A stretch of DNA of 43,018 nucleotides from Phycisphaerales bacterium (GTDB lineage Bacteria > Planctomycetota > Phycisphaerae > Sedimentisphaerales > Anaerobacaceae). Shown one piece after another: positions 1 through 43,018 of the stretch; position 1 is the first letter of the stretch, and every line of letters starts with the position of its first letter. A program made the position numbers and the translations under genes. The notes below the pieces were generated by a model. The model did not search any database. It was given only the letters and a program-made list of their open reading frames with translations, and had not been told where the DNA came from. The DNA lies in contig CP070678.1 in the NCBI GenBank assembly GCA_020352515.1, positions 3,813,242 to 3,856,259 of the forward strand, read 5' to 3'.

Positions 1-206
1 AACGCAACTATATTCTCGCCCCGCGTGCCGTCAACGCTCGCACCGCCCCGGCCCCCGATGCCGATGCACGCAATGTTCAGCTTCTCGCTCGGCGGCTTCA
101 CTCCCCGGCCAAGAACGTGACGCGGAACAATCGTAAACGCCGCCGCCGCTCCCGTCGCACCACGCAAAAAATCACGCCTCGGACTCTTCCTGCACACACT
201 CTTCAT
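1..206 (-). CDS. Gfo/Idh/MocA-family oxidoreductase, N-terminal part (runs off the left edge)
   Basis: Only the first 68 codons are present; the gene continues beyond base 1. The N-terminus carries a Tat-type signal (SPRRDFLRG followed by an Ala-rich stretch) and then a Rossmann start, [14 protein letters not shown], with the glycine pattern expected for NAD(P) binding. Tat-exported Gfo/Idh/MocA dehydrogenases acting on sugars are abundant in Planctomycetes, so the likely role is periplasmic oxidation or epimerisation of a carbohydrate. A strong GGAGG Shine-Dalgarno lies about 8 nt upstream of the ATG at 206. It is read in the same direction as the sulfatase upstream, so the two could be one transcript. 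The substrate cannot be told from this fragment. Confidence 0.8.
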
Positions 207-320
207 AATAATACCTCCAAAATTCCAATTGCCCGAGCCGCGCCACGGCTCTTTCAGGCCTGATCACCCTGCCGCGAGCGCCCGGACCATCCTCCGTCAT
301 GCCGCTCGCAACCCGTTGTC

Positions 321-1850
321 TCATCGAATAGATTCTTCCGGAAGCTCCATCTTCACGCCTGCGTCCAGAGGCATCCTGTCCGGAACGGCGCCGGTCTTCT
401 TGATGAGCCTCGCCAGCTCCGCTTTCAGTTGCTTGATGACCGACGCATACTCTGCCTTGTCAATCAGGTTGTTCCTTTCGCCCGGATCGAGCATCAGGTT
501 GTAAAGCTCGGCCTTGTGCCGGTCCGGGCCGCCGTCGCCATGAGGGTAGTGAACGTATTTCCAAGTCTCGGTCCGCACCCCTCGAACGTTCGGCGTGTAC
601 GGGAACTGCTTCTCGTAGTTGTACTCGTAAAGCCACGACTTTCTCCAGTTGCGGCTGTTGCCGCCCAGAAGCTGCTTCCACGATTTTCCGTGGATATTCC
701 TGAGCGCCCCGGCGCCGCATATATCCACTATCGAAGGGGCAAGATCGATGTTGAGAACCTGTTCACGAATGACCGTCTTCGGCCTTATCAGCCGCGGGTA
801 GCGGACAATCAGCGGGACCCGAATGCTCTCTTCGTGCATCGTCCGTTTGTCAATCATCCCGTGCTCGCCGAGCAGGAAGCTGTTGTCGCTCGTGAAGATA
901 AACAACGTGTTGTCAAGCTCCCCGACCGCCTCCAGGGTCCTGTAAATATCCCCAACGCTGTCGTCCACCGAATTGATCGTCCCGGTGTAGCTGCGGACAA
1001 AGTCCTCGAAGCGGTCGACACCCTCCGGCCGCCTGTCCGGGAACACCTTCCGAAAGCCGTACAGCGGCCCGTAGATGCCGTGCCATGTGTCCAGTCGCTC
1101 GGTCACCCACTTCGGCTTGGTCTCAAGTGAAAAACCGCTCTCCGGGTACGGGATTTTGACCTGGTCGTAAGTGTGCTTGTATTTCTCTTCCGGAACAAAC
1201 GGACCGTGAGGGGCCTTGTGCCCCAGTATCAACAGAAACGGTCGGCCGCCCTCTCGCCCCTGGCTCAGCCAGTCGGCCGCCAGTTTGGTCACGCACCGCG
1301 TATAATAGCCCTTGACCACCTGACGAGTCCCGTTAATGTTGAAGGTCGTGTCGTAGTACTTGCCCTGGCCCTTGTGGCTAATCCAGTAGTCGAAGCCCGG
1401 CCGCTTCTTGTCGTCCTGCTCGCCCATGTGCCATTTGCCGATATAAGCCGTCTCGTAACCGGCCTCCTGCAGCCGACGAGGGTAGCTCGCCAAATCCTCC
1501 GGATAATCCGTGAAGTTGTCCATAACCCCGTGCGAGTGTGCGTAGAGGCCCGAAAGGAAAGACGCCCGGCTCGGCGAGCACAGCGACGTCGTAACGAACA
1601 TGTTCTCGAAATACGCGCCCTCTCTCGCCAGACGGTCCAGATGCGGCGTCTTGATCCCCAGCAGCGGCCTGGCCGCAATACCAACGCAGTCCCATCGCTG
1701 GTCGTCCGTGAAAACAACAACCACGTTGGGTCTGTAAGGACTGCCGCCCAAACCATGAAGCGTCCGACAGCCCCCGACAGCCGCAGCCCCGGCCAGGCCG
1801 GCCGCCTTGAGAAACTCCCGGCGTGTCGTTCTCGTTTGAGTCGCTTCCAT
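321..1850 (-). CDS. Tat-exported formylglycine-dependent sulfatase
   Basis: Alkaline-phosphatase-fold sulfatase of about 509 aa, the usual family length. The start at 1850 is chosen because it gives a Tat signal ([19 protein letters not shown]) and has GGGAGG just upstream; the open frame extends another 66 codons but that part looks non-coding. Visible motifs are the metal-binding Asp pair in VVVVFTDDQ (D49-D50), the signature CSPSR with Cys91 as the formylglycine precursor, APHGPF, and [10 protein letters not shown] near the C-terminal metal site. It hydrolyses sulfate esters, and overall it resembles N-acetylglucosamine-6-sulfatase or mucin-desulfating types, although the substrate is inferred only loosely. 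Maturation needs a formylglycine-generating enzyme (or anSME), not seen in this window. It lies upstream of the Gfo/Idh/MocA gene on the same strand, fitting sulfated-glycan use. Confidence 0.93.
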
Positions 1851-2233
1851 AATGCCTCCCTGTTTGCCGTTACTAACTCGACCAGGTTGCCGCCTGATTG
1901 CGACCGGCCGAATCTCATCCGGCCGGCACGCGCCAGACCGCCCAAAAAACCCTATTAAAACCATCGCCGCCCCCAAGTCAAGCATACAAATCATCACCAC
2001 GCTCGCATCGCTCTCATAGGGACGGGCACTTTCAATAGCGCAGAACATGAAATCTTGACATTTTTTCTCGAATTCTCAGTCCGATGGTTGCATTAAGCCG
2101 CCTGATCCTGTAACCTGGAAAAGGAATAGGGCTTGAATAGCTTCAGGTGCGGCAAAACCGACGATTTTACAGGCCCTGCAAAACGGAAATTGGGCCTTTT
2201 TTAGCTTTTGAGACAGTGGGGGCTGTTCCACGG
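1851..2233. other. Divergent intergenic region, sulfatase / pta
   Basis: This 383-nt spacer separates the divergent sulfatase and pta genes and must hold both promoters. A TTGACA hexamer sits at 2055-2060, but no convincing -10 box lies 16-18 nt downstream, so I do not call a promoter. No coding signal or strong hairpin was seen. Confidence 0.5.
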
Positions 2234-3247
2234 ATGGACATAATAAGCAGTTTCAGAGAAAGACTAACCGGCAGGAATCTATCCGTTGTCCTGCCCGAAG
2301 GCAGGGATGAACGCGTAATCCTTGCGGCCAGACTACTCAGGGACCAGGATATCGCACGCCCAGTTGTGCTCGGCAAGCCCGAGCAGATAGACGCCGCTGT
2401 GCAAAGAGCCGGTGTCACCCTCGACGGTATCGAAATAATTGACCCGCGGAACAGCGAAAAACTCCAATTCTACGCCGACTGCTACAGCCGCAGGAGAAAC
2501 GGCATCTCCCCCGAAGTGGCAAAGCACGTGGTTGTTAAGCCCCTTTTCTACGGCGGCATGATGGTCGCCTGCGGGGATGCCGACACCGCCGTAGGGGGCG
2601 TCGCCAGCGCAACAGCGACCCTGATTCAGGCCGGTGTCCTGACCGTCGGACTCGGCCCGGGGATACAAACGCCTTCGAGCTATTTTCTCATGATTGTCCC
2701 CAACTTTCTCGGCGAAAAAGACACGCCATTCATATACGCAGATTGTGCCCTCAACGTCGATCCAACCGCCGGCCAGCTTGCCGATATCGCGCTGGCCTCC
2801 GCCGTCAGCGCAAGAAGACTTCTACAAACCGAGCCCAGGGTCGCCCTGCTGTCCTTCTCGACAAAGGGCAGCGGGGCCGGTCCGAGCGTGGACAAGGTAA
2901 GAGAGGCCCTCAAGATCGCACGACGACGCGAGCCCGAGCTGGACATCGACGGCGAATTCCAGGCCGATTCCGCCATAGTCCCGGCAGTGGCCGCCAAAAA
3001 GGTCAAGGGCGACAGCACCGTCGCCGGAAACGCCAACGTCATCGTCTTCCCCGACCTCAACTCCGGAAATATAGCCTACAAGCTCACACAATACATGGCC
3101 GGCGCCCGCGCCATCGGGCCCTTCCTCCAGGGATTTGCCAAGCCGATCGCAGATCTATCCAGAGGCGCAACGGTCGAAGATGTTGTCTCGACGGTAATAC
3201 TGACACTCGGACAACTGCTCGAGCAGCAGGAGCACTGCATAACTTAA
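2234..3247 (+). CDS. pta: Phosphate acetyltransferase
   Basis: Phosphate acetyl/butyryl transferase fold, 337 aa, matching the short single-domain Pta class without the N-terminal DRTGG/CobB-like extension. It interconverts acetyl-CoA plus phosphate and acetyl-phosphate plus CoA in the cytoplasm. The N-terminus (FRERL then SVVLPEGRDERVILAA) is typical, and the C-terminal block with GNANVIVFPDLNSGNIAYK and GPFLQG is diagnostic. The ATG at 2234 fits the family N-terminus; the frame is open for 29 more codons and an in-frame GTG at 2216 is a possible alternative, and no strong Shine-Dalgarno precedes any of them. It is followed after 35 nt by ackA, giving the standard acetate-generating, ATP-yielding pair of a fermentative metabolism. 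Confidence 0.95.
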   Translation: MDIISSFRERLTGRNLSVVLPEGRDERVILAARLLRDQDIARPVVLGKPEQIDAAVQRAGVTLDGIEIIDPRNSEKLQFYADCYSRRRNGISPEVAKHVVVKPLFYGGMMVACGDADTAVGGVASATATLIQAGVLTVGLGPGIQTPSSYFLMIVPNFLGEKDTPFIYADCALNVDPTAGQLADIALASAVSARRLLQTEPRVALLSFSTKGSGAGPSVDKVREALKIARRREPELDIDGEFQADSAIVPAVAAKKVKGDSTVAGNANVIVFPDLNSGNIAYKLTQYMAGARAIGPFLQGFAKPIADLSRGATVEDVVSTVILTLGQLLEQQEHCIT

Positions 3248-3282
3248 AGAAAACCGAACTTGTGGAAAGGATAACGCCGAAA

Positions 3283-4542
3283 ATGAAAGTCCTCGTAATC
3301 AACGCCGGCAGCTCGTCCATCAAGTACTATCTGTACCGGATGCCCGAATCCGAGGTCCTCGCACACGGCTTGGTGGAGAAAATAGGGGAGGAGACATCGA
3401 GACTCTCCCACTACTGCATGGGCCGGACCCACACGAGAAAGCAAAGAGTCGGCGACGTGGAGACGGGAATAGAGCTTATACTCGACACCCTCGCTGATCC
3501 CGACGTCGGAGCCGTTGAGCGGCTATCCGAGGTCCGCGCCGTCGGGCACAGGGTCGTCCACGGAGGAGAGCTGTTCACCGGTTCGGTAATTATCGACGCC
3601 GCGGTCATTGAATCCATCCGGAAATTCGCCGACCTCGCCCCTCTCCATAATCCCCACAACCTCGCGGGCATCCGGACCACGCGGCGCCGCCTGCCGCAAG
3701 CTGTTCAGGTCGGCTGTTTCGACACCGCCTTTCATGCAACCATACCCGGCTTCGCATACCTCTACGCCCTGCCATACGACCTCTACGAAAAACACCACAT
3801 CCGCCGCTACGGCTTCCACGGCATCTCTCACCGCTACGTCGCCCGCCGCGCCGCCGCGCTGATGCACAAGGGAAAATACGACATCAACGCAATCACCTGT
3901 CACCTCGGAAACGGCTGCTCCCTCACCGCCGTAAAGAAGGGCAGGTCGATAGATACCTCTATGGGATTCACGCCTCTCGAGGGCGTGCCCATGGGCACGC
4001 GCTGCGGCGACCTCGACCCGGCAATACTCTTCTATCTCGCCGACAAGGGCTACGGCATCAACCAATTGAAGACTATCTGCAACGAGCAAAGCGGGCTGCT
4101 CGGAATTTCAAGGCTATCGAACGACGTCAGAAATCTCCAGGAGCTCGCCGCGGCCGGCGACTCGCAGGCTGCACTCGCCATCGACGTCTTCTGCTACAGG
4201 GTCAGGAAATACATCGGCGCCTACGCCGCCGTCCTGGCAACCGTCGATGCAATAGTCTTCACCGGTGGAATCGGAGAAAACGCGCCCATGCTGAGAGAGC
4301 GGATATGTGCCGACCTCATCCAGATAGGCGTTCGCCTCGATCCCGACTTGAATGCCGCCGCCGTGGCGCGCGAGGCCGTGATCAGCACCAACGACAGCCC
4401 GATCACCGTCTTTGCCATACCCACAAACGAGCAGGTCGCTATCGCCAAAGATACCTACAAGCTCGCCGCCGCCCAAATGGGCGATACCCCTTCCGAAGGA
4501 TGCATCGAGCGCCCGGCCGTCGAGAAGGCGGCTCGTCGATAA
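3283..4542 (+). CDS. ackA: Acetate kinase
   Basis: ASKHA-superfamily acetate kinase, 419 aa, a little longer than the typical 400. It transfers phosphate between acetyl-phosphate and ADP, making ATP and acetate. Family motifs are all visible: MKVLVINAGSSSIKY at the start, GHRVVHGG, CFDTAFHATIP, YGFHGISHRYV, HLGNGCSLTAV, the DTSMGFTPLEG and MGTRCGDLDP blocks, and FTGGIGEN near the C-terminus. The ATG at 3283 is preceded by GGAAAGG at about 3264-3270; the same frame is open far upstream through pta but that is shadow sequence. It is the second gene of the pta-ackA operon. The last roughly 25 residues are a variable polar tail. Confidence 0.97.
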   Translation: MKVLVINAGSSSIKYYLYRMPESEVLAHGLVEKIGEETSRLSHYCMGRTHTRKQRVGDVETGIELILDTLADPDVGAVERLSEVRAVGHRVVHGGELFTGSVIIDAAVIESIRKFADLAPLHNPHNLAGIRTTRRRLPQAVQVGCFDTAFHATIPGFAYLYALPYDLYEKHHIRRYGFHGISHRYVARRAAALMHKGKYDINAITCHLGNGCSLTAVKKGRSIDTSMGFTPLEGVPMGTRCGDLDPAILFYLADKGYGINQLKTICNEQSGLLGISRLSNDVRNLQELAAAGDSQAALAIDVFCYRVRKYIGAYAAVLATVDAIVFTGGIGENAPMLRERICADLIQIGVRLDPDLNAAAVAREAVISTNDSPITVFAIPTNEQVAIAKDTYKLAAAQMGDTPSEGCIERPAVEKAARR

Positions 4543-4897
4543 AGTCGCAGGCTCCCTACGCCACCTCCGGCCCTGAGCCTCATATCACCCGCCTAATCTT
4601 CTTCCTTTCAATCATAACTGCGAATCGACCCCGAAAAAAAACTCGCGGCTCTCGCACCACAAGTCTGCCACCTATGGTCTCTGTGCCGGCTTGCCGTTTC
4701 ACAAAGACAATTCGCCCCCTGCGCGCTTGTGTCGCCCCATCGGATTTGATATGCTGGTGCGCCGAATTTTGCCAGTATGCTCCGGCCCGACCGACACCGG
4801 GCGGATCGGCACGGAGCCGATTGTGGTGGTCTAGCCCAAAAGGCGGCCGACCTGTTCATTGACCCGGAAATTTCTGTCTCAAACAGGAGGAAAAGTC
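4543..4897. other. Intergenic region between ackA and the DUF1080 gene
   Basis: This 355-nt stretch has no supported gene. A weak inverted repeat (AGGCTC near 4550, GAGCCT near 4574) could contribute to termination of pta-ackA, and a small ATCGGC/GCCGAT repeat lies near 4805-4820. Neither is strong enough to call. Confidence 0.45.
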
Positions 4898-6037
4898 ATG
4901 ACGCAAAAAGCCGGCTCCACCAGCACTGAAAACCCTTTGTTGACCCGAATCTGTCTTGTCTCGGCACTGGCCGCGGCAATATTTGTCTGCTCGGCCCTTG
5001 CCGCCTCGAACGACCGAAGAAGGCAACGCCTAATAGACAATTCCAAGAAAGCCATGGCCGCCGCTGACCCCTTCATGGGAGACTGGCGAGGAGAGTGGAC
5101 CACGGACGGCGGCGCCGACTACGGACAGTTGGCCGCCCACGTAATCGCTCTCGGCAAGGGGCAGTATCGCGCCGTTATCCAAGAGCAGTTCGATATGCCC
5201 GGCCCGCCAATCGGCGTCCTGGAAGGAGCCCTTGAGGGTGATTCGGTACGCCTTGCCGGACCGGTTGAATACATGGGCGCTCGGGTCGGAGTCTATGCCA
5301 AAATTGCCCCTGACCAATTCAAAGGCACTTTCAAGGGCGATGATCCCGACGGCCGCGAGATCACCGGCGTCATCGACTTCGAAAAGTTCTTCCGTGCCTC
5401 CAAAACCCTCGGCGCAAAACCCCCCGCCGACGCGGTCGTTTTGTTCGACGGCAAAAACTTCGACTCCTGGAAATATGCAAACAAGCCAGACAACGTCAAA
5501 GTCGAGTGGAAACTACTGCGGCCCGGAGCCATGGAAGTCACTCGAGGCAAGGGTTCCATAATAACCAGGCAGCAATTCAGCGATTTCAAGCTGCACGTCG
5601 AATTCCGGACCCCATTTAAGCCCGATGCGCGCGGCCAGGGACGCGGAAACAGCGGTGTCTATATGCAGGGTCGATACGAAGTCCAGATTCTCGACAGCTA
5701 CGGACTCGAAGGTCGCAACAACGAGTGTGGGGGAATCTACGGCGTCGCCGCGCCGTGGGTGAACATGTGCGCCCCCCCGCTCGCCTGGCAGACCTACGAC
5801 ATCACCTTCCGGGCCCCACGATTCGACGCCGCCGGCAACAGGACCCAAAAGGCCCTAATGACGGTCGTCCACAACGGGGTCGAAATCCATGAAAACGTCC
5901 CAATCCCGAATCCCACAGCCGCAGCTCCCGACCGAAACGTCACCCGGCCCGGAGGCATTTATCTCCAGGACCACGGCAATCCCGTCCAGTACCGCAATAT
6001 ATGGCTGGTGGAATTGCCCCGGGAGGATTCTCAATAA
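4898..6037 (+). CDS. Secreted DUF1080 (3-keto-disaccharide hydrolase domain) protein
   Basis: A 379-aa exported protein. The ATG at 4898 has AGGAGG eight bases upstream and begins a Sec signal peptide (hydrophobic LVSALAAAIFVCSALA, cleavage likely after residue 36). The central 60-170 region is a separate beta-rich segment that resembles the N-terminal part of other planctomycete DUF1080 proteins. From about residue 180 the DUF1080 domain starts with VVLFDGKNFDSWK and includes GRGNSGVYMQGRYEVQILDS and a C-terminal PGGIYLQDHGNPVQYRNIW. DUF1080 is a concanavalin-like lectin/glucanase fold; some members hydrolyse 3-keto-glycosides made by Gfo/Idh/MocA dehydrogenases, which would fit the dehydrogenase at the left edge. 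The exact substrate is unknown. Confidence 0.92.
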   Translation: MTQKAGSTSTENPLLTRICLVSALAAAIFVCSALAASNDRRRQRLIDNSKKAMAAADPFMGDWRGEWTTDGGADYGQLAAHVIALGKGQYRAVIQEQFDMPGPPIGVLEGALEGDSVRLAGPVEYMGARVGVYAKIAPDQFKGTFKGDDPDGREITGVIDFEKFFRASKTLGAKPPADAVVLFDGKNFDSWKYANKPDNVKVEWKLLRPGAMEVTRGKGSIITRQQFSDFKLHVEFRTPFKPDARGQGRGNSGVYMQGRYEVQILDSYGLEGRNNECGGIYGVAAPWVNMCAPPLAWQTYDITFRAPRFDAAGNRTQKALMTVVHNGVEIHENVPIPNPTAAAPDRNVTRPGGIYLQDHGNPVQYRNIWLVELPREDSQ

Positions 6038-6060
6038 GCTGGGGCTCGACCCCTTCAGAC

Positions 6061-6104
6061 CTGCTCAACCGGCCAGTCTGTAGCCCAGTTGGCCGGTTGA
6101 GCAG
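6061..6104. terminator. Perfect 15-bp stem hairpin between convergent genes
   Basis: CTGCTCAACCGGCCA at 6061-6075 is exactly reverse-complemented at 6090-6104, with a 14-nt loop. It lies 23 nt after the DUF1080 stop and between two convergent genes, which suits a bidirectional terminator. There is no U-tract on either side, so termination efficiency, or an RNA-stabilising role instead, is inferred. Confidence 0.6.
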
Positions 6105-6209
6105 ATATCACCTATACAGGCGGCCTGTGTGCCAACAACCGCCCGATCCCGGCGCCCACGACGAGCGCCGGCCTGGGCCGGCCGCAAGGCCGGCCGAAAT
6201 GCTGCAACT

Positions 6210-6446
6210 CTACGCGGTGGCTCGCTTCCTGTAGAACAGGAACACAATGATACCCAGAGCGACCAAGCCAACCAGTCCGTTGTCTCCGAAGGTCTTGATC
6301 GTTGCGGTGAGATTAGCGACCGTTCCCTCAAAGAACGAAACCTTGCTGCCAAAAAGGATTTCTGCCGTGACCGCCAGAGCTAAGAGCAGCAGAAAAATCT
6401 CCGTGATCTCACCCAGCCATTTCTTGATTTCTTGCAGGTACTGCAT
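6210..6446 (-). CDS. Small two-helix membrane protein of unknown function
   Basis: A 78-aa protein with two predicted membrane helices, about residues 15-33 (EIFLLLLALAVTAEILFG) and 56-72 (LVGLVALGIIVFLFYRK), joined by a polar segment with conserved-looking FEGTVANLT, and ending in RKRATA, which places the C-terminus in the cytoplasm by the positive-inside rule. An AGGAG Shine-Dalgarno lies about 9 nt before the ATG. It reads convergently to the DUF1080 gene and stands alone. I do not recognise a named family. Hydropathy, the ribosome site and the clean end before the intergenic hairpin support a real gene. Confidence 0.75.
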   Translation of the reverse strand: MQYLQEIKKWLGEITEIFLLLLALAVTAEILFGSKVSFFEGTVANLTATIKTFGDNGLVGLVALGIIVFLFYRKRATA

Positions 6447-6768
6447 GTTTGACTCTCCTAAATCAGTGTGTACGAAAAACCAACCAGTCGGTTCACTCTT
6501 CGCGCTTTACTCGGCAGCCCTTTTGTCCTTTCTTTAATATTTATCGCCGAAATTCTCGGACATAACCACCCGCCAGCCCCTCCAGAGCCCCGGCCGGCTA
6601 CCCCGTCGCAACGCGAAAACCGAATTATCAGTACTGAAAACGGCGACTCGTCCGCCCAATCCTCAAATCAGGCTCTTCGGCTGCGTTTTCCGCAGATCCT
6701 CTGGACTTTTCCTGGCCAGCCGCCGCACACCGGAACACGCAATGCCGCCCCTCAGCCGCAAAAAGGAC
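6447..6768. other. Divergent intergenic region between two small membrane-protein genes
   Basis: About 320 nt with no supported gene. It should carry the promoter for the minus-strand 78-aa protein; an A/T-rich patch near 6530-6550 is the only candidate and is not convincing. The right end holds the strong plus-strand promoter listed separately. Confidence 0.4.
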
Positions 6769-6797
6769 TTGACATGACCTGTTAAAATAGGTAAAAT
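6769..6797 (+). promoter_or_regulatory. Near-consensus sigma-70 type promoter
   Basis: TTGACA at 6769-6774 and TAAAAT at 6792-6797 with an exact 17-nt spacer: 6/6 and 5/6 matches to the housekeeping consensus in otherwise GC-rich DNA. Transcription would start about 6803-6806, almost on the ATG at 6804 of the following small membrane protein, implying a leaderless or nearly leaderless message. Confidence 0.65.
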
Positions 6798-6803
6798 ACA
6801 CGC

Positions 6804-6977
6804 ATGTCTGGAGGTATGGTGTCATTCGTGTTGAGGGCAGCCGTTGTGGTGGCGTTCTGCGTCTGGGTCTGGCGGCTCTTCGAGCCGACAAGCCGCTCTA
6901 CGCGAATACTCCGCGCAGCATTTCTCGTACTCGGCCTGCTTGTTATCCTCGCCGTCGTCAGGCTCTCGACTCCATAA
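6804..6977 (+). CDS. 57-aa two-helix membrane microprotein, possibly leaderless
   Basis: A short gene beginning ATG at 6804 and ending TAA at 6977. The product has two hydrophobic helices, about residues 5-22 (MVSFVLRAAVVVAFCVWVW) and 37-53 (AAFLVLGLLVILAVV), separated by a polar turn FEPTSRSTR. It has no family I recognise. Support comes from the strong promoter at 6769-6797 just upstream, the membrane pattern with a positive loop, and a hairpin downstream at 7140-7169. If the first ATG is used the message has almost no leader. The in-frame ATG at 6816 sits directly against the GGAGG at 6810-6814 (too close), and GTG codons further in (6819, 6828) are other options. The function is unknown. 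Confidence 0.5.
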   Translation: MSGGMVSFVLRAAVVVAFCVWVWRLFEPTSRSTRILRAAFLVLGLLVILAVVRLSTP

Positions 6978-7139
6978 GAGCCTCGCACGTTGCCCAACGG
7001 ACGCCAACCTGCCATTACCCGTCCCGGACCCCGCAAATCTCCCGGATCAATGGCATTTGTGACCCCTCCGTGCCCCACAACTGCCACCCGGAAGCTCGCC
7101 GCAAACCTCCCTGGCCCCAACGCAGTGAAGGACTGGAAA

Positions 7140-7169
7140 AAGGGCTGCAAGCCCGCGCCTACAGCCCTT
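7140..7169. terminator. Hairpin between the 57-aa gene and the PEP-CTERM remnant
   Basis: AAGGGCTG (7140-7147) pairs with CAGCCCTT (7162-7169), an 8-bp stem with a 14-nt loop. It is preceded by AAAA and followed by the moderately T-rich TTGATTTCC, and could terminate transcription from either side. The missing long U-tract keeps this tentative. Confidence 0.4.
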
Positions 7170-7194
7170 GATTTCCGCTTAAAGTGTGCTTGCG

Positions 7195-7401
7195 TTAGCG
7201 CCGTTTCCTCAGAATCGCAAGACCGCCCAGCCCCAGCAGCGCTATTGTCGCCGGCTCGGGTATCAGTGCTGTCACGACCTCGGCCAGAATCGCACGATAG
7301 TCATCCGTTATAAAGGAGCCAAAGTCATACAGCGCCGGATCGAGATCATAGCCCCAATGGCTGAAAAAGCCTCTGCGGGCCCCGCATCCGCAAACCCTTA
7401 C
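7195..7401 (-). pseudogene. Orphan PEP-CTERM C-terminal tail (gene remnant)
   Basis: The minus strand encodes a C-terminus ending with a textbook PEP-CTERM sorting signal: PEPATIALLGLGGLAILRKRR, that is a PEP motif, a membrane helix and a basic tail. PEP-CTERM proteins are exported and then processed by an exosortase. Here only about 60-70 residues of plausible sequence exist, with no start codon or signal peptide between this tail and the RRM gene stop at 7433; the frame merely runs on as shadow into the RRM gene. I therefore read it as the decayed 3' end of a surface-protein gene, perhaps truncated when the RRM gene moved in. No exosortase gene is in the window. Confidence 0.6.
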
Positions 7402-7432
7402 GGCACAAGCACTTAACGCATACGCCGGCCGT

Positions 7433-7759
7433 CTAATAACCGCGCCTGTTGTTGCGACCCCGGCCTCCGCCGCGACCGCCACGACCGCGACCGCCACCAC
7501 CGCCGCCGCCGCGGCTCGGCCTCGGACGGGCCTCGTTCACCGTAACGCTGCGCCCGTTCAGCTCCTTGCCGTTCAAATCATCGATTGCCGCCTGCGCTTC
7601 CTCCTTCGAGGGCATCTCCACGAATCCGAAGCCTCGCGATTCCCCGCTGTACTTGTCCTTGATAACATTGGCTGTATCCACCTGGCCAAACGACTCGAAA
7701 GCCTGACGCAAATCGTCATCGGTTGTATCGGGCGACAGATTACCAACATAAATATTCAT
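7433..7759 (-). CDS. Glycine-rich RRM RNA-binding protein
   Basis: A 108-aa protein consisting of one RNA recognition motif (residues 1-80) and a Gly/Arg-rich tail. RNP2 is IYVGNL near the N-terminus and RNP1 is RGFGFVEM around residue 46; the helix DDDLRQAFESFGQV and EAQAAIDDLNGKEL complete the fold. The tail is an RGG-like run of Gly and Arg. This is the bacterial cold-inducible Rbp type known from cyanobacteria, Planctomycetes and others, expected to bind RNA in the cytoplasm as a chaperone-like factor. The ATG at 7759 is chosen because it starts the RRM directly and follows an AAGGA site; nine upstream codons are open. Its long 5' side (7760-8033) is T/A-rich on the minus strand, which might be a regulated leader. 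Confidence 0.93.
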   Translation of the reverse strand: MNIYVGNLSPDTTDDDLRQAFESFGQVDTANVIKDKYSGESRGFGFVEMPSKEEAQAAIDDLNGKELNGRSVTVNEARPRPSRGGGGGGGRGRGGRGGGRGRNNRRGY

Positions 7760-8368
7760 TGTCCGTTTCCTTATTATTGCTTGCACTATTCAACGGCCCG
7801 GCCCCACGGCCGAACTCTTCGCCCGTGAAACTACCACCTTTATACCCCGCGTGCAACTTTTTTCGGTATTATTCTCCGCTTATATTTTTTTCCCCCACCC
7901 ACCGCTTGTAAGTGCCTGTTGACACAAAACTTAGAAGCCAAATCGAAAAAATCTTCAGCGATCTGTCGTTTTTCTTTCTTTTAGTCGTTACTTTTAATCA
8001 AGCTCTGGTGTCTATATAGATAGGCAGCCCCCTATGTCGTGTGTAACCTACGGGGAATCTTCAACGGGGCCCAAAAAAGCGAGTCGTCAGATTGCAGGCG
8101 GGATTCGCCTCACTGTAGAGACCATGCGAAGCCTAAGATCAACATATTTATCCTCGAAGCGCCCGAGGGTACGCCGCCTATTCGCCGCACCAGCCCCCTC
8201 ACCGCTCCATACCCTGGCGCCCAAGCCGCCCGGCGACCCGCGTGCAAGAATGTTTGGATTCAGCGCTAAAACAAGAACCAGACCGGCTTCCGTGCAGGAA
8301 TGTTTGTCCTGGCGGAACGTCTCTGCCGCAATCGGCGCGTGTCCCGCCGAAGACAGGAAGCCCTCCAA
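7760..8368. other. Divergent intergenic region upstream of the RRM gene and the C39-like gene
   Basis: A 609-nt region with no gene I can support. 7840-8020 is clearly more AT-rich than its surroundings and should hold promoters for both directions, but no pair of boxes is convincing. At 8242-8256 and 8292-8306 the sequence GTGCAAGAATGTTTG is repeated with one change, 50 nt apart, close to the start of the C39-like gene; two copies could be a regulator site. Open frames across 8034-8372 look like chance. Confidence 0.45.
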
Positions 8369-9022
8369 ATGACTCCACGCAAATGCATATTCCTTTTCTT
8401 TGTCTTGCTTCTGCCGCCTCGGTCTTCGCTTGCGCTTGAAGCCGAGCATAAGCCATTTTTGGCGAACGCGGAGCTGGGGCTATACTACGACAAGACTCGC
8501 GCATGCGCGGTTACCTCCACCTACTACCTCTTGAGAGAGGTTGGCAGATCCGCAAGCCTCTCGGAAATTGCCCGCAATATCCGTGTGGGGCAGGACGGCT
8601 CGAACGCGGCGGATATATGTGCATATTTGAAGGCCCTGGACGTCCCGTATCTGGCCGTCAAGACGGCGAGTTTAGACGCAATAACCTCTTCACTCGCACC
8701 TGCAAAACGCGCCGCTATTCTGCACGTGGACAAAGAGTCGCATTTTCTTACCGTCAACAGGCGAAAGGACGGCTCTCTTGTCGCCTTCGACGGCGTTGAG
8801 GTTATAGGCGACAATGTCGGAACCCTCCTCAAGCAGCGCTTTTCAGGTTCGGCGATAATCGCCGGGGCCAACGTCCGTTGGGCGTTTTATGCAAAACTGG
8901 CGGCCGGCAGAATTGTCCTGTTCCTGCCGATTATTCTGCTCGGCTTTATCTTGGGCAGAGTCGCTCGCACGGTTTCTTTGAATCGTTCTATATGTGCTCC
9001 TTCGAAAGGGCCAAAATCATGA
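8369..9022 (+). CDS. Exported C39-like cysteine peptidase with C-terminal membrane anchor
   Basis: A 217-aa protein. Residues 1-22 form a Sec signal peptide; residues about 35-165 match the C39 peptidase fold. The likely catalytic residues are Cys46 (TRACAVTSTYYLL), His125 (SHFLTVNR) and Asp141 (LVAFDGV); the 16-residue His-Asp spacing is as in C39. The conserved oxyanion Gln six residues before the Cys is absent. A membrane helix at about 188-205 anchors the domain outside the cytoplasm. C39 domains normally sit at the cytoplasmic N-terminus of ABC exporters and cut leaders after Gly-Gly; this one is free-standing and exported. The start at 8369 follows AGGAAG and begins the signal. Its TGA overlaps the next ATG (ATGA), indicating coupling. 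The nearby Cys-rich peptide with a double-glycine leader is the obvious candidate substrate (inference). Confidence 0.75.
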   Translation: MTPRKCIFLFFVLLLPPRSSLALEAEHKPFLANAELGLYYDKTRACAVTSTYYLLREVGRSASLSEIARNIRVGQDGSNAADICAYLKALDVPYLAVKTASLDAITSSLAPAKRAAILHVDKESHFLTVNRRKDGSLVAFDGVEVIGDNVGTLLKQRFSGSAIIAGANVRWAFYAKLAAGRIVLFLPIILLGFILGRVARTVSLNRSICAPSKGPKS

Positions 9023-10242
9023 AGCGGACCCCAGAATTGTCGTTTGGAAGATATGTCGCTTGCGCGTTTTGCGCCTGCATGTTCTTGTCAGCCGTTTGCC
9101 GGGCGGGAGAGCTTACACCCGAGACCCGCAGACTCCTCGACGCCATCATAAAGGCGCACGCTGAGAACCGCAGCAAAATCAAGGACATGACAATGTCGGC
9201 AACACTCACGGAAAAGACGACCATCGACGGCCAAACGCAGACATTCCTGCATCGCGAGCTCCAGTACTACCAATTGGGCCAAAAGGAACGCGTCGACAGC
9301 AAGCACCTCCCGGAGTCCAAAGTTGACGACCTCCTCAAAGAGCACGTCTCAAAATGGGTCTTTACCGGAGACAAGACGCTCAGTCACCTCGAAGGAACCA
9401 CCTTGTGCAGCGTCAGCGTCCCCGAAGACTACGGCAAATTGGCCACCCACATTCTCCAACAGGATGGGTACTGCCCCAGCTTCAGAACCTACATGGAGGA
9501 GATTCAATATGAAATCGACCGTTTCGATCCGGCCCTCGATAATTTCGAAGTCTCGACTATCACGCTGAACTCCAGAAAAGTCCTTCAAATCACACGCACA
9601 ACTATGCGCGGAGGAAAAGGCATACGCACATGGACGGTGGACCCTTTAAGGGGATACGAGGTCGTCAAAACCAAATTGGAAAGCTATCTTCGTGATGGGC
9701 GATTATGGTTCTCGGTCCAAACAGACTATTCGCTTGCCGAGGTTGCGCCCGGCGCCTGGAGAGTGGTCGGCTGCAAATTAGAGGCCAGGCAATTGGAAAC
9801 CGATAAGGACAAATGGATAGAGGCGCAGGAGTTCTTCGAGACGACCTCTTATGAAGCGAACACAGGAAAGATCGACGAGTCCTATTTCACCTTCGAAGGA
9901 TTAGGGGTACCTGCCGGGACTCTGATTGCAGACCTGACGTTTGACCCGCCCATTGAATACTACTACAAGACGGCCCCCTTCTCCGAGGCCGACCTCGAGG
10001 CAGTATGGTCCAACGCGCACAAGAGCCCGGGTCAGAATTCCGCCGACGCCAACGCACTGCTCGATGATAATTCCGCCCCCCGATCTGATGCCAACGGACA
10101 ACCCAACCTCGCGGACAACCCGACGCAAGGCGCAGCCTTTCCCTCCCTGCGTCTCATTCTCGCCGCAGCAGTGCTATTGACCCTGGCCTTTACGGCCGGG
10201 TTCTTCCTCAAAACCAACAAACATCCGAACAATAAGGCGTAG
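9019..10242 (+). CDS. Exported, membrane-anchored LolA-like protein of unknown function
   Basis: A 407-aa protein with an N-terminal signal peptide (YVACAFCACMFLSAVCRA, cleaved near residue 30) and a C-terminal membrane helix (LILAAAVLLTLAFTAGFFL) followed by a short basic tail, so most of it faces the periplasm. Residues about 35-330 are beta-rich with a pattern (KIKDMTMSATLTEK; WTVDPLRGYEVVKTK; YSLAEVAPGAWRVVGC) seen in planctomycete outer-membrane-lipoprotein-sorting, LolA/LolB-like proteins. A low-complexity Asn/Asp/Pro-rich linker precedes the anchor. The start ATG overlaps the C39-like gene stop by four bases, so the two are translationally coupled and probably act together. The real ligand is unknown; it might bind the processed peptide or a lipid. 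No paralogue is visible in the window. Confidence 0.75.
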   Translation: MKRTPELSFGRYVACAFCACMFLSAVCRAGELTPETRRLLDAIIKAHAENRSKIKDMTMSATLTEKTTIDGQTQTFLHRELQYYQLGQKERVDSKHLPESKVDDLLKEHVSKWVFTGDKTLSHLEGTTLCSVSVPEDYGKLATHILQQDGYCPSFRTYMEEIQYEIDRFDPALDNFEVSTITLNSRKVLQITRTTMRGGKGIRTWTVDPLRGYEVVKTKLESYLRDGRLWFSVQTDYSLAEVAPGAWRVVGCKLEARQLETDKDKWIEAQEFFETTSYEANTGKIDESYFTFEGLGVPAGTLIADLTFDPPIEYYYKTAPFSEADLEAVWSNAHKSPGQNSADANALLDDNSAPRSDANGQPNLADNPTQGAAFPSLRLILAAAVLLTLAFTAGFFLKTNKHPNNKA

Positions 10243-10713
10243 GCGCTTCTTGTGATATGAAAGGAGATGATGTACTATGAAGAAGAAGTCTTTTACGGCT
10301 ATTCTCTATGCGACGCTCTGCGTTGCTATGCTGTATCTGTCACTCCCGGAGACGCTGGCCCGATCGGATTTGCAGGCGATACGTGGCGGAGAGTGCAAGC
10401 CAACCTGCAAGAAGAACTATGACTGCGATGGCAAGAAGGCGTGCCCCGGCAACTGTACGGGCGCCGACAACGGCACTCTTTGTGGGAAGGAATTAGAAAC
10501 CACGCCTTCGGGCGATGTCTGGGGCTGCGGCGATCCGGTTAAAGACGGCGGAGGATGCAACAAGGGCACCACGGCATCCGCCAGTGCCCAACAATGTAAA
10601 TGCAATGCCTATAATTGCGGCCACAACTACGGAACTACAACATGTGACTATTGGACTACGTGCAAGACGGATTAGGAATGAGTTGTAAGTTGTTCTACAG
10701 GCGCCTACGCCTT
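10234..10713. repeat. 13-bp inverted repeat flanking the Cys-rich peptide gene
   Basis: AAGGCGTAGGCGC at 10234-10246 overlaps the stop codon of the LolA-like gene, and its exact reverse complement lies at 10701-10713, 26 nt after the Cys-rich peptide stop. The arms enclose only the peptide gene. The right arm also forms a small local hairpin (AGGCG-CCTA-CGCCT, 10699-10712) followed by TTTATATTA, a possible weak terminator. Whether the arms mark a cassette, a long-range RNA stem or chance is unresolved. Confidence 0.5.
10277..10675 (+). CDS. Cys-rich secreted peptide with Sec signal plus double-glycine leader
   Basis: A 132-aa precursor with AAGGAG upstream of the ATG. Residues 1-28 are a Sec signal (KKK, then a hydrophobic core ending LPETLA). 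Immediately after comes DLQAIRGG (31-38), which fits the classical double-glycine leader pattern: acidic at -8, Leu -7, Ile -4, Gly -2 and Gly -1. The predicted mature part, 39-132, has 13 cysteines with many Gly, Asn and Thr residues, including CKC and repeated TTC-type motifs, and ends CKTD, so it should be a disulfide-rich extracellular polypeptide. It lies 34 nt after the LolA-like gene and upstream of the DUF1573-like gene. Cleavage after Gly38 by the neighbouring C39-like peptidase is inferred. An antimicrobial, signalling, structural or cofactor-bearing role are all possible; I do not recognise the family. Confidence 0.85.
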   Translation: MKKKSFTAILYATLCVAMLYLSLPETLARSDLQAIRGGECKPTCKKNYDCDGKKACPGNCTGADNGTLCGKELETTPSGDVWGCGDPVKDGGGCNKGTTASASAQQCKCNAYNCGHNYGTTTCDYWTTCKTD

Positions 10714-10744
10714 TATATTACTGTAATCAAATAACACCCCGCCT

Positions 10745-11752
10745 ATGAGAGCAAATAGACACACCCGGATTCTAACAGCGGCAGGGCTCATCATACTGAT
10801 TCTCGCTGCTGGTCTATTCTGGGGCATACGCCGCCATCTTGCACTCCACAAAGGCCCTCGGATATCAAAGGTCCCCGACGGCGTCCTTGTAGATCTGGAA
10901 ACAGTATATTCGCAAGTCGACCCCTTTCACATCTCGGTTCCTCTCGAATATCTCGGCCTCAGAGCCGCGGACATAAACGACTTCAAAACAAACTGCTCGT
11001 GCACGATACCGGCTCTTGACCACAAGGCAACAGAGATACGCATAGACTTGAATTTGGCCGGCAAGTCGGGCGATTTTCGCCAGAGCGTCGCCGTGATCCC
11101 AAACGACCGCACCTTGGCCCCGAAGATCGTTCATATCACCGGCCGCGTCGTGCCCCCGTGGTGCTGGCAGCCGAGCATAGTCAGCCTCGACGCCGTAAGG
11201 CCGGACGAAGTCCGTGCATTCGAATGTCTCGTTGCGATTCAGTACGACGTCACTAAGGTAGTTGTCAGGCAAGTCGCGCTATCCCCGCCCCTTGAGCACG
11301 TAGCAATCAATGCCTCCGTGGCGGATGGATCGAAGATAATAATTGCCGGCCGAGTCAGGGGAACGGGGCAAAAATCCCACTACAAGGGCCTCATTCGCCT
11401 CGCCTTCGATACAGAGGTCCCTCACGAGCTTTCCATCCCTCTGGAAATAAACTCTCTGCCGGTTGTCCAGGTCACTCCTGAAGTTGTCACGTTAAGCAGT
11501 GACACGCCTGAGCGGATATGCGTCCGGTTCCGCCATTATCTTGGCGGAGCGTTAACTATATCCGCCATTGAAGCTCCGCCCTGCATCCACGTAAGCCAAT
11601 CGCCCAACCGGCCAAACAGCTCTTTCGGCCAAATCCTGCTGAGCCTCAATCACGATAAGCTCCCGCGCCGCGCGCAGCCCGAATCGGTCGATATCAAGAT
11701 ACTCTTCTCAGGCATCAAGCATCCGGTGCTGCTGCCTGTACTAATCATATAG
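10745..11752 (+). CDS. DUF1573-like membrane-anchored exported protein
   Basis: A 335-aa protein with an N-terminal signal anchor (residues about 10-27, ILTAAGLIILILAAGLFWG) and an all-beta extracytoplasmic region. Residues about 55-125 resemble DUF1573: NDFKTNCSCTI with a Cys-x-Cys, then EIRIDLNLAGKSGDFRQSVAVIPND, the usual Ig-like pattern. Later segments (PLEINSLPVVQVTPEVVTLSS) look like further Ig-like repeats. DUF1573 proteins in Bacteroidetes and Planctomycetes often lie near small secreted peptides, and the role is unknown. No clear Shine-Dalgarno precedes the ATG and a 69-nt gap follows the peptide gene, so it may be a separate or less-translated cistron of the same cluster. Confidence 0.75.
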   Translation: MRANRHTRILTAAGLIILILAAGLFWGIRRHLALHKGPRISKVPDGVLVDLETVYSQVDPFHISVPLEYLGLRAADINDFKTNCSCTIPALDHKATEIRIDLNLAGKSGDFRQSVAVIPNDRTLAPKIVHITGRVVPPWCWQPSIVSLDAVRPDEVRAFECLVAIQYDVTKVVVRQVALSPPLEHVAINASVADGSKIIIAGRVRGTGQKSHYKGLIRLAFDTEVPHELSIPLEINSLPVVQVTPEVVTLSSDTPERICVRFRHYLGGALTISAIEAPPCIHVSQSPNRPNSSFGQILLSLNHDKLPRRAQPESVDIKILFSGIKHPVLLPVLII

Positions 11753-11789
11753 CCGCAAATGCCAACGCCTGGCCGCCCACGCCTATCCA

Positions 11790-12734
11790 CTATTCTCTCC
11801 GCAGATGCTGCTGGGCCCAGATTGCCAGGCCGGCCCCTGCCAGCAAGAGCACACCGAACAGAACCTGCCAAAGGTTCATCGACTCGCCGAAAACCGCGTG
11901 TGAAATCGCCAGCACGGCGCCCGGCTGCGCCAGTATCACCAGCCCCGGAATCGTCGCCCCGATCCGCCGCATCGCCGCATAATAAAACACGTGTGCCAGC
12001 GCGATAGACAGCACCCCCGATACCACCACCGCCGCCCACTGCCCCGCCCCCAATCTTGCGCACCGCCCAACGTCCCCGAAGACAACAGCCGCCGCAGACA
12101 GCCCCGCCACCGTGTAGATGCTTATCACCGAAAACCCCGCCCGAGAGTCGATATGCCGAAACGCAATCCGAACCGACACCGTGTATACCCCCCACATGAA
12201 AGCCGTCGCAAGCGCAATCACGACCCCCGCCGCCGTCCTCGCCTCACCCCCATCCACCTTGAAATATAATACGCCCACCACCCCCGTAACGGCTAACGAC
12301 AGCCCCGCCCAGAACCGCCGGCTCCTCAACAGCGGCCGCTCCTCCGGAAAGCACAAAAGCGAAAACCCCGCTATCCACAGTATATTCGTCTTGGTCAGCA
12401 GAACCATAAACGCCGGCCCGATATAATAGAACGCCGCCGCCCAAAGGCTCTGCATAACGATATTCGCACACGCAGGGACTATCGCCCGACGCCACGTCCG
12501 CGGATCCAAGCGCCCCTTCCGCGCAGAAACCAAAAGAAACGGCAGCCAGAAAACGCACGCCACCGAATAACGCAGCAGGTTCTGCGTCCACGAGTCTATA
12601 TGCCCCGTAAGGTACTTTATGAAAATCGGCCCCAGCGACCAGAACACAAGCGCCCCGCCGCACGCAAGCGTCGCCGTCACATCCAGCCCGCCGTATCTTC
12701 TGTCTTCACTCACAAAGCTTTGCTCCCGCTGCAC
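11790..12734 (-). CDS. EamA/DMT-superfamily transporter
   Basis: A 314-aa inner-membrane protein with about ten hydrophobic helices arranged as two EamA repeats (roughly residues 20-155 and 165-305), the standard drug/metabolite transporter layout. It opens with ALVFWSLGPIFIKYL, typical of the first helix, and repeats the pattern at AGVVIALATAFMWGVYTVSVR. Members export amino acids, metabolites or drugs; the substrate cannot be predicted. The 12734 start is a GTG; another GTG at 12713, with GGGAG upstream, is equally credible and would shorten the protein by seven residues. It follows lpxB by about 36 nt on the same strand. Confidence 0.9.
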   Translation of the reverse strand: MQREQSFVSEDRRYGGLDVTATLACGGALVFWSLGPIFIKYLTGHIDSWTQNLLRYSVACVFWLPFLLVSARKGRLDPRTWRRAIVPACANIVMQSLWAAAFYYIGPAFMVLLTKTNILWIAGFSLLCFPEERPLLRSRRFWAGLSLAVTGVVGVLYFKVDGGEARTAAGVVIALATAFMWGVYTVSVRIAFRHIDSRAGFSVISIYTVAGLSAAAVVFGDVGRCARLGAGQWAAVVVSGVLSIALAHVFYYAAMRRIGATIPGLVILAQPGAVLAISHAVFGESMNLWQVLFGVLLLAGAGLAIWAQQHLRRE

Positions 12735-12770
12735 GAAACCGCCTCGACCGGCATCCCGGCCCGGCCGCGC

Positions 12771-13907
12771 TCAACCTGCCATCTCCCGGATTATTCCCGC
12801 AACCTCCTCGCCCGCCCTCTTCTCCGCAAGCGGCCTGACCAGCTCAATCAGCTCCCCGCTCACACGCGCAAGATGCTCCCTGTCCTCCAACTGCCGCGCG
12901 ACCTCCTCGACAATCGGCTCTATCGACGTAAAGTACGGCATGAATTCCGGCACTAATTCTTTCCCGGCCAGAATATTCACGAGAGACAGGTGCCTCGACT
13001 TCACGATAAACCGCCCGAACATCTGCCACAGCAACCTGCTCGACTGGTACATGATGACCATCGGGCATCCCGCCGCCGCCACCTGAAGCGTCGCGCTGCC
13101 GCTGGCAACCAGCGCAAAATCCGCCCCCGCCGCCGTCGCGTTGACCGACCCTATTGCATACTCGCACTCGAAGCCCGAAACCTCCGCCCTTTTGAGCGCC
13201 TCCCTGCGCCCGGCGTCGACCGCCACCGTGACAAACCTTGCACCGCCCCACTTCTCTTTCAGCCGCAGCGCAATCTCCTGCATAGGCACCCAGAGCGACT
13301 CTATCTCGGCCGCACGCGAGCCCGGCATCAGCGCCAGCCTCAGCCCGCCCGCATCGAAATCCCCGTAGCTCCGCGCCCCCTCGATCTCCAATTCATCGAA
13401 CAGCGGATTGCCCACGAATACCGCATCCACGCCCCGCTGCCCGAACCACTCACGCTCGAAAGGCAGGATGCAGCACAGCTTGTCGCACAACCTCTTGAGC
13501 TTGCCGATTCGCCACGCCCCCCATGCCCACAACTGAGGCGCAACATAAAAAACCGTCCTGCTACCGGCCTTCCTCGCAGCCCTGGCAATGTGAAAGTTGA
13601 AACTCGGCGAATCGCAAACCACCACAACATCAACCGGATTCTCTCTCAGGTAATTCGACACCCGCCTGATGAGCATGTAGTAGTGCCCTATCCGGCTGAA
13701 AGCCTTGTATATCATAACCGCCTTGCCGACCGTCGTTTCCAGAAGCTCGCAGCCCGCCTCCGCCATCTTCGGCCCCCCTATCCCCACAAACTCGATACGC
13801 TCGCCCCCACGCCCGCGCAGCGCCTTTATCAGCCCCGCGCAGTGCGCGTCCGCGCTCGGTTCGGCCGCGCTCATGAAGACCCTGTACGTTCTGTCCTTGT
13901 TAGGCAT
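12771..13907 (-). CDS. lpxB: Lipid-A-disaccharide synthase
   Basis: A GT19 glycosyltransferase of 378 aa that joins UDP-2,3-diacylglucosamine to lipid X to make the lipid A disaccharide at the inner membrane. Family features are FMSAAEPSADAHCAGLIKAL at the start (the usual form has GEPSGD), FVGIGGPKM, VVVCDSPSFNFHIAR, YVAPQLWAWG, CILPFEREW and VGNPLFDE, and GSRAAEI in the second half with a nucleotide-binding region ending in VASGSATLQVAAAGCPMVIMYQ. The ATG at 13907 starts close to the family N-terminus; a TTG seven codons upstream with GGGGATGA before it is an alternative. Its presence indicates an LPS-type outer membrane. The other lpx genes are not in the window. Confidence 0.95.
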   Translation of the reverse strand: MPNKDRTYRVFMSAAEPSADAHCAGLIKALRGRGGERIEFVGIGGPKMAEAGCELLETTVGKAVMIYKAFSRIGHYYMLIRRVSNYLRENPVDVVVVCDSPSFNFHIARAARKAGSRTVFYVAPQLWAWGAWRIGKLKRLCDKLCCILPFEREWFGQRGVDAVFVGNPLFDELEIEGARSYGDFDAGGLRLALMPGSRAAEIESLWVPMQEIALRLKEKWGGARFVTVAVDAGRREALKRAEVSGFECEYAIGSVNATAAGADFALVASGSATLQVAAAGCPMVIMYQSSRLLWQMFGRFIVKSRHLSLVNILAGKELVPEFMPYFTSIEPIVEEVARQLEDREHLARVSGELIELVRPLAEKRAGEEVAGIIREMAG

Positions 13908-14056
13908 AGCCGCTTTATTTAACAGCAATCATCCCCCGCGGCAACCGCATACTCTCAAGATTGCTGGTATTCGTGGATACGGCCGGGAAAAGCTCCGCAG
14001 ACTTTTCTTGGCGGCGCCGCGCAAAAAACGTCCTGTGCCCGCCGGTTCAATGTCTC

Positions 14057-15310
14057 TCACTCTTCGATCGCAGCATAGATCAGCGACTTTACCGCACCCT
14101 GCAACTGCCCCGAAAAAGGCATATATTGTGACAACGCCACCACCGCCAGTTCATCCTTCGGCGAAATCCAGAAGTGCGTGCTCGCCGCCCCGCCCCAGCC
14201 GTACTCGCCAACATGGCTCCTGCCCGACCGATCCTCCATCAACTGTACCGAGAAGCCCAGCCCGAACCCGTTCCGCCCCGCCCAGTACACATCCGCCGGA
14301 AGCTGGTTGCGCGTCATCATCTCAACCGTCTCGGCCTTCAGAATCCTCACTCCCCCCAGCCGCCCCTTGTTGAGCAGCATCTGGCAGAACCGCATGTAAT
14401 CCCGCGCCGTCGAAACCAGCCCGCCACCCCCGCTCAACTGGCTCGGCGGCGTCAGAAAACGATCCGAACCCAGCTCAACGGTCTCCCGAAGCCCGCCCGA
14501 TTTGTTCGGCCCGTAGCACCGCGAGAACCTGCCCGCCTTCTCCGCCGGCACGTAAAAGCCCGTGTCTCTCATATCCAGTGGCTTGAATATCCGCTCCTCG
14601 AAAAACTCATCCAGCCTCTGCCCCGACACCCGCTCCACAAGATACCCCAGCATATCCGTCGAGACACCGTAATGCCACCTCGCGCCCGGCTGAAACATCA
14701 GCGGCAAACCCCCAAGCTTCTCCGCCATCTGCTTCAAATCCCGGCTGCCGAAAATCGCCTTCTGCCGGTACATCCTGTCAACCGGTGTGTCACCGAATAT
14801 GCCGTACGTGAAGCCCGACGTATGCCGCATCAAATCCCGCACCGTCGGCTGCCGTTTCGCCTCTGCGTACCCCGTCTCTCCATCGGCCGGCCTCCTGTAA
14901 ACCTTCAGCCCCTTCAGCTCCGGCACATGCCTGCCCACCGCGTCGTCCAGCTTGAATTTCCCCTCCTCGTACAATATCATCGCCGCCACGCTCGTTATCG
15001 GCTTGCTCATCGAATAGAACCGCATAATCGTATCGCGCTCCATCGGCTTCTTCGCCTCGATATCCCGCAGCCCGAACACCTCGAAATGCGCTATCTTGCC
15101 CTTCCTCGCCACCATCACCACCGCACCGGCTGCCTTGCCGTCCTCCACCAGCTTCTCCACGCCCGCATCCGCCTCCGCCAGTTTCGCCGCCGAAAGCCCC
15201 ACCGCTTCCGGCTTGGCAGACGGCAGCTCCCCAGCCCATACCCCCGAAACCACCACCAGCCCCGCAAGCCACAATAACGCCCATCGCCTCACGTCTCTCA
15301 AAACACTCAT
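14057..15310 (-). CDS. Secreted beta-lactamase-fold serine hydrolase
   Basis: A 417-aa exported protein of the class C beta-lactamase / penicillin-binding-protein-like family (esterase EstB type). The start at 15310 follows GGAGG and gives a Sec signal (LLWLAGLVVVSGVWAGE). The catalytic SxxK is in YSMSKPITS, within FYSMSKPIT at about residue 100; a Tyr motif, WHYGVSTDMLGYLV, and a C-terminal HVGEYGWGGAASTHFW block corresponding to the third active-site motif are visible. It probably acts in the periplasm as an esterase, D-aminopeptidase or peptidoglycan-related hydrolase; true beta-lactam hydrolysis is unlikely for this subgroup. It stands alone, with a very C-rich upstream region and no clear operon partner. 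Confidence 0.92.
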   Translation of the reverse strand: MSVLRDVRRWALLWLAGLVVVSGVWAGELPSAKPEAVGLSAAKLAEADAGVEKLVEDGKAAGAVVMVARKGKIAHFEVFGLRDIEAKKPMERDTIMRFYSMSKPITSVAAMILYEEGKFKLDDAVGRHVPELKGLKVYRRPADGETGYAEAKRQPTVRDLMRHTSGFTYGIFGDTPVDRMYRQKAIFGSRDLKQMAEKLGGLPLMFQPGARWHYGVSTDMLGYLVERVSGQRLDEFFEERIFKPLDMRDTGFYVPAEKAGRFSRCYGPNKSGGLRETVELGSDRFLTPPSQLSGGGGLVSTARDYMRFCQMLLNKGRLGGVRILKAETVEMMTRNQLPADVYWAGRNGFGLGFSVQLMEDRSGRSHVGEYGWGGAASTHFWISPKDELAVVALSQYMPFSGQLQGAVKSLIYAAIEE

Positions 15311-16195
15311 TCTTGCAGCCTCCGTTTCCTCCCATCCGCCAAAAACACCATTACAGCTCGACACCTTCATTCACACGCGCCGACCCCACAACATCCTGCA
15401 TCCACCCAAACCATCCGCCCCAACACCATACCCGAATTCCCCCCCCAGTCAAACACCATTCTCCTCCGACCGCCTCCCCACCCGGTCCCGTTTTTTGTCT
15501 ACCCCCACCGTTTTTCTCGATTCACCAACCACTCCTCCGCTACAATTACCGATATTTTTACACAGGAAAGGCAGCATTGCTGACAGCTTTTGGCTGGCGG
15601 TGGGCCCCGCCCAGCAGAACAACGGTCATCGCCGGCTAAAAGACGGCTTACAAACCATATTACTACAACGGCTCGGCCTGAGACTGCCGGCAAATTCACC
15701 GCTAACTGACAAGACACTCAAAGCAATGTAGTGAAAACTGTGTGCTATTCCAGCCTGGAAAATGAGGTTGTGTACCACCAACTGAGGAAGTTGGGCTAAG
15801 GTGCGGATGAGTTCATGCGCCCTACGCCAAAAAATTCTCTTGTAGACAATATCATCAATTGGTACCATCCCTGGTCGACAGACGCACGTTTCTCATCGGC
15901 GGTCGGTGGCGCTGCCGCAAGAAAATCGCGGGTGGGTCTTCGCTGTCGTGAGGGTATGTGGTTCTGTTCGACCGGTTGTGTGGCCCGGAGACGTTGCGTC
16001 TCATCGAGAGCGGCATAACTCTTAAGAGGCCGGGAATCCTGATGCGGCAACCGACGAAGACACAGTCTGTGCGGATGAGCTTTGTGGGACAAATCGGCGG
16101 GGCCGGATGCATGTTCCCGTTTCTATCCACGAAACCTCACGGCAGCAGAGTCGTTCTCACTCGAACGCAGGAAACATGACAATGGAGAGTAACAA
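15311..16195. other. 885-nt gene-poor region; change of base composition inside it
   Basis: Up to about 15,560 the + strand is extremely C-rich and resembles the surrounding chromosome. From about 15,740 the sequence is balanced or G-rich, like the DapA/ALDH pair that follows. Open frames in 15,815-16,180 on either strand were read and match no family I recognise; they may be a decayed gene or a long leader. Two palindromic boxes near 15,840-15,867 are listed separately. Confidence 0.5.
15840..15867. promoter_or_regulatory. Possible GntR-type operator pair
   Basis: TTGTAGACAA at 15840-15849 has the TTGT-nn-ACAA symmetry, and TGGTACCA at 15860-15867 is a perfect palindrome; their centres are 19 bp apart. 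Both shapes resemble operators of FadR-subfamily GntR regulators, which often control sugar-acid and amino-acid catabolic genes such as the pair downstream. No regulator gene is present nearby, so this is weak. Confidence 0.25.
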
Positions 16196-17104
16196 ATGAG
16201 CAGTATGAGAGGTGTCATTGCAGCGATGGTAACCCCGATGACGGCCGATGAGGAAATCGACCTTGACAAGCTCGGTGAGATCGCCGATTGGTTGATCGCC
16301 GAAGGAGTGCACGGCCTGGCACCGCTGGGCAGTACCGGCGAGTACTATGCTCTGACTCCGACCGAACGCAAGGCCGTGGTCAAAGAAACGCTCGACGCGG
16401 CAGCGGGCAAAGTGCCCGTGTTCGTCGGAGCCAATGCCGGCAGCACACGTGAAGTGGCGGAATATGCCCGCCAGGCGGAAACCTTGGGCGCAAACGGCCT
16501 CCTGTTGGCCGCACCCTACTATTCCCTGCCCACGACAGAGGAGTTGTTCGAGCATTTCCGGGTGGTTGACCGGGCCGTCAGCATCCCGATCATGCTTTAC
16601 AATTACCCGGGTCGCACCGGCGTCGACATGACGCCGGCACTGATTGAGCGGCTGGCGGAGTTGGAAAACGTCCGGTATGTGAAAGAGAGCACCGGCGACA
16701 TCAAGCGAGTCAGTGAAATCATCCGTCGGGCCGGCGATAAGATAGACGTGTTCTGCGGATGCGACACGCTGGCCCTGGAGAGCATGCAACAAGGAGCTGT
16801 CGGCTGGGTCGGAGGGGTCGTCAACGTGCTGCCGAAAGAACACGTGCAGTTGTACGAACTGGCCTGCGAAGCCGAAGATTTCGTGGCGGCCAAGCAGCTT
16901 TACGACCGCATGCTGCCCGTGCTTTCCATGATGGAGGATGACGGCAAGTACACCCAGTTCGTCAAAGCGGGCTGTGCGGCTGTCGGGCATCCAATAGGGC
17001 CTCCCCGCAAACCTCTATTGCCGCCAACAGCCGAAGAAACGCAACGTCTTCAGTGCAAGATCAGGGTCCTGAAGACGCCGGCGGAATCCGCGTTGAGTTC
17101 TTGA
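16196..17104 (+). CDS. DapA/N-acetylneuraminate-lyase superfamily protein
   Basis: A class I aldolase-fold TIM barrel of 302 aa. Visible motifs are GSTGE (45-49), YNYPGRTG with catalytic Tyr135, and the Schiff-base Lys163 in YVKES, 28 residues later exactly as in DHDPS; the C-terminus has GPPRKPLLPPT, which is usual for catabolic members. GGAGAG lies six nt before the ATG. Family members include dihydrodipicolinate synthase, N-acetylneuraminate lyase, sugar-acid dehydratases/aldolases and the hydroxyproline-pathway deaminase. Being followed at once by an aldehyde dehydrogenase points to catabolism, for example of a sugar acid or hydroxyproline, rather than lysine synthesis. This is context inference. 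Its base composition differs from flanking genes. Confidence 0.9.
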   Translation: MSSMRGVIAAMVTPMTADEEIDLDKLGEIADWLIAEGVHGLAPLGSTGEYYALTPTERKAVVKETLDAAAGKVPVFVGANAGSTREVAEYARQAETLGANGLLLAAPYYSLPTTEELFEHFRVVDRAVSIPIMLYNYPGRTGVDMTPALIERLAELENVRYVKESTGDIKRVSEIIRRAGDKIDVFCGCDTLALESMQQGAVGWVGGVVNVLPKEHVQLYELACEAEDFVAAKQLYDRMLPVLSMMEDDGKYTQFVKAGCAAVGHPIGPPRKPLLPPTAEETQRLQCKIRVLKTPAESALSS

Positions 17105-17192
17105 CCGAACTGGACCCCAAGCTGTAACACGAATCACTCAACGTAAGATGAACGAACCACACAACATCAACTTCACTACATGAGGTGAACAC

Positions 17193-18707
17193 ATGACCTT
17201 ATCTTCTCCACTCGAGCGATCCGCCATCGATAAGGCCGTAGGCCAGTTGAAATTCCGGACTCAGGCTTTCATTGACGGCCGATTCTGCGACGCGGCTTCG
17301 GGCAAGACCTACGTATCCGTCAATCCGGCCACGGGCAAACCTCTCACGGAACTGGCCTCCTGCGACATCCCCGACGTAGATGCCGCGGTCAAAGCCGCTC
17401 GCCGGGCGTTCGATAAAGGGCTCTGGGCCAAATGTTCGGGGGCACAGCGCAAGTCGGTGTTGCTCAAATTCGCCGATCTGCTGGAGGCAAACCAGGCAGA
17501 GCTGGCTCTCCTGGACTGCCTGGACGCCGGCAAGCCCATCAACGATTGCATGACGTTGGATGCTCCCGACACCATCGACTGTTTCCGCTGGCACGCCGAA
17601 GCCATCGACAAGGAATATGAACGCCTCGCACCAACGGGCCCCGAGAACGTGGGGATGATTGTGCGCGAACCGCTGGGGGTCGTAGGGGCCATTTTGCCCT
17701 GGAACTTTCCCATGCAAATGGCGGCATGGAAACTGGGGCCGATTCTTGCGACCGGCAACAGCGTCGTGGTCAAACCGGCCCGCCAGACCTCGTTGAGTGC
17801 ATTGCGCCTGGCCGAACTCGCCGCCGAAGCCGGCATTCCCGAAGGAGTCTTTAACGTGATACCGGGCAGCGGCTCGGTTATCGGCGCCGCGCTGTGCAAG
17901 CACATGGACGTGGATGCAGTGGCCTTCACCGGGTCGACGGAGGTGGGACGTCAACTGCTGGAGTACTCGGCGCAATCGAACCTCAAGCGGATACTACTGG
18001 AACTGGGCGGTAAGAATCCTCAGGTAGTACTGGAGAGTGCCGGCGATCTCGACCACGTCGCCGCCGAGGCGGTCAGTTGCGTTTTCTGGAACATGGGAGA
18101 GAATTGCAGCTCCGGCTCGCGCTTGATCGTGCACCGCAAGCTAAAGGACGCCCTGCTGGCCCGAATGGTGAACGTCGCCGGCGAGTGGACCGTGGGTGAT
18201 CCCCTCGATCCGGCCACCCGGATCGGACCCTTGATCGAAGAAGCTCATATGAAAAAGGTGCTCGATTACATCGAAAGCGGCAAGCAGCAAGGTGCAAAGC
18301 TCGTGCTGGGCGGGGAGCGCATCCTTCGCGAAACCGGCGGCTACTTCGTGGCGGCCACCATCTTCGACGATGTCCAGCCTGACATGCGCATCGCCCGAGA
18401 GGAAATCTTCGGTCCGGTCCTCTCCGTCTTCACGTTCGACACGGAGGAGCAAGCCATCGCCATGGCCAATGACACAACGTACGGACTGACCGCTTCGGTT
18501 TATACGCAGAACGTCGGCACCGCGCATCGGGTCGCTCGCGCGCTCCGGGCCGGGACGGTGTCGGTCAACTGTTTCTCAGAGGGCGACGCGACGACACCTT
18601 TCGGGGGCTTCGGGCAGTCCGGCTTCTTCGGGCGGGATAAGTCGATCTTCGCGCACTATCAGTACACCGAGCTCAAAACCGTCTGGATGCAATTGAACAC
18701 CCACTGA
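17193..18707 (+). CDS. NAD(P)-dependent aldehyde dehydrogenase (PuuC-like)
   Basis: A full-length 504-aa ALDH-superfamily enzyme oxidising an aldehyde to its acid in the cytoplasm. Motifs are PWNFP (about 169-173), the nucleotide loop FTGSTEVG (about 245-252), LELGGKNP with general base Glu270, catalytic Cys305 in GENCSSGSR, and EEIFGPVL. The C-terminal block, with FSEGDATTPFGGFGQSG and GRDKS, most resembles gamma-glutamyl-gamma-aminobutyraldehyde dehydrogenase (PuuC), but the rest of the putrescine pathway is absent. AGGTG precedes the ATG. It follows the DapA-family gene by 88 nt on the same strand; together they could handle the aldehyde released by the lyase, such as 2-oxoglutarate semialdehyde. 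The exact substrate is unassigned. Confidence 0.93.
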   Translation: MTLSSPLERSAIDKAVGQLKFRTQAFIDGRFCDAASGKTYVSVNPATGKPLTELASCDIPDVDAAVKAARRAFDKGLWAKCSGAQRKSVLLKFADLLEANQAELALLDCLDAGKPINDCMTLDAPDTIDCFRWHAEAIDKEYERLAPTGPENVGMIVREPLGVVGAILPWNFPMQMAAWKLGPILATGNSVVVKPARQTSLSALRLAELAAEAGIPEGVFNVIPGSGSVIGAALCKHMDVDAVAFTGSTEVGRQLLEYSAQSNLKRILLELGGKNPQVVLESAGDLDHVAAEAVSCVFWNMGENCSSGSRLIVHRKLKDALLARMVNVAGEWTVGDPLDPATRIGPLIEEAHMKKVLDYIESGKQQGAKLVLGGERILRETGGYFVAATIFDDVQPDMRIAREEIFGPVLSVFTFDTEEQAIAMANDTTYGLTASVYTQNVGTAHRVARALRAGTVSVNCFSEGDATTPFGGFGQSGFFGRDKSIFAHYQYTELKTVWMQLNTH

Positions 18708-18797
18708 TCTGGGGCGCTGGATGGCATCGATATCGCTTGGGGACAGTGTGAAATCCCCGCAACGTTGGCCGTGACAGACAACCTTGACATGCTGTTC

Positions 18798-18830
18798 GAC
18801 GGGCGGGAAACCGTCCTTGCTCGGCCCGTC
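18798..18830 (+). terminator. Possible hairpin after the aldehyde dehydrogenase
   Basis: GACGGGC (18798-18804) and GCCCGTC (18824-18830) form a 7-bp stem around a 19-nt loop about 90 nt after the ALDH stop, followed by TCTGTATGAT rather than a clean T-run. It could end the two-gene island transcript; support is moderate to weak. Confidence 0.3.
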
Positions 18831-18875
18831 TCTGTATGATCTCGCAGGCGATAGAAGACAGACATCGAAAGCAGA

Positions 18876-19287
18876 ATGAGCGTGAACGAGTCTCAGGTCA
18901 CACGTGTATCGAGCGCCGTTTTACTCCTCCTGATGCTCGTCTTCGATGGGAAGGGCGCCTCGGGCAAACGCCGCCGCCTGGGTGATTAAAGGAAAGGGCA
19001 GCGACTATAAACGGGACGGTGGTCCCACGTCAATATCAAGAGGAGGCCCGCCGACCGGCGATCAGAGCTGGACCCTCTTCCTCAGCGCCGCCAATTTCAA
19101 AGGCCCTCTTGCGTACTACATCCCGGAGCCCTGGAGCAAAATCGGCAAGCTGTCCAATTATCCGTTCATCTACGGCCGCGGACTCGCCGCCCGCGCTGGC
19201 CGTTCCGCCGATGGCGCCATGGAAATCAACACCGCGCCCGGATTCGCCCGGATAAGCTCGCCAACCACCGGAATAATCGGCGACTGA
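18876..19287 (+). pseudogene. Frameshifted remnant of a secreted protein
   Basis: An ATG at 18876 opens a signal-peptide-like N-terminus (SSAVLLLLMLVFDGKGAS) whose frame stops near 18987. A different frame, beginning around 18946, carries a convincing protein stretch: GSDYKRDGGPTS, DQSWTLFLSAANFKGPLAYYIPE, FIYGRGLAARAGR, DGAMEINTAPGF, ending TGA at 19287. The two pieces fit one exported protein broken by a +1/-1 shift around 18,946-18,985, and probably truncated at the 3' end. The Trp/Tyr/Gly-rich pattern resembles planctomycete secreted hypothetical proteins; I cannot name a family. A sequencing error at one base could also explain it. Confidence 0.5.
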
Positions 19288-19415
19288 ACTGATTGCATCC
19301 GAGGACTCTCACGCATCGCCGTGCTGACCCTCGATTATACTCCGAACGGCCGCTCCCCCTCGCAGGCGCCGAACATCTGCGCACCCGCGCGCACACCTCC
19401 GGCCGCATCCGCTCC

Positions 19416-20867
19416 TTACACAGTGTACGTCGAGGCCGCCGTCGTTCCGCCGTGCCCCGTCCAGTTCGTGTGAAAAAACTCCCCCCTCGGCCTGTCCACC
19501 CGTTCGTAAGTGTGAGCCCCGAAATAGTCACGCTGCGCCTGAAGCAGATTCGCAGGAAGCCGCCCGCTGCGATACCCGTCGTAAAACATCAGCGCCGAGC
19601 CCATCGCCGGAATCGGAATGCCAAGCTCCACCGCCCTGGTCACCACCCGACGCCACGAGCCCTGCGCCTCCTCCACCGCATCCTTGAAGAACGGATCAAC
19701 CAGCAGGTTCGACAGCTCCTTGTTCCTGTCGAACGCCTCTTTTATCTTGCCCAGAAAAACCGACCGGATAATGCACCCGCCGCGCCACATCAGAGCGATG
19801 CCCCCGTAGTTCAGATTCCACCCGTACTCCGCTGCCGCCGCACGCATTAGCTGATAGCCCTGCGCGTAGCTGACGATCTTCGAGGCATAAAGCGCGCGCC
19901 GAAGGTCGTCGATGAAGCTTTTCCTCTCGCCGGTGAATTTAGCCTTCGGCCCGTGCAGCACCTTCGACGCCGCAACCCGCTCCTCCTTCAGCGCCGAAAG
20001 GCAGCGAGCAAAGACCGCCTCTCCGATAAGCGTCAGCGGCTGCCCCAGATCCAGCGCCGCAATCGCAGTCCACTTGCCCGTCCCCTTCTGCCCCGCCGTG
20101 TCCAGAATCAGATCGATAACCGCGTTGCCGTCCTCATCCCTGTACGCCAGAATGTCACGCGTGATTTCAATCAAATACGAGTTCAGCTCCCCCTCGTACC
20201 ACTCCGCAAACACCTCGTGCATCTGCTCGTTCGTCATCCCAACCCCCTGCTTCATCATCTGGTACGTCTCGCAGATCATCTGCATGTCACCATACTCGAT
20301 CCCGTTGTGCACCATCTTGACGAAGTGCCCCGCCCCGTTCTCGCCGACCCATTCGCAGCACGGCGCCCCGTCGTCGGTGTGCGCCGCAATCTTCTGGAAT
20401 ATAGGCCTTACGTGCTCCCACGCCGCAGGCGAGCCGCCCGGCATGATCGACGGCCCCGTCAGGGCCCCCTCCTCGCCGCCCGAAACCCCCGTGCCGATGT
20501 AAAGCTTGCCCTTGCCCTCCACAAGCTCCGTGCGCCGAATCGTGTCGGGAAAGTGAGAGTTGCCCCCGTCGATTATGATGTCACCGTCTTCCAGGTGCGG
20601 CAAAAGCATCTCGATAAAAGAGTCGACCGCCGCCCCAGCCTTCACCATCAGCATTATCTTCCGGGGCTTGTTCAGCGCGCCGACAAGCTCCTCGATAGAG
20701 TGACACCCCACGATGTTCTTGCCCTTCGCCCGCCCCCCGACAAAATTGTCCACCTTTGACACCGTGCGATTGAAACACGCCACCGTGAAGCCCTTGCTCT
20801 CCATATTCAAGATGAGGTTCTCGCCCATTACGGCCAGCCCTATCAGCCCAATATCCGCTTGTGACAT
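19416..20867 (-). CDS. gnd: 6-phosphogluconate dehydrogenase, decarboxylating
   Basis: A 483-aa enzyme of the long (NADP-type) 6PGDH class, converting 6-phosphogluconate to ribulose-5-phosphate in the oxidative pentose phosphate pathway. The N-terminal Rossmann start is IGLIGLAVMGENLILNM; IIDGGNSHFPDT, the catalytic Lys-containing HFVKMVHNGIEYGDMQ, and KGTGKWTAIAALDLG are all present, and the C-terminal all-helical domain ends with the substrate-binding tail NWTGHGG. The ATG at 20867 is preceded by GGAAGG; 23 further upstream codons are open but lie outside the family N-terminus. It is a single gene, convergent with the broken gene at 18876-19287. Confidence 0.97.
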   Translation of the reverse strand: MSQADIGLIGLAVMGENLILNMESKGFTVACFNRTVSKVDNFVGGRAKGKNIVGCHSIEELVGALNKPRKIMLMVKAGAAVDSFIEMLLPHLEDGDIIIDGGNSHFPDTIRRTELVEGKGKLYIGTGVSGGEEGALTGPSIMPGGSPAAWEHVRPIFQKIAAHTDDGAPCCEWVGENGAGHFVKMVHNGIEYGDMQMICETYQMMKQGVGMTNEQMHEVFAEWYEGELNSYLIEITRDILAYRDEDGNAVIDLILDTAGQKGTGKWTAIAALDLGQPLTLIGEAVFARCLSALKEERVAASKVLHGPKAKFTGERKSFIDDLRRALYASKIVSYAQGYQLMRAAAAEYGWNLNYGGIALMWRGGCIIRSVFLGKIKEAFDRNKELSNLLVDPFFKDAVEEAQGSWRRVVTRAVELGIPIPAMGSALMFYDGYRSGRLPANLLQAQRDYFGAHTYERVDRPRGEFFHTNWTGHGGTTAASTYTV

Positions 20868-21133
20868 TTCCTTCCGGCTCCTTGCCCAGAATAATAAAGT
20901 CAGTGTCCCTGATTCCACGCCCCCGACAGGATACAATTCATCCGCGGCGCGGTCCGGATCGAGTTCTCATTATGGCCCTTTACTCCGCAAATGCAAGCAA
21001 TATCCGAGATGGCCCGGACACCCCACGCTGATACTGCAAATCCCCCCGTCCGCAAGACACAGCCCCCGCAAAACCCGCCGCTATTAGCCCGACGGCCGCT
21101 CCGCCTTCCTGCCCGGAACGCTCACCCGCCCCC

Positions 21134-22402
21134 CTATTCGTGCCTCAGCGCCACAATCGGGTCAACCTTCGCCGCGTTTATCGCAGGATAAAGCCCGAAC
21201 AGAATCCCGATAGTCATACTGATAAGAAGAGGAAGAAGAACCCCCTTCCACGTCATCACTGTGACCATCCCGGAAAAATACGTTATCAAAAGCGGAATCA
21301 GCGCCCCAACGCCGAGACCGATAATGCCCCCAATCGTCGACAAAACCACCGTCTCGATTAGAAACTGGTACACTATCTGCCTCCTCTTGGCCCCTATCGC
21401 CCGACGGATGCCGATCTCACGCGTCCGCTCCGTCACCGACGCCAGCATGATGTTCATGATCCCGATCCCCCCGACCAGAAGGCTGATCCCCGCAATCGAC
21501 CCCAGAACAATGTTGAATGTCCGCTTCGTCGCCTCCCTCTGCTTGCGCAAAGCCAGAGGAATGCTCACCTTGTAATCCTCTTTCTTGTGAAACTGCTCCA
21601 GCATCCGCCTGATCCCCTCCGCAACCGCCTCGACCTTGCTCTCGTTGTTCACCTGCACAATCATCTGGTGAAGCTCCACCTTCTCTCGCTCGTCTCCGCC
21701 CGAGGTCCGTTTCGTGAAAATGTCACCGAAATATACCCGCGCCACGTCGATCGGAATGTATGCATCAATCTCCTGGTCCGGAATCTGAATGCTGCCCGCC
21801 TGGCCGCCCTCGCTCTTGACGATGCCGACTACCCGGAACTGGCTCCCGCCTATGCGAACAGTCTGGCCTATCGTGCTCTCGGTAGCCAGCAGCTTCCGCG
21901 CCCCGTGTTCCGTCAGAACCACCACCGGCGCCTGTTTGTCCAGATCCGACTGCTGAAGTCGCCTGCCCGCGATAAGCTCCCGCGGAACGAGCCTGAACCA
22001 CGTCGGCGTCGTGCCGACAACACGCAGCTCCATCGCACGCTCACGAAGACGCGAATCCTTACGCATCAGCTTCACCGGAACCGCGTGCTCGATATCCTTG
22101 AAACTCTCGGACGCCCTGTGGTAGTCCTCGTAGGTCAGCCCGTAAATGCTCATGTGAGAATGTTGCGTGCTCGTTGCCTCCTCCTCGGCCGACTTCTTCG
22201 ACGAAATGATGATATTGTTGCTCCCGAGCTTGCGTATCTGCTCCAGAGCCTCCTTGCTCGCCCCCTCGCCCACCGAAAGCATCGCCACAACGCTGCCCAC
22301 CCCGAAAACCACGCCAAGCATCGTCAGAAATGAACGTAGCTTGTGAAGAAGAAGATTCTCGATGCCAAGCCATATATTCCGCGCTATCTTAGTCTGCATC
22401 AT
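21134..22402 (-). CDS. MacB-type ABC transporter permease
   Basis: A 422-aa inner-membrane protein of the MacB/FtsX family. Order: one N-terminal helix (KLRSFLTMLGVVFGVGSVVAML), a large periplasmic MacB domain (about residues 50-280), then three C-terminal helices with the conserved signature SVTERTREIGIRRAIGA between them, ending in NAAKVDPIVALRHE. It differs from E. coli MacB in lacking the fused ATPase, which is the separate gene just upstream and overlaps it by 14 nt (22389-22402), a sign of translational coupling. Such mechanotransmission permeases export peptides, lipids or macrolides together with a MacA-like adaptor and an outer-membrane channel; no TolC-like gene is in the window. 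Confidence 0.93.
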   Translation of the reverse strand: MMQTKIARNIWLGIENLLLHKLRSFLTMLGVVFGVGSVVAMLSVGEGASKEALEQIRKLGSNNIIISSKKSAEEEATSTQHSHMSIYGLTYEDYHRASESFKDIEHAVPVKLMRKDSRLRERAMELRVVGTTPTWFRLVPRELIAGRRLQQSDLDKQAPVVVLTEHGARKLLATESTIGQTVRIGGSQFRVVGIVKSEGGQAGSIQIPDQEIDAYIPIDVARVYFGDIFTKRTSGGDEREKVELHQMIVQVNNESKVEAVAEGIRRMLEQFHKKEDYKVSIPLALRKQREATKRTFNIVLGSIAGISLLVGGIGIMNIMLASVTERTREIGIRRAIGAKRRQIVYQFLIETVVLSTIGGIIGLGVGALIPLLITYFSGMVTVMTWKGVLLPLLISMTIGILFGLYPAINAAKVDPIVALRHE

Positions 22403-23114
22403 CGCTTTTACCTTCGATTCTGTCGATCAGCCCGTCCAGCATGTGAAGCCGCTTTTGCGCGTGCTTTGCTATGCTGGCCTCATGCGTAACAATGATTATC
22501 GTCTTGCCCGCCTCGTTGAGCTTTATCAGAAGCTCCAGAATCTGTTCCCCCGTCGCCGAATCCAGGTTCCCCGTCGGTTCGTCCGCAAAGATCACCTGGG
22601 GATCGTTTGCCAGAGCCCTGGCAATGGCTACACGCTGCATCTGGCCGCCCGAAAGCTCCGTCGGCCGATGGCCGACCCTGTCTCCCAGCCCAACCTCTTC
22701 CGCCAGCTCCCGCGCACGCTCGGCGCTCTGCCTTGCTTCCCAGCCCAGATAATAAAGAGGCAGCTCGATGTTCCGCTGAACAGTCAATTGCGGTATAAGG
22801 TTGAAACTCTGGAATATGAAACCGAGGTACCTGAGCCGAAACTCGCTCAGTGAATCGTCGTCGAGCTGGCTTACGTCCCGGCCCGCAAGATGATAAGACC
22901 CCGAAGTCAAACGGTCCAGACACCCCAAAATGTTCATCATTGTGCTCTTGCCGGACCCGCTCGGACCCATGATGGCCCAGAAGCTGCCCTTTTCGAACGA
23001 GACGCTGATACCGGCGAGCGCCCTGACCTGCTCGGTCCCCATCTGGTATATCTTGCAGGCATCTTCGAGCCTTAGTATTTCCCGGTCGTTGCTCGACGCC
23101 CCAGCCCCGGCCAT
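22389..23114 (-). CDS. MacB/LolD-type ABC transporter ATPase
   Basis: A 241-aa nucleotide-binding protein. Walker A is GPSGSGKST, the Q-loop is [11 protein letters not shown], the ABC signature is [16 protein letters not shown], Walker B is [13 protein letters not shown] and the switch His is in IIVTHE. The sequence type ([20 protein letters not shown]) is that of the MacB/LolD/FtsE group, which drives FtsX-fold permeases. It begins at the base after the adaptor gene ends and overlaps the permease gene, so the three genes form one tight operon. It should sit on the cytoplasmic face and power efflux of the unidentified substrate. Confidence 0.96.
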
Positions 23115-25001
23115 TCAGCGGCTCCTTTCAGATTCGCGACCTCGTGGACCACCCGGCCGGCCACCGCCCGCGCCCTGCCGGGAACCCCTGCCCTGACGTG
23201 GGCCGCCCCCCCCAAAACGCTCACGCATCTTCTCTCGCTCCTCAGGCGACATGTTCTCGAAACGTTGCTTCATCCTCTCCATCTCTTTCTGACGCTCTTC
23301 GTCAGACATGTTCTCGAAACGCCTGCGCATCTGCTCGGCCCGGTCCCCGGACGGCGCCCCGGCCCCATCCGCCCCCCCCGGTCTCGGACCACGCATAACT
23401 TGACCGTTGCCGTTTGCCTCTTCCAGCTTTTGATTCACCCTATCCTGCATCCTCTCGGCATCCTCGTCTTCCGGCATATCTGCGCCCGGCCCCGTGCCGG
23501 ACTCTATCGCCCCGGATTTCAGCGGGGGCGTAAGAAGAACAAGTTCACCTTCCTCAAGGCCGCTCACAATATGGATCATCCGGTCATCGTCCAGACCAAG
23601 CTCAACCTTCCGCTCTTCGGTCCTCCTGTCTTTCACAATGTACACCGTCGGTTCTCCTCCAACCCTCAAGACCGCAGAGACCGGCACATGCACCGCGTCC
23701 TTGTACTGCGCCACGATGATCTCCGCCTTGCAGCTCCTACCCGTACGAAGTGCCGGGTCGTTGTCCTCAAGGTATATGTCCGTCGGGTATATCTTAAGGT
23801 CCGGGTTCATCCACATGCTCCGGGCGTCCGGAAGAGGCGCGATAATCGCTACCCGGCCCAGAAACTGCTTGCCCGCAAGAGCATCTACCGTAATCACCAC
23901 AGGAAGACCAACACGAACCTTCTCAAGGCTCGTCTCGTGAATATCAATCTGCGCCATCATCGCCGCCGCAGTCGGAAGAGATATCAGGTCCTGGCGCTCG
24001 GTAACTTCGACGCCTATGTCAAGTGGCTCACGACGGTCGAACGGGCTACGCCGCCCGCTGCTCGTTGCATAAACAACCATCCCGTCCGCAGGCGCGATTA
24101 TACGCGTCTTAGAGAGCTGATCCTGAAATTTCTTGAACTTGCTCTGCTGCTGGTCGGCCTCGGCCTTCTTTGCGCTCAGGTCCGCCTTCGCCTGCACAAT
24201 GTCGGCGTTCGCCTTGCGCTTTGTACGTTCCAGAGCAAACTCCGCCTGGCTAACATCGCTCTCGTACTGGGCAATGTTTCTCTCGTATGTGAATTTCGTC
24301 AGCACATCCCGGTTGCTTATGGCAAGTTGAAGGTCCAGCTCACGTTTGGTCACGGCCAGCTTGTCCGCATTCAGCTCGCTCTCAGACAGGTATTGGGCGT
24401 CGTATAGCTTCTGCGACGACCGCAGTTTCTCCTGCGCCCGCGCAAGCTCCTCTCGCGCAAGCGTGATTTGAGCTTCCGCCGTCTTTAGCTCATTCGGATA
24501 AAGCCCGTCTAAGTACTGCTGCAAATCCTGCTTGGCGAACCTCAGCGTTAGCTCCGCCTTCTCGATATCGCTCTTCGCCTGGTTCTCAGTAACCGCAAGC
24601 GTCTCGTCGGCCCCGATGTGTGCCGCATTCGCACGCTGAACCTGGATGTCCTGGTCAACTATCGCGTCTTTCAGGGTGCTGGCGTCCAGCTCGACCAGCA
24701 GATCCCCCTTCTTTACCATGCTTCCGTCGGGTACGAGCCTGACGATCGACGTCCTGCCCTCAACCTCGTTTCGCAGAGTGATTCGCTCCCGCGAGGTGAT
24801 AGTGCCCGACTCCAGCACGCTGATAGTCAGCGGGCCCCTCTTGACAACGAAAGTCGCAAGGTGCGCGGTCGGGTCTTCGGCGCCCATGACCAGCTTGAAC
24901 CAGACAACGGCGATAATGACTGCCCCGGCCACAACCGCTATCACGGCCATCTTCACCGATCTAGGTTTTGAGCGACTATCTTGAGCTTTGTCGGCTGCCA
25001 T
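23115..25001 (-). CDS. MacA-like periplasmic adaptor with long coiled coil and Gly/Arg-rich tail
   Basis: A 628-aa membrane fusion protein. One N-terminal helix (VIAVVAGAVIIAVVWFKLV) anchors it; biotinyl-lipoyl halves flank a long alpha hairpin of about 200 residues (roughly 105-310), longer than in MacA, followed by beta-barrel and membrane-proximal domains to about 500. The C-terminus is unusual: an acidic stretch, then two 19-residue units starting FENMS-EER (about 562-598) and a Gly/Arg-rich end. A GAGGTGA site precedes the ATG. It links the inner-membrane permease to an outer-membrane channel. The candidate promoter at 25111-25139 would serve this operon. Confidence 0.92.
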   Translation of the reverse strand: MAADKAQDSRSKPRSVKMAVIAVVAGAVIIAVVWFKLVMGAEDPTAHLATFVVKRGPLTISVLESGTITSRERITLRNEVEGRTSIVRLVPDGSMVKKGDLLVELDASTLKDAIVDQDIQVQRANAAHIGADETLAVTENQAKSDIEKAELTLRFAKQDLQQYLDGLYPNELKTAEAQITLAREELARAQEKLRSSQKLYDAQYLSESELNADKLAVTKRELDLQLAISNRDVLTKFTYERNIAQYESDVSQAEFALERTKRKANADIVQAKADLSAKKAEADQQQSKFKKFQDQLSKTRIIAPADGMVVYATSSGRRSPFDRREPLDIGVEVTERQDLISLPTAAAMMAQIDIHETSLEKVRVGLPVVITVDALAGKQFLGRVAIIAPLPDARSMWMNPDLKIYPTDIYLEDNDPALRTGRSCKAEIIVAQYKDAVHVPVSAVLRVGGEPTVYIVKDRRTEERKVELGLDDDRMIHIVSGLEEGELVLLTPPLKSGAIESGTGPGADMPEDEDAERMQDRVNQKLEEANGNGQVMRGPRPGGADGAGAPSGDRAEQMRRRFENMSDEERQKEMERMKQRFENMSPEEREKMRERFGGGGPRQGRGSRQGAGGGRPGGPRGRESERSR

Positions 25002-25435
25002 GAATCTTCACCTCTTTATAACAACAATCATGCCCTCTTCGGTTGTCCTGCTTCGACTGGTTCCCTGCCCCAGAATAATTAGACTGAGCGATCCGGCCCC
25101 GGTAGCTTGTATTTTAACGCTTTTACGCCGAAACTGCAAGATGTCCTGTCCTCGCACCGAACCGTCAACCTTCTCTGCAAGGCGCCCGCTGCGCCGACGC
25201 CCTACATCACATACGACATTTATCTTAGACGCTCGTCGGCCTCTCGATATGGCATATTAGTCGCCTTTTCCCGGAATTTCGGACGTTTTCCACCATCTCG
25301 CGCTCGGTTTCCCGGCTCAAATGGCGCCATACTCGGCCCCGCCGCGCATCTCGCCCCCCCGCCGCCAAAAAGCCGGCCGAGCCTGCCCAGCGCCCGCTCG
25401 GCGCCGCCGCGGCCCCCCTCATGACCCCTCATCCC
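25002..25435. other. Intergenic region upstream of the efflux operon
   Basis: A 434-nt stretch with no gene I can support. The part near the efflux operon contains the candidate minus-strand promoter at 25111-25139. The part from about 25,270 to 25,430 is a GC-rich, Pro/Arg/Ala-like low-complexity sequence that yields only shadow frames. Confidence 0.5.
25111..25139 (-). promoter_or_regulatory. Candidate promoter of the macA-macB-like operon
   Basis: On the minus strand TTGCAG (plus coordinates 25134-25139) and TAAAAT (25111-25116) are separated by exactly 17 nt. The -10 matches 5/6 and the -35 only 3/6. It would give a leader of about 100 nt before the adaptor ATG at 25001. Confidence 0.4.
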
Positions 25436-25951
25436 TCAGCGCAGCATTGGCTCGGCACGCCTCACGAACTGAATGGGAACACCCCACGGGTCTCTGAGCA
25501 TCGCAATCCGGTCCCCCGCCGCAGTCGTCGAGGCCGCCTCCACCACAACCGCACCGGCCGCAACCAGCTTCTCCTGCATACCCTCAACGTCCTCAACCAT
25601 GAACGCAATGTGCAGGCATAGCGGGTTCATCGACCTGTAATCCGGAATCGCATCGGGCGGATTCGTGTAGATTTCCAGCATCATCTTGCCGCCCGAATCC
25701 GCGATAAACCGCCCATTCACCGGCGGCGGACCCTCTTTCACAATCTTCATCCCCAGATTCTCACAGTACCACTCCGCCATCGCCACAGGGTCCGGCACGT
25801 TTAGCGCCACGTGTTCGAGACAAACCCCCTTCTCTTGCTCTTTCGCTCTCTGCATTGCATCCCCATCTACTGTGCGGCAGCCCTGGCCGGCCAATACTGC
25901 TGATATTGAAACGAGCACAAGTACACGCTTAAACAAAAACCTCAACCTCAT
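25436..25951 (-). CDS. Exported VOC-family (glyoxalase-like) protein
   Basis: A 171-aa protein with a signal sequence (VLVLVSISAVLAGQGC) and a possible but imperfect lipobox (GQGC), so it may be a lipoprotein or a plainly secreted protein. Residues 40-168 form a vicinal-oxygen-chelate domain with two beta-alpha-beta-beta-beta halves: LEHVALNVPDPVAMAEWYCENLG then MLEIY, and LHIAFMVEDVEG with MLRDPWGVPIQFV. Putative metal residues are His47, Glu of MLEIY, His in LHIAF and Glu/Gln near PIQF; the last position is Gln as in some members. AAGGAG precedes the ATG. It is the last gene of the sugar-acid-type operon, about 50 nt after the LarA-like gene. Confidence 0.85.
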   Translation of the reverse strand: MRLRFLFKRVLVLVSISAVLAGQGCRTVDGDAMQRAKEQEKGVCLEHVALNVPDPVAMAEWYCENLGMKIVKEGPPPVNGRFIADSGGKMMLEIYTNPPDAIPDYRSMNPLCLHIAFMVEDVEGMQEKLVAAGAVVVEAASTTAAGDRIAMLRDPWGVPIQFVRRAEPMLR

Positions 25952-26002
25952 TATACGACTCCTTTCTGTATCGCCCCGGCACTACATCGGCCCTTTGTTC
26001 CG

Positions 26003-27334
26003 TCAACTCCCCGCCCCGCCTCCGGGGCCACCCGCTCCACCGCTTGAGCCGAATCGGTCCCTGGACGACCACAGACCCAAAGCCGGGTTCGAGATAAAGT
26101 AAACCTCCTCCCCGTCCCCCGTCGTGTTCGGCCCGTCACGCAGCTTCTCCGGGTTGTACTTCTCCAGCATCGCCGACAGCTCGCCGTATCCGAACCCCAC
26201 CGATTCAATCTCCTCCCTCGTCAAACCCCCGGCACAGTACGTCACTGCGAACCGGCCCTCCGAAGAGCCGTGGATAAGATGGGCCGCCGCGCTCAGGTTC
26301 GCCCGCAAATCCTCCTTTCTTGAGACCAGATCGACCGTCCGCTCCGTCCCGAAATACCCGTACTTCCTTATCAGCCGGTCGATCTCGCCGTCCTCTCCGA
26401 ATTCCCCAACCCCCGGCGCCAGCACGATCAATTCGCCCCCGTCCGCCATCGCCATCCGCGTCCGGTAGATGCTCTTGTTCCCCAGCCACGTGCTCTTGTA
26501 TTCGCCGGGATCCAGATAAACCACCACCTTATCGAGAGGCTCATCGAGCATCCGGAAGTTCACCTCCAGCGACAATTCGGCCGCCCGATTGAAGCACTCG
26601 ATATCATCCCCGATAAACAGCCCCCGAACCGCCGTCCCGCCGTCCGCTTCCGTCGCCACGACCGTATGCACGTACACCACCGGCAGCTCCCGCGCAAAAT
26701 GCTCCGACGCGTAGTTCAACACCCGCCGCACCGGGTTGTCCGGCCTGCCCATGATTCGCTCTATCCCGCACACCGCCCCAAGATAGTGACTCTTGTTGAT
26801 ACCTTCCGCCCCCCCCGCGCCAACGAAGATATTCTTGTTGTAGTTCGCCATCCCGATAACTTCGTGCGGAACCACCTGCCCTATGGACACAATCAGGTCG
26901 AAGCCCCCCGAGACAACAAGTGCGTTCACCTGTGCCGGCCAGTCGTAATCCACCCTGCCCCCGCTCTCACGCCGAACGTACTCCGCCGGAACACGCCCTA
27001 ACGTCTCAAGGTCCCTCCGCCAGTTGTGCTCGCGAAACAATCCAACCGGAACCCGCCCGAACATCTTCTTTATCTGCCCCTCACTCATCGGAAAATGAGT
27101 GCCCGTCGCAGGAAGAATGTCCGTGAGCTTCTGCCCGTAGTAGTCCACGCACATCCGCGTCAGCACCCCCGCCCGCGAATGATACCTCGTAAAATCCGGC
27201 GGTATCGCCAGAACCTTGCCCCGCCGCCCCAGTTTCTCCAGCGCCGCAAACAGCCCCTCCTGCAAATCCTCCGCGCTAAGGCTGGCCTCTTTGTCCCCGC
27301 GGCTGTATAAAAGCACGTCTACTTCGTCTCCCAC
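26003..27334 (-). CDS. LarA-family (DUF2088) nickel-pincer racemase/epimerase homologue
   Basis: A 443-aa protein resembling lactate racemase LarA, which uses a nickel-pincer nucleotide (NPN) cofactor to racemise or epimerise 2-hydroxy acids. Aligning by eye to L. plantarum LarA: Asp47 and Arg50 in PPDFTR, His80 in ATGTH, His157 in VPHEVIG, Lys167 in YNKNIFVG and His183 in NKSHYLG; the D-R (+3), H-K (+10) and K-H (+16) spacings equal those of D72/R75, H174/K184/H200. The nickel and cofactor ligands thus seem conserved. The tail is Gly-rich. The start is a GTG at 27334, overlapping the HAD gene by 16 nt. With a mannonate-type dehydrogenase upstream, an aldonate 2-epimerase role is plausible (inference). 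The larB, larC and larE cofactor genes are absent here. Confidence 0.85.
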   Translation of the reverse strand: MGDEVDVLLYSRGDKEASLSAEDLQEGLFAALEKLGRRGKVLAIPPDFTRYHSRAGVLTRMCVDYYGQKLTDILPATGTHFPMSEGQIKKMFGRVPVGLFREHNWRRDLETLGRVPAEYVRRESGGRVDYDWPAQVNALVVSGGFDLIVSIGQVVPHEVIGMANYNKNIFVGAGGAEGINKSHYLGAVCGIERIMGRPDNPVRRVLNYASEHFARELPVVYVHTVVATEADGGTAVRGLFIGDDIECFNRAAELSLEVNFRMLDEPLDKVVVYLDPGEYKSTWLGNKSIYRTRMAMADGGELIVLAPGVGEFGEDGEIDRLIRKYGYFGTERTVDLVSRKEDLRANLSAAAHLIHGSSEGRFAVTYCAGGLTREEIESVGFGYGELSAMLEKYNPEKLRDGPNTTGDGEEVYFISNPALGLWSSRDRFGSSGGAGGPGGGAGS

Positions 27335-28233
27335 GGCGGCAGCTCCGGCAGGTACGAGTCAAACTCCGCAATCAGCTCGGCCTCGTAATCCCCGGCGTAT
27401 TCGCCGTTCAAAAATCTCTCGAACGCCTCGTCGTGAAAACGCTTCCACGACGCAACCTCGTCCCCGGGATTAACCGGGTAGAACAACGCATCGTTCGCTC
27501 GCGCCGCCTTCATGTCACCCAACGCGTCGCCGACCATCAGCACATGATCCTTTGCGTACCGCCCCTTCGTTGCGTAATCCAGGTGCTGCGCCTTCGTGCC
27601 CATCTCCTGCCCCGCAATCACCTCCGCGTATTTGGCGATATCGTGCTCCTCCCACTCGCGGGCCAGAGCCTCGTTCGGCGTCGCCGAGACCACGATAACA
27701 TCCGCTAACGGCTGAATCTTCTCCAGGCTCTCGCGAACGAACGGAAAGGGCGGCATCCCCTTAACAATCTGGGCGATGCACTCGTTCACCTTCTCGCTCC
27801 ACGCCAGCGCAAGCTCGAGCTCCCCTCTCGCATCGGGATCTGCCGCCGCCTCGATCGCCTCCTTCAGCCCGTCGTTGCTCAAAAGGCTCTTCGGATCGTC
27901 AACCCACGCAAAGTAGTGCGGGTACTGCGGAACCTCGAAACCCCTCGCCCTCGTCATCGGATGCCCCGGCAGCAGCTCGGCGATTATCCGCTTGGTCGTC
28001 TTGTGGCGGTTTGCCCCGCGCGTCTTGGAAAACAAATCCGCAAATTCCTTGCAGTCCCGCGCCGCCTTCGCCACCGGCTGAAGTCCGAAATAGCCGATCA
28101 GCCACGGACAAAAACACTCCCGCTGCTTGATGCCCATCGTGTCGAACGCACAGCCGTCCGAGTCTATCCCCACAAAGAATTCGTGCTTCGCTTCAAAATC
28201 CTTCAAAGCCTGCGCCGGATCCACTGCCGTCAT
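27319..28233 (-). CDS. HAD-superfamily hydrolase
   Basis: A 304-aa cytoplasmic protein with haloacid-dehalogenase motifs: DSDG at residues 24-27 (nucleophile Asp24, Asp26), motif II VVSATPN, a Lys in KGRYAKDHV, and motif IV VGDALGDMKAA. A large helical cap lies between. Most HAD proteins of this kind are phosphatases; the substrate is not predictable, but its place between an SDR and a LarA homologue suggests a sugar or sugar-acid phosphate. GGAGAAGG precedes the ATG at 28233. It overlaps the following gene by 16 nt and follows the SDR by 44 nt. Confidence 0.88.
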   Translation of the reverse strand: MTAVDPAQALKDFEAKHEFFVGIDSDGCAFDTMGIKQRECFCPWLIGYFGLQPVAKAARDCKEFADLFSKTRGANRHKTTKRIIAELLPGHPMTRARGFEVPQYPHYFAWVDDPKSLLSNDGLKEAIEAAADPDARGELELALAWSEKVNECIAQIVKGMPPFPFVRESLEKIQPLADVIVVSATPNEALAREWEEHDIAKYAEVIAGQEMGTKAQHLDYATKGRYAKDHVLMVGDALGDMKAARANDALFYPVNPGDEVASWKRFHDEAFERFLNGEYAGDYEAELIAEFDSYLPELPPWETK

Positions 28234-28277
28234 TTGCCTTCTCCGTGATAGTCCTAATCCTTCACCTGCCTCGACAC

Positions 28278-29096
28278 TCACACCCCGCTAAAGGCCGAAA
28301 AGCCCCCGTCAACCGGAACCACCACCCCCGTCACAAACTTCGCCGCGTCGCTCAACAGCCATATCACCGTCCCAACAAGGTCACCCGGCTCGCCGAACCG
28401 ACCCGCCGGAGTGTGCTCGATGATCGTCTTGCCGCGAGCCGTCAATTCCCCCGTCTCTTCGTCCGTCAACAGGAACCGGTTCTGCTCGGTCAGGAAAAAT
28501 CCCGGCGCAATCGCATTCACCCGAATCTCCGCCGAACAGTTCCGGCAGACATGCACCGCCAACCACTGCGTAAAGTTGCTCACCGCCGCCTTCGCCGCCG
28601 AGTACGCCGCAATCTTCGTCAGAGGCCGAAACGCGTTCATGCTCGACACGTTCAATATCACCCCCGAACCCGACTCCGCCATCACCTTCCCGAAAACCTG
28701 GCTCGGCAGAAGAGTGCCCAGAAAGTTCAAATCGAACACGAATCGAACCGCTTCCGGCGGCAAATCGAAAAACGACATCTCCGGCGACGTCGTCGCCTCT
28801 TTCTTGTTGCCCCCGGCCCCGTTTATCAAGGCGTCGATCCTCCCGAATTCCGACACGACCCTATCCCTCGCCGCCTTCAGGCTCCCCTTATCCAGCACGT
28901 CGCACCTCACGGCCACAGCCGCCCCCCCCGCGCCGCCGATTTGCCCGGCCACCTTCCCGGCCGCCCTCTCGTCAAGGTCCAGCACCGCAACCTTCGCGCC
29001 GGCCTTCGCCAGCGCCCGCGCCATCTCCCCGCACAGAACGCCCCCCGCCCCGGTTATCACGATTACCCTGCCCTTTACATCGAAGATATTGTCCAT
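28278..29096 (-). CDS. SDR oxidoreductase, D-mannonate/fructuronate type
   Basis: A 272-aa short-chain dehydrogenase. The cofactor loop is VITGAGGVLCGEMARAL near residue 14, the acidic residue after strand 2 is Asp in VLDLDERAAG (NAD preference), the active-site Ser lies in LNVSSMNAF and Tyr/Lys in YSAAKAA. The run FLTEQNRFLL and the ending VVVPVDGGFSAFSGV are characteristic of the SDRs next to uxuA-type genes that act as D-mannonate oxidoreductase (fructuronate reductase). It would feed hexuronate-derived mannonate metabolism. It is the first gene of the four-gene operon and diverges from the cupin gene; its ATG has only a weak Shine-Dalgarno. The assignment is by family resemblance. Confidence 0.9.
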   Translation of the reverse strand: MDNIFDVKGRVIVITGAGGVLCGEMARALAKAGAKVAVLDLDERAAGKVAGQIGGAGGAAVAVRCDVLDKGSLKAARDRVVSEFGRIDALINGAGGNKKEATTSPEMSFFDLPPEAVRFVFDLNFLGTLLPSQVFGKVMAESGSGVILNVSSMNAFRPLTKIAAYSAAKAAVSNFTQWLAVHVCRNCSAEIRVNAIAPGFFLTEQNRFLLTDEETGELTARGKTIIEHTPAGRFGEPGDLVGTVIWLLSDAAKFVTGVVVPVDGGFSAFSGV

Positions 29097-29217
29097 TTCT
29101 CAAATTCCTGATTGAATCACCTGGTCCGCCGGAATATATAGGATTCAAGTGGCTGTTTCAACAGTTTTTTGATTTGGGCGCCGGCCGACCCTGCCGGGCC
29201 GCTCTCGGGAGAATGAT

Positions 29218-29559
29218 ATGGCCAATTACATGATTGCTGACTTCGACCAAATCGACCCCGTCCCCTGCCCCTGCGGACTCGCAAGACGGGCTTTCCTCGC
29301 CCCCGATAATCCCACCGCCACCATGCACGTTACCGAAATCTCACAGGATTCCCGAGTCCACTACCACAAGAACCTCACCGAGATATACTTCATCCTCGAA
29401 GGCCGCGGAGAAATGCAGCTCGACGGCGACAACATCCCGGTCCGACCCTTCAACGCAATACTCATAAAGCCCGAATGCCGACATCGCGCCGTCGGAAAAA
29501 TGAAGCTCCTTATCGTCGTAATCCCCCCATTCGACAGAAACGACGAATTCTTCGATTAA
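29218..29559 (+). CDS. Small cupin protein
   Basis: A 113-aa single-domain cupin with GGGAG seven nt before the ATG. Metal ligands by pattern: His48 and His50 in VHYHKN, Glu55 in TEIYFILEG, and His89 in CRHRAVG. The conserved start with PVPCPCG and the end PPFDRNDEFFD are typical of a planctomycete cupin group. It is divergent from the SDR-HAD-LarA operon and could be an accessory isomerase, in the manner of KdgF that opens uronate rings, or a sensor; both are inference. No partner gene lies downstream. Confidence 0.88.
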   Translation: MANYMIADFDQIDPVPCPCGLARRAFLAPDNPTATMHVTEISQDSRVHYHKNLTEIYFILEGRGEMQLDGDNIPVRPFNAILIKPECRHRAVGKMKLLIVVIPPFDRNDEFFD

Positions 29560-30042
29560 CCAAACAACCCCGCGCCCGCCCAACAAGTCCGACCCGTGCA
29601 ACCCGCCCAGGCTGACCAACCCGTCTGACCTGTCCGACAAGTCCGACTAAACTACCCCCATTCCCAAAACGCCGCGCCACGCTCCCACACTCGCACCACT
29701 TGACCGCCGCGTACTGCTCCCCCGAAAGCGAGACACTTTTAAGCGGCAGCGAGGCTATTATGTCCAGCCGCAGACTCCCTCGGCCTATGCTACTCCAAAG
29801 CCAGGTGGATCTGACACATCCCCAGTCTTGTAGTAGCACATCGTGTCTCAGGGCCTTCAGAAGGTGGTGGACCTTGAGCATAGGGTAACCAACTTTCATC
29901 GCCAAAGAGCCGTCCATTTCTATTACACAACTATCGAAACCGGGGATGAGTCAGGTAGAAGCCGGTTGCAGAAGGGCCGATTGGAGGGTATCATCGGACG
30001 CCGAAGTTGATAACAGTGGTATCTAAGTAAAGGGAGGTTCGA
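29560..30042. other. Intergenic region containing the skew switch
   Basis: A 483-nt gap. It starts with a low-complexity GTCCGAC-type tract (listed separately). 29,650-29,920 contains a minus-strand frame (about MDGSLAMKVGYPML onward) that I do not recognise and that lacks a clear Shine-Dalgarno. No DnaA box (TTATCCACA-like) or dif-like site was found. The strand asymmetry of G and C changes here between the cupin and GH127 genes. Confidence 0.5.
29582..29648. repeat. Degenerate GTCCGAC low-complexity tract
   Basis: ACAAGTCCGAC occurs at both ends of the tract, with degenerate GACC/CCGTC/TCCGAC units between. It follows the cupin stop by about 20 nt. Similar tracts are seen between genes in high-GC bacterial genomes; it has no coding role. 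Confidence 0.5.
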
Positions 30043-32469
30043 ATGCTGAATCAAAGACAAATGTTCGCGGCGGTTCTTGTGGTGGTTGTGACGTCCGGAT
30101 TGTGCGCCGCAGAACAAGGCAAAGTGGCGCTGGAGCGTGATTACAACGTCAAGCCGGTGCCCTTCAGCCGGGTCGAGGTGGAAGACGACTTCTGGACGCC
30201 CCGGCTCGAGACCAGTCGAAAGGTCACAATCCCCTACGCCTTCGCCAAATGCGAAGAAACTGGGAGAATCAGGAACTTCGAGAAGGCGGCCGGACTTATG
30301 AAGGGCGCGCACGAAGGGATTTACTTCAATGATTCCGACGTCTACAAGGTCATGGAAGGCGCCGCCTATTCGCTCCAGGTCCGGCCCGATACCATGATGC
30401 GCCTGTATCTCGACAAGCTCGTCAAAATCATGGCCCGGGCGCAGTGGGAGGACGGATACCTCTTCACCTTCTACTCCGTGCCTGAAAGGCAGCCGGAGAA
30501 GCTCTGGACCAATGTGCAGTCGATTCACGAGCAGTACTGCGTCGGTCACATGTACGAGGGCGCAGTCGCACACTACCAGGTGACCGGGGAAAAGTCGTTT
30601 CTCGATATTGCAACGAAAAACGCGGACCTGATCTGCAGGACGTTCAATCCGGACAAGCGGACCGACCCGCCCGGACACCAGGAGATCGAGATAGGGCTCT
30701 GCAAGCTGTATCGCGTGACCGGGGACGCGAAGTACCTCGAGCAGGCGAAGTTCTTCCTCGACCAGCGCGGGCGCAAGGGCAACCGCGGACCCGACGGCAG
30801 GAGGGGACTCTACGGAACCTACAGTCAGGACCACGTGCCTGTCACCGAGCAGACAAAGGGCGTCGGACATTCGGTTCGGGCGGCCTATATGTATACGGGG
30901 ATGGCGGACGTCGCGGCGCTGACGGGCAACATGGAATATGTCCGCGCCATAGACGCCATCTGGAAAGACGTCCTGGACACCAAGCTCTACATAACCGGCG
31001 GCATCGGCGCCGCTGGCGGACACGAAGGATTCGGCGAACCCTACTACCTGCCGAATATGACCGCCTACTGCGAGACGTGTGCGTCGATTGCGAATATCTT
31101 CTGGAACCATCGCATGTTCCTGATGCACGCCGACGCCAAGTACATCGACGTCCTCGAGCGGGTCCTGTACAACGGGGCCCTCTCGGGCATCTCCCTCGAG
31201 GGCGACAGGTTCTTCTACCCGAATCCTCTCGAATCAACCGGCCAGCATGCCCGAAGCCCGTGGTTCGGCTGTGCGTGCTGTCCTTCGAATGTCGCCAGGT
31301 TCATTCCGTCGGTGCCCGGCTATGCGTATGCCTTCAAGGGCAACGACGTGTACGTGAACCTGTTTATGGGCGGCCGGGCCGTGATTGAAACGGCCGGCAA
31401 CAGAATCAAGCTCTCGCAGAAGACCGGGTATCCCTGGAAGGGCCAGGTTAGAATCTCCGTCGAGCCGGACAAAAGCGAGCGCTTCTCAGTGTACGTGCGG
31501 ATTCCCGGCTGGGCCCGCAACGAAGCGGTCCCGAGCGACCTCTACAAATTCCTCGAAGACGCTGACGACCAAGTCGTGCTGAAGGTCAACGGCGCCCCGG
31601 TGTCGCCCAAAATCGAAAGGGGCTACGCGCGGATCGAGCGCGAATGGCGAAAGGGCGACGCGATCGAGCTGGAGCTGCCGATGCCGGTGCGGAGGATCAT
31701 CGCGCATCCGAGCATAACGGCGGACCGCGACAGGGTCGCCCTTCAGCGTGGGCCGGTTGTCTTCTGTCTCGAGTCGAAAGACAACGGCGGGCAGGTATTA
31801 AACCTGGCGATTGAGGACGATGCGAGGCTCGAAACCGAGTTTCGGCCGGACCTCTTAAACGGCGTCGTGGTGATTACCGGCAATGCGCGGCTTGCCAAGC
31901 GGACACTGGACGGCAGCGTTGTTCCAGCGGGCCAAAAGCAATTCACGGCCATACCCTACTACGCCTGGGCCCACCGCGGTCGCGGCCAGATGACCGTCTG
32001 GCCGGCCCGGCGGCCACAGGCGGCCCGGCCTCAACCGGCCGATACCCTGACGTACATAAGCAAGACCACCGCTTCCTTCGTCCACGTCTCGCTCGATGCT
32101 ATCAAGGACCAGATACTCCCGGCAGACTCGGCCGATTCGTCCGGCCTGCAACTGGACTTCTGGCCCCACAAGGGAACCACCGAGTGGATTGCCTTCGAGT
32201 GGGACAGCAAGCATGAAATATCCAGCGTCAAGGTCTACTGGTTCGACGATACGGGCAGGGGCGAATGTCACCTCCCGGAATCCTGGACGCTGCTGTATCG
32301 CGACGCCGCAGGCGACTTCAAACCGGTCAGGAATAAGACCGCCTACACGATAGAGAAGGACAGGTTCAACAAGGTTGACTTCGAGCCGGTCAAGACGAAC
32401 GCCGTCAAGATGGAGATTGTTCTACAGGACAGATGGTCGGCCGGCGTCCAGGAGGTCGTGATCGAATAG
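30043..32469 (+). CDS. GH127-family beta-L-arabinofuranosidase with C-terminal beta domain
   Basis: An 808-aa exported enzyme (signal about residues 1-23; AAAGGGAGG upstream). Residues 40-640 form the GH127 (former DUF1680) alpha/alpha barrel and beta domains. Aligning by eye to Bifidobacterium HypBA1: the acid/base Glu corresponds to Glu328, Zn ligands to Glu344 and Cys346 (CETC), and the nucleophile/Zn cysteines to Cys412 and Cys413 in CACCPSN; the Glu-Glu spacing of 16 is conserved. An extra C-terminal region (about 680-808) looks like an F5/8-type carbohydrate-binding fold, with WIAFEWDSKHEISSVKVYWFDD. It should remove beta-L-arabinofuranosyl residues from plant or algal glycans outside the cytoplasm. 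Confidence 0.92.
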   Translation: MLNQRQMFAAVLVVVVTSGLCAAEQGKVALERDYNVKPVPFSRVEVEDDFWTPRLETSRKVTIPYAFAKCEETGRIRNFEKAAGLMKGAHEGIYFNDSDVYKVMEGAAYSLQVRPDTMMRLYLDKLVKIMARAQWEDGYLFTFYSVPERQPEKLWTNVQSIHEQYCVGHMYEGAVAHYQVTGEKSFLDIATKNADLICRTFNPDKRTDPPGHQEIEIGLCKLYRVTGDAKYLEQAKFFLDQRGRKGNRGPDGRRGLYGTYSQDHVPVTEQTKGVGHSVRAAYMYTGMADVAALTGNMEYVRAIDAIWKDVLDTKLYITGGIGAAGGHEGFGEPYYLPNMTAYCETCASIANIFWNHRMFLMHADAKYIDVLERVLYNGALSGISLEGDRFFYPNPLESTGQHARSPWFGCACCPSNVARFIPSVPGYAYAFKGNDVYVNLFMGGRAVIETAGNRIKLSQKTGYPWKGQVRISVEPDKSERFSVYVRIPGWARNEAVPSDLYKFLEDADDQVVLKVNGAPVSPKIERGYARIEREWRKGDAIELELPMPVRRIIAHPSITADRDRVALQRGPVVFCLESKDNGGQVLNLAIEDDARLETEFRPDLLNGVVVITGNARLAKRTLDGSVVPAGQKQFTAIPYYAWAHRGRGQMTVWPARRPQAARPQPADTLTYISKTTASFVHVSLDAIKDQILPADSADSSGLQLDFWPHKGTTEWIAFEWDSKHEISSVKVYWFDDTGRGECHLPESWTLLYRDAAGDFKPVRNKTAYTIEKDRFNKVDFEPVKTNAVKMEIVLQDRWSAGVQEVVIE

Positions 32470-33672
32470 CCGGCCCGGCGTGGTTTTCCGACTGCCCATC
32501 AGATCGGGGCAGGCGCCGAGATCATCGGCCTCTTGCATGAGGGTCAGCGTTTCGGCCCCGCGGTCGGTTAGAATGTCGAGCAGGATTTTGTGGACGGGTT
32601 TTCTCAGCGGGGTCGCCGGCCGGAGTTTGCCGACGATTTTCAAGCCCTTTTCGGGCATCGTGCTCATTCGGTATCGCCCGCGGGCGGGCGGGTCGTATTC
32701 GGACGAGCTGCCGTCGGCGAAGATTCGGGCGGCTTTCAGGGCGATGGGCGTTCCATCCTTGGCGAACGCGCGGATTCTTCCGGCGAAGCCGGCCGGCTCG
32801 GGCATCTCGAACGCGACCCGCCGGACCGTGCGGCCTTTGGGCGGGGCAACAGTCATTTCGAAGAGATACCAATCGTCCGTGCGCTCGATGTTCCTGTGGA
32901 GAACACGGAGCGGCTCGGCCGCGGAAGAAGGCCGCCCGGTTTTTGGGATGTCCAGCTTCTGCCCGCCGTACGCCGGCACTCCGGGGCGGGGGCCGTTTAC
33001 CGTGGCTTGCAGCTCGTATTCACCCGCATCTAGGCCGCGGTCAAAGAATATGACCAAAGGGAATCTGTCGTTGGGGTCGATCAGGATGTAGCTTCCGTGC
33101 GCGAGATTGGCGTATTCGCGTTGGTCGGTTTTGGCAATAACCTGGCCCAGTTGAATATGGCGCAGGTAACGGACGTTCATCTGCGCTTTGGTGTATTCGG
33201 GCACGAGCCATGACGGAGCGTTGGGCTCGCCCCCGCCCGGCAAGTCGGAAGGGCCGTAGAGGACGACCACGACACCTGAGACGGGAACTGTCAGAGTTTT
33301 CTCCGTGGTGTTCGTGAGATTGAGAATCAGTTGGAACGGGGCGCCCGGTTCGAGATTGCACGGGATTGTGCTGATATCGACATCCAGGGGCGCCGGGGAC
33401 AGTGGCTCGATAGAACCGATTTCGAGCATTATTGCCGGGCCCGGATTCTTCGGTTGCACTCCTTTGGTCACTTCGAGGCGGATGGGCTTGCCGTCGTATG
33501 GCCCGAGGGCGGCGTGGAGATCCGGCCGGACGATGAAAAAGCCGAAATGCCCCACGCCCCAGCGGTCCCGGTGGTAGAAGCCATCGAATGTGCCTTTGGT
33601 GGGCAGCGTTTCCGCGGGGGCCGGGCCGCTTGTCAAGAAAACAACTGTGGAAAGCAAAAGCACGGCTCTCAT
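32422..33672 (-). CDS. Secreted protein of unknown function
   Basis: A 416-aa exported protein; AAGGAG precedes the ATG at 33672, and the N-terminus is a clear signal peptide (AVLLLSTVVFLTSGPAPA). The rest is beta-rich without a motif I can name: Ig-like segments such as FQLILNLTNTTEKTLTVPV and EYELQATVNG, and a hydrophobic patch VVVVLYGPSDLPGGG. The last roughly 25 residues run over the 3' end of the GH127 gene, so the two genes overlap convergently by 48 nt (32422-32469). This suggests an original stop codon was lost or that the termini are co-evolved. It may be a periplasmic partner of the arabinofuranosidase, but only location supports that. Confidence 0.8.
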   Translation of the reverse strand: MRAVLLLSTVVFLTSGPAPAETLPTKGTFDGFYHRDRWGVGHFGFFIVRPDLHAALGPYDGKPIRLEVTKGVQPKNPGPAIMLEIGSIEPLSPAPLDVDISTIPCNLEPGAPFQLILNLTNTTEKTLTVPVSGVVVVLYGPSDLPGGGEPNAPSWLVPEYTKAQMNVRYLRHIQLGQVIAKTDQREYANLAHGSYILIDPNDRFPLVIFFDRGLDAGEYELQATVNGPRPGVPAYGGQKLDIPKTGRPSSAAEPLRVLHRNIERTDDWYLFEMTVAPPKGRTVRRVAFEMPEPAGFAGRIRAFAKDGTPIALKAARIFADGSSSEYDPPARGRYRMSTMPEKGLKIVGKLRPATPLRKPVHKILLDILTDRGAETLTLMQEADDLGACPDLMGSRKTTPGRLFDHDLLDAGRPSVL

Positions 33673-33868
33673 CTCGAATCTCCTTCGGCCGGCACAATCA
33701 GCAATCAAGCAGCTTAAATCCCCGCGGAAAACGGGCGAAAACGGCGCAGAATTATCACACTGCTATCATCTAAGACGGATCAAGCGCCCAAAAGGCAACG
33801 CTATTTCTTTCCCGCTTCTACCGGGCCGCCTCGCGGAGGCTGCGTTTCCTTGCGAATCGGACGGCTGG

Positions 33869-34645
33869 TCAGAGCTTTTCGTATTTCATGATGGCCCGGT
33901 AGAGACCGTTTATGCGTTTTCCGCTGACGACCAGCGGCGAGTAGTTCTCGTTTCTCGGCTGGAGCCGGATTTTGTTTCCGGCCTCGAAGAAAACTCGCTT
34001 GAACGTCGTCTCGTGCGGCGAGCCGAAGCGGATAAAGCAGTCGTCGCCGTTGTGCACCTCAGCGGCGGGCGAGAAGATCACAATGTCACCCTGGTGGAAT
34101 CTCGGCTCCATGCTATCGCCCACCACGCGAACGGCAAAAGCATTGGGGTCGTGCAGATCGGGGCACCGGACGTAGTCGTCGGCGACGCCCACGGGGTAGT
34201 CCAGGTCGTTGAAGTCGGCCGGATAGCCCGCCGAAACCCTGTTTATGACCGGCACGAGTCTTCCCGGCGGCAGGGACCCGCCCCGCCGGCTAACTTTCAG
34301 CTTGCCCTTCGAAACCATCGCCCCAATCTTCGATACGTTGCTCTTCCTGCCGACGAGGTCCTTTATCAGGCTCCGCAGCTTGAGGTTCTCGGCCTCGGCG
34401 ATCTCGTATTCCCGCCGAATGTCCGGAGGCATCGCCTCCATGTGCGCCATTCTCAGCAGAAGGCCCTTCTTGAACTTGAGCACATCCTCCAGCCGCTTGA
34501 GCAGCTCGTCGCCGGGCGGGTTCTTAACCTTCCCCGTTTCGATCGTCGAGAGATACGGTTTCGAAAAGCCGACTCGATTGCTCACCTCGTCCAGGGTCAA
34601 GCTCATCTCTTCACGCTTTTTTCTTATTATTTGTCCGAGTGACAT
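33869..34645 (-). CDS. XRE/S24 LexA-like autocleaving repressor
   Basis: A 258-aa regulator. Residues 1-58 are an XRE helix-turn-helix (LGQIIRKKREEMSLTLDEVSNRVGFSKPYLSTIE). A linker helix (78-100) leads to a peptidase S24 domain with a cleavage Ala139-Gly140 in RVSAGYP, Ser178 in VGDSMEP and Lys216 in TTFKRV, the Ser-Lys dyad of LexA and CI repressors. GAGGTG precedes the ATG. It should repress a target and be inactivated by self-cleavage when RecA or another signal activates it. It follows the DUF362 ferredoxin-like gene by nine nt on the same strand, so it is probably co-transcribed; targets are unknown. Confidence 0.92.
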   Translation of the reverse strand: MSLGQIIRKKREEMSLTLDEVSNRVGFSKPYLSTIETGKVKNPPGDELLKRLEDVLKFKKGLLLRMAHMEAMPPDIRREYEIAEAENLKLRSLIKDLVGRKSNVSKIGAMVSKGKLKVSRRGGSLPPGRLVPVINRVSAGYPADFNDLDYPVGVADDYVRCPDLHDPNAFAVRVVGDSMEPRFHQGDIVIFSPAAEVHNGDDCFIRFGSPHETTFKRVFFEAGNKIRLQPRNENYSPLVVSGKRINGLYRAIMKYEKL

Positions 34646-34654
34646 CAGCGCACC

Positions 34655-35749
34655 TCAAATTGCTGCAGGCTGCCAATCCACCTGCACAAGGTCGTACCTG
34701 CTGTGGCCGAGGCCGATAAGCTCGGCGTGTCTGATTTGATGACGTGGGTCGAGCCTGTCATTGGCCAGCAGCTTCCCAAGCTTCTTGCCGGCGGCTTTCT
34801 CGACGAGGTCGAGCGACGCCTTATCCACCGCCACGGGGTCGTTGGATGCGGCAATTCCGATATCATCGACTATTTTAGGCATGTCCGCACTGTCGAAGCA
34901 ATCACAATCTTTGGTAACTGTTAAAAGAAAATTAAAAAATACAGACCGGTTTTCCTTCCCCTTAAGGGCCCCGAGCGCGTGCTCGGCCACCGACCTCTGC
35001 AGTATCTCGTTCTCCTGCTCCCAGTCGTACTCGACGGCCCCGAACCTGCAGACCGCCACGCACTCGGCGCAGCCGATGCACTTCTCCTGGTCGATGTGGG
35101 CCTTCACGTGGTCGAGCGTGATGGCCTCGGCCGGGCAGTGCGTGCGGCAATCCCCGCATCTCGTGCAGTCGTCGCCCACCGAAGGTTTGAGCGCCGAATG
35201 CTGCCGCATCTTGCCTTTTCTGCTCGCGCAGCCCATTCCAAGCGTCTTGAGGCTGGCCCCAAGAGCCGTTGCCACGTGACCGGTCAAGTGCGCAACCGAC
35301 AGGATAGACTGGCACCTCACTATGTCCGACGCGATAAACACGTCGTCGTTCAACTGGGCGTTGACGGTAACCGCGGTCTCGGCCGTTCCGAAAAGCCCGT
35401 CCGGCGAGATAAATGGTATCCCCAGGCCGTGGACGTCGAATCCGTGCTCGGCCGCGAGAATCGCGTGGTCCACGGCGTTATGCCTGCGCCCGGTGTAAAG
35501 GGTGCTCGTGTCGGCAATGAAGGGCCTGGTCTTGAGGGCGAGAAGCTCCTCGACGAGCCCCTTGATACACGCCGCGGATACGAAAGTGTTGTTGCCGTGC
35601 TCGCCGACGTGGACCTTGACCGCGGTGAAATCGTTTTCTCTGAAACAGCTTTCGAAGCGGCCGAGCTTGAACAATCTGCGGGCCTTCTCGGATATAGTGC
35701 TCGCCCCGTCGTCGATTGAGGCCCTGATAAAGTAGACTTTGGATGCCAT
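34655..35749 (-). CDS. DUF362 iron-sulfur protein
   Basis: A 364-aa cytoplasmic protein: a DUF362 domain (about 1-190; VKVHVGEHGNNTFV, the tail of IVRCQSILSVAHLTGH) followed by two 4Fe-4S clusters, CTRCGDCRTHCP and CIGCAECVAVC, spaced as in 2[4Fe-4S] ferredoxins, and a final DUF362 extension with GIAASNDPVAVDKASLDLV. Similar proteins are called uncharacterised Fe-S center proteins; they may donate electrons to an unknown oxidoreductase. The start lacks a strong Shine-Dalgarno. Being directly upstream of the XRE/S24 repressor is notable. Confidence 0.9.
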   Translation of the reverse strand: MASKVYFIRASIDDGASTISEKARRLFKLGRFESCFRENDFTAVKVHVGEHGNNTFVSAACIKGLVEELLALKTRPFIADTSTLYTGRRHNAVDHAILAAEHGFDVHGLGIPFISPDGLFGTAETAVTVNAQLNDDVFIASDIVRCQSILSVAHLTGHVATALGASLKTLGMGCASRKGKMRQHSALKPSVGDDCTRCGDCRTHCPAEAITLDHVKAHIDQEKCIGCAECVAVCRFGAVEYDWEQENEILQRSVAEHALGALKGKENRSVFFNFLLTVTKDCDCFDSADMPKIVDDIGIAASNDPVAVDKASLDLVEKAAGKKLGKLLANDRLDPRHQIRHAELIGLGHSRYDLVQVDWQPAAI

Positions 35750-35857
35750 GAAGACACCGTTTCCAATCAGCCTGCGGCTCCGTGATTGCCGGACGACCGC
35801 GCCCGGTCAAACAGTGTGGGTTATTATATACTCTATATTTCCGTCTGCAAGCACCGT

Positions 35858-36418
35858 TCAGAAGAGCAGGTGCTCGACAAGGATTTTCACGCCGATCGCA
35901 ATCAGAACCAGGCCGCCCGCGATTTCGATCTTCTTTTCGAAAAAATGCCCGAATTTCTTCCCGACCGCTACGCCCAGATAGGAGAGAACGAACGTGACCA
36001 GACCGATAATACCGGCCGCCGCGGCGATCGACGACGTGATCAGCGAGAGGGTAACACCGATTGCCAGCGCGTCGATGCTCGTTGCAACCGAGAGGACCAG
36101 AAGCGTAAGCAGGTTGGATGGATCGTGAACTCTGTCCGCAGGTTCGATTTTGAAAGACTCGTAAATCATCTTTGCGCCGACAGCGGCCAGGAGGATGAAG
36201 GCCACCCAGTGGTCGTAGGAGGCCACGTACTGTTTCAAAGTCAAACCCGCCAGAGAGCCGACAAGGGGCATCAGGGCCTGAAATCCGCCGAAGAAAAGGG
36301 CTATTCTCAGGGCGTGTCTTATCTTTAGCTCTCTGAACGTCGCCCCGCTGACGATTGAGACGGCGAAGGCGTCCATCGCCAGGCCCACGGCTATGACGAT
36401 AATCGTGATGACGGGCAT
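35858..36418 (-). CDS. mntP: Manganese efflux pump MntP
   Basis: A 186-aa inner-membrane protein with six helices in two DUF204 repeats. Each repeat has the conserved Asp: GLAMDAFAVSIVSG near residue 15 and ATSIDALAIGVTLS near 112. It exports Mn(II). GAGGAT precedes the ATG. I looked for a yybP-ykoY manganese riboswitch upstream and did not see one; the upstream sequence is only 38 nt from the metallophosphoesterase stop, so it is likely co-transcribed with that gene. Confidence 0.95.
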   Translation of the reverse strand: MPVITIIVIAVGLAMDAFAVSIVSGATFRELKIRHALRIALFFGGFQALMPLVGSLAGLTLKQYVASYDHWVAFILLAAVGAKMIYESFKIEPADRVHDPSNLLTLLVLSVATSIDALAIGVTLSLITSSIAAAAGIIGLVTFVLSYLGVAVGKKFGHFFEKKIEIAGGLVLIAIGVKILVEHLLF

Positions 36419-36456
36419 CCACTATCCTCTTCGGTTCGTCGCCCTCACGGCGCCGG

Positions 36457-37392
36457 CTATTTCGCGGGGCCGATATCGAAGACGGCGACCTCGGGTCTTG
36501 CGAGGAATCTGACCCTCGGCGCAAATCCGCCTTCCATCCCGACCCCTCGATTGACGTAGAGCTTTGTGCGGCCCACCGTGTACAGGCCGGACTCGTACTT
36601 TTTACCATATTTCGCCAGCGTAACCAATGCCCCGTATATCGGCAGCGCAACCTGCCCGCCGTGCGTGTGCCCGGACAGGTAGAAATCAACATTGAGCCCG
36701 CCGAGGCTCTCGACGAGATCCGAGAAGTGACAGAGCAGCACGCTCACCTGGTCGGGCGGGACTTTTTCAAGCAGGCCCCTGAAAGGGCTCATGTGCAGAC
36801 AGGCCAGCCCCGTGATGCTGACGCTCTCGCCCCCCTTCGTTAAGCTGACGGTTTTGCCCTCCACCAGTTGGAAGCCGGTGCCGAAGAACAAATCCAGGTG
36901 TGCCCAATGCCCGAGGTCACAGTTGCCGCGAACGGCCAGTTTCGCGACGGACGCCTTCAAGTCCGTCAGAGTCTTCTTGAAGGTCGGCTCTGCGCGGATC
37001 GAATTGAGGGCGTCACCGGTGAAAACGATGATGTCCGCTTCAAGCGCGTTTATCACCTCCACCAGCCTCTTTTCATTTCGAATCTTCCTGTCGCAGTGAA
37101 GGTCGGAAATCTGGACTATGCGGAACGTGACGCCGGTCAGCTTGTCCGTTCGGACGGGAATGATGTTGACCTCCAGCCGGTACGGCTCGACGAAGTACCC
37201 CCAGAGCACACAGGCGATGATCGCCGCCGTCAGCGCATGGACAAGAATTGCCGGCGGGCCGATGAGAATATTCGTCTTTTTCTTGTTGAGCCTGTCGAGC
37301 GTGAAGGCGACCACCAGGGAAACCTCGGCGAGGCAGACCGCCGCCAAAAACGCGAAGAAAATCAGGACCCTGGTTGTCTCGGCGACGCTCAT
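36457..37392 (-). CDS. Membrane-anchored metallophosphoesterase
   Basis: A 311-aa protein. Two or three N-terminal helices (residues about 8-75) precede a calcineurin-like phosphoesterase domain with the ordered metal motifs QISDLHCD, FTGDALN, RGNCD, LLCHFSD and SGHTHGGQV. This resembles the YkuE/YaeI group of membrane phosphoesterases; some act on UDP-2,3-diacylglucosamine or other lipids, but the substrate here is unknown. The start has no strong Shine-Dalgarno and lies 6 nt beyond the DUF1638 stop, so coupling is likely. Its metal dependence (often Mn) makes the neighbouring MntP gene interesting. Confidence 0.9.
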   Translation of the reverse strand: MSVAETTRVLIFFAFLAAVCLAEVSLVVAFTLDRLNKKKTNILIGPPAILVHALTAAIIACVLWGYFVEPYRLEVNIIPVRTDKLTGVTFRIVQISDLHCDRKIRNEKRLVEVINALEADIIVFTGDALNSIRAEPTFKKTLTDLKASVAKLAVRGNCDLGHWAHLDLFFGTGFQLVEGKTVSLTKGGESVSITGLACLHMSPFRGLLEKVPPDQVSVLLCHFSDLVESLGGLNVDFYLSGHTHGGQVALPIYGALVTLAKYGKKYESGLYTVGRTKLYVNRGVGMEGGFAPRVRFLARPEVAVFDIGPAK

Positions 37393-37398
37393 GCGGTA

Positions 37399-38115
37399 TC
37401 AGTCGGCCTTCATTATACCCTGGTTAGTGACATCTTCGGCGATTTTCCGCCCCGGCTTTACCACCAGAAACTCTTCTTCGTCCCATTGCCCGTCCAGCAT
37501 CCTCTGCATCAGCCCCGGGTCGCCTTTCAGCTCGTCGTAGTTCCAGCCGAGGAAGTCGGCGCACTGCCTTGTGAATTGCCTGTATTTTTCGGAATCGGCC
37601 ATGCCCCAGTCGATATACGTCGCCCAGTTGTATTCCTTGATCCAGGTCTGCTCGACCTCCATCAGGTATTTGGCGTTGTCCTCCCCGTATTTCTGCCTGT
37701 ACTCTGCCAGCAGCGCCTCGTACCTCTGCCGGCCCGGCTGCTTTCCGGATTCGATCCAGCCGGGGCTGTACCAGTAAACCCCGCGGTGGGAATCGAAATA
37801 CTCCTTGTACCTTTCCTTTGACCCGAGCAGAAGCGTGATGCAGTCGTGCCCGCGCGCGACGACCACCGGAATCTGCGCCGAGAGGCCCGCAATCCCGTTG
37901 CTGCACAGCCCGTAGCCCAGAAGCGAAGCGTCATAGGGCCGGCCCTGGACGTCGTGCGTTGTCTCGAGGGCCTTCTGCACCTGCCTGCGAAGCCTGTCGG
38001 GCTCGTCGTGAAGACCCTGCTCCATCAGCACAACATCGACCAAATTCTTCGAGCGGGCCGCGCACAGATACGCCTCCCGCTGCATCACCTTGCATACGAT
38101 AAACTGGAGTATCAT
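37399..38115 (-). CDS. DUF1638 protein
   Basis: A 238-aa cytoplasmic protein that fits DUF1638. Visible conserved parts are LQFIVCKVMQREAYLCA at the start, GYGLCSNG in the middle, VVARGHDCITLLLGS and YWYSPGWIESG. DUF1638 occurs in methanogens and anaerobes, often near corrinoid methyltransferase genes, and has no proven function; Cys and His residues in the middle suggest metal or corrinoid binding (inference). The ATG at 38115 is preferred over the TTG seven codons upstream. It heads the DUF1638-phosphoesterase-mntP run. Confidence 0.85.
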   Translation of the reverse strand: MILQFIVCKVMQREAYLCAARSKNLVDVVLMEQGLHDEPDRLRRQVQKALETTHDVQGRPYDASLLGYGLCSNGIAGLSAQIPVVVARGHDCITLLLGSKERYKEYFDSHRGVYWYSPGWIESGKQPGRQRYEALLAEYRQKYGEDNAKYLMEVEQTWIKEYNWATYIDWGMADSEKYRQFTRQCADFLGWNYDELKGDPGLMQRMLDGQWDEEEFLVVKPGRKIAEDVTNQGIMKAD

Positions 38116-38348
38116 CAAACTACCCTGAAAATACAAGCTGTCCGTCCGGATACGAATTTCGTCCGGCCGTTGTTCTTTACGGACTTTGACGGCGGATACT
38201 AATCCAAGCAGGCTAAAATGCCAACAGGAAAATAACGCATCCCCGCCCCCGCCGCGCCTCCACCGTCCGCTATGCGGCGGAATTGCCTTGCATTTGCCCG
38301 CCGCGACCGTATTTTGTATCTAACGTGACCGTTTTTGTGGGAGGTTGC

Positions 38349-39092
38349 ATGGCTCAGACTTCAAGGATCGAATGGACCGGGGCGACGTGGAACCCGGTGA
38401 CCGGCTGCACGAAGATCAGCGCCGGGTGCAAGAACTGCTATGCAGAGCGCCTCGCGCTGCGCCTCACGGCGATGGGCCAGCCGAACTACCGCAACGGCTT
38501 TCGGGTGACCACCCATCCACATACGCTCGAGGCGCCGCTGCGATGGAAGCGGCCGAGGATGATATTCGTTAATTCGATGAGCGACTTGTTTCACGCGGCC
38601 GTCCCCTTCACATTCATAGAGCAGGTCTTCCACGTGATGCGGCTGGCAACCCGGCATCGGTTCCAGGTGCTGACCAAGCGGTCCGCCCGGCTGCTAAAGC
38701 TCAGCCCCCGGCTCGACTGGCCGAAGAACGTCTGGATGGGGGTGACGGTGGAGAATGCCCGCTGTCTTTTCAGGGCGGATGAACTGCGAAAAACGGCGGC
38801 GGCGGTGAAGTTCATCTCCTTCGAGCCCCTGCTCGGCCCCATCCCCGCCATCGATCTTGCCCGGATTAACTGGGTGATAGTGGGCGGAGAGTCCGGCCCC
38901 GGCGCCAGGCCAATGCGAGCCGACTGGGCCCTGGATATTCGAGACCGCTGCATCGCGGCAAATGTCCCGTTCTTCTTCAAACAGTGGGGCGGAGCCAACA
39001 AAAAGAAAACCGGCCGAATCCTCGACGGAAAAACATGGAACCAAATCCCGAATACACGCGAAAGTAGAGAACTTCTATTGTCAGCCGGGTGA
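38349..39092 (+). CDS. DUF5131 (phage Gp37/Gp68-type) three-cysteine protein
   Basis: A 247-aa protein; GGGAGG lies six nt before the ATG at 38349. The N-terminus reads [29 protein letters not shown] in two parts, giving Cys20-x6-Cys27-x2-Cys30, the family's iron-sulfur-like signature, and later [29 protein letters not shown] and [14 protein letters not shown] are conserved. This group is found in phages and near TcmP (three-Cys-motif partner) genes, and its fold resembles radical-SAM enzymes, but its activity is unknown. Here it stands alone, divergent from the DUF1638 gene, with no TcmP nearby. It overlaps the convergent transglutaminase gene by 12 nt. Confidence 0.93.
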
Positions 39093-40370
39093 ACGTGTGC
39101 GGGAAGCGACCAGCTCGATCTTTGGCATCGAGAGGTACAGGATCGGCATCTTGCCGTCTTCGCTGGTGATGTAGGGGATGTGGTATATCCCGCAGTTGAC
39201 GATTCCGCCCCCGGTCGGGTCCACCTGCATCCAGGTTTTGCCGTCGAGCAAGACTTCAGCCCAGATATGACCCGGCCCGCCGTATAGCCAGCCGGCCACC
39301 TGTCGACACGGGATTTTCAGGGCCCGGCAGAACGTGACAAAGCAATCGGAGAAATCCCAGCACTGCCCGTACTTTTGCCGGAGGGTCTCTTTCACGCCGT
39401 ACCTCGAGCCCGTGACGGGGCCGCCGAACCGGATGTTCACCCCGGGCCGCAGCCATTTGAGCAGTGTCGCGACTTTTTCCCGGTCGTTCCTGCAGCCGCG
39501 GGTGATCCTCACGGCCAGCGAAACAACGCCGGGGTAGTCGCTCGGCCAGAATTCGGTCGGTTTGACAAGGCTCTCGTCCCGGCCGAGCGTCGCCGGCATT
39601 TCGGGATTCGCGTGGGTGACAACGGTCGCCTCGATGGACAGGACGGGAACGCCCATCTTTTCCGGCAGGCTCTTGAACGAATAGCAGGCGATCTCGCCGG
39701 AATCGAGCAATTCCACGCCAGAGGCGAGAGGTTTGAAGCTATAGGCCGGTTTTGCTTTCGAAACCTTTCTTTGTGTCCTGAGCGCCACCTTGTCGCCGAA
39801 CCGGAACCTTCGCGACAGTGCTGCTATCTGCGAGCGGACGCCATCGTCGTTCGGATTGCGCTCGATTTCAAGAAACAGATTGAAGAGTTTGTTCCAGGCC
39901 ATATAGTCGCCGCCTGCGAGCGGCGCCGCCTCGAAGGTGATCCTGTATGTCGCCCGCTCGGGCTTTGGCCGAAAGCCCAGCTCGAACGCCGTCTTGACGG
40001 CCAGGGCCGTCTGGTCGCCGACGAACTCGACGACCTTTTTGCCGATCTTCAGACAGAACGCCGGATGGCCCTTCACCTTGAGTATGGCCTTATGTATCGC
40101 AACTGCGTCTTTTTCCGTCGGACATTCGATGATATTGACCTGAATCCTGCTCTCGCCGGTCGCCAGAATCGTATTGGACAGGCGGCTTATAGTCCCGCCG
40201 AGCCTCTTGCCGATGGCTGCCGCCTGGTTCCGCGGGGCCACGAATGACTCGACGACCTTCCAGCCGGGCGGAAGCTCGTCGAAGGGCGGCTCGGCGGCGG
40301 GTGCGGCATGTGGGGCAAGGGTGCCTGCAATTGCTCCGACTACGACAAGAGCAGCGACATGCCTGGACAT
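39081..40370 (-). CDS. Secreted transglutaminase-like protein
   Basis: A 429-aa exported protein: signal peptide ([21 protein letters not shown]), a beta/alpha middle region of unknown fold, and a C-terminal transglutaminase core. The triad is Cys337 (YGQCWDF), His368 (GHIWAEV) and Asp384 (QVDPTGG), with normal spacing. Bacterial members are usually cysteine proteases or protein cross-linkers outside the cytoplasm. The start at 40370 follows AAGGGAT; the frame is open 27 codons further but without a signal. It follows a small membrane protein gene by 5 nt, forming a pair. Confidence 0.88.
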
Positions 40371-40375
40371 TTTCT

Positions 40376-40942
40376 TTATCCCTTCTTGGCGCAGTTCGGC
40401 AGGAGCTTTCGCCATTGCTCGGCGTCGGCAACGCCAAAGCCGAGGCGCCATTTCTTGGAAACGCTCTCAGCAACGGTAAGCTTGAAAAATGCGGTCTTGC
40501 CGGGGTACAGTGAGCCGTTGTACCAGCGCCTTTCGCTTACGGCCGAAATCTCGCCCAGCGGAATCGATATCTGTTTTCCAACAAGGGGCCGGATCAAGAG
40601 CGTCTCGTCGGCTATCTGCGCAACACCGGGGCTCTGGATAAGGCTGCTAACCACGATACAGTGCGAACGCAGAACCGCGCCGTCAGGCAGCCGGGCCGCC
40701 GCTCTCTCCACGAGTATATTAACGACGTAAAGGATAAGCATGATAAACAGCGTCAGGGCCATGGGAACAAACAGCCACCAGTCGGGTAGCTCCGGAGCAC
40801 GAACCGACTGGAAACGGTCAATCCCCCACGCCACCGCCATGGGCACAAAGGTCAGCACGAGCAGGCACGAGCCGAAAATATAGATATACCTGGGCCGCCA
40901 GGGCAACACGAGAACAGCCCAGTAATCTCCCTTCTCAGCCAT
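40376..40942 (-). CDS. Small membrane protein with PH-like domain
   Basis: A 188-aa protein. Two N-terminal helices (about residues 18-40, IYIFGSCLLVLTFVPMAVAWG, and 57-75, LFVPMALTLFIMLILYVVNILV) are followed by a soluble beta-rich part with a PH-like pattern: ADETLLIRPLVGKQISIPLGEISAVSE, WYNGSLYPGKTAFFKL and a closing helix ADAEQWRKLLPN. AAAGG precedes the ATG. Such proteins are uncharacterised membrane-linked factors. Its stop is 5 nt before the transglutaminase-like gene, indicating one transcript and a likely shared envelope role. Confidence 0.8.
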   Translation of the reverse strand: MAEKGDYWAVLVLPWRPRYIYIFGSCLLVLTFVPMAVAWGIDRFQSVRAPELPDWWLFVPMALTLFIMLILYVVNILVERAAARLPDGAVLRSHCIVVSSLIQSPGVAQIADETLLIRPLVGKQISIPLGEISAVSERRWYNGSLYPGKTAFFKLTVAESVSKKWRLGFGVADAEQWRKLLPNCAKKG

Positions 40943-41064
40943 GATGACCTTTCCTGATAACCGCTGATGCCGGCCGCCTCCGGGCCGCGCTCCGGCGCTT
41001 CAGCAAAGCCTCAATATCCTGCCGGACCAAGTGATGGTGCCTGAGCCACCCGCCGAGACCTGAT

Positions 41065-42024
41065 TCACGCTCTCCACGGTCGCTCTCTCTTTATCTTCGA
41101 GAGTATATCCTTTGCAATGAGCGCATCTTCTCGGACCTGGAAGTCGAACATCCCGACGCAGACAAAATCGGCGCCGCCTTCGAACGCGTACTTGAAGCCC
41201 GAGCTCGGGTGGATGGCGCCGGCCGCCAGCACCTTGAACGCGATCCAGGGCTTCTTGACGCCCTTCATAAACTCTATGGTCTTCTCCGGCGTCACGGACC
41301 AGTAGTTGTCGTCGGGGTTGTTGACAACGTCCCGGTTCTGGTCCGGCCTCTTGGCCGACCAGTAATTGTGATGGTGCAAGGTCTTGACGTAAAAGTCAGG
41401 GTCGAATCCCCGCTTCTCGGATTCGACCACCACCTCGAGCTTGTGCGCCCCTATCCCGGCCGGGATATTGTTCTCCTTGATGAACTCGAGCGCATCGCCG
41501 AGCCGGTCCATGCGCCCGGCGTTATACCAGTGGTCTCCGATTACCCCCTGCATATAGATCGCGCAGGCCCCGGCGTCGATGGATTGCTTTATGTCGGTCT
41601 TGACGTCGTTGAGCGTGGGGTGTCCCTCGGCAATCCACTGGATCTTCCCGCCGCGCTCGTTCCAGTATTTCGGGAAGATGCGAAAAGGTCTCTCGCTCGG
41701 GTCGGCGATAATGGTATTGATGCCGTTTTCCTCGCAGATTTCGAGCGTCTCCATCACCTTTTCATCCGTGTTGTAGTGTCTCATAAGATGGTGGACGTAC
41801 TTGAGGTCCCTGGCGTGCGACCAGCCGCTGATGAGGTTGCCTCCTGATATGAGCCGGCCGACGGTAAGGTTCTTGATTTTGCCGGCGGGCATACCGGCCG
41901 AAGTGGTCGAACGGCTCGGAGTGTTTGCGGACCGCGCATCCTGGCCCAGGCCCAGAGCCAGTGCGGTGGCAGGGGCGGCTATGGATGTCTTGAGGAAGCT
42001 GCGGCGGTTTATATCGTTGGACAT
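41065..42024 (-). CDS. Tat-exported TIM-barrel-like protein
   Basis: A 319-aa protein. The ATG at 42024 follows GAAAGG and starts a Tat signal (NRRSFLKTSIAAPATALALGLG). The remainder has the regular alternation and features (GKIKNLTVGRLISGGNL, FKVLAAGAIHPSSGFKYAFEGGADFVCVGMF) of an aldo/keto-reductase-like or other TIM-barrel protein found in Planctomycetes; catalytic residues were not identified. The likely location is periplasmic. It is a single gene with no operon partner. Confidence 0.8.
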   Translation of the reverse strand: MSNDINRRSFLKTSIAAPATALALGLGQDARSANTPSRSTTSAGMPAGKIKNLTVGRLISGGNLISGWSHARDLKYVHHLMRHYNTDEKVMETLEICEENGINTIIADPSERPFRIFPKYWNERGGKIQWIAEGHPTLNDVKTDIKQSIDAGACAIYMQGVIGDHWYNAGRMDRLGDALEFIKENNIPAGIGAHKLEVVVESEKRGFDPDFYVKTLHHHNYWSAKRPDQNRDVVNNPDDNYWSVTPEKTIEFMKGVKKPWIAFKVLAAGAIHPSSGFKYAFEGGADFVCVGMFDFQVREDALIAKDILSKIKRERPWRA

Positions 42025-42160
42025 GGCTGGCCTTTCTTTCAAACGCACGTTTGCCGATTGCCTGGTATTATATCCGTAATCCGCAGACCTGTCGAGCCCG
42101 CCCGTCCGTTTTTGTGCGGCGATTTACGTCTATCAGCTCAATCGCCCAAACCACCGCCCC

Positions 42161-42937
42161 CTATGGTGCGCATATCTTGCACGGCCGTTTGCCCGAATTG
42201 ATCGCGGCCTGCCTGGTCTCGTAGGTGACGATGTTTTCCGCAACAATCCTCTTTGCCGAGCGGCAGGAGGGTGTATGAAAGACCTCGCTGTTCTTCGAGG
42301 CCACATAATTCGCCGGTCCGGCCGGCCGGGACGTATCAGTGACGACGGGCCTCGCGGGACTCGTCACGCTCTGGTCGTTCGGGGTCGGACGATGCTGCGG
42401 GGGATTGGCCGAGCGATGGGCGAGAACGAAGGTTTCTATGTCTTCGAGAACCGCGGCGGTGACGGCCGCGGGCATCTCTTCTGCCGGTACGGCCAGCATC
42501 CGCATGGATTTCTTCCAGACGTCGGCCCACGTGCAAAGCCCCCCCTCTTTCTCCAGGTAAACCGGTCTTGCAAGGGAAAGCTGCACGGCGAAAACGCACG
42601 TCTGAGAATCCTGCAGCTTGAGCATTCTGGTCTCGACGGTCAGAACGCTGGTCTTGGCGACCGGCCAAGTTCGGAGGTTGCCGGAGTACATTCTGATACC
42701 GGCCTTGATCAGCTTCTGCTCGATTTTGTCGCGCAGGTCCTTCCATACGAGCCCGTCCTTGTTCGGCTCGGTGTAGCCCATTGCCACGTAAAGCTCGTCT
42801 ATGCCCGCCAGCGCGGGGTTGGGCCGCGAGATAAGCAAAGGAGATTCCCGCTCGAACACTCCGCTATCGGTCAAACCGGCGGCACAAAAGACGGCGACAA
42901 GAGCCGCGGCAATCAGACAGTGGCCCTTTGCGTTCAT
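42161..42937 (-). CDS. Secreted protein with Ada-type zinc site
   Basis: A 258-aa exported protein; GAGGTG precedes the ATG and a signal (LIAAALVAVFCAAGLT) follows. Residues 35-165 form an unrecognised alpha/beta domain with repeated VETRMLKL and VFAVQLSLARPVY segments. A Pro/Thr-rich linker leads to a C-terminal Ada-like metal-binding module: YVASKNSEVFH, His221, Cys225, then NIVTYETRQAAINSGKRPCKIC with Cys253 and Cys256. In secreted proteins this module usually binds zinc with no DNA-repair role. It is the last gene in the window on its strand; 42,938-43,018 holds only its upstream region. Confidence 0.85.
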   Translation of the reverse strand: MNAKGHCLIAAALVAVFCAAGLTDSGVFERESPLLISRPNPALAGIDELYVAMGYTEPNKDGLVWKDLRDKIEQKLIKAGIRMYSGNLRTWPVAKTSVLTVETRMLKLQDSQTCVFAVQLSLARPVYLEKEGGLCTWADVWKKSMRMLAVPAEEMPAAVTAAVLEDIETFVLAHRSANPPQHRPTPNDQSVTSPARPVVTDTSRPAGPANYVASKNSEVFHTPSCRSAKRIVAENIVTYETRQAAINSGKRPCKICAP

Positions 42938-43018
42938 GCTTCACCTCACTTTCCGCATTTGCGCTTACGTCATGAACTTCTTTTGGTTTTGGCACTGTCG
43001 TCGTTGGTGTCTGTCTAA

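Follow-up and report, generated by a model that had tools for sequence, protein, structure and literature searches.

Introduction

Local inversions of GC skew have been described in several bacteria and interpreted as segments that were inverted (Merrikh and Merrikh 2018, PMC6220195), irregular GC-skew profiles have been reported for cyanobacteria with DnaA-independent, multi-origin replication (PMC7198777), and misassemblies appear as skew inversions between inverted repeats (PMC7111523). The comparisons below refer to extracts of these three papers. The locus described here is an intergenic gap in the chromosome of a member of the Phycisphaerae. It lies in a window, the whole stretch of 43,018 bp that was analysed (G000:C1:3,813,242-3,856,259, G000 being the genome under study), and the chromosome is a single contig of 5,840,692 bp.

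As in the extract on inverted segments (PMC6220195), the skew of a segment is taken here as a record of past replication orientation. There, however, a clear replichore skew serves as the reference, whereas none is significant in the sampled part of the present chromosome, where the 4-fold sites of genes show skews of up to about 0.84 and nearly every 250-kb bin mixes both signs. The cyanobacteria, as far as the extract of PMC7198777 goes, share with this chromosome an origin-terminus skew that is unreadable despite the presence of dnaA. Random initiation would, as we reason, be expected to lower local asymmetry, and the strong local blocks found here are a difference from the cyanobacteria. 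Skew reversals flanked by repeats are a likeness to the misassemblies as the extract of PMC7111523 presents them, but the step found here ends at neutral without a reversal of sign, and the chromosome has numerous steps and short blocks. No description of a patchwork skew of such a kind was found among the matches listed for open-licence literature, in titles and the beginnings of abstracts.

Sample and measurements

The chromosome sample comprised 2.8 Mb of the 5.84 Mb (48%), all of it from before 4.474 Mb. Asymmetry was measured for each gene at 4-fold degenerate third positions, which are synonymous, and expressed on the + strand. Gene calls came from a simple script rather than a trained gene finder. 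Genes with fewer than 60 informative 4-fold sites were left out of the 1566-gene statistics and the neighbour correlations. At least 50 sites per gene were required for the sign comparison between opposite strands (134 comparisons), the composition and repeat-gap tests and the comparison with E. coli, at least 40 for the count of genes on the G-rich strand (547 genes) and at least 30 for relatives. Intergenic gaps shorter than 60 bp or longer than 3000 bp were dropped before counts were made. The relatives compared all belong to other genera, and many of their genomes are fragmented.

The skew step at the gap

The features of the window to which the analysis refers are the following, in window coordinates.

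19,416-29,559, both strands: block rich in C+A on the + strand, with genes for 6PGDH, MacB-type ABC efflux, a Lar_N-domain protein, HAD and SDR (minus) and cupin (plus), from 4-fold skew and Pfam; segmentation block 3,832,657-3,842,800 of the contig
29,218-29,559, plus strand: cupin gene (Cupin_2 match), last of the conserved cluster, C-rich, 4-fold skew -0.89
29,560-30,042, no strand: intergenic gap with the skew step and several dispersed repeat pieces, from skew and repeat searches
29,566-29,658, no strand: C-rich repeat piece with units of the TGTCCGAC type, resembled by pieces in L008 (76%) and L036 (82%)
29,713-29,810, no strand: second dispersed piece, of 98 bp, with copies in L011 (83%) and L036 (67 bp)
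29,811-29,954, no strand: MITE-like element, 144 bp, with inverted ends of about 20 bp; paired-end copies elsewhere in the chromosome
30,043-32,469, plus strand: GH127-type gene (Pfam PF07944), first of the neutral block, 4-fold skew -0.12
33,869-38,136, minus strand: second conserved cluster, neutral skew, including DUF362/4Fe-4S and metallophosphoesterase genes; co-located matches in relatives, for example G001, G007, G009 and G011

The original prediction of an abrupt change in strand asymmetry was borne out. A split of the 20 genes at the gap gave a log likelihood ratio of 112, a value never reached in 2000 shuffles of the gene order, in which the best split averaged 25.8. On the left the + strand is C-rich, as had been claimed, with a GC skew of -0.25 to -0.32 in 1-kb windows starting at 25,001-28,501, and the 60-nt line at 28,321, for which about 27 C and 9 G had been given, holds exactly 27 C and 9 G on recounting. 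Between 19.4 and 29.56 kb the + strand is rich in C and A at the 4-fold sites of all nine genes examined, whichever strand encodes them (4-fold skew -0.31 to -0.89). The lowest value belongs to the plus-strand cupin gene (n = 50 sites), which is thus C-rich as described and in this resembles the other eight genes of the block, all on the minus strand (-0.31 to -0.66); here the asymmetry follows position and not transcription, as had been proposed.

The description of the right side as G-rich did not hold. The stretch 30,043-43,018 is balanced, with an overall skew of -0.01, the 1-kb windows starting from 30,001 on lie between -0.10 and +0.13, and the right-hand genes examined have 4-fold skews of -0.12 to +0.21. 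The GH127 gene, which had been called G-rich, has a skew of +0.02 over its whole length, and the next gene, on the minus strand, where a G-rich + strand had likewise been claimed, has about +0.11 (4-fold +0.21) within a right side that is balanced overall. Because the right side is balanced rather than G-rich, the change at the gap is a step to neutral and not a sign flip. Inside the gap the skew is -0.44 and -0.54 up to 29,712, -0.14 at 29,713-29,810, -0.04 at 29,811-29,955 and +0.41 at 29,956-30,042, which places the change at about 29,713-29,955. Segmentation of the chromosome also has an edge at the gap: the block to its left comprises 9 genes (-0.54), and the one to its right comprises 46 genes (+0.05) and extends rightward for about 60 kb.

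Further steps are present within the window near 11.8, 15.4-16.2 and 19.3 kb. The stretch from 11.8 to 15.4 kb (lpxB and neighbours) is a strong C-rich block, 16.2-18.7 kb (dapA-like and aldehyde dehydrogenase genes) is near neutral, and strong skew resumes from 19.4 kb. A scan of the window for RNA families and tRNA genes found none, and its sequence contains no N.

Gene order on the two sides of the gap

Of 80 relative loci, many of them truncated, 18 contain the HAD and SDR genes together with the opposite-strand cupin gene, and 6PGDH lies within 2 kb of the cluster matches in 11 of 18 relatives. The conserved cluster is 6PGDH-LarN-HAD-SDR-cupin, and the gap forms its outer edge. A called gene past the cupin was present in 17 of the 18 loci; over as many as three genes per locus no shared ancestral neighbour was found, the largest gene family being present in 4 of the 17. 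Since the relatives each carry something different past the cupin gene, its end is well supported, by these comparisons of sequence, as the edge of conserved gene order across the group.

On the right, the GH127 gene and one further gene lie between the gap and the cluster at 33.9-38.1 kb, and neither had a match in the 80 relative loci. When nine right-hand genes, these two included, were compared with these loci, only the gene at 41,065 was matched (26-53% identity; L184, L194 and L199). The change of gene order across the gap, which had been put forward for checking in relatives, was confirmed: among the matches listed, all from other genera and many from fragmented genomes, the cluster adjoins GH127 in none of the 80 loci and, on the whole-genome level, in none of 30 relatives, where GH127 lies on another contig or far away. 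The nearest exception is G030, with a weak GH127-like stretch about 6 kb from the SDR match in opposite orientation; the best GH127 match of that genome is 1.7 Mb away. The neutral block spans a further edge of conserved order, that between GH127 with its neighbour and the cluster at 33.9-38.1 kb, without a step. The chromosome also contains a second GH127-like stretch (G000 4,329,621-4,331,068) with about 65% DNA identity.

Only here is a MacB-type ABC efflux operon (21,134-25,001) located between 6PGDH and LarN-HAD-SDR-cupin; it is found elsewhere in G001, G003, G011, G019, G021 and G024. Its skew is the same as that of its flanks. The Lar_N-domain gene (26,003-27,334) shows 55-73% identity to a gene beside HAD in 10 relative loci and 46% in L224, and most other relative loci carry a version that is only about 26-31% identical. 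The divergent versions could be explained either by replacement in place or by two old paralogues. The skew of the HAD orthologues was compared in 46 of the 80 relative loci, two of them without a called HAD gene. In the remaining 44 it ranges from -0.59 to +0.57; skew is therefore not a fixed property of the gene and turns over faster than these proteins diverge.

Repeats in the gap and at other skew steps

The second dispersed piece of the gap overlaps with an 81-bp match of 85% in the relative G013. The element at 29,811-29,954 looks, from its sequence, like a MITE. MITEs are short elements with inverted ends and copies of several lengths, and the 144-bp element is likewise short, has inverted ends and is accompanied by longer relatives of 246 bp (G000 954,689) and 529 bp (G000 1,915,382). 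A stretch at 808,049-808,339 is perhaps another relative. The end of the element has 11 matches genome-wide at up to 2 mismatches, compared with none for a reversed control. A search of 40 relatives did not recover the element, and no full-length transposase was seen in the three paired elements of the sampled 48% (144, 246 and 529 bp). An ORF of 135 amino acids on the minus strand at 29,510-29,917, overlapping the gap, had no Pfam match, and TRF found no tandem repeats in the gap.

Dispersed repeats and skew steps are linked in the sampled half, to which the search for repeat copies was confined, so that repeats are undercounted. The skew jump was 0.327 at 136 repeat-bearing gaps and 0.210 at the 737 others (873 usable gaps). 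After removal of gaps beside repeated genes, 744 gaps remained, 94 of them with repeats; the mean step at repeat gaps was 0.331 compared with a permutation mean of 0.259, and 5 of 5000 permutations, stratified by gap length and strand switch, gave a value as large. When gaps were instead classed by segmentation, with gaps beside genes having dispersed copies again removed and 118 of the 206 segmentation steps entered, 33 of the 118 step gaps contained repeats, compared with 92 of the 806 gaps without a step (odds ratio 3.0, gap length uncontrolled). Repeats may also insert into places that are already variable.

Skew along the sampled chromosome

The sampled chromosome is made up, like a patchwork, of skew blocks that depend more on position than on the orientation of genes. 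In 20-kb stretches the skew drifts around zero with both signs, and between adjacent 5-kb stretches the difference exceeds 0.2 in 46 of 439 pairs. In the uninterrupted 400 kb surrounding the window, 19 of 287 gaps show a difference between their 10-kb flanks that equals or exceeds the 0.51 of the present gap. By our own grouping, as adjacent gaps share steps, these correspond to about 8 separate places, the present gap included. Frequent local flips of this kind had been named beforehand as refuting the original prediction, and against an origin-type switch that objection applies. On the coding strand the mean 4-fold GC skew is -0.04 with an SD of 0.32 (1566 genes), and gene skews are broadly distributed around a single peak. 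With a common gene caller, the SD is 0.32 here; 153 genes from 11 loci of other groups give 0.19, and 130 genes from 200 kb of E. coli K-12 give 0.17.

Skews of neighbouring genes on the + strand are correlated with r = +0.34 in 439 opposite-strand pairs and 0.70 in 953 same-strand pairs, the correlation decaying over about 10 kb. After recentring, the opposite-strand correlation is +0.39 here (470 pairs), whereas it is negative in E. coli K-12 (-0.17, 36 pairs) and in the 11 loci of other groups (-0.14, 38 pairs). The pooled loci of Phycisphaerae-like relatives gave 0.64 for the same strand and 0.26 for opposite strands (108 pairs), weaker than here; single relative loci vary, and several are without any step. 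A strongly skewed gene shares its + strand sign with its opposite-strand neighbour in 93 of 134 comparisons, a pair being counted twice if both genes are strong. Only 243 of 547 strongly skewed genes have their own strand as the G-rich one, and the G-rich strand is also T-rich. The agreement of 117 of 123 minority-strand genes with their block was discarded as circular, the blocks having been cut by skew.

The 4-fold GC content is 0.73-0.76 at every skew strength, and the strand-symmetric tetranucleotide distance rises with skew (Spearman 0.13, p 0.002), from 0.162 up to 0.180 in the windows of strongest skew. Because the GC content is even and the tetranucleotide change small, the blocks look mostly like native DNA with a differing strand history. 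Foreign DNA was rejected on composition, the 4-fold GC content being equal and the tetranucleotide distance only slightly raised. The density of steps was also discarded as a sign of unusual structure, since segmentation gave 74 steps per Mb compared with 62-70 in E. coli at the same penalty; relative to E. coli only the strength of the skew and its positional correlation differ, not the step frequency.

Cumulative skew of the full chromosome had been suggested as a check; in the sampled 48% no significant two-arm skew pattern was found. The best two-arc split, 1.1-4.0 Mb (mean +0.02) versus the rest (-0.09), was matched by 45 of 300 permutations and is not significant. The segment comprises about half of the chromosome and has one end near dnaA. 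At the gap itself a chromosome-scale change of sign is absent from the sampled 48%, the change being from negative to neutral only. The dnaA gene is located at 3,956,797, at a distance of 113 kb from the gap. It lies inside a 46-kb G-rich block, L024-L026 (G000 3941404-3987589; 4-fold +0.48, genes on both strands), and segmentation shows no step at dnaA. A search of the sampled sequence for strict E. coli-type DnaA boxes found no cluster; diverged boxes would escape it.

Discussion

The gap is best read as an old rearrangement junction in a Phycisphaerae chromosome. The gene order across it differs from that of the relatives, and the repeats at the junction are copied elsewhere in the chromosome. 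We consider it probable that the step is the edge of a block in a much-rearranged chromosome, in which strand asymmetry would be a fossil of earlier orientations. Segments would have undergone inversion or relocation again and again, frequently at repeats between genes. Each would have acquired its G+T-rich or C+A-rich asymmetry during replication in an earlier orientation and, once moved, would retain it for a time; the border between segments of unlike history would then appear as a sharp step. We infer such a fossil-skew mechanism, replication as the maker of the asymmetry, and a rearrangement at or near the gap that brought the two blocks side by side. In favour of this reading stand the positional character of the skew, its variation among the HAD orthologues, the even 4-fold GC content and the larger steps at repeat-bearing gaps. 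The conserved-order edge with dispersed repeats in the gap agrees with the inversion or insertion junction of the original prediction as far as a junction is concerned; the event would have been an inversion, a translocation or an insertion. A simple recent inversion is not supported, as it would be expected to leave opposite signs on both sides and the right side is neutral.

A model of flipping and relaxation, based on our own reasoning and arithmetic, is consistent with repeated rearrangement. A broad, single-peaked distribution of gene skews is expected from repeated flipping, and about two to four flips per relaxation time would fit the one observed. The same model predicts a residual arm-wise mean of about 0.11-0.14 that is not clearly seen, and the lack of a significant two-arm (replichore) signal in the sampled 48% counts against the fossil reading. 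Several observations stand on the same side: at least one apparent insertion edge, that of the ABC operon, has no step, the neutral block crosses an edge of conserved order without one, the step frequency per Mb is not above that of E. coli, and the windows of strongest skew differ slightly in tetranucleotide composition.

Some of these observations would suit a strand-asymmetric process acting in place on domains of about 5-20 kb, for example through the direction of repair synthesis or local replication restarts, with the steps as domain borders. Such a process would account for the skew that the ABC operon shares with its flanks inside the cluster, for an arm-wise trend that is not significant and for orthologue skews that differ among relatives. 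We know of no local strand-asymmetric process of this kind, which counts against it, and the association of steps with repeats is predicted directly by rearrangement; we regard the local process as unlikely. Rather doubtful, too, is the more general proposition that replichores do not govern the strand asymmetry of this lineage, with very strong G+T/C+A domains of about 5-20 kb turning over faster than orthologous proteins diverge, via either rapid repeat-mediated flipping or an undescribed local strand-specific process.

Blocks acquired horizontally, retaining the skew of a strongly skewed donor, could show sharp edges with repeats, and the small rise of the tetranucleotide distance where skew is strongest points in the same direction. 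We nevertheless find this origin improbable, given a 4-fold GC content that is even across skew strengths and a left block that is largely a cluster conserved in relatives of the family and order.

An asymmetry driven by transcription or codon choice and changing by chance between two groups of genes is very improbable. The genes of the left block are mostly on one strand and same-strand neighbours are more strongly correlated than opposite-strand ones, as would be expected in that case, but the opposite-strand cupin gene has a + strand skew of equal sign, opposite-strand neighbours are positively correlated on the + strand, and only 243 of the 547 strongly skewed genes are placed on their G-rich strand. 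As the main cause, transcription or codon choice is disfavoured and largely refuted by these orientation statistics. The chance that two unrelated sequences were joined in the contig is equally slight: there is a repeat at the step, yet the window is without N, comparable steps occur nearby, and clusters on both sides are conserved in relatives of the same family. Since positional skew blocks recur in the sampled chromosome and in the pooled loci of relatives, a special artefact is unnecessary for the step.

A replication origin or terminus at the gap, which would fit a sharp change that tracks position rather than gene strand, is hardly credible in view of the neutral right side, the roughly 8 places with equally large steps within 400 kb, the distance to dnaA and the absence of a strict DnaA-box cluster from the sampled sequence.

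Implications

The step should accordingly not receive an origin annotation. In Phycisphaerae with a patchwork of this kind, tools that use GC skew for the placement of origins or for checks of assembly could mislead. If the fossil reading of the asymmetry is true, the skew steps would amount to a map, obtained from one genome, of past rearrangement breakpoints.
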